Position numbers and translations under genes: made by a program. A DNA stretch of 64,000 bases. It comes from Amphiura filiformis (Eukaryota; Echinodermata; Ophiuroidea; Amphilepidida; Amphiuridae). Position 1 is the first letter of the stretch; each line of letters opens with the position of its first letter. Below the pieces are notes generated by a model. That model was not told where the DNA came from, made no database searches, and saw nothing but the letters and a program-made list of their open reading frames with translations. Positions 1-64,000 of the stretch are shown in pieces. The stretch is taken from contig NC_092637.1 in NCBI RefSeq assembly GCF_039555335.1, forward strand, positions 43,354,990-43,418,989, given 5' to 3'.

Positions 1-53
1 GCACGATATCAAATTTATTCTTCTTTCCTCTTCCTCTATATATGTATATACAC

Positions 54-529
54 CAGGCACAAAAAGAAATTCGTCAGTTATAGTCATCCTTGCCGTTCAA
101 CAACCTCATAATTTTGGATTATTCTGAAATATACATTTTGTAATTTGGACTTTGCTTTCTCACTTGACATCCTGTTCGTGAAAATCGAAGAAGAATTGAT
201 CAAGATATGCGCCTCCAAACCCTCAAACCCCAAAATCAAAAGTTGCAATTTTAACGATTTTTAATGGGAACGCATCGTTGTATTGCACGAGCACCACGTT
301 CCGATCAATAAAAGCTCACAATGTATAACAGGCACAATTGAATCGTTGAAATAGCAACTTTTGATTTTGGGGTTTGCGGGTTTGGAAGTACATAATTATC
401 TTGGTCAATTCTTGCTCGATTTTACGAACTAAGTCCAATTAACAAAATGTATATTTCAGAATAATCCATAATTATCAGGTTGTTGAACAGCAAGTATGAC
501 TATAACTGACGAGTTTCTTTTTGTGCCTG
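54..529. repeat. Foldback element with ~190-bp inverted arms
   Basis: The left arm (about 54-262) is repeated as its reverse complement at about 345-529. The ends read CAGGCAC and GTGCCTG, and the arms match with scattered mismatches over their whole length. About 80 bp of loop separates them. No coding capacity is visible. It lies in the AGMO intron upstream of the first exon seen here and looks like a non-autonomous DNA transposon. Confidence 0.8.
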
Positions 530-598
530 ATGATGATGACCTTGACCATGACCACAAAGACAAAGATAAATAAAAACAACTGTTCATTGTTCTTTCAG

Positions 599-3500
599 AG
601 CAATGATAAAAGGCTTTGAGATTGTTGCATTTGTAGCCATTCACAGACACTACAGCTTGATGAATTTGCCATGGGATAGTCCATGGACTTGGATCATGAC
701 ATTTCTGGCACTAGACTTCATGTATTACTGGTTTCATCGTATGGCACATGGTAGGTATGGCATTTGTCATTTATAATCATTACTGGTGGACACACGGTAA
801 TTCGCCCAATAAAGACTTTGTCACCGACCAGTTCCAAATATTGCTTAAGTACAGGCCCTATGGAGAAACCAATTCTTTTGTTATCCATTCACCCATATAA
901 TAATAGCAATCAGATTTTGGGATGGATGTATACACAGTGATTTGATTATAACAGAAACACATAATCATTATTACTAACAGAGGGCGCTGTTACTGTACTA
1001 AAGTACGTGGTATTTTGACAACGGATACACGTGACCATACGTATGCTAGCATACAGCATACTCTTCCAAGCACGGTCTTCATAAACTACGTATTGTCACA
1101 GTGTTTTCCATGTACAATATGTGTGTATTGGGTATTCACAATTTGGATTTGTTGCGAATTTGTGATGTTATTAATGTTTAAAATATTGTCTGATAGTTTC
1201 AGACCGGAATATAACTGGCATCTTGTATTTTTTGAGACATTTTTAAAGGTAATTCCTATTCCCAAACATTGTCAATAATATTTTCAAAGGCCGATATCTC
1301 AATTTCCAATTTTATAATACCATAACTTACGAACTCAATATCTTTGCTTAGAAATTTCCGATTTCATTGTAAAAACTTCAAAATTGATAACCTGCCCAAA
1401 AGTGTCTGGTTTTGACATGACACGTCACATATATGGATTATAGACGCGTCTGCCGATCCTGTCAATCAAACTTGTTAGTAGCGCGTAAAAGGGAGGTTGA
1501 TTCATCTGGTGCTTTCATCGTAGAAAAGGAATCTCTGATAATGGCGGAAGATGTCTGCATGTTTGTATGTTTGAAGGTGTTATATTTTATACATATAATG
1601 CAAAGCGAACAATATATAGTCCAATATATTTCCATACTTTAACTTTTTATAACTTAACGAAGGTAAAAGGGCTCTTTCCAAAAGAACTTTTTTCCCAAAG
1701 AGTTTTCAAGTATATATGAACAATATTCTTCAAAAACTGACCATTCTGTTTTCATAGTATAATAATTTTTTGTGTACATATTTCACAGAGGTGAATTTTA
1801 TTTGGGCTGCTCATCAAACTCATCACAGTTCTGAGGAATTCAACCTTGCCACAGCTCTAAGACAGCCACTATTTGAAGTTAAATGGGTAAGTAATATGAC
1901 GATTATAAATTTATATTGCAATAATAACAGTATTTATTAGGGCTATTCCACCCCCGTAGACAATACATGCTGAGGGCAGGTTTTTTTTTAATTGTACAAT
2001 GATGGTAGTGTTGAAGAGGACTACTGCAATAATGTTGAAATGATTATATGATGATCTGTTTAAATGGGGTGACCGGTAAGAAAAAAAAAGATTAGTATCG
2101 AAAAGAGCGGCATTGTATTCAATTTATGATTGCAGACATGCACAGTGATGAGTGCAACGCTCTAATCGGACACAATAGATGAATAGATGATGCATTCCGT
2201 TGATTATACCTATGTCACTCTTCAGTTGGAGGTGAAAATATTAACCCTTGCACCAAAATAATTGTGTTAGCTAACATTGGTAGACATTTTTTAATATTAA
2301 GGGGTGGGGTATGAACGTTTGAACAGTATTTTTTGTGGGACGTGAGAGCAGATCAGACATAGGCCTATCGAATTGCATTTTGAATACGAAGCATATGTCC
2401 TTCTGTTATCAAATAATTTGATTATTTGAATTTCGCGATATGATACACATTTTATGGCAAATTATTAAAAAGTGATATTTATGATATTTAACCATCCTCG
2501 AAGTAAACTTAGTGTATGTAGCTGGGATGAAAAGCCGACGATCAATTGAAAATGTTGACATTTCATATTGAGGATATACATTTTCCCCAAAAGACCTTTT
2601 TTTTTTTTGGTGTTTTGGGAAAAAATCCATATCTTCAATACGAAAGGTCAAAATTTTCAATTGATCGTCGGCTTTTCATCCCAGCTACATACACTTTAAG
2701 TAAATATCATTAGATTTAGAAAGCTTTCTTTGAGAACTGTTAAATATCAAACAATTAAAATATAACAAATTTTGATAATTTGTCATTTGTATTATATCGC
2801 GAATTTCAAAAATTTAAAATTATCAATTTGATATCAGAAGGATATTCCTCGAATTAAATTCGAAATGCCTGATGTGCTCTCATGTCCCAAAAAAATACGG
2901 TTGAAACATACAGAGCTCTGTGAAGTATATGTTCTTGAAATGAACGGCATATGTTTTTCTTACTGTACATCTGCTTTAATAAGTGTTTGTTTTTGAAAAT
3001 ATTCTTTAATTGCTCCAGATGTTTAATGCCACATTAGCTTTCTTCATTCCACCTTCGGCTATATATGTGCATATGCAGTTCAATACAATCTACCAGTTTT
3101 GGATTCATACTAGGGTATGTACTTGTATGTCATTTTATGGGATTATTTCCAACCTTACGTCCCCGTGCAGGTAACAACTCTTCTGTCTATATTGGTAAAT
3201 TGTGCTTTACAAAGTCCACTAGTTTACTCACGTTTTTAGACGTTTCATCTTCCGATCGAAAGACTTCATCAGTAATGCGATGAACCAGCAACACTCCTAC
3301 TCTCTCCTCCAGTGGGTGTAGTTATTTGTAATAGCTGGTCATATACGTGAGTGAGTGAGAATGTCCCTTCATCGCGGTTGATAACGTTGCCCCCTCCCAC
3401 CGTTTTCTGATGCACATTACTTCTTTAATCCATCTGTTTTGCTTGCATGAATCTTTGTCGATTACTTTAGCTCCCTCCCTATCAATGACATGATTTTGCT

Positions 3501-6500
3501 GTGATACATGGTCTGTGATGGCGGACTTCTTAATTTCGTCGACCGTTTCGTTGTACAGCGTGCGTGAATTTCCTCCCTATTCACTTTTCGGATTCTTTTA
3601 AATGTTCTTTCAGTCTTACCCCGAAGGGTATGCCGGTTTACCCAATGTAGGACTTCTTGAAGTTTTTACATGGTATTTCATATACACAATCTAAGGTTTA
3701 GTGGCTTTGTCTTTGTGGTACCCGAGGTTTTGTTTTAGCGTATTGTGTGGCTTCATCGCTGTCTGGATGTTATGCGGTATCACTTCCATGCCTTACTACT
3801 TTCTGTGTCCTTGTCCTTTGCTTTCTTCTTCACTTTGGTCTCATCTCTGATCTGATGTTTTTCTTTTTCAATAGCCCAGTTAGGATATCCACATTGATTT
3901 AGCGCATATTTGATGTGCTGCTCTCCTGTTGCGTCTTTCCGATCTAATAGTGTTCTGACTTCTCCTAATTTCTGGTGTAAGGAATGTTGCGAAGCGAAAT
4001 TTAATTATTATCTACCGCGATGAAGGGACATACTCACTCAATCATGTATATTACCAGCTATTACAAAGAACTACACCCTCTGGAGATGAGAGTAGGAGTG
4101 TAGCTGGTTCATCGCCGGCATTACTGATGAAGTCTTCCGATCGGAAGATGAAACCTCTAAAACGTGAGTAAACTAGTGGACTTGTAAAGCAATTTGATAT
4201 CTAACAGTCATGATGAATTTATTCAAGGAACTCTTCTGTCCTCTTTCATACACGGTTGCTCCATAGAAATTAATGTACGAAACTGAAATTGTTTTCTTTT
4301 TACATTTTGTTGACCTATAAGAAAAGTTCCGAATATGGTTGGGCATTAAAACAGTACCTGTTTCTAGCGTTTTAATTGTGTTTATCTTTCTTTGAAGGTT
4401 CCGCACTGAATTACCCCTAAATCCAAGACAGATAGACACATAAATTAGTATCCCGGTAGCCACATGTACGTTACTTTCATCATGGGTAAAGCTCCCCGGC
4501 CCCGTTATAGTTTTGACCACATCCTGATAGCACACTTACATATCTTTTGTGCAGGTCATCAAGTCTCTAGGTCCATTAGAATATATCCTGAATACGCCTA
4601 GTCACCATCGAGTACATCATGGTAAGCATTTTACAGAAATGTACTCATTCTTTATTAAACATTTAAAAAAAAACGCAAAATCTAGGTCCACCGTGACCGG
4701 AGAACATGGAAATAAAAACGATTGTTTCCTCCTACAGGTCGTAACCGTTACTGCATTGACAAAAATTATGGTGGTACACTGATTATATGGGACAGATTAT
4801 TTGGTAAGTCTATAAAAGATGACAATTTTATATTATTAGTTCTTGTCAATCAAATTCAAATTACACATGGCCAGTGATTGGTTATTATCGCAACCGAGGG
4901 TACCACTCTAGTTTAGGGGCGTACCAAAGGTTGCGGAGGGAGGCACCCGGGTTCGGGCCTTTAAAATGTTATTTAAATGAATTAATTAATACATTCATTA
5001 ATGGATATTCCTCAGGATCATTTAATGCTTCAATGTTTGTAGCATATTCAAAACACATCTATTAGCTACCTCTGTCAATTATTATAATTTTAAACGGTAG
5101 TTTGAACATTCAGCACTCCAGGGTCAAATTTAGCACACCGGGGTGTGCTGGCTCATAGAAACGCCCATCTTAACCAATTACGGGCTGCGCTGGAGTTTGA
5201 TTGACGGATCGTCACATGCGAACTATTTTTCTCTAAGATAACCCATTTAGCGGCAAAATGACTGCTCATATTGGTTTCCGTTGGTTTTAATCTGTATACC
5301 TAATAGCTTCTACGTACCAATTCATGTGATTTCTGTCACTAGGGAGCACTTGATTGTGCTAATGTGACCTCAATAATGCTATGCTATAGCAAAACATAGG
5401 ATGAGTTTTTTTTTTTTTTTTTGGGGGGGCAGTAAAAGTTTCTCAAACGTTTCTCAGCAGAGGGATTCAAAAGTTTAGCGGACCACATAGAAGCGGTCAA
5501 AAGTTTAGAGCAACACAATTGACCACCAGAGTATATATTAACGGACGTTTTCTTATCGCATTTAACTGTCCCCAATGAGTCAACTAGTCGTTCAACTACT
5601 CAGTTGTTAACGGATAAGCCTATCTTAATACTAATTATGGAGAGTTTGTCCGTCTGTCCGCGCGCTATCGCGTGCGCGCGGAGCTATTGCGTGCTCGCAG
5701 AGCGCGTACGCGGAGTATCAACGGGCGTGTGCGCGGAGTACCGACGGGCGCAGTGCGGGTATCAGAAAGCATTACAGTGTGCATGTGACTAATAATATTT
5801 ACAGGTGCATCTCATCGGACCAGAACCAGGTAAGGCCTATTATATAGCCATATAGTAGTTTAAAAGGTCATTAGAGATAGGCCTATTATGAGAACCACCC
5901 AACACGAGAACCGCGAAATCTAATATTTTATATTATTTGAATTTTTCGGATGCTTTTATGCAGGTACCTTTGCAGCAGAGCAAGATGAAGAAGTTGTCTA
6001 TGGTCTCGTGCATCCTATACAGACGTATGACCCCATTACTCATCAGGTACAAAAATCATTACAAAGTCATTACAATTGATGATCAATTTGAAAGATAAGA
6101 AATAGGTAGTTTTATTATACAAATACTAGATTAAGATTTTACACCACCAGATAGAATTATATGGTTGAATTTCACTTCTCAGAAAAAAAGCATTAAATAA
6201 TTTTAGCCAAATTTGGATTGGCCATGATTAGTAATATTATTTCCTGCAAGTGTACCACAGATGGGAGAGATTGAATAACTTTTAATGATTTTAAGCAGCC
6301 TTTTCTTTACAGAAACGGCATCGTAGACTTCGAGGGCCAGTCGTAAAAAATAATGACGGTCAACCTATGTTTTTTCCCAGCCAGAGGGATCAGGCAAGGG
6401 TTGATTTCAACCATCATAGCTATCGCTTAAAACTGAGTCGCTCCTGTGAAGAAAAAACGTTTTCTTAAGGCAAATTTATCTCTATTGGACTCTGATTTGG

Positions 6501-9500
6501 TGGTGTGAGATCTTAAGGGAACGAAGCTTTTTGTCAAAAAGTTTTTAGAAATTGGTCTTGTGCCAGACAAACAGACAAACAAACAATCCATGAACTTTTC
6601 CTGGAGACGGTACGCCTGAGTTCGATTCCACGTAAATATACGCATGGTCACAACTCATGAATGTAAGTGGCCGAATAATGGTCATTTTACCAGTTGAACG
6701 CCTTGTTTGAAGTCGTGCTTGATGACGCACTTTGCGTCGTAGAAAATATTTTAGCCAATTACACAGGGCTCACGATGATGCACTGTCAGACGGTTTGTGG
6801 GGATAGAGCGAGCGGAATCAAACCCCAATGAATCTGGCGGCGGAGGGGACTATTAACGTTACCGCTCATAATTCTATCCGACAAAGAAGGCTTGTTACCC
6901 TTTGTTGTGCTTTTTTTCTTTAGTTGTGTCATATGCAGTGGATGTGGCAACAATTTTGGTTGCAACAAGGTGTCGTCAACAAGTTATACGTCATTTTGAA
7001 AGGTCCCGGATGGGAACCTGGAAAACCAAGGCTTGGAGATATACAAGATATACCGGATGTAAGTAGGTCAGTTACAGTATGCGTGTCGTGCGCGGGAATA
7101 TACTTTGCATGTGCGCTACCTCATGGACTCGTCGATTAAACTACGGGTAAATTAAGATAAATAATCCCACAGCAAAACCCTAGGATTGAACTTGATGTTG
7201 TGTTATAAAATATGAAAAAATGTTGAAATGTTTTTGAAATTATGTATGAGTGATAATTCGTGTAGTGGTCTAAATATAATCACTCGGTGAAAGATGTATT
7301 ATTTAATTTATCCTCCCGTTGCGACGCGTGGAATATATGACATGTGGAATAGAACAATCCATCTTTCACCTTAATAAACATTAATAATAAATTATTTCAA
7401 ATAACCCCACTAACGGGGTCTTCAAATAACCCAATTACCCATCGATTAGGGTCTGTGCAATAATACTGTGCCCGGGGGAGGGTAAAATGGGGGGGGTATT
7501 TTGGTCAGGTCGAGACGGAGGGGGTGATTGTTGGCACACATTTACGGGGCACTTTTTAAATAACACCCTCTAAATATGTCTCGCGACGATAGCGTCATAT
7601 AGACCATTTAAAGTTTGCAAAATGGGAACTAACAATTTGCCATATGAAGACCTGAGCGCAAGAAAACCGTAAGTCCACTTAGCCCCTCAACATGTATGCA
7701 CTAAAGTTACGTCTAGTTTTTTAGGGTTTTATAATGTTTAATACATGTTCGAGGGTGAAAACATCATGAAAGGTTGTGAAAGATTTGCTTTGGCCCCTGA
7801 ACATGTATAAAACATTACCAAACTATACGAAACTATACGCAACTTTAGTGTATACATGTTGAGGGGCCAGGTGGACTTACGGTCTAGTTGTGCTCAGGGC
7901 TTCATATGCAAAGAGATTTGTTGACTGACCGACGGAGGGGGGGGGGGTGGCAAACAATATTTGACAGGCCGAGAGGAGGCAATTGTTGGGAAGGGCCGAA
8001 GGGGGCTCGTAATTGCACAGCCCCTTAAACAATACAATATTTTTATATTGCAGATTAAGTATCCGATGCCAAAGTATCGGACACAGATTCCTGTTTGGTG
8101 TCAGGTTTATGTGGCAATACACTTTTTACTGAACGTCATAGCCATGGATATGTATGCCAGCAAATATGAGGTTAGTTCAAGTTCAAGTTTATTTCACCAT
8201 CATATCATAATTATATACAGTAACAATTACAGTTAGTATTGGTCCAAGGGAAGTACTCAGTACAAATGACCATACGGGGACGTGCCGCAAACACGGGTAG
8301 CATTTTCGGCCTTGTGGTATATCAATGACTCCTTTTTCTTTGGTATATGGATGGGTCCTTTTTTTTTTCAAAGTGTTCTCATTATTTTTTCGGAAAATAG
8401 CCCAATTTTGCCTCAATCTAGCCAAAATTTTTGAAATGTTCCCAAAAGTTTTGAAAAACTTTGTAAAAACTAAGACAATTTGGGTTAAATTTGGCCAAAA
8501 ATTATGACTTTTGGTTTATATGGGTCCAAATTTCTTGAAAAATTGGTATATTGATTATTCCACTTTCAAATTCTCAGCGGCACACCCTAGCAAAACCAAA
8601 CTTGAGTACCCCCCGGGTATTGGTGCGCTAAAATTCGACATTTGCGGTTGGTAATCGAGAGTTGTATAACGCCTTGGACAAGTTCTGAAATGTTTTCAAT
8701 TTAAAAACGAGATCAAGCAAAATGAGTCAAATGTCGAGAAAAGTCAAAATTCAGTTTTCAAGTTTATTGTCAGGGCTTTATTTTGATATTACCAAATTTG
8801 CGACTTTATTAGCAAAAGGTTAGAAAAGATTGCCAGATAACGTTTAAATGTCGGGTTATATAAATTCTGCAAAATGTTCTAACATAATGTTATTTAAGTG
8901 TTGACACGAAGAATGTCCTTCTGATATCAAATAATTTTGATTTTTTGAAATTCGCAATGTAATACACATTTTATGGCAAATTATTAAAAATGGATATTTT
9001 TAATATTTAACAGTACTTGAAGTAAACTTTATAAATCTGATGATTTATACTTAAAGTGTATGTAGGTGGGATGAAAAGCCGACGATCAATTGAAAATTTT
9101 GACCTTTCGTAAAGAAGATTTTTTTTCCCAAACACCAAAAAAAATTAGGTCTTTTGGGAAAAAAAATCCATATCTTCAATATGAAAGGTCAACATTTTCA
9201 ATTGATCGTCGGCTTTTCCTCCCAGCTACATATACTTTAAGAATATATCATTGGATTTATAAAATTTACTTCGAGGACTGTTATATATCAAAAATGTCAA
9301 ATTTTAATAATTTGTCATACAATCATTTGTATTATATCGTGAATTTTAAAATTCGATATGTCTGATGTGCTCTCATGTCCCACAAAAAATACTCAAAACG
9401 CTCAAAACGGTCATTCCAGATCCCTTAATAAAAAACATGAATTTTTTTTCCAGATGCACACAGCTTTGGTAGCTTTAATCGGGATAAGCTTCCTTATTTA

Positions 9501-12260
9501 CAGTTTTACATGCGTTGGGGCACTCTGTGATGTCAAGTAAGTTAAATTAAGACAATCCTCCATTATCAGCAATTCTTAAGTGGGTGTGGTTAAGCTTGCG
9601 TGTAAACGCTTAATTCCTGGGTTTCATTTATAGGGTGCACAACTTACAAGTTCCCGGCCCCTAAGTACTTTTTAGAATAAATCGAAAAATATTTGACGAA
9701 ATGCAACGGTGTAAAATGGTATGGGTAGCCTTATTTGTTTTACACATATGGTCCAGACTATAGCGTCACACGTCATTGCGTTTGGTCACAATGGTTCATT
9801 ATGTAAACAAAAGAGACCGTTTTTACCAGTGTTAAAAGTTACATCTGAGTCCATAGGAGGCAACTCTCAAACAATACAATATGCCAGGAATATTCATGTG
9901 TTTGTTAAAGAAAACTTTATCTTTGGTTTTCTTCTTTTTCAAAAGCAAAGCAGGTGCTTAATTCTTTTCTCTTTAATGATAAATGGCTGAATTGGGTGGG
10001 GTATGTACTGCGGTGAGAATAGACCATACATCGCCAGTAGTTCATCACATGTGAAAATTATTTTTTTAAATGCCGCATTTGCCAAATTTCCTTCGCGGTC
10101 GAGCAATAGGTTTGCTGGATGAAAATGTACCAGTGAAAGAAATTTCTCGTCGCGTCGTATGGGAGTTGCGTCTAAGGCGATTCGAAAATTGGGAACAAAA
10201 CTGCAGATGACATCAGGAGAAGTGAAAAATCTGCCAAGAGCACCTCGTGGACGTGCCACGTCTGTTCGTCAGGACATGTCAATAGTTAATATGGCTAAAA
10301 CCAGTAACTGACCCGAACTTTAATAAACAGCATGCGACGATGTTGTAATGTACTTGTTAACAGTGTAGGAGGACACATTCCCTACTGAATATCTAGACTT
10401 TAAGTTTTATTTCCATTACAAACACATGAACAGACCTGACATACTGTATTGTTTGAAAATTGACTCCTATGGACTAAGGTGCAACTTTTCAAACTGCCTC
10501 TTTTTTTACATAATGAACCATTGTAACCGAACGCAATGATGTGTGACACTATAAATTGGTCCAGATTTGTGAAACAAATAAGGTTACTCATAACGTTTTA
10601 CAATTTTACATTTCGGTAAATAATTTTCGATTTCTTTCAAAAAGCATTAGGGGGAACTTATAAGTTGTGCACCCTATATGAGACAGCATACTACAATGGC
10701 CACAAGATTATCGAGACGCGCTATGGAATGTGAACGTTGTAAGCGTATGCCTAATGCATATACGCAGACGCGATCGCAGAACGCGCAGTTATAAACAAGT
10801 GTCGTTCTTAGTCAGTAGGGGTGGTTGAACAATGGCATAATTTCGGGTGTCGATCATGTATCAGATCATGTACGATCAATGAGTAGTGAAAACGTGTAAC
10901 ACGCTTGTATAGGTGCGCGTATGTAGCGAGTAATATCATATGCGGTGGATGTGGCAACAATGAGACTAACGCGTAATACTCTCACACGCGCTTGCAACAC
11001 GCGAAACTGAAGTGTAAAGTTGTAAACAAGTTTTGTTCATTTTGATAAGGGGAGTTTTATGACGGTACTATATTAGAATAATATTTAAGTGACTAAAAAT
11101 GATTTTTACTAACCTCTATTTTGATTACTATGGTAAAATATTGGACCTGCCTGTAGTCCATCTCACGGTAGCGGATAGTAAACCTAAAAAATCATACAGT
11201 TTGTTCTAGTGGAAAATAAAATGAGAATTCTTTCAAAGCGATGAGAATTGGAACAAAACTATGAAAAATTTCGTCATCCAAATAAATGAAAAATACTAAT
11301 TAACATGTCAACAATCTGTCACATGTCTTAAATGTTCTTATTCAAAATGATGTTGCATGTAGTTGACACAGAGGAGGCTTAAAGGCATTCCTACAATGCA
11401 CTATGATTGGGAAATTTGATCAATATAACCTAATTTTAAAGGCAACGTCCCCATTGCCACACACACAAAATGGTAATTTTAAAACTGCAGCCAACGAGCT
11501 AATAGTTGAGACTTATGACTGATATTTGATTTTCTGACAGGAAACATTCATATTGTCCCACTGCATTAATTTTATTCCTAAGTCTTGATGTTTTGAATGT
11601 TAAATAATAGGATGAAAACACCAGATATTTGCACACAATCCCAATGCAAGGCATGATCAACTGTACCACATGTGTACAAAAGCCAGACATACAAGGTCAG
11701 AAACCCCATTGGCTTGTGGGAATGTCTTTAAACATCCTCTGTAGTTGACACATAAATCAATATTTTTCTTTCATTTGGGTGAGAAAATTTCATAGAAATG
11801 AGAAAATTTTAATTGCTCATAGTTTTGTCCAATTCTCATCGCTTTGAAAGAATTCTTATTATAAATTTTCCACTAGTGTCTCTAAGTAAAATCAAGGGAA
11901 GTTTTAATGAAGGTAATTTGTTGCTAAATGGTATAGTTTTAGTGATTAAACTATTATTTAACTGACTAAGAATGTGAATAACGATGGGAATCTGTTAAAA
12001 AACAATTATACGACTGTCCTGAAAACACATTTTTACAATTCTTTGAAATGTCTTTCTCCTTGTCTAGATCCTATGCATCAGCAATGGAGCTTATCCGCTG
12101 TGTGCTGGTCCTGTCAATGGATGCTTATATTACAAGGAGTATGCCAGACTATGCTGTCATGTATTATTATCAGCTCGTCGTATTAAGAGTTGCATTTGGA
12201 CTCTCTGCTCTCATCTGGATTCCACAAGTTTTGATCAATGGGAAGAAGAAAGTAGCCTAA
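599..12260 (+). CDS. AGMO: Alkylglycerol monooxygenase (AGMO/TMEM195-like), 3' ten exons, 5' end outside window
   Basis: Tetrahydrobiopterin-dependent membrane enzyme of the fatty acid hydroxylase superfamily that cleaves the ether bond of alkylglycerols in the endoplasmic reticulum. The exons I place are 599-750, 1789-1886, 3019-3114, 4555-4621, 4738-4803, 5964-6046, 6924-7058, 8054-8170, 9454-9536 and 12068-12260 (TAA). All have AG/GT borders and compatible phases. The di-iron histidine motifs are present in order: HRMAH (end of exon 1), HQTHH (exon 2) and HRVHH (exon 4). Other family landmarks are [23 protein letters not shown] and [13 protein letters not shown]. The last three exons encode the hydrophobic C-terminal membrane segments. 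About 362 residues are visible; the vertebrate enzyme has about 445, so the N-terminal exons lie to the left. The introns hold several transposons but no exon is broken, so the gene looks functional. Confidence 0.93.
2299..2910. repeat. Foldback family B, copy 1
   Basis: Long inverted repeat in AGMO intron 2. The arms share a core around AAAAGCCGACGATCAATTG on the left and its complement on the right, joined by an A/T-rich loop near 2590. The outer ends carry GTGGGACGTGAGAGC and its mirrored form. The same element recurs at about 8911, 22730 and 37523. No open frame for a transposase is seen, so it is probably a MITE. Confidence 0.85.
3170..3965 (-). mobile_element. Penelope-like element remnant (GIY-YIG end), antisense
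   Basis: Read on the minus strand, the segment gives broken pieces of the C-terminal endonuclease part of a Penelope-like element. It includes a [14 protein letters not shown] GIY-YIG piece, then [19 protein letters not shown] and [14 protein letters not shown]. Stops and frameshifts interrupt it. It lies inside AGMO intron 3 and meets a second, oppositely oriented piece just to the right. Confidence 0.7.
4010..4195 (+). mobile_element. Second Penelope-like fragment, opposite orientation
   Basis: About 185 bp that repeat, in inverted orientation, the sequence at about 3195-3385 (GATGAAGGGACAT..., ..TGATGAAGTCTT). With the preceding fragment it forms a tail-to-tail pair in AGMO intron 3. It is non-coding debris. 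Confidence 0.7.
5640..5785. repeat. CpG-rich low-complexity stretch in AGMO intron
   Basis: Around 145 bp dominated by GCGCG, GCGTGC and GCGCGGAG words, sharply richer in G+C and CpG than the surrounding AT-rich intron. No exon fits here: a GT/AG-flanked piece nearby (5803-5832) has the wrong phase for AGMO. Confidence 0.4.
7653..7902. repeat. Foldback element, ~50-bp arms
   Basis: CTGAGCGCAAG followed by GTAAGTCCACTTAGCCCCTC at 7653-7710 is mirrored at about 7845-7902. It lies in the AGMO intron between exons 7 and 8, next to G-rich runs at 7470-7530 and 7930-7950. Confidence 0.65.
8911..9415. repeat. Foldback family B, copy 2
   Basis: Same element as at 2299, with both arms of the AAAAGCCGACGATCAATTG core (about 9075 and 9198) and the right terminus CTCTCATGTCCCACAAAAAA. 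The left terminus is shortened. It ends only about 40 bp before an AGMO exon acceptor (9453). A shorter AACGTTTAAATGTCGGGTTA relic lies just upstream at about 8840. Confidence 0.8.
9629..10678. mobile_element. Tc1/mariner-like DNA transposon remnant with long inverted repeats
   Basis: Ends TATAGGGTGCACAACTTA and the mirrored TAAGTTGTGCACCCTATA frame about 1.05 kb, with TA at each border. The arms stay similar for about 270 bp inward. Between them lies a broken transposase start (10070 onward). The element sits in the last AGMO intron. Confidence 0.75.
10070..10300 (+). pseudogene. Tc1-like transposase N-terminal fragment (helix-turn-helix)
   Basis: Starts [20 protein letters not shown] and continues EISRRV, the first helix-turn-helix of Tc1-type transposases. 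The frame shifts near 10160 and the following part (..[15 protein letters not shown]) is in another frame. The catalytic DDE domain is absent, so the copy is dead. Confidence 0.6.
11205..11880. repeat. Foldback element in last AGMO intron
   Basis: The left arm, TTCTAGTGGAAAATAAAATG followed by TTCTTTCAAAGCGATGAGAA, is mirrored near 11810-11880. The arms are about 110 bp and the interior shows no coding frame. Confidence 0.7.
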
Positions 12261-14880
12261 TAATCCAAGACACAGTACCATCCAAACAGAAAACAAAGTG
12301 TAAACATGGTATTGTAAATAGTGTAAAAAGTGGATCAACGTCTAGGCGGAAGGATATTTTAAGGAACATTCCTTTAACCTTAACACGCCCAGGTACTACA
12401 AAATACTACTTGAGAGGGCGCAACACTAAATCACTACTCATTTTATGTAACAACGAAATTCGGCTAATATAGTCCATAGTGAATATGAGATTGTAGTGAC
12501 CATATCTACCGACATGTTCACTTTAAATCACTCAATATCAGCTCATATGAATTCGACAAGTGTCTTCAATGATAACATGCAGAAAAAACCGGACATTTTA
12601 TCTCAAAAGCAATTCTCTGTGGCGGATTAAGACAACTTCCGATTTTGAAATGTGAGTGGTGAGTTTAGTGTATTTTTAGGTCTTATGTTTTGCTCCGCAA
12701 ATAGCGAAAAAAGTCGATGGCCATCGATATATGCCGACAAAGGTTTTGGAATCTACAGAAACAGAGCTTTAATTTGATACCAAATGGCAAGTATTGTAGG
12801 GACTCCAGGAATGGCGCTTGAAGTAGGCCGAATTCCCACGTTATCCTATGGGACTCTGAATTAGTGTTACGCCCCCTTGTAATATATGCACTGTATTAAA
12901 GTTCGTTCGTGGTGTGATGACGCAATCGCCCCAAGTAATATATAGGCACGGTTTCGCTGGCCAGCGAAGCCCAAGATCCGTGACAAAGTGTTGCAAACCT
13001 AGTGCTTGGCATGCGAGGGGTCTCGGGTTCGAACCCCACCCAGATCAAACAACTCCTTTCTTTGTTTTCTCTTTGTATTCCGCCCTTCTTTAGGGTTAAT
13101 AAAGTAACTTAAGGTTAATAAAGTAACTGGAGTGTGCATACTTGGAAACGACAACCAAATCGGCAATTATCGTATATTAATGGTAAAAAGCAATATTAAT
13201 CTGGTAACAATTATTGACGACGACATTTTGTGTCGTTACCGGGTATCAACTAATAAGCATGTGGCATGTATAGCGTTTTTTTAGCAATTTAAGCAAATTT
13301 ATTTAATATGTGAATTAAATGGTAACAGCACCACAGTTACATGAATCTTGTTTGCATTCTTTAAAAGTGTGAGTAATATAAAGTCAAAATACCCGGAGCA
13401 GAGGTTCAGGTTTAGCAATTTACTCAACATGGTAGGTTAGGAGTAACCTGCAGCTATATGATGAGTAAAAATTTTGACTAACATAAAAAAAAGGAAGGTT
13501 TTATTTCAAACTCTAATGGTGACCCGCAGGTCAAATTGCTAGAATTGTACATTAAACACAACTAAACAGACACAATGCAATTTGCAGGCAGCAGCTTAAT
13601 CAGCGCCAATATTGCAACATTGAAACAAACAACTATGCAAACATCCAATCCAACCCAACCCCATCCCCCAGTGGCAAGGACACAACACGTTGGCACGAGC
13701 GGGGCTCGAACATACATCCAGTATTACTCAATATCAGTTGAGTCAACTTCATGTTGCTCAACGGTTGAGCAAACAATTTACTAAAATACAGAGCAAAATA
13801 TTACTCCATGAGGATTGAGGAAGGTTTTACCACTCTGTTGAGTAAAAAAGGTCACAGCTCAACTGTTGAGTAAGGTTGAGTAAAGGTTAAATTTAGGCAT
13901 CCATTTTGAAGAACACGTGATAGCATAATTGAGGCTCTAATTTTGATATTTTGTCTAGTTTTTCTTTACTGGACATATATTATACTGAAATGTGATGGAC
14001 ATAATAACATTTCTTGGGATGTAAATGGTGAGTAGAAATCCTGAAATGGATTGGACAAACAAAGATAGCTACCAAAATCACAAAAGTGAAGCTAATGAAA
14101 AACTACCTACTCTGATGCCATAGGTGACGAGAAATGTATTTTCCTAACATAAGTGTAGCTTGGTTGTGGAAAATTCTACCTATGGCTTAATTAGGGTTTA
14201 GTGAAATAATGTTGCTAGTTTAACATTAACCAATTAGTTCATTAAGTCATAGAACCACTTATTCCTATTTTACATATCAACATTTTTTTCTAATGTGTTA
14301 GCAACGCGTATCCAAACTTTTAGCGAAATCTGTTGATAGTAAGCTTTCCAAAATAAGGTGACTATAAAAAGGCATGGTGCTTGAATGTAGTAGAAATTCA
14401 AACACTAGTAACAAACGATTACTAAAATGAGATTTCTTAACCTTTACGTTTAAGATTTTCTGCAGATTTCTTTCATACGATATTTATTTCCAGAAATATA
14501 TAATTTTAAAGTGGGCTACATGCATCAAATTTGTGGACAGAAAATAGTAAAATAGAGCGTATCCTTAACAGTTGTTTTTATTCTAATCAAAACCATCGTT
14601 TCCTAGTTTCCTCAAGGTGCATCATATTTCGCTGCCAGATAAAATACAAGAGCAACTTTTTATTGTATTCAAAAACGTAAATTGACAAAACAATTCTTGA
14701 ACGTTATAATCCATGTTAAGTTGTTTTTATTCTAATCAAAACAAAATTTTCCTTTCATGTTGGAGTAGATGAGTCAGTTCTTTGAAAGCTTCTTTGTTCT
14801 AAAAAGCCTTTGTAAGATGAAGCTGACAAACGCTCTTTAGTAACCTTAAAGAAGCAGGAACCAAGACAATGTTTTATTAC
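12261..14880. other. Region downstream of AGMO without a gene
   Basis: 3' flank of AGMO and repeat-like DNA. No frame looks coding. Between about 13735 and 13880 the words TTGAGTAA and ACTCAAC recur in both orientations, which suggests a decayed inverted-repeat element. Confidence 0.5.
12955..13050 (+). repeat. Possible tRNA-derived SINE fragment
   Basis: GGGTTCGAACCCC is a good Pol III B-box/T-arm, preceded by a GCTTGGCATGCGAGG anticodon-arm-like stretch. No proper acceptor stem closes around it, so a functional tRNA is unlikely. Confidence 0.3.
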
Positions 14881-14883
14881 CAA

Positions 14884-14938
14884 ATAGAATAGAATAGAAT
14901 AGAATAGAATATAATAGAATAGAATAGAATAGAATAGA
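14884..14938. repeat. (AGAAT)n microsatellite
   Basis: About ten near-perfect AGAAT units. Confidence 0.9.
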
Positions 14939-14995
14939 AACCTTTTACTTGGTATCAAAAATATGTATAAAAAATACCCTGGGATAGGATTTGCC

Positions 14996-15752
14996 CCCTC
15001 TTTAGGCCAAAAAAAAATTGTTGTGTTGCCCTCAAGTGGAAAAATGGGAAATTTGGGTAGGGCGGTCGGATTCTTTTATTTTTTATTTTTTTTAAACCTT
15101 CAGTTTTTAAAAATCCCCTCAAATATTAAATAATGCTTGTTCAATTAGGGGACATTTGTCAATTTTGACTTTTGTATACCTGTTAGACAACAATTAAAGA
15201 CTAGTCTTACAATAAAATATTAATTTTAAGTGAAAAACATTGAGTTTTTGAACAAATCTGTAAAAATCATCATTCAAAAAAAAAAAAAATTGCGACCCTG
15301 ATTTTTCAGGATTTAGGGTAGGACGGTCCCGGGGGGATCACTCACATAAATGGTCTGTACGCATGCGTGACCAAAAAAACAAGTAAAAGGGGGTGTTTTT
15401 TTAGGCAAGGCAAGTTACGCGCGTGACGCGTTTAGGGTCTAAAAAACAGTGATTTTCAAGAATAAGGGTAGTTTTTGAAACTGGACAACTTGTTTAGGGT
15501 ACCTTTTCAAATTTTCGGTAAATTATGAGTCCAAAAAGGGTACATTTGTTGCATTTTCACCAGCCAAAAACTCATTTAGGGGGTAAATTCTACACTAAAT
15601 TACCTTATTAAGGGGCTAAATTTGCTGGTAGGGTAAAACTCGTTTAGGGGGTGTTTGAAAAAAATTTGGTCACGCATGCGTACACTGCCATATTTGAGTG
15701 GCCCCCCCGGGAGGACGGTTGAGGGCAACACAACACATTTTTTTTTGGCCTT
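14996..15752. repeat. Nested foldback element
   Basis: The outer arms GGCCAAAAAAAAATTGTTGT and TGTTGCCCTCAA are mirrored at about 15718-15750. An inner pair, CGCATGCGTGACC and GGTCACGCATGCG, sits at about 15360 and 15670. No protein is encoded. Confidence 0.7.
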
Positions 15753-16503
15753 ATCATGTGATGCTCAGCGAGTGTTCTGTCTCATCTATTGACCAAATAT
15801 GGTCACATAAATTGAAGAAATGTCAACTTTTGATTGGAATCGAAGTGTCTCTTTGCATATGCATGTTACTAATTTAACCAACGCCCACATCAGCATATCC
15901 CCTTTGTTTGCCTCCCCATTTGTATGGTATAGTACAGTATCTTCATTCAGCAGAAGTTATTTTGACTCTCACCAGTCTGCAAATAATAGCAACATTTTTG
16001 ATTATAACTGGAACCTATTTTACTTCAATCTGGAACTGGTTTAACTTCATGTTCAAGAAAGTTTGTTTAGAACTTTAAAGTTACGCACCATATTATTCCT
16101 CATTGAAGATTCGCTAGCTGTTACAATTAATGATACCACTTTCATCAAACTGGTACCACTGTGAAGGAAGCTTACCTGTTGTGCAGTACATGTAGTCATC
16201 AGAAGAGTTTTTGCTGAACTAATTAAAGCAGGTAAGAAAACATCACTTATTCGTAATATGAATTCGGCATAGTGTCGAATACACAAAATCGTTGTTCTGA
16301 ATAAATGGTTTTTGAACATTTTTGTACCAGTCCATTTGCCCTTTTAAAATTGACACATTTAGCCGAGTCTATTTCGCATTTGGGCTAGACAGAAAAATGA
16401 CAAAAAAGGGACATAGAGGAAAAATGGCCGCTAATACAGGGCTCAAATTTTAAAAATGGTCGAATATGGATAAAAATAACATCTAATTGTATTCCTCTTA
16501 TTA
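15753..16503. other. No gene seen
   Basis: AT-rich sequence with short frames only; none has coding character or a recognisable relative. Confidence 0.5.
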
Positions 16504-16580
16504 TTAGAATTAAGTATTTTAATACTTAATTCTAATCTGAGATTGGTCAAACTATACTTAAAAGTATAGTTTGACCAATC
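16504..16580. repeat. Two adjacent near-perfect palindromes
   Basis: A 32-bp palindrome (16504-16535, arms TTAGAATTAAGTATT) is followed after 5 bp by a 40-bp palindrome (16541-16580, arms GATTGGTCAAACTATACTT). Each has almost no loop. Confidence 0.85.
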
Positions 16581-17804
16581 TATGATGTACAGTTCTTGAG
16601 TTATAGGCGTAAAAGTGAAATGTCAAATTTTGGTATCCGCCATTGTCCACAGAATTAACAAAATAAAAAATGCTCCGATTATGACCAAAGTGATCTCAAA
16701 TTGTTCCGCTTTGAACTACATTGAAAACAAATAATAATGTGCTATATCTGAGGTATTTTCCCATATGTCCTTTTTTGTCCTTTAAAATATGTTGTTATTA
16801 TTAGGCCACTAGCAAGCAAAAACATTGGTGTTCCAATTTTGTCTGTGTCCGCCGATTATTCTACTTAATATGACTCGTTTTTTATGATCAATTATTTGAA
16901 ATGTATAATAGAAGTGAATGTACAGTACTGTATTTATTTACAATCCTTTTAATTTCTAAAACAATTAAAATAGCCATTGGAATTTACAGCTTTTCGGCTG
17001 TATGAGAAGTCCCAGCCGAATACGTATTCAAATACGTATAAACTAGAACTCAACATTGATTCTGGGTATTTGTGCAGAAATTGCTGATATTCTTAGGGAT
17101 TGCAAACTTAACGTAAAAGTTATAAATAGTAATTCATACTTAGGAAATGCTGGTGAAAATCTTATGTTTCTAAGATTTTAAAGCAGAAAACACAATTTTG
17201 GTATATTATTATAAGAGTTTCCAGCTTCGCGAAGGTGCACTCACATTATTACGTCATATCGACATTATTCGGGGAATATTTGTACTTATTTAGGTAGGAG
17301 TCCTATAGCTATACATTGGTGTAAAATATAGCAGTATAGGACAATTATTATTAAAAATAATTGCGTGGTTTCCTGCTGCACTCTACACTAGATCTACACT
17401 CTAAATTAGAAAGACTTAAAATTTAAATCTTAGTTGAGACTTAAGATTTTTTTAAAAGTCTTTAAGATTTATTTTACGCGGGGTTTGATTTAAATTTTCT
17501 TTGGGATCGGGAAAAAGAAAATCTATTTTTAAATCTTTCGAAAGACTTAAACATTAAATATGATTCAGCTTCGCTTCATTCAGATTTATCGGAAGGAATA
17601 TGTCGAAAAAACAATGTGATGAGTTCAAAATTGGTCGGTGCTTATATCAGAAAATGTGAAATTCTACCGGGTGACGTAGCAAATTACGCCTCATAATGCC
17701 GCATATTGACGGCCATTGAAGGTGAATGTCAAATTTGACACGCCCATTATCAAATAGTTCTCAACGTAGATTATATCAATGCCCTTTTGCTGAAGTTCTG
17801 TATC

Positions 17805-18030
17805 GTTACTCCTCGAATAATAACGAGGTGTGAAAATTCTCACATCTGTATGCTACTAGCTATAGGCCTAAACATGATATAGATGAAAACTGGGCACAAA
17901 ATTTATTCAGCCGTTCCATAATTATACGTGTTAATGATGAAATAAACAATCGTTACTCCTCAAATGACAATAAATATGTCTACAGTTTAACGAGGTGTAA
18001 AAATTCTCACATGTTGTACATAGGCCTACT
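17805..18030. repeat. Diverged direct duplication of ~75 bp
   Basis: TCGTTACTCCTC, then AACGAGGTGT and AAAATTCTCACAT, occurs at about 17811-17850 and again at about 17951-18012. The surrounding 16.6-18.7 kb is AT-rich with no gene. Confidence 0.6.
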
Positions 18031-18764
18031 GCGTAAAAATTACCTGTGGACATTAATGATTCAATATTTAATCGTGGGAAAGATATTGTTTTATTAAACG
18101 GTAATGTAAAATCATAGATTTAGTCCTCTGATCTATTTTATAATCCGACGGTGTTAATCATGCTTTCACATAGTGATTGAATAGGCCAATGAGAAACATT
18201 TAACCAGACATTTAACACGGATTCCTTAAATTGAATAAATATAACATTAACCACATAACAACTTTATTTCACGGACAATAATAACCTATTCATATTCAAA
18301 TAGCAATATTTTCAAGTTAAAGTTACACTTGCAAGTTTGGTGCTGTAATATTGCTAGATTAAACATGTATTTATAAAATAAAATAAATATTTTATCAAAC
18401 TGTTGGTGTAAAAATCATGCAGGCGCTATCATTTATAGTAACACGACAAAAACACGTTTGAAAGTTTTTTTAAACTATTTGCTAAACAGGGTAGAAAAAT
18501 AAAAACATGCTGAAGTATCAATCTGATTCATTTTTTATTTTCAATAGGGCTAATGATACTCTTCATCATAAAACATAAAACAATGAAGTAAATGTCATGC
18601 AGTTTTTTACCAGGCTGTTTTTCTATCAATTTAAAACCGATCAGCCTCAGTTTCTAATTATTTGATACAGTATACATAATAAATTGTGTTTAATGCTTTA
18701 AGGGGAATCTACTATAATATTATCTAGTATTTATAACAGGCCTACCCTAATTGCATTAGGCCCT

Positions 18765-19155
18765 TCACAATTAATTCTTAGTTTCCTGTTTCATGGTTGA
18801 AAACCAGGCATGAGGCGACTTTTAATTATTAATTATGAATTATCTTTTATTTTCTTTATTTTAAAATAAGTGGTCGCAACCTATATCAAGCCATTTTGAC
18901 TAGGAGCATGCATTTAATTATTTTACTACTATGTTTGATTTTATACATAAGTAATGGCACAATTAGGTTCTATGTTTATTCATCATTATAGATGATATGA
19001 TCAAAGTCAGAAAGTAGCAAATGGTAGTCATTAAAAGTTATTTTTAAAGAGAAAATCCAAAATGTAAATAAAATAATTAAATATTTAGCAATTCTCTACT
19101 TTGGACGCGGGCGGGAAACAGGAAACTAAGAATCAATTATAATTGGCCTTATACT
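18765..19155. repeat. Foldback element with TTAGTTTCCTGTTTC arms
   Basis: Left end CACAATTAATTCTTAGTTTC and the mirrored right end GAAACTAAGAATCAATTATA, about 390 bp apart. A related single end (CAGTTTCCTATTTACTGCCC) appears at about 29320. Confidence 0.65.
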
Positions 19156-19768
19156 AAGAATAAGAATATTAAGACATGTACTAGTAGGTAAGTGCAACTA
19201 TAATGCAGAGGTGTTTTAAGTTTGTTTTAGGGCTACCTATGATTTTTGGAAACTATAAAGAAATTCCACAATTAAACTTAAAAACTAATGTTCATTTTAT
19301 TTCCTTAAATATCGCTGGTTGAAATGTTATGAAATGCAAAAGAAATTAATTGATATCGTGTATTGTGTCGTAGTTTACAAAGATTTCATTTTGCATTAAA
19401 TCATTAAAGCGTCGGAAAAACTTCAATGCATTAATTATTGTTAACATTGCAAGTAATACACCAAAACAAAGAAAATGAATATTAACAAATGATATTAACG
19501 CGTTAAAATATCTTTTGTTATAATTACAATCACAAATTTCCTTATCTGCAGATTACAGATAGAGCTATGTATAAATAAACATCTTGATTAACACGCTATG
19601 ACAGTGACGCCTTTTCGATGGGAAATGAACTTTGCAGCTTGGATGATGTTACGAGAGATTAGCAGTGATTTATCAGTTACCATACTGCGCATGTATATGC
19701 TTGTTAGTACTCGTATATTATTTTGACTATTAAAGAAAAATTGATCGCGGTAATATTGTCAAATAATC

Positions 19769-21034
19769 ATGGAGCAGAGCGAGCAGGGTTTCTTAAATTA
19801 CCCTCTAATTACCAACCATCATTTAATATTGATGATTACATGGATTCGACGTTAGCAGTTACTCAAAATGTAGAAATTGACCAGTTTTTAACAGTTGACA
19901 CGGTAATGCAAAGATTATCTAAAGTTACCCACCAAGCATTTCGACGTATTCCGTTGCTGCTACTATGCGATAACGCCGAGTCAGCAATTGCATCGAATTT
20001 TCCAGAAGCCTACGAAATGCACAGATATTCTATAGAAACAAGGCTGTCAGCAGAGATTGGACATTTCAATTTTAGCCACGACAATTATTTCGCCACTTTG
20101 AATAAACCTTCCAGAGTGATCAAATCTGGCGTTCTGAATATTGACTACCTTGAGAACGAAACTACCATGCCCGAAATATGTCAAGTAAATACAACTTCGG
20201 CGGGCTTTCCAAATGCAGATACTGGGCTACAATTTTAGTCCCAATTTTGTTGGAGAAGATTTTATTGGAAATTGCATTAGTCTGAATTTCACCGAATTGA
20301 ATATGCAGAGACGAGCCATTGTATATCCGATGGCGGCATTCATATCAAATTCCAAGAAGCGGCTGTTGACTTTGCCTCATGAAGCAGAGACATTCATCCA
20401 ATCTATGAAACATTATGAAAAAGATGGCAAATGTGTGATTCCTTTGATGGATTTAAGTGCACAAAACAAGGTAAAATTTACCGATAACTGGTTTCTTAGT
20501 GGACTAAATTTGTGCCAGGAACATATTTCCAAAGGTGAAAACAATATGTTTACTAAACTTCGTGGGCGTTCAGAAGTTAACGGTGAAAATTCGCTTGCTG
20601 GATGCATTATGAGATTTTGGAAGCGCCAATACAATCAAGAAATATCAGATTCATCAAATCTTGACTTGGACTTGATCGAGGCAGGATTAAATTTATCACA
20701 AATTAAGACGAGAGGGTCAGAGCAGAGAATAACGAACGTCATTTCTCATATCAATTCGGATACAGACACGCAGACTGTATTCCGTCATTTATGTGACGAT
20801 ATTCACGCCAAACGTGCACAGATTCAAGACAAAAATGAACAAATTGACTGGCTGAAACAACGAGATGAAGAAAAAGAAATTCAAAATGAACTTTTTAAAC
20901 ATGAAATTAATAATAGATTTAATACTTTAAATACTCAAATAGTTGATTTAACGGCATATGTAATAAACGAATACTTTGAGCCTAATCAGGAAGATCTTTT
21001 TTCGGTAGGAGAATTGCATTCTCCGCTATTTTAA
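19769..21034 (+). pseudogene. Family L member 1, frameshifted copy
   Basis: This copy resembles the intact genes at 46150 and 55429. The shared block RRIPLLLLC corresponds to TVPRLLFC and SVPLLLFC in those genes. A later block (FPNADTGLQF, then FVGEDFIGNCISL) corresponds to FPYGLQF...GECISL. These two pieces are in different frames: frame one ends with TAG at 20236-20238, and homology resumes in the next frame from about 20234, at a TTTT run. The N-terminus is also doubtful: ATG 19769 runs into a stop after 28 codons, and the homologous frame has its first ATG at 19840. The tail (about 20800-20950) is coiled coil, as in the relatives. There are no introns. A single-base assembly error at the T run would make the break artificial. 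Function unknown. Confidence 0.7.
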
Positions 21035-21742
21035 AGAACTCTTTTTCACAACGTGGCGACCATGTATAATATTATAATTATCACCGTTCATGAGGTGTTA
21101 ATTGTTACATGTAAAATGTCATAATTATAAGGTCAGTAAAGACGGTGAATATTAGTGTTTATCCACTGCGACTGAATAATAGCGCTTTAATAATTAATTT
21201 CGATATAAAACCAGCAGTCAATGTCTGTACTTTTTAGCTCTGATTTGTTGAAATTGGTTGAGAATTAAAGAATCGGTGATCTAAAACCTAATGAAGAAAC
21301 GAAATACGAAAAGTTGCACTTTTGTGTTCTAATCCATGACAGCGTGGTTTTTCGTGCTAATTAATGAAAGCTGGGTTTTGGGATCGTTGTGTTTTTATTT
21401 CTTGAACAATTTCAGCGAATAAGATCTTAAACTTGAGATAAAAAATGCAGCTATTGGCTGCTGGTTCCAATTATGACAAGGAGGTGAACGTACCTTAATT
21501 TTGGGCTTACTCTAAAGTGTTATGGTTTCTAAAATTCAAAACCATATAAAAACTTTACTCGGATTAATACTTGTGTATCTGGATTGATTTTGAAATCATG
21601 TTTCAACCCTATTATTAAAAAACAGTTTACATTACTCAATAGAATCAATAAAATTTGCGTGTTGTATAATTATTATCGTTGCTTGACATTTATTTGTTTA
21701 GTCTATAGTAAGGAGTCGTGAAATAATTATCTTTGTTCTCTC
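21035..21742. other. 3' flank of family L member 1, no gene
   Basis: AT-rich, no coding frame seen. Confidence 0.5.
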
Positions 21743-21892
21743 AGCAAACACAAAACGTTTTGAAAACGTCTAAATGTTGGGTTATATAAGAGCCATGACC
21801 TTTACATAACTCGACATTTAATTTTATCAAAGTGTTTTGATCTAAACCAAAACCCCAAAACGTTTTGAAAACGTTTTTGTGTTTGCTGGGCC
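21743..21892. repeat. Short foldback element with AAACGTTTT ends
   Basis: Begins CAGCAAACACAAAACGTTTT and ends with the mirrored AACGTTTTTGTGTTTGCTG. The middle contains GGGTTATATAA and ACTCGACATTTAA. This is a full short copy of a family also seen at about 26480, 36120, 54000 and 57926-58618. Confidence 0.8.
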
Positions 21893-22194
21893 CTCTCCGT
21901 ATGCCCAGTTTCGGTTATTTATCCTTAAAAAAAAATGTATTTACAAAATGATCTGTTTATTGAAAAATTACAAACGCGTCTCTGGGATTTATTTGATACC
22001 TGACAGGCCCGGCCCACCAACTCAACACAAAAGTTGACAACCATGAGAGTTACCAAATTGGGCGGAAAAGGGTTATTATTTTACCAGTAGCAAGGACCTT
22101 GAAATGGGCAAAATAGGGGGATTTAATTTGCACTGTCCGTGAAATTTAACAGTGAAATTAGCAAAACAGGGGTATTTAATCTGCATGTCATAAG

Positions 22195-22535
22195 GATCGT
22201 TGCATTTAAATATCAGCTGAATTGGAGCATTTTGAAAACTTGACCCGTGACCCCTTTACGACCCCTTAATGAACTTACATGAATATTAAATTATTTTAAA
22301 CATGTTTAGAATGTCATTTAAAGATCATTACATTTAAATGTCAGCTCAATTGGGCCATTTCGTAAACTTGACCTTTGACCCCTTTACGACCCCTTAATGA
22401 CCTTAAATGAATTTTAAAATATTTTAAACATGTTTAGAATGTCATAAAGATCATTGCATTTAAATATCAGCTCAATTGGAGCATTTTTGAAATCTTGACC
22501 TTTGACCCCTTTATGACCCCTTAATGACCTATGGC
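22195..22535. repeat. Tandem repeat, ~123-bp unit, about three copies
   Basis: Each unit carries CATTTAAATATCAGCTCAAT (or a variant), TTGACCTTTGACCCCTTTA and GACCCCTTAATGA. The units start near 22200, 22325 and 22450. Confidence 0.8.
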
Positions 22536-22729
22536 GTTAGGAAATATTTTGACATCATCTGAAACAAAGGTCGAAGGACTTTGTGCGCATTATATAAAGC
22601 ATCATATGTCCTTATAAGGGCAGACGATACATTTTATATGAATTTAAAACCGTGTTTAATTTTTGGCCCCTGTATGAGAGTTTATGGGTCCTGAAATATA
22701 TATTTGATATCATCTTAAGGGAACGGGAA

Positions 22730-23190
22730 TGACCGTTTTGAGCGTTCGACAGTATTTTTGTGGGACATGAGAGCACATCAGACCTATCGAATTGCATTCT
22801 GAATACGAAGAATGTCTTTCTGATATCAAATAATTTTCATTTTATGAAAATTACGATATAATACAAATTTTATGACAAATTAATAAAATTTGATATTTTC
22901 ACATTTTGAGATATAAAAGTCCTCGAAGTAAATTTTATAAATTTAATGATATATTCTTAAAGTGTACGTAGCTGGGAGGAAAAGCCGACGCTCAATTGAA
23001 AATTTTGACCTTTCATATTGAAGATATGGAATTTTTTCCCAAAAGGACCTAATTTTTTTTGGTGTTTTGGGAAAAAAATCCATAGCTTCAATACGATCGT
23101 CGGCTTTTCATCCCACCTGCATACACTTCAAGTATAAATCATCAGATTTATAAAGTTTACTTCGAGTACTGTTAAATATCAAAAACATTC
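22730..23190. repeat. Foldback family B, copy 3
   Basis: Left terminus AGTATTTTTGTGGGACATGA and both inner arms (about 22980 and 23095) are present. The right terminus is lost after about 23190. Confidence 0.8.
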
Positions 23191-23307
23191 TCAAATTAGT
23201 AGAGATCACATTCACAGGTTCTAGTAAAACACGACTTTTAACACTAAAATTGTTAATATTGCACCGATTTTGCACAATTTGTATGCAAAGTTGGGACTAT
23301 AGGCGTG

Positions 23308-24085
23308 ATAACCTTATTTATTTATTTATTTATTTATTTACAACATGTTTACCCAGGGTAGCCCGATTCAGCCGAAGCTGGTCTAACACGGGGCCCTGCA
23401 AAATACATAAAAGGAATATAATTATAGGGAATTACAAAGAATATAATTATACAATTTACAACTCAAGCCATTATTAAAAGATACATTAAAAGAATATAAA
23501 TCTCAAATACATTTGTACAGTTTGCAATACTTATTAAAACTCACATGCCATTATTAAATGAACATTGATCCATAAAAACATCATATAAAACACATGATAA
23601 CTCAGTAACATATATATTTCAAGATGTTATTTACATTATACACTATTTAATTAAAACTGGTGAAAATATACATTTTGTAATACCATTTAAAAGTTTGCAC
23701 ATTTATTGAGTTTCTAATATCATTTTCAATGTTGTTCCATAATTTTACACCACTGTTATGAAGAACATTAAGTTTGGAACTGTCATCTTTAAAACGACCA
23801 TACCATGAGATATTGCAATAGTCAAATATAGGCTGAACAAACGATTTAAAAATAACATTTAATCTATCAATTTCAAGGAAAGGTTTCAGACGTCTTAATA
23901 GCCCAATCTTACAGAAAACCTTTTGAATAATACTATTAACTTGATCATGCCATTTTACCTGATCATCAACAACAACACCTAGGCATTTTGCCTTTCTTAC
24001 TCTTTCAAGTTGTTTACCATTAACAAATACAGAAAAATCTTTCTCATTAACATTCCTTAACTTACTCGCAGTTCCAATCACCTTT
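23308..24085 (-). mobile_element. Non-LTR retrotransposon (LINE) 3' fragment
   Basis: The minus strand from 24081 to 23647 encodes the C-terminal part of a reverse transcriptase. It includes KAKCLGVVVDDQVKWHDQVN, GLLRRLKPFLEIDRLNVIFKS and FDYCNISWYG, typical of Jockey/CR1-type elements. The part after NISWYG is shortened. The element ends in an (AAAT)n tail, seen as (TTTA)n at about 23312-23342. It is truncated at the 5' end and inactive. Confidence 0.8.
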
Positions 24086-25434
24086 TGCCGGAAACCGCTT
24101 CACAGGCGGATTTACTGGTATGAACCCTTAAATAACATAAGCGCAGATCCCGGGGGAAGGGGTGGTCCCACATCCCCCAATTTTTTTACCAGGGCGGGGA
24201 TAGTTCATACAATCAACCCCCTCCCCATGTTGACGTGGTAAGAACTTTAGAAAAAGCGAGTCATCGGTACAGAACATTTTGAGTATTTTGGCAACTTGAA
24301 CTTTCAACAATATTCTTTTCTTTTATGGCCTGCCACGTTGCACATTTCGAAAGAGTCAAAAAATATTATTACACCTCATAAATTAAATATTCATTCGTGA
24401 GCAAATTATGCCACTTCATTGGTTAATCGCAAACGGCACGACTTATTTTACCACTATCATGACAACCTCATACCCATAGCAAAAGTTCGGTGTAGGCCTA
24501 ATAAAACAAATAGGCCTTTTCATGATTTACATATCACACATTTCAATGCACGCATGCACTGAATATCTGTGTGACTGTCATGATAGGTCTATGTGAATTT
24601 TATGTGCTCATTCTCATGTCATACTATTCGCTAAAATGAACTCCTCCACTCAACAAATAATACATATCTTTGAATGTGGCAATTGCTATGCCATGTTACC
24701 ATATTTAGGGGCTAAACATAATTGTCCCGAACTTACTATGCAAGATGAGGACGATGGTTTCTTTGAGGAGGAAGAATTCATGCTTTCATTTTTTTCATTT
24801 GTGAAGAAAATGAAAGATCTTGGTCATATAATAGTATATCACGAAACAAATTAATATAAACACAAAACAAAAACACTTTGAGGATCCATTTTTGGATCCT
24901 CTGCAGTAAAAGAAAGGTAGAGATTAATTTTAAGGGATTATTCCCACTTGGGCCAATCCCGTCCAATGCCACATAGTCCAATCCCATTTGGTCCAATACC
25001 CGGGGGGGGGGGGCACATCGAAAAATTTTGATGGGTGTGCTCCCCCAGAATTTTGAGGTGGTGGGTCTTTGGGAGCTGACGGCGTACCGATAAAAGGGGG
25101 TCTTTTGGAGCTGCGAACAAATAAAATGGGAACTTTTGGAGCTGCGAACAGTCCATATCAAGGGTCTTTCTTGGCTTTCTGGTTGAAAATCACATGAGAA
25201 TACCTTTCAGAACTGAAATGATCAAAATCAAGGGTCTTTCGGAGCTCTTTTTTGGTCATAATGAGCGGATCTTTCGGATCTGCGAAATCCAAAAAGGGAG
25301 GTCTTTCCGGGGGAGCATACCCGTATGGTCATTTGTTTTGAGTGCCCCCCCCCCCGGGGTTCAATACCACTTAGTCCAATCCTACCCCCCTCCCCGATTT
25401 TTCTCATTGTTATGAGTTTTTGGCATCATTTAAT
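24086..25434. other. Unclassified repeat-like DNA with G/C homopolymer runs
   Basis: Holds runs such as 25003-25014 (G) and 25348-25359 (C), and repeated GGTCTTTCGGAGCT/GGTCTTTTGGAGCTGCGAAC words between 25060 and 25320. A short frame at 24636-24854 (72 codons) has an acidic EDDGFFEEEEF stretch but no promoter or relative that I can see. Confidence 0.4.
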
Positions 25435-25933
25435 ACACTGCAAAAAGCGTGTTTAATTCATAAACACTTTTCTTGCACCACATTCTAAACATGCTTGATT
25501 CCTAAACCCTATAGTGGCAGCCAGCCCTGATATATAGCTACTAACCGCTCCATCTCGGGGGCACTTGACGTGATGGGGGTGTGCAGACAACGCACTGCAA
25601 AAAGTGTGTTTAGGAATTAAACACTTTTCTAAACACTATCTTGCACCATGTTTTTAAACATGTTTAAATGCTACACATGTTTAGGAATTTGATGGGTATG
25701 TGTTTAGGAATTTAACACATGATGTTTTGGAATTTGACATTGGTTTTTAGGAATAAAACACTTTTCTTGCACCACGTTTCTAAACATGTTTGATTCCTAA
25801 ACACCAATGTCAAATTTCCTAAACACAGCCCATCAAATTCCTAAACATGTGTAGCATTTATACATGTTTAAAAACATGGGGCAAGATAGTGTTTAGAAAA
25901 GTGTTTAATTCCTAAACACACTTTTTGCAGTGT
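25435..25933. repeat. Nested foldback element, CACTGCAAAAAG ends
   Basis: CACTGCAAAAAG at 25437 is mirrored by CTTTTTGCAGTG at about 25932, and a second left end at about 25591 shows that one copy sits inside another. The interior is built of AAACATGTTTA and TTTAGGAATT palindromic words. Confidence 0.8.
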
Positions 25934-26264
25934 AGATTATATTTTTCACATAGCCATCTTGAAATTTAAAATTTAAAACTATAAACTGAAAATTTGAGAG
26001 TACAATATTTTGCGTGTTTAACTTCAACTTGTCTCATCAATAATGGCTTCTTTTATTAATGCTACTGTTTACATCATTTCATTAACAGCGACACTAAAAA
26101 CTAACATCGGTCAAACATATTTCATATAAATACATTGGTTGTATTGTATTGTTTTTATTCCCTGTACTTGGGACTGGTGGGGGAAAAATATACACGACAA
26201 AGATGTAAGCCAACGGGCGCAGAATCGATGATGAATTGGTCAATTTGGCGTCCCCCTAAGGAGA

Positions 26265-26450
26265 TTTCCCGAAAACTTACATCTTTGGAACAAAGATAAA
26301 AACCACCAGCCCCCAAATCTTCAAATGTTTTGACCAAATTGTTACCATAAAGATCTAAAATATGATGAATACGAAATATGATTTCATCCCACTCAGGGTA
26401 ATAGAACCGAACATTTTTATTACACCAAATATTTTTGTCAAAGCTGAAAT
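26265..26450 (-). mobile_element. LINE reverse-transcriptase fragment (L1/Tx1-like)
   Basis: The minus strand reads SFDKNIWCNKNVRFYYPEWD, then IIFRIHHILDLYG and KTFEDL. This resembles the 'new contact point, scene of the FEDL' region upstream of the C-terminus in L1-type elements. It is a short remnant with no complete frame. Confidence 0.5.
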
Positions 26451-26479
26451 AATATTATGTTCAAATATTTACATTAGGT

Positions 26480-26607
26480 TATCAAAAATGTTTTTAACGT
26501 TTCGAAAACGTTTTATGCCCTTTATATAACCCGACATTTAATCGCGTTCCAACAACATTTTATAACCTTTTGCGAATGATATTGAAAACATTCTGTGTTT
26601 GCTGGAA
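26480..26607. repeat. AAACGTTTT-family fragment
   Basis: Contains CGAAAACGTTTTATGCCC, TATATAACCCGACATTTAA and the terminus CTGTGTTTGCTGG. The left end is lost. Confidence 0.75.
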
Positions 26608-27452
26608 ATTTAACATATTTCGAGCAGGACCGGATTTACCTTTTTGGGGGCCCTGGGCCAGGTCAAAATTTGGAGGCCCCAAACACACCGTGAGGAAGGT
26701 ATGTGCACTCAAGTGGCCACGTTTCTAGATTTCACCAGGACATTTGCGCGCGAAGCGCGGGAAAATGTTTACTTTTAGCCCAAATTAAAGCTCAATTTTG
26801 CTATATTAAGGGCTTGTGCGCGTCCTGATTTCGAGGCAAAGTTTCAAGGCAAAATAAGTGTTTTAATTATGCATTAATTTTTAAATTAAAATCAAATAAA
26901 TAATACATTTCCAACCCGAGGTAGGATATATTGATTTCGTGACAACAAAACCGTTTTCGATAATGTCAGAACAACTCAAGCAGCCAGATCTCACTATAGG
27001 CCTCGCAATCATATGTGACCCATCACATCGAAACACGGCAGTTGTCAGAAATCAACATTTAAAGATAATAAAGAAAAGTATAAAGAAAATAATCAGAAAT
27101 TTGAACTACATTTGTCACATAAAATCGCCATTCTACATGTTTTAATGGGATGTGCCATTTTAAAGCTTAAAAACAGTCATTTGGTTTGGTAAAGAAATCT
27201 ACAAGTTCCTTTTTGACGACAACTGCTGTGTTCCGATGTGATGGGTACCATATATACACAGGGAATCGCCGGGGGTGCCAAGTGACTTCTTTCTTCATCT
27301 TCTCTCCTTTTTCGTTTCTCCTTTCCCTTCCGATAGCAAAAAAAACCTTGTGTTCAGTTAGGGTTATAATATCGCGTCTTAAATATAGTTCGATGGTGCC
27401 AATTTGTAAACTCGTACGATTCAGTGATCTTGATTAATTCGAAAGTAAAATG
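26608..27452. other. No gene seen
   Basis: Short frames only. It forms the 3' flank of the minus-strand acidic gene that begins at 27878. Confidence 0.4.
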
Positions 27453-27878
27453 TTACAAATCATCGAATTTTAGTTCAGGAATTACTGTCTGTTCACTGCA
27501 AAGTTCATTATCGCAATCGAATAGCGTATCATCAATTTCATAGCTATTGATAAAGTCAAATAATGAAAAGTCGATCGTTTGTTCCCCATTATTTGAAAAA
27601 TCGGCTTCTGGAAAATCGTGAAAATCATCAAAATTGGCATCTGGGTATTGTGTCATGGACTGGTTACAGATATAATCAATGTCTTCTGAAGATATTTGCA
27701 TTTGGAGGCTGGTTGGATCAAAATCCTGTCCAATGAAACTCGGACTCTGACCTTTCTCGACCGAGGTACCATTTATATCTAAAAAAGTATCTTCTAATGT
27801 ATCGATGGATAAATCATTAAAATGTTCGAGAGAAAGTCCAAATACTTCTTGGAATGCTGAGACCTGTATATCATCCAT
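27453..27878 (-). CDS. Acidic 141-residue protein, activation-domain-like, unknown family
   Basis: One intact exon, MDDIQVSAFQEV... to ...KFDDL. It is very rich in D/E with spaced bulky hydrophobics (NFDDFHDFPEADF, TIDFSLFDFINSYEIDD). That pattern is typical of acidic transactivation domains and of short motifs that bind KIX- or TAZ-type domains. There is no DNA-binding domain, membrane segment or signal. Basic residues are almost absent. A TATA box (27924-27934, minus) lies about 50 bp upstream of the ATG, the same layout as several other genes in this window. The role as a transcriptional co-regulator is inference from composition only. Confidence 0.6.
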   Translation of the reverse strand: MDDIQVSAFQEVFGLSLEHFNDLSIDTLEDTFLDINGTSVEKGQSPSFIGQDFDPTSLQMQISSEDIDYICNQSMTQYPDANFDDFHDFPEADFSNNGEQTIDFSLFDFINSYEIDDTLFDCDNELCSEQTVIPELKFDDL

Positions 27879-27923
27879 CTTAGCTTGAGAGATTTGAAAG
27901 AACGTTTAAAATGTTGACAAATT

Positions 27924-27934
27924 ATATTATATAC
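27924..27934 (-). promoter_or_regulatory. TATA box of the acidic-protein gene
   Basis: Reads GTATATAATAT on the minus strand, 46-56 bp before the ATG. Confidence 0.6.
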
Positions 27935-28204
27935 GCCAACCGGTCGCAAAATAATCCCTCGACTATCAGGTGCTTCCTTCCAGGGAATCTTGTAAAATAA
28001 CTTATTTCGTTCGTCTAAGCTGTATCAAAACTGCTCTTGATAAATGTAATATGAATCAACGCTTAACTTCAAAGAGTCAAGGCAATTAATCCGATACAGT
28101 CAATCATTGTTTGATAATAAACAAACATCCTTGCTTTATTTCACGCCGTATTTCATAGTAAAATTAAGAAACTTTGATTTCGAACATAAACAGTTGTGTC
28201 GTTG

Positions 28205-29278
28205 TACAGGCTGAGTCAAAAAGAAGTAAACTCATGTTTGAGGGGCTATAACTCGAGATCTGTAAGGAATCTGCTAAAAATTAAAATACCACTGGAAAGA
28301 ACAAATTCTACACGTCTGAATAAAAATAAGAATTGTTGCAATTGCACACAGCAAACTCGAGTTATGCTCATTTGAATACAACCACCCATTTTTGTAGCTG
28401 CACACGGTTTCACTTCCCAAGTAGGGGTATACCTATTATATTGATTGGTAAGGCGCGATATTCAAATGCAAATAAAGTTCTGTGGCAGGTGTGGTTTCGA
28501 TCAATAATTACTGCATGTTAAAGGACTCTTTTCAATATGAATTTTACCTCATTGCACTACATTATAATAAAACGGACCAAATGACAACATGGCACCACAA
28601 TTTACCGCACGGGAGCGCACGTTTCTGTCGACAAAGTATCATGAAACTAAGAGTCCCACTGAAGTTCAGCGTCTTTTTCGTCTCCAATTTCCTACAGCTA
28701 ACCGGGTTTCATGTAAGGGAGCAGTATATAAGAATGTGAATAAGCTCAATGTGCATGGGACACTAAGGAACAGACAGCCGGAAGCTTCAGGCAGACCACG
28801 AACTGCTAGATCACAAGTGAACATTGCTAGAGTTAGACATGCGTTACAGCAAGACCAAAGATCAGCTCAATCCTTTACCCAACATTCCCCAATCAAGCTT
28901 CTGCCGGATCGTTCGTAAAGACTTGAATTGGTATCCCTACAAACTATAGTCCCGACTATAGTACTGTCATGGACTTTGTTAAATATTAATTAAAAGCAAA
29001 AGTTGTCTTTTCAACAATAAATCCTGTTAGCACTTTGCTGATTCGTCGAGATTGAAATGGATGAAAATCAATCAGCCGTGTGCAGCTAAAAAAATGGGTG
29101 GTTGTATTCAAATGAGAATAACTTTAGTTTGCTGTGAGCAATTTCAACAATTCTTTTTTTTATTTAGACGTATAGAATTTGCTCTTTTCTATGGTATTTT
29201 TATTTTTAACAGATTTCTTGCAGTTGTCGAGTTACAGTCCCTCAAACATGAGTTTACTTCTTTTTGACTCAGCCTGTA
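28205..29278. mobile_element. Mariner/Tc1-superfamily element, non-autonomous
   Basis: Perfect-looking inverted ends, CAGGCTGAGTCAAAAAGAAG at 28207 and its mirror ending at 29276, are each flanked by TA. The ends stay similar for about 50 bp. The interior keeps only the N-terminal part of a transposase and then jumps to sub-terminal sequence. Confidence 0.85.
28589..28918 (+). pseudogene. Truncated transposase (DUF4817-type helix-turn-helix)
   Basis: Begins MAPQFTARERTFLSTKYHET, then EVQRLFRLQFP, GRPRTARSQVNIARVRHALQ. This is the N-terminal domain found in a Tc1/mariner-like transposon group of invertebrates. The DDE catalytic domain is deleted. A KDLNWYPYK relic follows at about 28915-28945 in another frame. 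Confidence 0.75.
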
Positions 29279-31019
29279 TTCCTGCGTTAATATTGTGATA
29301 AGGCCTTTCGCACTTAATCGTCAGTTTCCTATTTACTGCCCGCGTTCCCACGTGAAAAAAGTAATTATTTGTTTAGATTTAATTATTTGACATAATCTGC
29401 TGAGAAATCAACATTTCGTATTTGGTGTTGGTAGAGCATTATCGTATTGTCCTTTATTAATTAGGTGATTTAATAAATATTATTAATTGCTTCAGCAACC
29501 CTGAAGTAAACAAACAAACAAAAACAAGGGTTAAAATCCTGTAAAATTCTGTAAAAATTCTACAAAAAGTATCAAAATCCCTACATTATAGGATATCCCT
29601 GTGTTATAAATCAATTTTATACGTCACATTTAAAATGACTTATAAATCGCCTTTAGAGATATAGGAGATATCTTGAGTCTCGAAAACATGTTTCCCATGA
29701 AATTATTTGTGATTCGAATTATTACTTGGTGTAACTATAATTTTGCTATCTACTGAAGATAGCATTCAGTAATCACTATGTGACAAGTCGTTTCTTGAAG
29801 TGTTTACTATTCTAAATATTAATACTTTTATATAAACTTACTTTACCTAGCCTACTCAACAATTTAGCAATTATGATGGCCAAAGGATTCTATAACTTAA
29901 ACGTCCTTACGCTAACAAAACTGTGCGGCTATAAAGTGTACATTCGAGAATTAAAATTTACACGCATTTACACCAATGTTATCGCAAGTCCGATTTTTTT
30001 TACACTCCAATGTGCATCTGAAGAGTAAATGGGATGTTCTTTTAACATTTCCTAATGGAAATTCCCAAACAATATTGCGAAGAAAAGCTGTGGTAAATCC
30101 CAATGTCATCTTCGGGGGTGTGTGACAAATTTCTGGAATAGCCCTATAAATCCCAATTTATGAAAAGCATACAAAAGTTTAGGGTCCAAAAAAACAAAGA
30201 AAGAGACGTGCATTAAAAACAAATACATACATACATGTACAATAGCCTTCGAAGCACACACTCCAATAGATATTTCGCTTGAATTTACTGTATGCTTTTA
30301 CAAAATGATTATTTTCGATATAAATATTCGAGAAATCGGGGAGTGCAGCTTAATCATGGGAACACAAAATGCAAATTTTCGCGCGCTTTTCTCGGTGGCA
30401 TTGACCGTAATCCTAAGCTAGATTGCTACAAACCCTAATATCTTTTCTGACAATAAATACAAAACTTCAGTATTCACTTATTTATTAATGAATATAATAA
30501 AAATATCTCCGAAGAAGTAAATGGCCACCAGCTGGTAATCTTTGACCAGTCATGTATAAAGTGAATGTAATTGTACATTGACTTGAGTAACTATTTGATA
30601 CAACTTTTGAATTGGGATATTTTTCATTCAAAAGGGTTACCATGCCTACAAAATTTGGGTTATGCAGACAAATAAAATATCAAAATTTGCAGAATTAATC
30701 CGTTAATTTCAATTGTTTTAATTTGATGAATAGAGTTTAAGTTTTATATTATAATAAAAGTGGTGCTTTTTTGAGATTCTAATTTTGCCTTCATGGATAC
30801 CGATAAAAGCTTTATGCTTGTTCATGTTTGCACAAACACAGCTGTACCATCTATTTTTTTTATCTCTAGTCATTACGACCAAACAAAATGTGTGAACATC
30901 AACACCTTTCTTTTATCATCTAGTCACACTTTAATAAAAAATAAAACCGACTTTACAAAAGACTATGACTGTGTGAACCAATTTATTTCATCCGTTCCAC
31001 GAAAGTTGATGTGAACATT
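29279..31019. other. AT-rich stretch without a gene
   Basis: No credible coding frame. It contains one exact copy of the 21-bp palindrome that forms the array at 60.7 kb (separate entry, 29744-29764). Confidence 0.5.
29744..29764. promoter_or_regulatory. Single copy of the TGCTATCT/AGATAGCA palindrome
   Basis: TGCTATCT, ACTGA, AGATAGCA: 21 bp identical to the units at 60691, 60745 and 60772. It lies about 1.9 kb upstream of the acidic-protein gene (27878, minus). Confidence 0.5.
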
Positions 31020-31640
31020 TTTTTATAAAATTGTGGAAACTTTGTTTGAAAGAAATAAAATGACAAAATGTGCATACAATATTTAAAAGACTCAGGATAT
31101 ACCAGAAAATACGGAGGTTTATTGGATCAACAATTTGGGAGTTGAAGAGGAAATTGACTGGACATTTATTCATGAAAATAATTTTAAATGTCGAATCGAA
31201 ACACACCTCTAACTATCTGCCCAAATAATGTCCTTTTATAAAGTTTATAAAATTAGTAGAACTGATTCGCCTATGTATTTCATTTGCAAGAAATCAACTG
31301 AATTTTTAGCTCACATATTCTGTGAGTGCGATTGTGTGTATCCTTTGTGGAACAAACTTGCAACTCTTTTTTTATAATAAAACTGGTGAAAATTGTATTC
31401 TTTCTAATTTTAAAAATATTTTTGGGACCTATACCACTAGTACAAAGCATTACACAGGCTTGAACTTTTGTATTCTCTGTCTCAAGTTTTATGTTTATAG
31501 GTGTAAGTTTCAACAAATTATTCCAAATTTTCAAGCCTTTTTAAATTAGGTCAAAATTAAGTTTAAAACTGAATATAAAATTGCAGAAAAAATTATAAAT
31601 TGGGAAAACAATATCTCATGAGAGTGAATATCAATTTATT
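31020..31640 (+). mobile_element. LINE C-terminal fragment with frameshifts
   Basis: The plus strand shows, across frames, LYKVYKISRTDSP, FICKKSTEFLAHIFCECDCV and YPLWNKL. This is the cysteine-containing end of L1/Tx1-type reverse transcriptase proteins. It is followed by FKTEYKIAEKIINWEN, which resembles their last residues. Confidence 0.6.
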
Positions 31641-31800
31641 TTTATTCATTTTGCTATTTTATTTTTGTTTGTTTTTTCTGAATTTACTACTCCCTTTTAT
31701 ATTTCATGCTACACATATTCATGTAATCAGCCTGCATAATGATTATTCACCGTGTTTCATGTTTATGTGCCCATATATGACCATTAAAATACAGAGAGTA

Positions 31801-33069
31801 CACTGTAAAAATGGTGTCTTGGCAGAAGACACAAAACAAGACAGGTCTCATGAAGCCGGTTTTAAGACGCGTTTATATTCAAGACAGGTCTTATGAAGCC
31901 GGTTTTGAGACGCATTTATATTCAAGACAGGTCTTATGAAGCCGGTTTTGAGACATGTAATAACAAAGACATGTCTTGGGTACATCATGTCTTGATTCAA
32001 GACACCACTTGTATAAGACACGTTTGTATCCAAAACAGGTCTTGTGAAGCCAGTTTTTTTTGAGACATGTAATTAAAGAGACATGTCTTGGGTACATCAT
32101 GTCTTCGCCAAAGACATGTCTTTGCCAAAGATATATTTTGCAAAAAGACATGTCTTAGCTTATGTATCATCTCTTGCCCGCTTCGCGCTAAGAGAGGAAC
32201 ACTTCAACTCATCATCGCGGTGTTGAATAGCCATCAAGTGTATTTGATAGCACGGTGACACGTACTTTAAAGTTATCTTTAAAAGTATGGTCTTAAAAAA
32301 GAAAGTGCCGAAAATTCTTGTGTATTTCCTTAAAAATATATAATCCGTGGTGTTAAATAGCGTTTGCCCTGCGTTTTATCATCCATGGTTTTGTTTCCTA
32401 TTATTTCAACTTAGGTCCTCCAAACACTAGTACTCTTCACAAAAATTATTTGTTACCCAATTGTTACCAAAAAGCCTATATTGGCTTCTTCCAAGACGCA
32501 TCTCCAATTGGTCGCGTGTGATATGTCTCCATTCAAGACACACTGGTTTTAAGACATGTTCTACAACATTAATCCATGCGTCAAGTTGGACTGGTAACTT
32601 CTTCCAACGCGTCTCCAATTGGTCGTGTGTGATATGTCTCCATTCAAGACACACTGGTTTTAAGACGTGTTCTACAACATTAATCCATGCGTCAAGTTGG
32701 ACTGGTATCTTCTTCCAAGACGCATCTCCAATTGGTCGTGTGTGATATGTCTCCATTCAAGACACACTGGTTTTAAGACGTGTTCTACAAAATGTGTAAG
32801 ATAGACATGTCTTATTTAGTGTCTTGATCTCAGACATCAAGTAGGACTGGCAACTTGGTCCAAGACGCGTCTCCAAATGAACATGTGTGTTGTGTCTTCT
32901 GTCAAGACATGTTTGCTATGATGAGTCATGACACAGAATAATATATGTGTAATTAAGACATGACTAGGGAGAAGACGCTATATGGTTTGACGTGTCTTGG
33001 GAAAAGATACCAGATAAAGACACGTCAAATTTAAGACGTGTTTATTTGCAAGACACCCTTTTTACAGTG
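31801..33069. repeat. 1.27-kb foldback element built of AAGACATGTCTT-type words
   Basis: CACTGTAAAAATGGTGTCTT at the left is mirrored by the AAGACACCCTTTTTACAGTG right end. The interior is packed with AGACATGTCT, AAGACGTGTTT and TGAAGCCGGTTTT repeats. Short frames inside are products of the repeats. Confidence 0.85.
32485..32795. repeat. Tandem repeat, ~112-bp unit, three copies
   Basis: Units begin with CTTCCAAGACGCATCTCC or its variant near 32488, 32601 and 32712. Each contains TGATATGTCTCCATTCAAGA and CACACTGGTTTTAAGAC. The array is inside the foldback element. Confidence 0.85.
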
Positions 33070-34545
33070 TAGTGATATACACGTATTCACGAATACCATC
33101 ATGAATGTTGTCTTTGTCCACTGTCTTTGTCTCTTTTGTCCCTCTCTGTACCTGTTGCTTTATATAGTATTGATTATGATATTAAAAATATAAAAATTAA
33201 TGTGATTGTAAAAATAAATGTTAATGTTCATGATCGTTGGGAACTGGTGAATCTTTGTGTATGTGTTTTCTGCAGTTCCAAGCACAGGGAATAATAAAAA
33301 AAGAGAGAGAAAAAAAAAGAAAGGAATATAAGTCTATCGTGTATAAACTTGGTGCAATGTTTCAATAACAAATATTATTGTGAATGTCTCACGGCGGTGT
33401 CCTGTTCAAACCACTTCAATCCTTTTCTCTTGTATTTTGTTTGCTTAAATATGAATAACATATATACAGATGAGAGATAGCAATTAGTTTTAAATGATTT
33501 TGAGTTATTTTTCATTAACATTGATTAAATTTGTCTTTTTACATTAAATGTACATCATCTTTTTCAGTTTTATTTAATCATATTATTTGTGGTTAAATCA
33601 ACTATATACGGCCGGGGTCATTTTCTGTTATTTGACATCATGTTAAATTGACCCCTAAAAGACTTTAAATGACGCAAATATAATAATTTTCAACCCCCGT
33701 TCCGGAGTCATTTTCTAATCGGAGCACTTGAACATAGTCATTTCAACCACGTTAAGGGTCATTTTCTAATCATGACCACTGAATATAGTTATTTTTTGAC
33801 GCGGGGTTATTTTTTAACGGACTATATATATACAGGTCAAATCATTTTTTGACCCTTTTTTGACCACAATTTGGGTCAAATGTTTCACTATAGTCGGTGC
33901 ATAGGTGACTTGGAAAGCGGGGTCATTTTTTACCCTTTCGGGGTCAAATTTTGACCCCGTAGTTTTTTTGCGTGATATATGAAAGAAAGTTCCAAAAATT
34001 AAAGCAGAAATCCATAATTGGAAGAAACTTCTCGATGATGGAAAATAGTGCAATACAAAATCAATGTTTCAAAAAGATGTCAAAATTAACCTTTTTTTAG
34101 ACCATATGGTTAAATAGTTTTTAATATCGTAGTTTAGGTGTTTTATGTGTTAAATAGTTATTGTATATATTTTCATTGTTTAGGCCTATTGTGTATTTTT
34201 AAGAACCCGTTTGAAAATAAGTCGCTAACTTTAAAAGACATCATTGGCATCGTGTCAATATTTTATGTTTTGTATTTTATAAGAATTGTGTATGTTGTCA
34301 GGCATTCCTAATTAGAGTTTTTAAAGCGCAAAATTCAAGTTTCAAAGATTTGCTCCGGGATTGTTGAGAGAAATCACTCTAGAACATCGCCCCCTTACTA
34401 TACACCTACTCATATAGATAGGCATACACATTTTTGTTCACAATCGCATCACGTGAGATAGCTACCCGTGACATGAATGGAGGTTTTTTTGATATTTGTC
34501 TAGCGATTGACCAATTAAGTGGGGTGATTTGCTCATGAATATTTA
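33070..34545. other. Upstream flank of the PIM-like kinase gene
   Basis: No gene. Between 33600 and 33980 GGGTCATTTT, GGGTCAAA and their complements recur, suggesting a decayed repeat. A CACGTG E-box lies at about 34451. Confidence 0.4.
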
Positions 34546-34603
34546 TGACGTGTAATGTTTGTAGGCCTATGTGTGTTTTACTGTTAGCACACTGTATATA
34601 AAT
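34546..34603 (+). promoter_or_regulatory. Promoter of PIM-like kinase gene: TGACGT element and TATA box
   Basis: TGACGTGTAA at 34546-34555 and TATATAAAT at 34595-34603. Transcription would be expected to start near 34625-34635. That excludes the ATG at 34621 and favours the next in-frame ATG at 34675. Confidence 0.6.
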
Positions 34604-34674
34604 TTATTGGAACCAGGAAAATGGTCACTTTATTCTATATACTTGGACCTGGCTTAGTTGTAAACGGCAAAAGC

Positions 34675-37600
34675 ATGGCAGAATTTTTCGACAAATATGT
34701 ATTTGATAAATCCTCGATCTTAGGAAGTGGCGGCTATGGATCTGTGTTCTCTGGATTTTACAATGAGAGACCGGTAAGATTATTACATTTATCGTTTTAT
34801 TTCAATAGGCGTAACGAAACTTTATAAACAGTCGTTTAAGGTGACCTGATATATTTGGAAAATTGAATTCTTTTCAAGCAATCTTTTTCAAGCAAAAGTG
34901 TCAGCCTGATACGCTAATTGCCTACGGCATTTTTTGTAATTTTGAGAACAAAGTACAAAATACGGTTCAAACATTCATATAAACATATTCATTCACCAAT
35001 CTTTACACAAAAACGGATGATAATGATACTAATGAAAGGGAATAATTAGGTTGATTACATAACTGATGCATGCTTGAACCACATTTTGTTCTTTATTCTC
35101 AAAATTGCAAAAAATAACTCATTAGCGTAGCAGGCTGACGATATGCAGTTCAATATTTTGAGTAGATATGTATAGGCATAATGTTTACACGTTAGTTTTA
35201 ATTAATCATTGTTCCAGATATCAAACTTACCCGGATTATTTAAAATTTCTATTAATGCGTCTTTTGGATATATTTTTTAATTTCTGATACAGTGTCGGGG
35301 TTAGCGACAATTTGTGGCGCAATTTTTGCTTAGGCCCAAAATAATGTCGAGAACCTTATAACTGAAAATTACTGAAATATTTGTTTTCCATATGTTCACT
35401 AAACAATAATGGTATTTTTTTGTAAACCCCTACTCTTCACTTCACAAATAAGAGGTAAAAACCTGACAACATAATGAACTATTCCACAAAATAAGTGCAC
35501 ACCCTTGTAGAGGAGTAACTTTGAAATTAAAAATGCTTGGATTTCCAAGTTTGCTGTCTTTTCTAAAATGAAACTGGAAAAAGCTTGGAAATGCCATCAC
35601 GGAACTGTCCAAAATGAGCTCTCAAATTGAGGATTTTTTATTTTTAAATATTTTCTGCTGGATATTTTCGCATATATTGAATGCAATATTTCATTTCTTT
35701 TTCAGGTAGCTGTTAAAATGGTTGAACGGTTTAAAATAAGCAGCTGGGTTTACGTGAGTATTCTGCATTTTTTTAAAGACTGTCTCAATTGAAAACTAGT
35801 CTTGAATAATATAATTATTAAAACAATCTTTGTAAAATATTATTTCATATTGCAAAGTTAGCGATAAGCTGATTTTGTTTGTTTTTTTAGTATAAGCAAA
35901 GGCAGAAACACGGTTCAAGGAACTATTCTCAAGGCATCTTCGCAAAGAGGAAACTACAATAACCTTTCTTTGCAAAACTACATTGTAAAATATAATATGT
36001 ATAAACGAAAGACTTATTATATGTCCTTCAATTGAATACCTAAGTAGAAGAAGGGCCCAATTCCACTTTTTTTTATACAAAAGTGAGTTAGACCCCGCAT
36101 TTTATAGACTGTTCTTCCTCGTGTGTCAAAAACGTTTTGTGTTTGCTGGGATGTATTTTGTCAAGATGTTTTGGCGTAGGCCCTTAGGATGAGGCTTTTA
36201 CCCTGTGTAAATGTACACCTCATATTGACATATTTTTACGTGTATTTTATGCTATAACAGGATCAGACTATAGGAGAATACATACCACAAGAAGTGGCGA
36301 TGATGAAGAGATTAAGAGATGTTGAAGGCTGTATCAAAATCATAGACTACCATATTAACCCAACGGCGTGTTTCATCGTCATGGAACGGCCAGATCCAAC
36401 ACAGGACCTATTTGAGTTTGTGAAGGCTAAAGGCAGGCTTCCCGAGCCACTATGCAGGACTGTTTTAAAACAGATAGTTCAAACTACGATAGAGTGCCAC
36501 GAAATGGGAGTCTTCCACAACGACTTGAAGGAAGAGAACATTTTAATTTCGCCGGTGACAAATAAAGTCAAAGTGATTGACTTTGGGACTGCATGTTATC
36601 TACATCAAGGGAGTTACAGGTATATCCAAGGTAAGTACGAATGTAAAGATACACGCTGGAACAACTCAGCAGTTCTTCTGGGGGGAAACAAAGCTACCTG
36701 GTTATGAAATTAATCAGTGACAATGTTATCTCTAACAGGTTTTGATGCAATAACGTTAAAACATCATTGGACACGTGTCAAATTCAGAGTCAACTGTGTC
36801 ACTGTTTAATTTGATAACCAAGCAGGTTTGGTTCACCCCGGAAAAACACAATATTTTGCAGCGCATGAACGGACCCTAAGTCGTATACTTAAGGTCCGTT
36901 CATACTCTCCCTTCCGATAGCAAAAAAGCCCTATGGGCGTCAGGGTTAAAGTATAACGATAAAATTTTGTGATTAAATGCAATGATTTTACGGCCACTAA
37001 TTAACAATTGTTAAGTCACAAAAATCGTTACGTCTATTTTCTTCAAAAAAACATTATGTATCCGTAATTCGCCACACTGTGTAAAATGCGACATTCTTGC
37101 CTTCACTGTGTAACCATGTTTAGCAACTAATTATAAATTCCTAAACATCGATGAATATCCATACTCTTAACATGTTTAGTACTTAGTCTTGTTTACAAAT
37201 TGAACGCAAGAATGTGTTAAGAAAAGTCTTTTAAGGGACCGTGATTCCAGAAAATAAAAACCTGGAATATTTTCAAAATTAGTCTGGAATTTCAGCGGTT
37301 TCTATTTATGTTTTTTATTATAATTTTCAGACACCATGAGCAAAAAAGAATGGAATTTCAGACATAATAAGCTGCAGACAAAGTCTGGATTTCAAATGCC
37401 CTCTATATGGTCGTTTATTTTCTGAAATAGCCCATTGCAACGCTTAGCACTGGTTTTGTAGTGCACGTAATATTTATTATCTATTCAATGCAACATCGTT
37501 CACACATTTTCACACAAGCGGTTAAGGGGTGGGGGTATGAACGTTTGGGCAGTATTTTTGTGGGATTGAGAGCACATCGGACATATCGAATTGTATTCTG

Positions 37601-38400
37601 AATACGAAGAATGGACAAATTATTAAAATTTTCTAAATTTTTGATATTTAACAGTCATCGAAGTAAACTTTATAAATCTAATGATGTGCTTAAAGTGTAT
37701 GTAGCTGGGATGAAAAGCCGACGATCAATTGAAAATTTTGACCTTTCGTATTGGAAATATGGATTTTCACAAAATACCTACAAAATTTAAGTCTTTTGGG
37801 GGAAAAAACGTAGGGCCTATATCTTCAAATCAATTGATCGGCGGCTTTTCATCCCAGCTACATACACTTTAAGTACATTTCATTAGATTTATTAAGTTTT
37901 AATAATCTGTCGTAAAAATTTGTATTACATCGCAAATTTCAAAAATCTAAATTATTTTGATATCATCAGGACATTCCTCGTATTCAGAATGCAATTCGAT
38001 ATGTACTCTCAGCTCCCACAAAAAATACGTGAAAACGTCGATAAAATCAAAAGCTGTTTTATATTTTGGAAAAAAAATGATACTAACGTACACATATTTT
38101 GTTATTTCAGGCACTACCCAGGCCTTATGGCCCCCGGAATTATTGTCAAGTGGTTATTACTTTGCAGAATCAGCTACAGTGTGGGCCCTGGGACATATTT
38201 TATATGGAATGGCGATTGGAACCAACGCTTTTGCAGAAGACCCGCCGACTCAAATTCTATACGAGGCACCCGTATTTTATAAGCCGGTTTCGTGTTATTT
38301 ACAGCATCTGATTTGCTCTTTACTATCTAAAAACCCCGAAGAAAGACCTTCTTTAGAAGATATTCTAGCGCATCCATGGATGACATTAACACATCAGTAA
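34675..38400 (+). CDS. PIM-family serine/threonine kinase, four exons
   Basis: Exons 34675-34773, 35706-35753, 36261-36630 and 38111-38400 have GT/AG borders and consistent phases and give about 268 residues. Kinase landmarks are LGSGGYGSVFSG (glycine loop), VAVK, EVAMMKRL (helix C glutamate), HNDLKEEN (HRD with R replaced by N, catalytic D kept), VIDFG and PPE. The stretch MERPDPTQDLFEFV matches the PIM hinge region closely. An upstream in-frame ATG (34621) is less likely because it lies only 18 bp after the TATA box, and the paralogue at 54.4-55.2 kb starts at the position equivalent to 34675. PIM kinases are constitutively active, pro-survival kinases set by expression level. The last intron holds a foldback element without breaking the exons. 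A likely poly(A) signal, AATAAA, lies near 38895. Confidence 0.88.
37523..38040. repeat. Foldback family B, copy 4, in kinase intron 3
   Basis: Has the left terminus AGTATTTTTGTGGGATTGAG, the arm cores near 37715 and 37835, and a degraded right terminus CAGCTCCCACAAAAAATACG ending about 75 bp before the last kinase exon. Confidence 0.8.
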
Positions 38401-39117
38401 AAACACTTTTGGATTTATACATATACAAGAACTTTCGTTTTAAATAATTAAGTTTTTAATACTTAAAGGAAAATGACCTGCTATATTGGAAAATCAAATT
38501 CTTTAAAAGTTATGTATCACATAAAATGTGGTTCCTTTAAAATAGTCATGCACTGAAAAGAACACGTAAATGTTCCTTGTAAATGTGTCTAATTCTTAAT
38601 TTATGATAATCATCATGTTATGAATTACATATCAAATGAGAGATCATATTTTTCTCACAAACATATTGAAATTAGGAGTTCCAAATCCAGGTGTTTCCGA
38701 AGATATCATCAAAAATCTAAAACGTGGTATACCACATCAGATGTATCCTCACTCAGTTTTTAAAAAAGGTGGGAACGTGAAACGAATTTTTAATTTCATG
38801 TGACCTTAGCTTTGTTGCAACAATATAGAATGGAAGCTAATGGATTGTGTTTTAAATGTATAAAATTGTGAAATTGTGTTAACCACACGTTTAAATAAAT
38901 ATATTATCGTTATCAAATACTGTGTACGTTTGTTATTTTATAACATTCTTTGTTATGACATTTTCCAGTAGATATGCACGAAAAAAGCTTATTCCCAAAA
39001 TTTTGGTGCACGAGGTAAATACAATGATAATGCTTATTTTAATGCATCCAAAAGATCCAGGGAAGTTAAGCTATTTGAGGCATATTCTAGTAATAAGGAA
39101 ATACTCTGCGCAAGTTT

Positions 39118-39428
39118 TAAGGGGGTACAACACCCCTTGATAAATTTGTGTCTATTTTTGCAGTTTTCTCAAAAACTAATAACATATGTGATAACAAAAG
39201 TTATGTATATTATAGGGTCAAGGAATCCAATTACTACACTGGAATTTCAGTAACCCAAGACAAGCGGTTCAGTATATATGATAGTAAACGAGTTACCGCT
39301 AGGATGTAGTAATTGGATTCCTTGACCCTATAATATACATAACTTTTGTTGCCAGTGTGATTTTGTTGTTGTTGAGAAAAGTGCAAAAATATTCACAAAT
39401 TTACCACGGGGGTGTAGTACCCCATTAA
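39118..39428. repeat. Foldback family C, copy 1
   Basis: GGGGGTACAACACCCC at the left and GGGGTGTAGTACCCC at the right. The arms contain AACAAAAGTTATGTATATTA and GGGTCAAGGAATCCAATTAC and their complements. About 310 bp, non-coding. Confidence 0.85.
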
Positions 39429-39683
39429 AGGGATTAATTGGGTAGGGTAGATTACACCGTTCAAAACTTTTGCCTTAAACTTAGTCAAATCGTTTCTAAT
39501 ACGTTCTAATAATGTATTACATATAGTCTATCCGCCATGTAATTTGCATAATTAATTAGCTAATTTAGCTAATTAGCTAACTAATTATGTAAACTAGGGC
39601 GGTTAGCTAACTAATTAGGAAGTCATAAGGAACACTTTGACAAAGTTTAAAAACCAATATTTTATTAAAGTCATTAGCTCATT

Positions 39684-40054
39684 AAGGGGGTACTACACCC
39701 TTGTGGTAAATTTGTGACTATTTTTGCATTTTTCTCAAAAATTAATAACACCCTGGTAACAAAAGTTATGTATATTATTAGGGCAATGAATCTAATTACT
39801 ACACTGAAATCTCAGTTAATCAAGACCAGCGGTTCAGTAAATATGATAGGAAATGAGGTACATCATAGCCGTACCTCATTTTTTATCACAAAATAATTGA
39901 ACCGCTTGTCTTTGGGTCACTGAAATTTCAGTGAAGTAATTGGATTTCTTGCCCCTATAATATACATAACTTTTGTTACCAGGGTGTTATCAGTTTTTGA
40001 GAAAAATGCAAAAATAGTCACAAATTTATTGAGGGGTGTAGTATACCCCTTAAC
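39684..40054. repeat. Foldback family C, copy 2
   Basis: Same termini and arms as the element at 39118. The loop differs and includes GGTACATCATAGCCGTACC. Confidence 0.85.
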
Positions 40055-40569
40055 TGTATTGATTATTGATAAAAACAATACAATATACGAAGAATTTGAG
40101 CCCTATATTATAAAATGTCCCAAAATACCACCTCCATCATATTGTTTAAGGACCCTGATAGAGACTCTTAAGTGGATGTAGAATATTTGATGTAACATAT
40201 CGTCCTTAAGTAATCTATTTCCCGTTATGTTTAAGTTCTACGAATGGTTCATGACGTAAAATTGAGAGTATGTCTACGCTAATATTCTGCATAACATATT
40301 TTACGTCTTGAAACATTGACTTATTACCGCGAATAGAATGGGACTAGATTAAATAACGTAGACACTTACATCCCTACAGTGCCAATCTATGGAATGTTCC
40401 AAAGCATCGAAAATTTATTATTTCTAATTGATAAAAGCTTTTAGAAATAGTAGGCCCTATCGTTATGATTATACTGCGAGACAGTGAAGGAAAAGTCCGC
40501 GTAAAAATAACCGGTGGAATTAATAAAAAAGGAAAAAGTAGGCAGTTACAAAAGCAAGTAAATAAATGA

Positions 40570-40755
40570 ATGAATAATTTAATCAATTAATTTATTAATT
40601 ATTTAATTAATTATTAATCAACTATTAAATCAATAATCGAATACGTAATAATTAAATAAACAAATAAATAAATGGATAAATAAATATATTTATTAATTAG
40701 TTGATTAATTAATTATTTATTTATCTCATTATTACGTATTCGATTATTGATTTCC
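40570..40755. repeat. AT-rich inverted repeat
   Basis: AAATCAATAATCGAATACGT at about 40627 is mirrored by ACGTATTCGATTATTGATTT at about 40734, with TTAATTAATTA-rich DNA between and around. Confidence 0.75.
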
Positions 40756-41859
40756 AAATTTTTGATGTGATTTTGATATGTTGTTACTAAACATAAGGCC
40801 TGTCAAAAATTTAAAAAAAAACAAGACTCTACGTAGACCTATCTACTAACCAATGTCTAGTTACCCTAAACTTTAACCCTAACCCTAACAAAGTGGTTAG
40901 TGGCTCATATTGAAGCTTATTAAATATACTTTACTATGATGTAAAATTTGTTGACCTTTGACCTTGTTTAGTGATTTTATGAGAAAAAATGTACATTTGA
41001 CCTCTGATTGACCTTTGACCTCGGTGGTGAAAAGAGGTCCTCATACCAATCCTTCATCTCAAATAAAACTTATGATAACTCAAAAACGAATATTAAAGAC
41101 TTGTTTCAAAGTCACCGTAATTTTCTTAAATGTGGTACTTTGGTCATTAGGTAAGGCGTATTATGTGTTCTGCTCTGTTTTTAGGGCGCCAGCTACGGCT
41201 GGGCACTTTTATTGTCTTGATTTTGTGAAAAGCTTCTAATTTCACTCTTGCTAGATTTACTTCGCAATTGTTTTACTTAAAGTACGCCCAGCTTAGAAAT
41301 AAAACCACAATTTGCTTGGATTCGTTTTTATTATTGTTTACAAATATGCACGGGATGAAATCTTGTGCGTATATTCTTTGATCGAAATACAAAATTAATG
41401 GACTGATAAAAACACCTGATAGAGAGATGGCGCTGTTACAATCGCAGAGTAGACCTATGATCCAGGTGAAGAGCGACGCGTGTTATTTAAAACAGTTAAT
41501 TAGTTACCTTTAACCACGGCGACCGAACTCAAAAACATTAACCAGGACACTTCAAGGCAAGTGAGTTACCCCTTTACCCCGTTATGTTATAAACAGTGGT
41601 CGAGAACCATCTTGTTTTTAAATATCAGGTTTTGAACACATCAAAATTTGAAGTTGTGGGCTTGTCATTGCATTTTATACCGAATATTCCATTTTAAATG
41701 AATAATAATAAGATAATTAGAATAAATAATGCAAAATTAATTAGCAAGTGCATTTTAAAACATTGATCATATCACACGCAAATAAAAATGCATAAAGATA
41801 CAGGAAAGCAAAACATGTCTAAACAACTTCAATATTTCACGGAACTTTCAAATGTGTAC
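40756..41859. other. No gene seen
   Basis: Short frames only. Contains TTGACCTTTGACCT words and two copies of CCCTAA at about 40870, too few to mean anything. Confidence 0.4.
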
Positions 41860-42225
41860 AAAGTTTACCGGTCATTTTGAGATACAATACATAACCCTTC
41901 ATATGACCCAATGTCCAGTTGAATACGACAATGTTGAATTTTTTTTTTGTCAATCATGCTTTGCAGTTTATATTTACCGGTTTCACCGTATAACATACAA
42001 TTAACAGACTTTGAGAAACATTCTGAGAAAGTTTCGATAAAATATTTCAATTTGGTTAATATTTTCTACACCCCAAATTTCGCTTCCATAGAGTAATTAT
42101 TGGCAAGACCATTGAGTCAAAGAGTTTGCAAGTGATATCAATCGGTAAATGAAGTCTGATTGACTTGGTCAATAATGCAAACATAGCACGCCTTGCCTGG
42201 CTGACTTGTGCATTAATATCGTACT
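41860..42225 (-). mobile_element. LINE reverse-transcriptase C-terminal remnant
   Basis: The minus strand reads ARRAMFALLTKSIRLHLPI, then LFDSMVLPIIT and, after frameshifts, SVNCMLYGETGKYKLQSMID. This is the typical end of LINE reverse transcriptases after the 'LLYGSEIWG' region. Confidence 0.65.
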
Positions 42226-42879
42226 ATTTTAAAACTTTCCGTTATAATTAAAAGCTGTCCCTGGATAATTATAATCATCACATACAATTAGCTTCTCATT
42301 ACCATAGTGGAATAATGGTATTCTTCTTATTTTCCCACGAGAAAATATTACAACTTTTAGGGCCTACATGCTTTTCGATATTAAGTGATCCACGCCCTGA
42401 ATAGGCGATTTCAACCTCGTGAGGGCGCTATGACACATTAAACGCAGTGCCGTTATCAGCAGTGGAGACCCAACGCGAACGCTTCGATGCAATAGATTCA
42501 ATCACTCTTGCTCGATCGGTTTTCATTTTACCCTTACAACAGCAATGTAATAATTAAATCCGTACAGGTTTTTTAAACGGTTAACTCAGAGCCCCGCTAA
42601 AAACGACATAACAAACTACGGTATTATACGAGAATGATGCAGAATAATATGCAAAAGTCTGAAAATAATGTTTTTAAATACGGCACAACGCATGATTCCC
42701 CAATGTCATCCGGAGGAAGCAGAACTCTTCTTTAGCACCGAAAACCGTTTCAATTTGTCGCACTTTCTCCAACATGTTCAAAACGTCAAATCTTCCAATA
42801 ATCGTCGTATCGTGCAGAGGCCGTTGTCTTAAAATTACTCCGATGGAGATGTAATGTCAACACTTATTTCTTGCAGTTC

Positions 42880-42975
42880 AACTTGAACTGAGTTGCTTGA
42901 ACGGAGTTTCAATTCTACTTGCAAATTGTTGCGGTGGTGTGAGAATAAAGTTCTCTCGCCGGTACTGTCTCAAAA
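42880..42975 (-). pseudogene. Degenerate partial copy of the adjacent coiled-coil gene
   Basis: Plus-strand CAATTCTACTTGCAAATTGT then GGTGGTGTG...TTCTCTCGCCGGTACTGTCTC parallels CAATTCTCCTTGCAAATTCT then GGTGATGTG...TGTTCCCGCTGGGAATCG inside the gene at 43018-43317, in the same orientation. No open frame remains. Confidence 0.5.
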
Positions 42976-43017
42976 GAGATATAATGTTAACGCTTTATAC
43001 CTAAAGCAAAACGGCTG

Positions 43018-43317
43018 CTAGCCCATGCCTTCAAATCCCAATAAAGACATTATCGATCTTAAATGTTGACGTTCGGCATCAATTGTTTTCCTTAATTGGT
43101 TAATTTCGCCATTTTTTTGGTCCAGATCAAGTTGTAATTTCTCGGAGAGGCGCCTTTGCTCTTTCAATTCTCCTTGCAAATTCTTGTGGTGATGTGCGAG
43201 TGTTGAAATAAATTGTTCCCGCTGGGAATCGTACTGACCCCATTTGATATTAATTCGAGTGGTCTTGTACAATTCTTGAATAAGCGAATTAGTGGCCATT
43301 ATCATTTGCTCGTCCAT
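43018..43317 (-). CDS. Short coiled-coil protein, 99 residues, unknown function
   Basis: Single exon starting MDEQMIMATNSLIQELYKTT. Residues about 35-90 form a heptad-type coiled coil (GELKEQRRLSEKLQLDLDQK and onward), ending ...SIMSLLGFEGMG. There is no signal peptide or membrane segment. A TATATATA box (43359-43366) lies 42 bp before the ATG, and TTACGTAA lies at 43410-43417. The coiled-coil tail is reminiscent of the tails of family L proteins, so it might dimerise with them, but I see no clear sequence identity. A decayed partial copy lies just downstream. Confidence 0.6.
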   Translation of the reverse strand: MDEQMIMATNSLIQELYKTTRINIKWGQYDSQREQFISTLAHHHKNLQGELKEQRRLSEKLQLDLDQKNGEINQLRKTIDAERQHLRSIMSLLGFEGMG

Positions 43318-43358
43318 CTTGCAGTTAATGAAGTCAAGGTAGGCCTGTGATACGGGTC

Positions 43359-43417
43359 TATATATAACCTAACCTGGCCAAAACACAAGCGCCCTCTCAC
43401 ACGCTTTCGTTACGTAA
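43359..43417 (-). promoter_or_regulatory. Promoter of the coiled-coil gene: TATA and TTACGTAA
   Basis: TATATATA (43359-43366) and the palindromic bZIP-type site TTACGTAA (43410-43417). CGCGTCACGC lies just beyond at about 43430. Confidence 0.55.
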
Positions 43418-44749
43418 TATTGGGTTCACGCGTCACGCTTTCATCGTAATAATAAATACCAGAGTAATTGTGGCGATAATAAAACGCAAAAGCGCTATAC
43501 GTACGAAACACGTGATGAACATATTTTGAACATGGTGAAAATAAACTTACCATATTCATTATAATATTATTCATTATCACATGTTTCGTTAATAACACGC
43601 GGCAAAGTACATCTCGATTCATTATAAAGAATACTTCATGAACGGCATGAAAATCATCCTCAGTTAGGTTACATTGTGTATATAATCTTCTGGCATGAAT
43701 GCTTTGTCTGATGCATTATCCCTTAACACGATTAAAGGTTTCCCCCAAACAGTTAATATTTTACATTAACAGCTGAAGTTTGATATGAATTTATTCAGCA
43801 TGTTAAAAATGGATATAGGCCTACGTTACAAACATTATATAGCACTTATAGGTAAAATATACATAATATTATATTATAAACATAGGCATTTTTACATACA
43901 TATATGATAATTCATAACACCGTGCCAAGGATATCGTTAACCCTTTCAGCTTAAAAAAACTTATTTCCAAAGGGGTGCTTATAGTACAGAAAAAGTTAAG
44001 ACTCATAAAAAACACCAAAATAGAATAAACAAAAAACAAAGCATAAAGATGAAAGACATATTTTTTAAACTTGTGTTTGAGTGAAACGGATTTAATATTT
44101 TCCGCAAGCTGTTCCAGTTTTTGATAGCATTCAAATTAAATTAAAATAAAATAAAATAACCAGAACTAAAAGACTTGATCCTGGGAACTTGACAGTCTGA
44201 TAAGATTCTCGTTCATGTAGTCTGGACAAGTATTATAAAAGATATTAAAAACGTGAAGCTGCTCAGCTCTGTTGTGTATATTTAAAATGCCAAGACTATG
44301 AAAGTCAGAATGACTGATGTGGTAGGCCTACCGAAAATCCATATTCAGTATGAAACGAATTATTTTGTTTTGTGCACATTGAAGTCTTTGATCTGAGCAT
44401 GATATTTTTGAAATGCCTGCATACCAAGAGCAAATTGTATAGCCAAAAAGGCAAAGAACAAGAGCTGATCAGATTATTTTGTTTTTGATGTTGTGATTAA
44501 ACAAATTTGCTTGTCTATACAATGTTACGTACAATTAATCTAATTAGGTTGATCCCAAACATTATATAAATTAGTTATTCAGTTACAAACTCGACAATAA
44601 CATCAATACGTGTTCGTAAACGGGTAGCCATCCGCTTCTCATAAGCTAAATATGTACGTTTGGTTCAAATTATCTTCCCATAAAAATACTTTAATATAGA
44701 TAATAGAATGTCATATTCTTTCACTTGGTCAACTGGTATTATGAATGTA
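43418..44749. other. No gene seen
   Basis: AT-rich upstream flank of the coiled-coil gene; no coding frame or recognisable repeat boundaries. Confidence 0.4.
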
Positions 44750-45410
44750 GCTAATTTATATAAACACATCAAAAGAAATAAGTCCCCCTCTGAAAATTTC
44801 GTCATAACATCGCAAAGTAAAACTTTGTACCAATAAAACTTACTTAGAAATAATTATATGATTGTTTACTACGTGTTTTGTGAAAATGAAAGATGTCCAT
44901 GACTTCATGGCTGAATAAACTCAAATTGAAGACAAAAACTACCCTTTCCTAAAATCACAAAGTAGGCCTATATGCTTGTTAACTGCAAGGTGTATTGGGA
45001 CAAGGAATGGAACTGGCCATCTTACAACTCACTGTGCTGAACTCTGCACCAAGGGGTTTGCATGGCTGAATGATCAAGAATCGATACACATTACAGTAAA
45101 TGTTCACTTGGTGAGGATTTTAAACTGCACTCAAACACATGGGGTTTTCCATTAGTAACAAGCCATGAACCAACTTTTGTGACAAGCATAGGCCTACTTT
45201 GAGACTTTTGAAAATGGCAGTTTTTGCCTTCAATTTAGGCTCATTCAGCCCTGAAGTCATGGAAATCTCTCATTTTCACACATCACTTAGTAAACAGTCA
45301 TATAATTATTTCAAAGTTAGTTTTATTGGTACAAAACGAAACCTTACAATGTTATGACGACATGTTCAGAGGGGGACTTACTTCTTTTGATGTGTTTATA
45401 AATTTTATTA
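44750..45410. repeat. Foldback element with ~200-bp arms
   Basis: The left arm (about 44758-44975: ACACATCAAAAGAAATAAGT, CTTCATGGCTGAATAAACTC) is mirrored at about 45210-45410. A 74-codon plus-strand frame overlapping the right arm is therefore not taken as a gene. Confidence 0.8.
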
Positions 45411-45599
45411 TTGTTGATGATTTGAACCAAGACAAACCAGACAAGGAAAGCATTGATCTTTGGGTGAACATTTCTGGTATATGCATGTTTATATCAAAGC
45501 TCATATTTTGCTGCGATGTATACAAACAAGAAACGATAATGTCTACATAATACATTATTATGTATAATCACTGTGTTCAAATCAATATACACAACGCAG

Positions 45600-45715
45600 T
45601 GCTATATAGATAGCATATCAGGTTGATCATGTTGATAGTAGTGTGCATATTGTGTTCAAAACAAAACATATCATATTGCTATCTTCAGTTGCTAGTAGCG
45701 TGCATATTATGTTCG
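45600..45715. promoter_or_regulatory. Degenerate TGCTATCTTCAGT palindrome cluster
   Basis: TATAGATAGCATAT at about 45604 and TGCTATCTTCAGT at 45677-45689 followed by GCTAGTAGCGTGCA resemble the units of the 60.7-kb array. They lie 460-550 bp upstream of family L member 2. Confidence 0.35.
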
Positions 45716-46010
45716 AATCAAATCACAACGCATTGCAAGAAAATATATGAAAATATGATGGTATTTCGGTTCGTAAATGAAGGTTATTTTTAAGACATAC
45801 CGGTAGTCCTGTCCTGAAACCACCTTAGAACAAAAATGCATGCCAGAGAACTATAATCTGCAAGTTTTGTCGACCTATGTTTTTAATGCGATTATTAGTT
45901 TTCTATTACACCCGTAGTTACAACGCGTTATCGGAGCTTGTTTCTGACTTTATTATAACTATGACCAGGAGAACCATGGGTGAACTTACATCCAATCACA
46001 TATTCTTCTC

Positions 46011-46110
46011 GTGACGTAACAAAAATTACGGTTCCCGATGAAGAGGCGGTAATCAAAAGCATGTCTTGGGGGCGTCGTTTACATCACGTATGCTACTCTG
46101 AACGTATAAA
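46011..46110 (+). promoter_or_regulatory. Promoter of family L member 2: TGACGTAA and TATAAA
   Basis: CCAAT at about 45992, GTGACGTAAC at 46011-46020 and TATAAA at 46105-46110, 40 bp before the ATG. Confidence 0.6.
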
Positions 46111-46149
46111 TTCAACCTCAAAGAAGATATTTCGTTAGAGGTGAAATAG

Positions 46150-47214
46150 ATGGCAAACATGCAGGAACCAACAATTGATGTAAATTGTTACGGCGATATC
46201 AAATTCGCCAGCCTACAGGATATTTATAAGGGACGAATGCAATGTACCAGCCGATCCTTCACCACTGTACCCAGACTACTGTTTTGTACTCACGAAGACG
46301 AGGCGGTTTATGCAGTAGCTTGCAATAGTCGTGAGGCTAGGGAAATGTTGACAGTGTATCTCGAGAAAGATCTGCACAGCAAACTATCTTTCAAACTTGA
46401 GCCAGCTGAACCGGTCAACTACAAACGCCCTTCTTCAAATGCAAGTGGAAGTGTAATCAACTTCGATGCTGTACCAGCAGTCACCATCCAGCCAATAATG
46501 CTTGAACGAGATCAAAAATTGCCCAATGCCTGCTACAGTATTCAATGCGCGATTCCAGTACTGGTTGAGGAAAATGAGTTTACTGGCGAATGTGTCGTAT
46601 TAAAATTGAACAACGGGACACACTATAGAGCCTTAGTTTACCCGTATACCATGAACGTAGGGGTAAAAAGTGGTAAAACGTTAACATTACCGCTGGAAGC
46701 AGTGCAGCACGACTTAGGCCATCTATTCGTAGTAGAAGAGGGAGAAAATGCGCTGGTAAAACTGCCAGGTTCTGGTTACATCAAATACGCTGCGGGTAAA
46801 TGGAATGTCCAATCACCTCTTATTTACGCATCGCCAGGCTATTTGGAGCAATACGTGCCAACGGAAAAGTGTTGCAAAGCCAGTGTGGATATTTGGAATG
46901 AGAGAAGTGTCGTCGGCTGCTTTTGCAAATACTTGCAAATGAAAATACCAAATTTGTTTGACTGGACGCTTATAAATTCTGAATCGGGTGCAGAGCGAAG
47001 TTCTCAATTGTGTAAAAAGTCAATCATTGAGGAAAAGAATCTCATTATAGAAGATTTACGCCAGCAGTGTCAAAGTAAAGATGTAGAATTGGATAGATCC
47101 AGAGTCCATATCGATAAGCTGTTCGATATGATTGAAAGGATGTCACAAAGTTATTACGAATTGTTGCCGAAACTAGTGCAAAAACCAGAGTACCAAAATC
47201 CCGCTAGCGTCTAA
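46150..47214 (+). CDS. Family L member 2, 354 residues, unknown function
   Basis: Intact single exon. The N-terminal about 250 residues match the gene at 55429 in conserved blocks: TVPRLLFCTHEDE, AVACNSREAREML, LEKDL, ASGSVINFDAV, YSIQCAIP and FTGECVVLKLNNG. A second globular part ends near residue 275 (VVGCFCKYLQMKIPNLF). Residues about 285-345 are a coiled coil (IIEEKNLIIEDLRQQCQSKD onward). No signal peptide, membrane segment or known enzyme motif is seen. The promoter is compact, with a TATA box 40 bp upstream of the ATG. The layout (globular head, coiled-coil tail, no introns) suggests an oligomerising cytoplasmic or nuclear protein. I do not recognise the family. Confidence 0.8.
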   Translation: MANMQEPTIDVNCYGDIKFASLQDIYKGRMQCTSRSFTTVPRLLFCTHEDEAVYAVACNSREAREMLTVYLEKDLHSKLSFKLEPAEPVNYKRPSSNASGSVINFDAVPAVTIQPIMLERDQKLPNACYSIQCAIPVLVEENEFTGECVVLKLNNGTHYRALVYPYTMNVGVKSGKTLTLPLEAVQHDLGHLFVVEEGENALVKLPGSGYIKYAAGKWNVQSPLIYASPGYLEQYVPTEKCCKASVDIWNERSVVGCFCKYLQMKIPNLFDWTLINSESGAERSSQLCKKSIIEEKNLIIEDLRQQCQSKDVELDRSRVHIDKLFDMIERMSQSYYELLPKLVQKPEYQNPASV

Positions 47215-48289
47215 CTGTTTGGATACTAGCGTTGACGAATAAGACTCGACGTCTAAAGAATCTAAAGACAAATAAAACATTCAGACATTCAACGTAGCAA
47301 GTTGGTCTTCAGACAACGAAAAGTAGTAAACCTATCGACGTATTAACATTAAAGACTAAAATTATTTTACAACTTTTCAAATGTTCGTAACGTGATCATT
47401 AATTGCGTAATGTAAAATAACATCGTAAACTATTAATTATTATCTTATTTGTAACATATTAACATTGTGAATTTGTTATGCATTAAATAATCAGAAATGT
47501 AAAATTCATTTTATGATACTTCTGCTATATCATTGCCATCATTTGTTCCCTCCTAATATGTCGAGCTCTCAAATTCAGTTAATAAACCCGTCCTATCCAG
47601 GCATTCTAGCTATAGCTAATTATGCCTACCATCACGAAGACATGTGCTTGTTAAGAAAGTGGTAAAAATGCAAATCAGCGAAATGCATGGGCCTATAAGA
47701 ATTAGACTTGACTATTTTAGAAGTTCACGGATCAGGTGACTAGCTATTCTCTGCATTGATTTGACAATAAAAAAGTGGGTTGAGGCATAATGATACATGC
47801 ATATCGACTGTGGAAGATAATAAGTAAAAAAACCCACTTATTTTGCACTGGTTTTAAGTCAACTAGGGGAAACATTTGCCGCGACACGTTCAATATTACG
47901 CCCATTATACGCATTTAATCAAAGCTAAACTCGCCACTCGTCAAAAAAAGCTGAACACAAGCAGTATGCTAGAGGTATGTAGCTTTCAAACAAAATAAGC
48001 TACATATCACTGTGTCATATTCAATTATACCGTGCAAATAAGGCTTACTCCTATAAGCACTTATTTTGATAGGCATATACATTCACAAACCAGGAAGAAA
48101 TGAAACCAGAAAAAAACATAAGCAAGTTGCCACTATCTCGTTACAAGATTAGATGGGCTAAAAGGACCTTGTCACTGACTCAGGAAAATTATTTTAAATG
48201 TATGATACCATATATCCCACATCCTAAAATTTAAAAACTTCACACGTTTTGACAATTTGTATGCATGCTAGTCAATTTAGCATCCAGGT
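47215..48289. other. 3' flank of family L member 2, no gene
   Basis: AT-rich with no coding frame. Inexact inverted words around AAAAAGTGGGTT and AACCCACTTATTTT (about 47770 and 47830) suggest a small foldback. Confidence 0.45.
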
Positions 48290-49725
48290 ATTTATTGAAG
48301 ACCGAATTAAAAAGACTAGTACAGGAGGATGACACGGATGATTTACGAATCAAAAGTTAATCATCTGTTACAAGATGAAAAGACTTATGAAAAACTGGAA
48401 TCAGATCCAACACCTAAATACAAAAGACAGCTCATTGGTATACTATCAAGACTGAAGAAAAAAAAGAAAATCAATGATAAGCAATACAAAAAGCTATACC
48501 CAACTGCTGATAATGTTCCGCGATTGTATTGTACGAACAAAATACACAAAGAGGGCAATCCCGTTCGCCCAATTGTAGATTATACCCGTACAATCGGCTA
48601 TGAAACATCTAGAGAGTTGGCAGATATCCTCGCGCCGCTGGTTGGAAATAGTGTCCATCGTGTAAAGAATTCTAAACAGCTCGCGGAGGACATGGCAAGT
48701 GTATTTATTGAGGAGGATGAAATCTTTAATAGCCACGACAGACTTAAACAAGACACGGAATTAAAGAACAGGACAAACTTAGATGCGACAGACATTGTTG
48801 AATTACTAAAGTTCATTCTCACAACTACCTATTTCTTATTCCGAGGTGACGTGTACCGGCAAAAATTCGGGGCTGCTATAAAACACCTACACTCCAAAGA
48901 AAAGAAACCTTGCAGTCATACCATACGTGCAGGGTTTGTCAGAAAGAATTCAAAGAATCTACAAGAAATATGACATTACCACGGCCATGAAACCACATAC
49001 AACTCTGAGACGTCTATTTTTACACCCAAACGAGAAAAGGGAAGTTGTGGATACAGCCAACTATGTGTACGAAATTCCTTGTAGTGGCTGTAAGTCAACT
49101 TATATAGGTGAAACAGGTAGACAATTTTGCATTAGACTGTCTGAACATAAAAAGGACGTGGACAGAGCTTGTTCTAGAAAATACACCAGATCAGAACGCA
49201 AAGTTTCCGAGAGCGAACAAAATAAGGCAACAAGAACCAATCATTTAATTAACTGGGAGGAGTCGAGAATTATTGATAAGGAGGAGGTACGTATCAAGCG
49301 ATGGATAAAGGAATCCATATGGATCAGAAGGAGGGGAATGAACAACACCATGAACCGAGACGAGGGCACATACAACCTGAGCAATCTCTACAACCCTGTG
49401 CTACAAAGCGACTCAAGAACTGGCAACACCAGGTCGTACAGTATAGCAGAGTTTCATTACAACTCTGAAGAAATCCGACTGAACAAGACGGATGAAACGT
49501 CAGTTGGTGAGTTATTACCATCTATTCACCACAATCTATTGGTTTTGTAAAAACAATCTGTAATTATTTGAACAATAACAAACCTGATGAATCTCTACAG
49601 TAGTACGAGGTCCTGTCAACCAGGCCTAAAATGCCGTACTGCGCAGGTCAGTAACCAATCACGTCGCTCCTTTGCCCTGACGTCAGACGCAAACTAGTGT
49701 TTTTTATTCGGTCTTCAATGATAAC
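48290..49725 (+). mobile_element. Penelope-like retroelement, internally deleted, with GIY-YIG end
   Basis: The first frame (48329-48973) carries the N-terminal part and RT fingers (VPRLYCTNKIHKEGNPVRPI). It then jumps out of the RT before the catalytic YxDD motif. A second, overlapping frame (48927-49550) holds the C-terminal GIY-YIG nuclease: YEIPCSGCKSTYIGETGRQF, HKKDVDRA, TNHLINWEESRIIDKE and RWIKESIWIRRRGMNNTMNR. The element is bordered by ATTGAAGACCGAATTAAAAA at the left and an inverted TTTTTATTCGGTCTTCAAT at the right. With the RT core missing it cannot be autonomous. It separates family L member 2 from the RING gene. Confidence 0.85.
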
Positions 49726-49966
49726 ATGACAGTCAAGCTCACCCGCTAGATATGCGAAATTTGCATCTTAACATGCCCTAGTCGGTCTATTAGTCTAATG
49801 GACGTAATATAACCAAACGAGTGCAAAAGTTCAGAACTTTGAGGCATTCCATAAATGCATCCTACAATATTAGTTAAAGCCTTAATGTATATAGGCCCCT
49901 ACGATCTTTTTTCAGAATATAACTTTTTGGCATATTTGTAATACTTACACATGTTCCAACTTAAAT
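49726..49966. other. No gene seen
   Basis: Short spacer between the Penelope-like element and a weak minus-strand frame. Confidence 0.4.
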
Positions 49967-50266
49967 CTATGAGCAAACTGTCAAATTCGCCCTCTTTGTA
50001 GTAAAACGGGACGATTTTCTGTTGGTCCGACATATTTCATAATTTTTAGATATTGTGATAATACGTCTGAACGACTCGCAAATCGTAGTCTCTCCATGTG
50101 TGGAGGGAGCGTAACCAAACTGGCTGCGTAGGAGACTAACTCTGAGGCCGCACTCGCCGTCTAAATCCAAATAGTGCGAGATATTTCTAGTGATAGAGGT
50201 GAAGTTTATGATGTTGTTTCTTTGCAAGTTCCTAATGTTTTTCGCGTCCAAATGTATGACTTTCAT
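49967..50266 (-). CDS. Possible small protein, 99 residues, unknown
   Basis: Starts MKVIHLDAKNIRNLQRNNII and ends ..TTKRANLTVCS. It is basic with no recognisable domain. A TATTTAAA box (50291-50299, minus) precedes it, but only about 25-33 bp from the ATG, which is too close for comfort. It could equally be a remnant of a longer gene. It lies upstream-to-downstream in line with the RING gene on the same strand. Confidence 0.3.
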   Translation of the reverse strand: MKVIHLDAKNIRNLQRNNIINFTSITRNISHYLDLDGECGLRVSLLRSQFGYAPSTHGETTICESFRRIITISKNYEICRTNRKSSRFTTKRANLTVCS

Positions 50267-50299
50267 AATGATTGCATATTATCATTTTGGCTTTAAATA

Positions 50300-50844
50300 G
50301 CTACTGCACATTGCACGATAAAGTTCTTGCGCAGTCCACGCATTTGAAGGGCAGTTGTTTTATATCTTCTGCTGCAGCTTTAGACATAATACATGCCTTT
50401 ATTTTTTTTTTACAAACTTGCCTCGAAGAACCACAGCATGTTCTACATTGTAAATTGGTTTACGTCCAACAATAAGCTTGGGTGAGTGTTTCTTGAATCC
50501 AACTTTGGTCGAAATTGGAATATACATCTGCGACTTTTAGCATTTTAAAAGTTTTGCTCCCAATGCATTCTGAAACCATTCTCCGTGTGTTCAGATTAAA
50601 TCGAGGCCTTACAAATTGGCACAATTTAGATTATAGACAGAAATGTTTTGGAGGATCACAAGATAAGGCGGTGGTCACCAGGCGTTTAATCCTAACGTAG
50701 ACTTACCACATCTTGGATTGCCATTTTCAAAAAGATTTTAATGTAGTTTTATCACATCCTGGAATACCATCGTTCAATCATTCATTCGGACCACCTTATA
50801 CTATCGTAATTATGAATATAGTGGCTAAAACAATCAATCCATAT
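50300..50844. other. Spacer downstream of the RING gene
   Basis: No gene on either strand that I can support; short frames only. Confidence 0.4.
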
Positions 50845-51672
50845 TCAACATTTGAAAATTCGTTTCTTCTCAGTGATATGCATGCGGCATATAGGACATT
50901 TATCATCAATGTGAGATATGCACTCATCGCAACAAACCATATGAAAACAAGGGATAAATACCCGATTTATACTTTTATTTTCGAAGCAAATCTTGCAGCC
51001 CTCTTCACCGTCATCTGTATTATCCCCGTCAGATATGGAAGGCGTAATTTTCGTTACGTAAATTGTAGCATGACCCGACAGGTTTGAGGACGGAAATGTT
51101 ACCGCAAAAAAATCTCGGACTGTAGAATATCCCGAAGCTTCCAAGAACAAGTTGTTCACCCGTGAATGGCTACCATTTACGATAGAGTGCCCAGATGCAG
51201 TAATAGAAATCTGCGTATAGGTTTTGTTCGGCAAACACAGAGTAGAATTGCCAGAAGCGTTAATCCATAATTGGTCATTAAGAAACTTTGGGGCAACTTT
51301 TAAGGTTGCATTTCCTTCCACATGTAGCGTTTTCAACCGAATAGTCGCATCGAGTACGTGATTCCTGGACGATAGGCCCCCTATCGGTCGGTGATTTAAG
51401 CCAGAATCCCCGTACGCAACATTCAGAGTTGCACCATGATTTCCAATGATAACCATGTTACCATTCCCACTGATATTGTAAACATTACCACGAACATTAC
51501 ACTTGCTTCCAAAAACCTTAGAGAAATTGTTTTCACCGGTTCCAAATGAGTCAGAGTTTATAAACAGGACTGACCCACTCTGTCTTATCCTACAGCCTCG
51601 GATATTACCTTTAGCGTCAATCTCGGCAATTGTACTGCCAGCGACACAAACTTTATCAACGCCTGAATACAT
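50845..51672 (-). CDS. Beta-repeat (GIN/DUF2807-like) protein with C-terminal RING finger, 275 residues
   Basis: Single exon. ATG 51672 is the first Met after an in-frame stop 36-39 bp upstream. Residues about 8-205 are a run of short beta-strand repeats with a 'SGxSxxx' rhythm (ASGNSTLCL, ASGHSIVNG, ASGYSTVRD, LSGHATIYV). This resembles the head-GIN/DUF2807 fold. Residues 226-262 form a C3HC4 RING: C226-x2-C229-x12-C242-x-H244-x3-C248-x2-C251-x7-C259-x2-C262. It is closest in style to the RINGs that end IAP and related E3 ligases. Likely role: E3 ubiquitin ligase with a beta-solenoid-like substrate or scaffold part (inference). No signal peptide is present, so it is probably cytoplasmic. A TATATATA box at 51761-51768 lies about 90 bp upstream. 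Confidence 0.82.
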   Translation of the reverse strand: MYSGVDKVCVAGSTIAEIDAKGNIRGCRIRQSGSVLFINSDSFGTGENNFSKVFGSKCNVRGNVYNISGNGNMVIIGNHGATLNVAYGDSGLNHRPIGGLSSRNHVLDATIRLKTLHVEGNATLKVAPKFLNDQLWINASGNSTLCLPNKTYTQISITASGHSIVNGSHSRVNNLFLEASGYSTVRDFFAVTFPSSNLSGHATIYVTKITPSISDGDNTDDGEEGCKICFENKSINRVFIPCFHMVCCDECISHIDDKCPICRMHITEKKRIFKC

Positions 51673-52452
51673 GTCATTACCGTTCGAATCAGTCAGATTA
51701 TAATACGGTTAAAATAAAACGTTTCATAACCTTTGCTACAGGTATAAAGTTTGTTCGGTTTATATATAAGGCGGAAAAAACATAACACCGTGTATCGATA
51801 TAGAATTGCATGCACGCAGTGGGCGCAATGCTTACGCTAGTTGTGTGTTGCGTAATGCGTGGCTGGCGCACGCTTATGTAAATTTTCGCGAGCGCGAGTT
51901 CGGACTTTATGAGCGTGTGCATTTACAAAAGCGCGTGTCTGGGCAGTTCGAGTAGGTGAGATCAGTGGCTGCCATAGACATACATAGACTCGTTTGTTTG
52001 TCTGGGGTGGCTGTGCCCATGGCTGCGTGTAGGTTATTCCGTATCAATCCATGATGTTATGAGTCCCGCTATATGTAATGCACTATATAATGTCCCTTAC
52101 AGCGTGGACATTTTAATGTTTGCTCAAAGTGGATTTCTACTTAGCCGTGAGTATAAAGCATTAGGAAGATTAAGATAGAGTTTGTTCGCAATGAATTTAT
52201 ACAGTATTTCAAATAATTAAGAACAGGGAAACGTTTTCTGTTCCAAGTTAGAAGTGGATAGCAACGATGAGGAATACAGACGTGCGAGACATGTCATACA
52301 TTTTCTCGGTAATTATAATTCGACAAGAAGAGATTTAATCTGCACGAATCTGGCTGGCATATCGTTGTAAACGTCGGCAGTTAATATAAAATCCCCGCAC
52401 CTCCCTTAACAATAATCTTGTACGTATACTTCTCTACGTCTCGGTGGAAGTG
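51673..52452. promoter_or_regulatory. Divergent promoter region between RING gene (-) and F-box gene (+)
   Basis: Minus-side TATA at 51760-51769 and a TTGCGTAA site at 51848-51855. Plus-side TATAAAA at 52385-52391, about 60 bp before the F-box ATG. CpG-rich words (CGCGAGCGCGAG) lie at about 51887. No gene is visible in between. Confidence 0.55.
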
Positions 52453-53580
52453 ATGTTTTTAGACGACTACAGTTGGTATTGCATCTTCGAATATTTTTCA
52501 CCATGGGAAAAGCTGCTGACCCTTTCATTGGTGTGCAAAGATTGGAATCGTCTCGTTCAAACACCGTCTTTGTGGAAGACCGTAGATTTCGGCACTCGGG
52601 TATGCAGCGAAAGACAGGCAAGAAGCATAGCCAGAACTTTGGACAGGTACACCGGTGAAAACACTTTGTTCGTTCAGGTCCCCATCGTAACCCCCGAGAT
52701 CCAAACGGTGCTGCTAACAAAATGTAGGAGCAGTTTGAAATATCTGCGAATTTGGCACAATAGGGAAGATCTAGACGGTGCTATTTTGACGCCCAATTTG
52801 AAGGAGCTTTGCATAAGAGAGTCGAGTAGAAAATTGTATTCCTTTATTCGACGAATACATGTCGAAAATATGTCGCCTTTACGTTATTTAGAAAGGTTAG
52901 AGCTGCAACGCGTTTACATCTCCCGTGACATATTTGATCGTTTACTCCGTGGGCGTTGCTTGCAACACGTGCGCTTCTCCGAGTGCATTTTCCAATTCAC
53001 CGTCGGCTCGATTGTAAACCCTTTAGACAGTCGATTGACATCTTTCAACGTCGACAATTGTAACCACGCGACATCTGACCACCAGATAACGACGCATCCG
53101 TGTCGATTGGCGGAGCTGATGCCGCTGATAAAATGCATGAAAAAGGTCGATTGCATTGAACTTGACGAGCAGCTTGAGGTTAAAGGGAACTCTTTCGTAT
53201 CCCAATTTACAAAACCTGTACCATATTTATCTTTACGCTACTTCAGAGGCCACATAACAACGATACTGGGACGGAACTTGCTCGAATTAACGTTATTTCT
53301 TTGTCACTTTGAAAAGGACGCTTTCAAAGAAATGCACCTCGTCTGTCCTTCCTTAAGACTCCTCCAACTATTCGTATGCTCAAAGTTAGGATCTAAGTCG
53401 TTAAAATCATTAGCAAAATTACCCACTCTAAAGGTTTATCTCTCACGGGAAAATAAGACTTGTTTATCGAGCCTATGTCATAGCGGCGTTAAATATGAAC
53501 ATGTACCGTCGTTGTCTACCCGCGCCCCGAGTTCTCACAAACCCTTTACACTATGTTTAACGGGTGGTTTTATGATTTAG
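52453..53580 (+). CDS. F-box protein with leucine-rich-like C-terminal part, 375 residues
   Basis: Single exon. I start it at the ATG at 52453; the frame is open three codons further up only through GTG. Residues about 1-45 are an F-box (YSWYCIFEYFSPWEKLLTLS, then LVCKDWNRLV, PSLWKTVDF). The rest has spaced leucine-rich segments (LKYLRIW, NLKELCIRE, YLERLELQRV, LLELTLFLCHF, LRLLQLFVC), consistent with irregular LRRs as in FBXL-type proteins. Such proteins bring substrates to SKP1-cullin ubiquitin ligases. With the RING gene transcribed away from the same promoter region, two ubiquitin-pathway genes sit back to back. A TATAAAA box lies at 52385. No introns, unlike most host FBXL genes. Confidence 0.85.
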   Translation: MFLDDYSWYCIFEYFSPWEKLLTLSLVCKDWNRLVQTPSLWKTVDFGTRVCSERQARSIARTLDRYTGENTLFVQVPIVTPEIQTVLLTKCRSSLKYLRIWHNREDLDGAILTPNLKELCIRESSRKLYSFIRRIHVENMSPLRYLERLELQRVYISRDIFDRLLRGRCLQHVRFSECIFQFTVGSIVNPLDSRLTSFNVDNCNHATSDHQITTHPCRLAELMPLIKCMKKVDCIELDEQLEVKGNSFVSQFTKPVPYLSLRYFRGHITTILGRNLLELTLFLCHFEKDAFKEMHLVCPSLRLLQLFVCSKLGSKSLKSLAKLPTLKVYLSRENKTCLSSLCHSGVKYEHVPSLSTRAPSSHKPFTLCLTGGFMI

Positions 53581-54366
53581 CCAATACGACAGATATAGCC
53601 GTCGTTACACAGTCCACGCAGAGTAACTGTGAAAACCATTCAATCTTACCCATGTTTCATTTAGAGAATCATCATTTTGACTTTATTACTCTCTTTATTC
53701 TTCATTTTACAAGTTGCTATATACTGTAGTTAGCCTTGCGACGTTTCAAATATTTTGTCAACTATTAAATAACATTTGGTTGTAAATGTTTTGGATCGCG
53801 TTTTAAAATATTCAGTGGCGTAGCCATAGTGGCCCCTCCTAGAAATGTCAGGAATAAAATGGGGACGACAAAAAGTAAAGTGTCTTTAAAATGATTCAAA
53901 ATGGGACAAATTAACAAAAGGGGACACAATTTGGTTTTGTCACCTCACACTAAAAGGCTGGCTATTATAGCCCAAAACTGTTTTCTCGTGTTTTTAAAAC
54001 CTTTATAATAAGCCGATATTTAAACTTTTAATTCTGTAAAACGTTGTGGGTTTGCTGGGTAACTGATAAAATAAACGTGAATAGGCCAGCAAAAAGAAAT
54101 ATTCACCGTGTACTCGTCGTGTTTTTATTGACTCGATCAATATTTTTTTCACAATATGTTCCTTCTCGCAGCTAAATATAGGCCCGGTATGTAAGAAAAA
54201 CTTTATACGTCATACGTAAATAACATAATAATAATTTTAGCCATATGAGAATTAAGTTTCTATGAGAATAACAAAAAGTTCCAAGGAATACGTTCGAATT
54301 ACGTGATATGTCTCGTTAATGTATAATTGACACAATGCGAATTAACGATATACAAAGCCTTTGTGT
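53581..54366. other. Spacer between convergent F-box and pseudokinase genes
   Basis: No gene. Contains a fragment of the AAACGTTTT foldback family at about 53985-54060 (ending ACGTTGTGGGTTTGCTGGG). Confidence 0.5.
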
Positions 54367-55216
54367 TCATTGGCTTTGCTTCATCCACTCATGTTGTAAC
54401 AGATCATGCAACCGGGGTCTTTTTGTGGGATCGACGGACAACATTGATGTAAGGAGGCTTTCCAGTGACGAAGATATATCGGCATCTAAGTCCATGTTCC
54501 CGTTACATATTTCGTCTCTTGTACCGAACGGAGGACATTCGCACACCATTTGGAATAAAGTAATGCCGATTGACCACACAGTTGCGGGACCTCCGTGATA
54601 CTGTCCAAATTTGATAAATTCTGGCAGCATTAGCAGTTCAGGGCCGTGAAATTCTTTAAAATTGCCATCTTGCAGTAGACTCCCTATTCTAAAATCAATG
54701 ATCTTAACAGTATCATTTGTTAAGTCAATCAAAAAGTTGCAAATTGACAAACTTCCATGAAAAACACCTGCTTCATAGCACGATATTGTAGCTTCAACTA
54801 TCTTACGAAAATATTTGCGGCATTCATTTTCATCGCAGTTCCATCGATTTGAAAAGATCAGTTCGTATAGGGTCATGCATTTTTCCGGACGTTCCATGAC
54901 GTAATAGCAAGTTCGATAGTCTTCAAAAAAATCTAGCAGCTGTATACATCCGAAGACACCCTTTACCCGCTGCAACAAAATCAACTCTTCCACCGTCGCT
55001 ACTTCTTTAGAAATCTTTTTGATAGCAACCTGAAAAACGGAGAATAAAAAAGGTTAAGTTTTACCAATAACTTTTTAAATCTTTTATCCGTTGCACTTCT
55101 CATCTTCTTACCGGCAAATCGTCAGCCAAACGCCTTCCTGCCCAAACCACAGCTGATGATCCTTCGCATATTGACTCGTCGAATCTGTATTTCAATACAC
55201 TAGCGTGCGCCATCAT
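54367..55216 (-). CDS. PIM-type pseudokinase, two exons
   Basis: Exon 1 is 55112-55216 and exon 2 is 54367-55029; the intron has GT/AG ends and phase 0, giving 255 residues. The intron falls directly before VAIK, the same place as intron 1 of the active-looking kinase at 34.7 kb, so the two genes are related by descent. PIM features are DDLPVAIK, YYVMERPEKCMTLYELIF and GGPATVWSIGITLFQMVC. The glycine loop is degraded (CEGSSAVVWAG). HRDxKxxN has become HGSLSICN, so the catalytic Asp is Ser. DFG is DFR. The VAIK lysine stays. These changes predict a catalytically dead protein that may act as scaffold or decoy. It shares a 212-bp divergent promoter with family L member 3. Confidence 0.85.
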
Positions 55217-55428
55217 TAGTCCTTAGTGAGTTATTCTCATGCAGTTCTTAAATAGCTGTGAGACGTAATGACGCCACCAATTGACACGTGGTTCGAGAAA
55301 CCGTGACGCGTAGAAACCACGACGCAACCAAAAGTTTTGTATAAATAGCCTGTCGTCGTGACTATGTCCACCACTGCCGTAGACTCTGATCGTCAGCAAG
55401 GTAATCAAGGCTTGAAAGACCATCCATT
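55217..55428. promoter_or_regulatory. Short bidirectional promoter
   Basis: The ATGs of the pseudokinase (-) and family L member 3 (+) are 212 bp apart. The minus TATA is TATTTAAG at 55247-55254 and the plus TATA is TATAAATA at 55340-55347. Between them are GACGTAATGACGCC (55262-55275), CACGTG (about 55285) and GTGACGCG (about 55303). Confidence 0.65.
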
Positions 55429-56904
55429 ATGGGCGAATCCGATTCATTCAATAAACTAGCATCGCAACTCGACTTCATCTTTGAAAATTATGACGTAACT
55501 GATATTTTACAGCAGTCATCACGAGAAGTCGAGCCCGAATTGGAGTTGCACAATTTTAATGGAGTGGAAATTCCTCACATCAACGAGGTACGCCAACTCT
55601 CTACCCTAAATAGCAGGGGCTTTTCGTCAGTACCCCTGTTGCTTTTTTGCACGTCCGAAAGCAAACGGTTACGCGCTGTTGCGTGCAATTGCAAAGAGGG
55701 TCGCGAATTGCTACGAGTTCATCTCGAGAAAGATTTGCGGAGACTTGGAAGCGATTTTCTGTTGGATATTGACGGACAAACAGATAGCGAATTCGGTATT
55801 TACAAACGTTTTTCGAGAGCCAGTGCGGGCACGGTTCTGGATTTTGACACGGTCAAAAATGACAATATAGAACCTATTATCATTCCCTCGGATTCCAGGT
55901 ATCCGAGATTTCCGTACGGACTTCAGTTTGCCATTCCATTGATAGTAGGAGATGACGATTTCCCGGGAGAATGCATCAGTCTAAAGAGAGGGGATGCGAA
56001 TATCGGCAGAGCGTTGTTATTTCCATTTGTTACGTACAGCGCTATGTCCGAAAAGTCTACTCGAAAACTTATTCTAACCGAGGAAAGAGCTAGCGTTTTA
56101 CGTTCGTCGGCTTTGCCAATGGTCAGCGTCGATGGCCAAGTATGTGTATCTCTACCAGACCAGAGTTTCTTTAAAAATGTCAAATATGTAAGTGGAGAAT
56201 GGAAACTGTCAGATGCTCACATTACGCCAAATATAGCACGCAATCGCGTCAAGAAATACGTGTCGGTAGTGAAAAGTAACAAAACTGATGTGCCTGTCTG
56301 GTTGGAAAAAAGCTTGGCCGGTACATTTTTTCAGTATGTACAAGAAAGAAAGCCAAGCGTGTTTGCTGATTCAGATCGAAGGGACTTCGTGGAGGGTGTT
56401 ATTGCCGGCGACGGACCCATTACTAGAAACATCGAACAACGAGTGAATTGCGTCCAAGAGGATATCAACAACGCCAGGGAAGATACTAGGCGGTATGTGG
56501 AACTTTTAGAGCAACAACAGCGAACCTTTGACCAGGTGGTTGTACAAAATGACAAGCTTATAGAACAGAAAGACTGTCTCATTGAGGAGATGAGGAGGAC
56601 GCATAAAGAAACCATTGCTGTTAAAGATGCTACAATCAGAGAAAAAGAGGCCATAATTAGAGAAAAAGACGAGATCATAAAAGAAAAGTCTGAGGCATTA
56701 AATGCTGTAAAAAGTCAGAATGGCAAAATGTTCGCGATGTTTGAAAAAACTGTACAGCTTAATGACGATTTGAGGCAAAACGTAACCGAACTAAATACTG
56801 AAGTGAAGAATTTGAAGCGAAATTCTTTGAAACGCAGCTATGACGACATGCGTGAAGAAGCCATGAAGCGTAGATGGGAAGACTCTGAAATAAGATCCTG
56901 CTGA
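55429..56904 (+). CDS. Family L member 3, 491 residues, long coiled-coil tail
   Basis: Intact single exon and the longest member of the family. The head matches the gene at 46150: SSVPLLLFCTSES, AVACNCKEGRELL, LEKDLRR, ASAGTVLDFDTV, YGLQFAIPL and FPGECISLKRGDANIGRAL. It has a longer N-terminus (about 50 residues, MGESDSFNKLASQLDFIFEN). Residues about 340-470 form a long coiled coil with a DATIREKEAIIREKDEIIKE heptad stretch. The end is basic (NLKRNSLKRSYDD, AMKRRWED) and could be a nuclear localisation signal. Function unknown. Transcribed divergently from the PIM-type pseudokinase. Confidence 0.82.
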   Translation: MGESDSFNKLASQLDFIFENYDVTDILQQSSREVEPELELHNFNGVEIPHINEVRQLSTLNSRGFSSVPLLLFCTSESKRLRAVACNCKEGRELLRVHLEKDLRRLGSDFLLDIDGQTDSEFGIYKRFSRASAGTVLDFDTVKNDNIEPIIIPSDSRYPRFPYGLQFAIPLIVGDDDFPGECISLKRGDANIGRALLFPFVTYSAMSEKSTRKLILTEERASVLRSSALPMVSVDGQVCVSLPDQSFFKNVKYVSGEWKLSDAHITPNIARNRVKKYVSVVKSNKTDVPVWLEKSLAGTFFQYVQERKPSVFADSDRRDFVEGVIAGDGPITRNIEQRVNCVQEDINNAREDTRRYVELLEQQQRTFDQVVVQNDKLIEQKDCLIEEMRRTHKETIAVKDATIREKEAIIREKDEIIKEKSEALNAVKSQNGKMFAMFEKTVQLNDDLRQNVTELNTEVKNLKRNSLKRSYDDMREEAMKRRWEDSEIRSC

Positions 56905-57925
56905 AAAATACTTTGACGGACTATTTTGGTTAATTTTGTTTTTACGCGAAGCCGAGTTACTAGAAATGTTAAATAAGCAATATATATAATTAAGTAGAGG
57001 TAGAATAACCAATATATTTTCTTGTATAGCTAGCGTTTTGTATTTTGTAGGTTTACATTGGTTGCAATTGTACAATTTATGTCATAACTTCGTACACATA
57101 ATTACCAAATTAGCACCGATATTGTCAATTCGTTTTCTTGGCGTAACTTAGAAAATGGTTTACATGAAGGTATGATATTATCCAGTCACTTAAAAAAGTG
57201 TGTGAGTAGCTAATAACCGATTATAAACATACTTCTGTACTATTTAATAACGCCAAAGCACGTTTTGTTTTACAAAATCATGAAGTTCAGACACTTTCTT
57301 ACTTCCCCTGTTTGGATAATGTTTTTTAGAACTTCTGACTGCTTCATTTCTGTCCTTAAAGATTGTGCATATCTACTTTGGTGGGGTGGGAGAGGGGGCA
57401 AAACATGGGGAACACAAATGGAGGTGGTAGGAGTCAAATGTTTTTAACCAAAAAATACAAAAAATAAACATAAAAAAATCGAGCATATTGTATCCATTAA
57501 ACCCTTTTTCTTGAGCATTAACAGTATTGAGTATGTGCCCAGATGTTGCTCTTCATTTCCTTTTTGTGTTACTTTTATTCATTTAATTATTGGTTATAAG
57601 AATGAAACATGAACAAATTAGAATGCATAATATGAAATTAATTTCATGCAGTTTACAAGATGCGAAAAACACCATAAACTTGCTTGTTTGTAGGGAATAA
57701 GTCTATATGAATAAATAAATAAAGGTATAAACAAACATGTCTAATTGTTATATTTGTGATTGAGGTCGTTACTGCAGATATGGAGGAAGTTGTTTTTAAA
57801 CCTCTTGGAAAGGGGGGAGGCACATTAAATTAAATAATTCATGAATTCAAAAGTTGTAAAGAGTGTCGGGTACTCTTATTATAATGTACGTTTTCCAGAT
57901 ACTGGGTGCTTGATTATAGTATTCA
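56905..57925. other. 3' flank of family L member 3, no gene
   Basis: AT-rich; a G-rich run GGTGGGGTGGGAGAGGGGGC at about 57379. No coding frame that I can support. Confidence 0.45.
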
Positions 57926-58618
57926 CCCAGCAAACACAAAAACGTTTTAAAAACGTTTTTAGTTAGTTATAGTTTGGCTTTTGGTTTACATAAAAACGTT
58001 TTAATAACATTAAAATGTCGGGTTATATAAATGTCATGAAAACGTTTTAAAACGTTTTGTATGAAAACACCCTACAACAATATTTTTAAAATGTTTTCAA
58101 AAATGTTATTGTAAACTATTTTTGCAAACATTTTTTGTCAAATATTTTGTCAACACTTAAATAACATTATGTTAAAATATTTGCACTCAGCAAATACAGA
58201 AACGTTCTTAAAATGTTTTTTTCAAAACGTTTTAATAACATTTAAATGTCGGGTTATATAAAGGTCATGAAAACGTTTTTAAAACGTTATTGCAAATATT
58301 TTGGGCAAACATATTTCGCAAAATATTTTTTCAACCCCAAAATAACATTCTGTTTAGAACGTTTTGTATCAAGTTTTCAAAATGTTTTTGGAATGTTATT
58401 AAAACGTTTTATACCCTTTATATAACCCGACATTTAAACGTTTTCTCTAAAACATTTTTGCTTGCTGAGCAGTAGATTATCAAAAAATGATTTTTAATAT
58501 TATGAAAACGTTTTATACCCTTAATATACCCTTTATATAACCCGACATTTAAACGTTTTCTGACAATCTTTTATATCCTTTTGCGAATGATGTCGAAAAC
58601 GTTTTGTGTTTGCTGGGC
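57926..58618. repeat. AAACGTTTT foldback family, one copy nested in another
   Basis: Outer ends are CCCAGCAAACACAAAAACG (57927) and CGTTTTGTGTTTGCTGGGC (58600). A second pair of ends, CAGCAAATACAGAAACG (58188) and TTTTTGCTTGCTGAG (58457), lies inside. GGGTTATATAA/TTATATAACCCGACATTTAA recurs throughout. Confidence 0.8.
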
Positions 58619-58673
58619 ATGTACACAATTGCAATTGCCCTTTTCTCGTCATACAGAACACACAAAACTTATT

Positions 58674-58912
58674 TGAGTCATTCATTTTGTTTGCCTGATG
58701 ACCCCTTAACGATTTATGCGAGTCAATTTACACACTTGAAGTGAGTCAACCAACTCATTTCGTGGGTCAGTGATTTATAGGATCATTGTGCTATGGCTTG
58801 ACCCACCTTGAGTGGGTCACATGACACATTTGAATCACTAAATGAGTTGGTTGACTCACTTCAGGTGTGCCATTAGACTCACAAAATCGTAAAGGGATCA
58901 CCAGAGGGACAA
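58674..58912. repeat. Foldback element with GAGTCAACCAACTCATTT arms
   Basis: TTTGTTTGCCTGATGACCCC at the left is mirrored near 58880-58912. An inner GTGAGTCAACCAACTCATTT is mirrored by AAATGAGTTGGTTGACTCAC. Confidence 0.75.
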
Positions 58913-59152
58913 AAATAAATCATCAATAACACACAGTGATGCAGCTGAAATGACTTTATTTAAATTCGATTGACATATCATACCTATATTTTTGCACAAG
59001 GTGAAAGTTTTGCAACGTGTGTCTAAACGTAGATAATAACAACTGAAAGCATGCCTTATTTTTAAGCTCTCTTTGGCCAACATGAGCAAGTTTCGTGTAA
59101 TTTGATCAACGTTTTACGAGATTATTTATTGCGGAACCGTGGCACTGTATTA

Positions 59153-59582
59153 TCTTGCTCATAACTAAAAAACTCGCGGCTTGCTTGAGCTTTACACGAT
59201 TACATAATAACGGTTTATTGGATCGCAATTAGTCGTATGATAGCTAATCCTCCGAGAAGTGCACCAGTCACCAGCAATGAGTTGAAAAATAACTTTTCTT
59301 TCCAGTCTCTAGGTTTGAAGTACAGGTTGAAATCATCCTATATAGTAACGAAGCAATAAATAAAAATCTTGCTCATAACTAAAAAATACTCGCGGCTTGC
59401 TTGAGCTTTACACGATTACATAATAACGGTTTATTGGATCGCAATTAGTCGTATGATAGCTAATCCTCCGAGAAGTGCTCCAGTCACCAGCAGTGAGTTG
59501 AAAAATAACTTTTCTTTCCAGTCTCTAGGTTTGAAGTACAGGTTGAAATCATCCTATATAGTAACGAAGCAATAAATAAAAA
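59153..59582. repeat. Recent tandem duplication of the BCL-2 gene's last exon, ~214-bp unit
   Basis: TCTTGCTCATAACTAAAAAA begins at 59153 and again at 59367. The two units are almost identical (one 2-bp insertion and two substitutions that I can see). Each contains a complete terminal exon with its own acceptor (exons 59215-59337 and 59431-59553, minus strand). Confidence 0.9.
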
Positions 59583-60080
59583 TACGTGGGTTAAACATGA
59601 ACACGTATAGTTTCTTAGTATTATCATTATTATCATAGGTTTGTTTTTTAATTTAAATTGTATTTGACTTACCCATCCACCTTGCATTTTAATCCAAGGA
59701 GTCAACTCTTTATCAATGTAGCTGGCGGAAAGAGAAATGACGTTTCGTACGTAGTCAGGCTTACCAGAATCTTCATAATATTTAGCAAGACGGGCTGCAA
59801 ACACAAATATCATAACTATTCTGCCCCAACTACATTGCCCGTCCGCGAACATTGCGTTTAAACTTTCCAAATAAGCTCGTGTATGCGCATTTTCTGGGTC
59901 AAATTTGTTCAAAATTCCAGCTAGACTTATTTGGTATTGTTTTTCTATCTGCATTCCTATTCTCCGGAGAGTCTTAGATTCGCTGGTTAATGGTTTACAA
60001 CGACTCTTTCCTAGTCTAAAGTATATGTAATCTTCGCTTAATAATAGAGCAACGGAAGAAACCGGGTTTGCGGTAGCCAT
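59215..60080 (-). CDS. BCL-2 family apoptosis regulator, two exons with duplicated last exon
   Basis: Exon 1 is 59673-60080. The last exon is either 59431-59553 (proximal copy) or 59215-59337 (distal copy), phase 0, and either gives 176 residues. A BH3-like LRRIGMQIE lies at about residue 40. BH1 is GQCSWGRIVMIFVFAARLA. BH2 is TPWIKMQGGW at the exon end, continued by DDF in the next exon. The C-terminus is a hydrophobic anchor (LLVTGALLGGLAIIRLIAI). The BH1-BH2 layout and tail anchor fit a multi-domain member at mitochondrial or ER membranes. The intron directly after the BH2 GGW matches the conserved position in animal BCL2 genes, so the gene descends from a genomic animal copy. Pro- versus anti-apoptotic activity cannot be told from sequence. 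Both last exons encode the same residues. A TATAAATA box lies 37-44 bp upstream of the ATG. Confidence 0.9.
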
Positions 60081-60116
60081 ATTTCATTTACTAATTGCCG
60101 ATCAGAAGAACAAGGC

Positions 60117-60124
60117 TATTTATA
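60117..60124 (-). promoter_or_regulatory. TATA box of the BCL-2-like gene
   Basis: TATAAATA followed by GCC on the minus strand, nearly identical in context to the TATA box of family L member 3 (TATAAATAGCC at 55340). Confidence 0.6.
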
Positions 60125-60349
60125 TCGTATAGATTGCGAACAAGTTAATCGTCCTTCAGGCGCGGAGTACCGTAAAAGAACGGTTAGCTATGTATGTTAA
60201 TGATGCTGTCTTATATAGACACATCGTATCTTATTAATGAAGTTATAACAGAAACAGTGATCTTATAAGATGGTGGATAAGTGTAGGTCATTGTGATAAA
60301 ATAGATTTTTGACGATGCCTTTTGCACGAATCGTTCTTTTTTCAAAGAG

Positions 60350-60792
60350 CGTTATCTTTTAAGATAGCATACATTGATACGTGTGCTATCTGCTGAAGAT
60401 AACATTCATTGATAGTGTGCTATCTTCTGAAGATAGCATACATTAATTATACTTGCTCAATTTACCATAATATACATTGATATCCATGCTATCTGCATAC
60501 GATGGGATACGTTGATAAGTATATGCGTGCTATCTATACTGAAGATGGCTATAGGCCTAAATGATGTGTGCTGTCTACTGAATATTGTATACATAGCTAT
60601 CTATATATCAAACGATATAATATATCGAAGATAGCATACATTAATTATACTTAATGATACGTATGCTATCTTCAGTAGATAGCACACGTATGCTATCTAC
60701 TGAAGATAGCACACGCATGCCATCTACTGAATATAGCACAAGCGTGCTATCTACTGAAGATAGCATACGTGTGCTATCTACTGAAGATAGCA
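60350..60792. promoter_or_regulatory. Palindrome array (TGCTATCT-ACTGA-AGATAGCA), possible enhancer or replication origin
   Basis: The right half is a regular array: 21-bp units start at 60664 (inverted), 60691, 60718 (degenerate), 60745 and 60772, that is every 27 bp. The left half (60358-60660) holds looser copies of GATAGCATACATT and GTGCTATCT. The array lies between the divergent BCL-2-like gene (-) and the compact block on the plus strand, and abuts a TATATAAA box at 60793-60800. Confidence 0.7.
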
Positions 60793-60800
60793 TATATAAA
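60793..60800 (+). promoter_or_regulatory. TATA box at the right edge of the palindrome array
   Basis: TATATAAAGGGCC; the last palindrome unit ends at 60792, directly before it. Transcription would start near 60825 and read the block to the right. Confidence 0.6.
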
Positions 60801-60836
60801 GGGCCATACATTTTAAATAAATATTAGGATGAGCCA

Positions 60837-61028
60837 ATGTTCAAATTTGATAGCCATCAGTACAATAGGGTCTTTTGGTCTATCCGTCGGCACGATATAT
60901 GTCGTGTGACTCGGTCACAAATAAATCACTTAAAAATGTATTATTTATGTTTTAGCGATGGAGCGATAAATGATATACATCATAACTGTCGTCATTCTTT
61001 TTTGTACGCTATTCAATGGATAGAATGA
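60837..61028 (+). CDS. Possible small leader protein or upstream ORF, 63 residues
   Basis: First ATG after the TATA box, MFKFDSHQYNRVFWSIRRHD..., ending 13 bp inside the next gene in another frame. No known domain. It may be an upstream ORF that controls translation of the membrane protein rather than a gene. Confidence 0.3.
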   Translation: MFKFDSHQYNRVFWSIRRHDICRVTRSQINHLKMYYLCFSDGAINDIHHNCRHSFLYAIQWIE

Positions 61029-61894
61029 CGACGGCGTCTCGAAAAATTCTAGACAATGCTAAATTTCGGCAAAATAAAGCAGCGCATTTTGCATTCACCG
61101 GTACGCTAAAAGCGCTGGTGAAAACGATCGCGAATTTCGCCCTTTTAAAATCGTTTTTATGGGTAGCTCTATGCGTCGCGGTATGTTGCATCGTCGGAGA
61201 ATTCAGTGTATTCGTGATAAGTCGTACGATCGGTTATGTGGCGCTGGCGATATACGATGTTTGTCGGGAAATCAATAAAATATTGAGTAACGACGTCTTC
61301 AACGACTTAGCTGATGGAACGGTGAGCGTTTTTTGCAAGCTATTTCACAACAAAAAGTGTATACGCTACTCGAAAAATCACACTACGGGAGATTTCATTC
61401 CTAGAATTAAACTCGGCGAAGTAAGAACAATATCTCAACTGGCTTTTGGGCAATGCCGAGACTTTGATACGGCCGTTAAAGTTTTTCGATATTTTTTCCT
61501 ACTGATTGCAGGTTCGGAGATATGTGACAACCTCGCTTGGTACGACTCTTTGACACTGACCCATTACCTCGTGTACACGCCAGCACGTTGGGTGTATTGG
61601 ACAGACTCCACTGGAAGTTGTCGCCTGACGACGACTACTAATCTTTGCGCCTTCGCTGGTACCGAGTTGATTTTCAACTTCATCTTAAACGACGTCTTGT
61701 TGCCTTCCATTATAGTCATTGGCTGTTGGCCTTTAATCCGTAACACCTTCGAATTTGCCCTGAATGAAATTTATTTCTTATTTTACGAAATTCGTTACCT
61801 CTGTTTTCGACTGCACCCCAATAAACAATGGAAATCATCTCTGCGTTCATTTTGGTCCAGACGACATTTTCATCTTTCCATCTCCCCCAATTGA
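61016..61894 (+). CDS. Multi-pass membrane protein, 292 residues, unknown family
   Basis: Single exon beginning MDRMTTASRK. The N-terminus is basic. Hydrophobic segments lie at about residues 46-70 (FLWVALCVAVCCIVG and on), 160-172 (VFRYFFLLIAG) and 220-245 (ELIFNFILNDV to IIVIGCWPL). The C-terminus is basic (RSFWSRRHFHL). Cysteines are frequent between the segments. No match to a known receptor, channel or viral envelope family comes to mind. Its 3' end overlaps the 3' end of the minus-strand glycoprotein-like gene by 25 bp. Confidence 0.72.
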   Translation: MDRMTTASRKILDNAKFRQNKAAHFAFTGTLKALVKTIANFALLKSFLWVALCVAVCCIVGEFSVFVISRTIGYVALAIYDVCREINKILSNDVFNDLADGTVSVFCKLFHNKKCIRYSKNHTTGDFIPRIKLGEVRTISQLAFGQCRDFDTAVKVFRYFFLLIAGSEICDNLAWYDSLTLTHYLVYTPARWVYWTDSTGSCRLTTTTNLCAFAGTELIFNFILNDVLLPSIIVIGCWPLIRNTFEFALNEIYFLFYEIRYLCFRLHPNKQWKSSLRSFWSRRHFHLSISPN

Positions 61895-62934
61895 TTCAGG
61901 TGTGGATCTGTTCTTTTGCGAATATATTGAGCCTTTTGAAAAAACTCCAAAAGAATGCTGGTGATGATAATGCTTAAAACTGCCCAAATCGTGTAACGAG
62001 TTACTTCTGTCGTACTTATTCTGGACGATTGTACTTTTTCGCAATCGTCTGTTTGGAGGAAGCTGTCTATATCTAGTAACCTAAAATTAGATCCTGTGAT
62101 CGAAAATCGGTCACTAACACGAGATGTCTCCACGATTGATACGTTGTGAGCTGTAATTTCCCCAGCACAACGGTCGAATTTTATTGTAGCGTCGTTGATG
62201 TAAGCGAATGAACAAGATTCCAAGTAGACTCGGTTTAATTTTGTCGTTGGAGAAATAAAAATGAGAACGGGAGTCGTGTCGTAGGGCTCCTGCTGTAATT
62301 TCACCGTCGAAAATGATAGATTTTGCAGGGTTACATTGTTAATGTATCGATCATTTTGAATCAGCAACGCTGCACGATTGATGTGAGTCACTAGGGGTAG
62401 CAAAGTAGCGCATTCCGTGTTGTTTATCGCGAAATCAGTTAGAAAAACGTTCCCTTCTGACAATTTTAAAAGGGCGCATGGCATTTCGTCGTAATCACTG
62501 TGTGCAAAACTACGGAAGGAAGGAGTACGTTTAACTAATACCTGTCGACTACTAGTACAGAATGGTTTGATGGTGATCATCGTCTTTGACGTCGAAATCT
62601 CCACCGTTTCTCCATCTAAATAAGACACCGGATGATCGCAATTATCGTTATCTGGTTTAACGATGTATGTCTGCGGTTTTGTCTTCAATTTGTCCAGTTC
62701 ACGTAACCTTCCTGTACACAGAGAACCGTGGTTTTGACAAGTTAACGGAGAAATGTCTTCAACAAGTATCGTAATGAGTAAAAAGGCTGTTGTTTGTGCA
62801 AGATATGTCGAGGCTGGAATTGTACAGAAAACACGGATTTGCGACGTTCCGAGCAACATTTTTATCGTAGACGGATCGCAGTTTCGTACTTGCGATTCTT
62901 TATTGGATGGTACCGTTGGCAAAGCGATTCTCAT
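61870..62934 (-). CDS. Type I membrane protein with beta-helix-like ectodomain
   Basis: Single exon, 354 residues from ATG 62934 or 329 from ATG 62859. The later start places a hydrophobic signal-like stretch (TYLAQTTAFLLITILV) nearer the N-terminus and is my preference. The ectodomain (about 260 residues) has several N-glycosylation sequons (NNT, NVT, NLS, NVS) and repeating beta-strand turns (NNVTLQNLSFSTVKL, LNRVYLESCSFAYIN, ITAHNVSIVETSRV), suggesting a right-handed parallel beta-helix. Near the C-terminus is one membrane segment (YTIWAVLSIIITSILLEFF) followed by a short basic tail. This is the architecture of a surface or envelope glycoprotein; which one is unknown. Its 5' end overlaps the next plus-strand gene head to head. 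Confidence 0.72.
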   Translation of the reverse strand: MRIALPTVPSNKESQVRNCDPSTIKMLLGTSQIRVFCTIPASTYLAQTTAFLLITILVEDISPLTCQNHGSLCTGRLRELDKLKTKPQTYIVKPDNDNCDHPVSYLDGETVEISTSKTMITIKPFCTSSRQVLVKRTPSFRSFAHSDYDEMPCALLKLSEGNVFLTDFAINNTECATLLPLVTHINRAALLIQNDRYINNVTLQNLSFSTVKLQQEPYDTTPVLIFISPTTKLNRVYLESCSFAYINDATIKFDRCAGEITAHNVSIVETSRVSDRFSITGSNFRLLDIDSFLQTDDCEKVQSSRISTTEVTRYTIWAVLSIIITSILLEFFQKAQYIRKRTDPHLNQLGEMER

Positions 62935-63664
62935 TAATCATTCCACAGTCGATTCAAATATCCATTTTATCGCCGTCTTACTGGGTGCAGACGTTGGAAG
63001 CAAGATTGCGATGTTTGAAAAAACTTTGAATGATTCCAATTTACCAGATTTCCCGACCGTTTTTTGGTTTACATCGAATCGACTCGGCCTACAAACCTGG
63101 TGGAAATGCGTACGTAGAAGCACAGATACACGTTCAAAACGTTTAGCGCAAACGCTAGAAAAAACTCTTACAGAAAAGTATTCCAGCTGTCCCGCGCAAA
63201 GTACTTTTGGTTTAGCTAAAGTTTTGTTCGATCTTTTTTCACGTTTAAGCGAGAGCAGGGAGTCGAGTAGAATACTGCAAATGCCCGGGTCCGAAGATAA
63301 ACTCGTAACCTTTCTGTTGTGCACGCAAAATCAACGTTGGGTAGTATTATTGGAAGATGTCAAGTATACAAACATTGATGGGTCAATTGAAGATGTCGGA
63401 GTAGCTCCAATTTCAAACTTTTCTTTAGAAAAGGTTTACGAAACTGCCTGTCCTGACTTAAAACTGCCTGCAAACGACTACGTACAATTTTCGATAGAGG
63501 AAAAGGGTTATGGCGTCAAATTTCGATCTTTTCTAAGTAAGTATCGAATGCATCGTGCCTTTCGTTGGGGGTCTTTTCTTTTCGTATCTCAGACTGAGGC
63601 ATCTGGTCGAGATATTTTTGAAAAGGCGGCCTTGGACGGGTATAAACGTATACAAGATACTTAG
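62774..63664 (+). CDS. Unknown soluble protein, about 296 residues
   Basis: Single exon. ATGs at 62753 and 62774 are both possible; the second follows directly at MSKKAVVCARYVEAG. Codon pattern in the first 60 codons looks genuine even though the segment overlaps the opposite-strand gene. No membrane segment. Features are YVEAGIVQKTRICDV, FWFTSNRLGLQTWWKC and, near the end, HRAFRWGSFLFVSQTEASG. No known domain recognised. It is 11 bp from the next gene on the same strand, so the two are probably co-regulated. Confidence 0.7.
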   Translation: MSKKAVVCARYVEAGIVQKTRICDVPSNIFIVDGSQFRTCDSLLDGTVGKAILINHSTVDSNIHFIAVLLGADVGSKIAMFEKTLNDSNLPDFPTVFWFTSNRLGLQTWWKCVRRSTDTRSKRLAQTLEKTLTEKYSSCPAQSTFGLAKVLFDLFSRLSESRESSRILQMPGSEDKLVTFLLCTQNQRWVVLLEDVKYTNIDGSIEDVGVAPISNFSLEKVYETACPDLKLPANDYVQFSIEEKGYGVKFRSFLSKYRMHRAFRWGSFLFVSQTEASGRDIFEKAALDGYKRIQDT

Positions 63665-63675
63665 GAAACAACAAG

Positions 63676-64000
63676 ATGCATTCGGATTGCTTGTACGAAG
63701 GTGTCGTACTTTGTCAAACGAAACACTTTCGTGAAGACGAGTTGTGGACGAGAAAATGGCACAAAAAACTGCAGATGGCCAGCAGTTTGACTTCTCCTCT
63801 TTTACTCGATTCTTCCGGTAAACGCCACCGGACGCTGGTCGACATTGATAACCCTACGTTTTATCGAGCTCTACGACGCGGCTACTCGTGTCAGGTTGAA
63901 CTGACTAAGGAGCACAATAAGACCGGACAATACTTGTACGGTTGGACGTTGTATCTAAAACTCGCAGATGAGACGTTACAACCTATTCATGCAAACCTAA
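63676..64000 (+). CDS. Unknown protein, 5' part only, continues past the window
   Basis: Begins MHSDCLYEGVVLCQTKHFRE and stays open for 108 codons to the window end. Codon use is like the preceding gene, with many C/G third positions. Other stretches are LWTRKWHKKLQMAS and NPTFYRALRRGYSCQVEL. It starts 11 bp after the stop of its upstream neighbour. I do not recognise the family. Confidence 0.65.
   Translation, partial: MHSDCLYEGVVLCQTKHFREDELWTRKWHKKLQMASSLTSPLLLDSSGKRHRTLVDIDNPTFYRALRRGYSCQVELTKEHNKTGQYLYGWTLYLKLADETLQPIHANL

Follow-up and report, generated by a model that had tools for sequence, protein, structure and literature searches.

A compact intronless gene block beside a Bcl-2 gene in Amphiura filiformis: a candidate endogenous large DNA virus

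The window, that is, the whole stretch of 64,000 nucleotides of Amphiura filiformis DNA analysed here, ends on its right in a compact block of four genes (A to D), bordered on the left by a palindromic array that lies between a Bcl-2 gene and gene A. The features of this region are as follows.

60358-60800, unstranded: palindromic array of near-perfect units around TGCTATCTACTGAAGATAGCA, with 27-nt spacing in its right part and a degenerate middle.
60793-60799, plus strand: TATA-box-like sequence that overlaps the final unit of the array and precedes the 63-aa ORF by 44 bp and gene A by about 220 bp.
60837-61028, plus strand: doubtful 63-aa ORF between the array and gene A, with no Pfam match above cut-off.
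61016-61894, plus strand: gene A, 292 aa, predicted polytopic membrane protein, with relatives P0003-P0008 (46-75% identical).
61870-62859 (ORF open to 62934), minus strand: gene B, 329 aa from the supported start or 354 aa from the longest ATG, type I glycoprotein-like, with relative P0002 (52%).
62774 (or 62753)-63664, plus strand: gene C, 296 (or 303) aa, without known family, with relative P0001 (52%).
63676-64000, plus strand, cut by the window end: gene D, at least 108 aa, without known family.

Between positions 61016 and 64000, 2974 of the 2985 bases are coding when B is counted from 62859 and C from 62774. Genes A, B and C each form a complete, single, uninterrupted frame, and D remains open up to the end of the window. 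The longest stop-to-stop frames in the block span 355, 308 and 302 codons, as against a maximum of 206 codons among 200 random sequences generated from a first-order Markov model of this stretch, and this excess, together with the clear relatives of A, B and C, indicates that these reading frames are not due to chance. Neither introns nor a recognisable cellular family, as would mark ordinary host genes, were found in A-D, and none of the four reached the Pfam cut-off, in agreement with the first-pass annotation, which had assigned them to no host family. The ORF coordinates likewise bear out the 25-bp tail overlap between A and B (61870-61894) and the 11-bp gap between C and D (63665-63675) that had been described. 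The head-to-head overlap of B and C, previously given as about 85-180 bp, is present, but its upper value (182 bp) is reached only with the longest ATGs of both genes, and the starts of their relatives favour a shorter one.

The relative of B begins near B residue 24, for which the nearest ATG is at 62859, and B therefore probably starts there and not at 62934. With this start and an ATG start of C, the overlap measures 86 or 107 bp. The relative of C begins near C residue 37 (about 62861), where the window has no ATG, so that, barring a non-ATG start, C would begin at 62774 or 62753; the head-to-head overlap may hence be absent in the relative. The tail overlap of A and B is probably particular to the copy in the window and not conserved, since P0002 stops 13 residues (39 nt) before the end of B.

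The protein encoded by A carries strong hydrophobic segments near residues 50-68 and 218-236, with counterparts in each of its six relatives, and weaker segments that vary among family members. The two strong segments flank a loop with conserved cysteines and a conserved N-glycosylation sequon (N-x-S/T) at N121; eight cysteine columns and this sequon are invariant across all seven aligned sequences. From these patterns we infer that A spans the membrane several times and exposes to the secretory lumen a loop that is glycosylated and held by disulphide bonds. The structure prediction for A was of low confidence (mean pLDDT 46), and fold comparisons with this low-confidence model were uninformative, the search of viral folds returning nothing below E 0.1. 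Protein B shows a signal-peptide-like start (mean hydropathy 1.46), an ectodomain and a C-terminal transmembrane segment. Both B and P0002 have one hydrophobic segment near the start and another near the end, and the two share eight ectodomain cysteines and three of eight sequon columns. The hydrophobic segments of A and B thus correspond to the earlier description of a multi-pass membrane protein and a type I glycoprotein-like protein. In the 303-aa form of C, residues 70-88 (mean hydropathy 1.59) form the only stretch above the threshold of 1.4 that we set for mean hydropathy, and C may not be soluble, as this stretch is about as hydrophobic as the signal-like start of B. The structure prediction for C was also of low confidence (mean pLDDT 30). 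No stretch above the hydrophobicity threshold occurs in the 108 residues of D in view.

Relatives of A, B and C were sought among approximately 5.8 billion proteins, with candidates required to share exact 5-residue words with the query. This search recovered six relatives of A (P0003-P0008, with P0004 at 71% identity), one of B (P0002, 52% identity, 88% of the query aligned) and one of C (P0001, 52% identity, 87% of the query aligned), a number that, for so large a collection, we judge unusual for an animal gene family. P0001, P0002 and P0004 are each listed with the source lgn, which we take to be the Logan assemblies of public reads, and with a longest contig of exactly 39,758 bp. The identical length and common source suggest that the three sit on one shared contig, and the listing of relatives of all three genes with this contig indicates that the A-B-C block probably recurs as a unit elsewhere. 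P0003 comes from a 907-bp contig of source jgi, and P0005-P0008 from contigs of 1,050-6,685 bp. Pattern scans of IMG/VR, which depend on conserved segments of short length and would overlook remote relatives, found none for A (single sequence and alignment), B (alignment), C (single sequence and alignment) or D (single sequence), IMG/VR being the one collection searched for D. The A alignment likewise drew no relative from a pattern scan of bacterial and archaeal genomes. No significant match of A-D to a named virus emerged from Pfam or from the IMG/VR scans. As had been noted before, no viral hallmark (polymerase, capsid, terminase or packaging ATPase) was recognised among A-D within the 3.2 kb in view.

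The block had also been credited with a base use sharply different from that of the DNA to its left. For GC content this does not hold, as the values of A-D (41-46%) overlap those of seven other cellular-type ORFs in the window (35.5-43.6%; among them the RING-finger ORF at 41.5%, the F-box ORF at 43.6%, the 55429-56904 ORF at 43.0% and the Bcl-2 exon at 38.3%), with two mobile-element-type ORFs at 31% and 41%, and the contrast is mostly one between coding and noncoding DNA. CpG content, on the other hand, is distinct. The observed/expected ratio is 1.36-1.55 in A-D, as against 0.65-1.26 in eight other ORFs (a separate measurement gave 0.61 and 0.68 for the two mobile-element-type ORFs), and the block overlaps the top five of 127 1-kb windows for this ratio; one of these five begins at 60501 and takes in part of the palindromic array, and the 1-kb window at 61501, with a ratio of 1.27, is no higher than several to the left. 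Compared with synonymous-codon shuffles, CpG counts are 62 versus 55.7 (s.d. 3.0) in A, 56 versus 52.0 (s.d. 2.7) in B, 54 versus 44.5 (s.d. 2.8) in C and 24 versus 20.6 (s.d. 1.7) in D. These excesses of 1.5 to 3.4 s.d. do not set the block apart, because the F-box ORF shows a comparable one (68 versus 58.1, s.d. 3.0; 3.3 s.d.).

To the left of the array, a Bcl-2 gene lies on the minus strand (Pfam E 1.8e-24), with a GT donor at 59672; the exon encoding its hydrophobic tail, to which this donor would be spliced, lies downstream and is preceded by AG. Its terminal coding exon is contained in a 216-bp tandem duplication at 59152-59583 (98% matches), both copies of which encode the same hydrophobic tail. 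Further to the left, a kinase domain is divided between two frames (36258-36704 and 37951-38397), and we take the left side of the window to be animal chromosomal DNA. The array unit has 16 matches in the window on both strands at three mismatches or fewer, where 0.00 are expected by chance, and a further exact 21-nt unit occurs as a single copy at 29744-29764 of the same contig. The array probably belongs to the host lineage, and the block would accordingly have its border at the array or shortly beyond it. Three matches to TATAWAW were found between 60300 and 64000, all in or at the array (60602 and 60793 on the plus strand, 60798 on the minus strand), and none in this interval precedes B, C or D.

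A compact, uninterrupted gene block thus lies in a host contig, as would be expected of an endogenous large DNA virus. We read it as virus-derived, namely as the left-hand margin of a cluster of genes that derives from an as yet unclassified animal DNA virus, large and probably enveloped, and is most likely integrated beside the Bcl-2 gene, at or beside the palindromic array, and we give this reading a probability of roughly 0.52. On this reading, a viral cluster would have been inserted into the host chromosome adjoining the Bcl-2 gene; A would be a polytopic glycoprotein of the envelope or the secretory pathway, B would act at the surface in attachment or entry as a type I glycoprotein, and C and D are putative internal or regulatory proteins. 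The packing without introns, the opposed genes, the two surface-type glycoproteins, the probable recurrence of the block, the scarcity of relatives and the high CpG content, each of them circumstantial, favour a large enveloped DNA virus over host genes. The candidacy for an endogenous large DNA virus advanced in the first-pass annotation is partly supported, by packing, lack of introns, glycoprotein-like genes and probable recurrence, and weakened by the absence of a hallmark gene and of a named-virus match among A-D. Also counting against it are the GC content, which is like that of other ORFs in the window, the comparable CpG excess of the F-box ORF over its synonymous shuffles, and the lack of a TATA-like match ahead of B, C or D. 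An endogenous large DNA virus is the leading, unproven hypothesis, and the term endogenous draws entirely on the continuity of the contig with the genes to the left, that is, with the intron-bearing Bcl-2 gene and the kinase domain split over two frames. A bolder extension, tentative and in our estimate rather unlikely, is that the block represents a hitherto undescribed family of enveloped large DNA viruses infecting invertebrates, which would integrate at a palindromic repeat of the host. Their surface proteins, a polytopic glycoprotein with eight cysteines and a type I glycoprotein, would then have no relative in any named virus.

The same locus could be accounted for by a fast-evolving cluster of intronless host genes, or by a non-viral mobile element encoding membrane and surface proteins, and this we regard as a serious if unlikely alternative. 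The GC content of A-D matches that of other ORFs in the window, long single-frame ORFs are present elsewhere in it (the F-box ORF at 52444-53577 and the ORF at 55429-56904), the F-box ORF likewise exceeds its synonymous shuffles in CpG, and the block is without a viral hallmark. A host cluster or mobile element, however, sits poorly with a packing of nearly every base among opposed genes, with a block that has very few relatives in a huge collection and yet probably recurs, with a tblastn search that found A-D nowhere else in the window, and with the highest CpG observed/expected ratios of the ORFs compared. A quite unlikely explanation is that host DNA was misjoined at the palindromic array to an exogenous virus or to DNA from some other organism in the sample, in which case nothing here would be endogenous. 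Assemblies can break down in repeats such as the array in which the join would fall, and the uninterrupted ORFs and undepleted CpG suggest little decay; against this, the interval 59000-64000 contains no run of N, and the exact array unit at 29744 links the array, but not the block itself, with the left part of the window. Lastly, transfer from a parasite or a symbiotic eukaryote with a compact genome, or a similarly foreign but non-viral source, would fit the want of a convincing viral relative and the N-glycosylation sites, which indicate a eukaryotic secretory pathway and not a virus as such; we hold it highly improbable, given that relatives are few anywhere and that A had none in the bacterial and archaeal genomes scanned.

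Large DNA viruses are already known from animal chromosomes in lancelets, crustaceans and fish, and a virus-derived block in A. filiformis can be compared with each. In lancelets, BelcheriHV-1 is an integrated malacoherpesvirus with flanking repeats, 27 of 62 ORFs of BelcheriHV-1/-2 match malacoherpesviruses, and whole-genome gene density in such integrated viruses is 70-85%, with only 37% in one block (PMC12373286). The block resembles BelcheriHV-1/-2, as described there (PMC12373286), in its tightly clustered genes within an animal genome, in its flanking repeats and in a GC content a few points above that of the host, but differs in that no named virus could be matched to its four genes and that the 3.2 kb in view contain no capsid or replication gene. 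Endogenous nimaviruses of crustaceans are large DNA viruses inserted in host repeats, with hypothetical proteins in their genomes, features that the block would share; their insertion targets are microsatellites (telomere-type (TAACC)n and (AT)n) or 28S rDNA, and they encode an integrase, whereas the left border of the block is a palindromic array (PMC10871703). No integrase was recognised by Pfam in the 3.2 kb in view. Teratorn-type endogenous herpesviruses of fish are likewise carried in host genomes as sets of large-DNA-virus genes, a membrane glycoprotein among them, but Teratorn is fused to a piggyBac-like transposon, and none was recognised at the block (PMC5822658). Should the viral reading be true, a new lineage would widen this host range, and A, B and C would serve as markers to pull related contigs from public reads.

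Several other features lie to the left of the block. The ORFs at 46150-47214, 55429-56904 and 19708-21034 are three members of one protein family (28-33% identical, no Pfam match above cut-off), the first two forming single long frames and the third being split over two. A RING-finger protein (50848-51672; Pfam E 2.7e-11) lies near the F-box ORF, itself one long frame; no Pfam match covers the N-terminal part of the RING-finger protein. Adjoining retroelement-like ORFs occupy 48320-49547, of which the second matches GIY-YIG weakly (E 0.001, short of the cut-off). A match to U3 snoRNA is located at 32177-32294 on the minus strand, with a score of 40 bits where the gathering score is 34.
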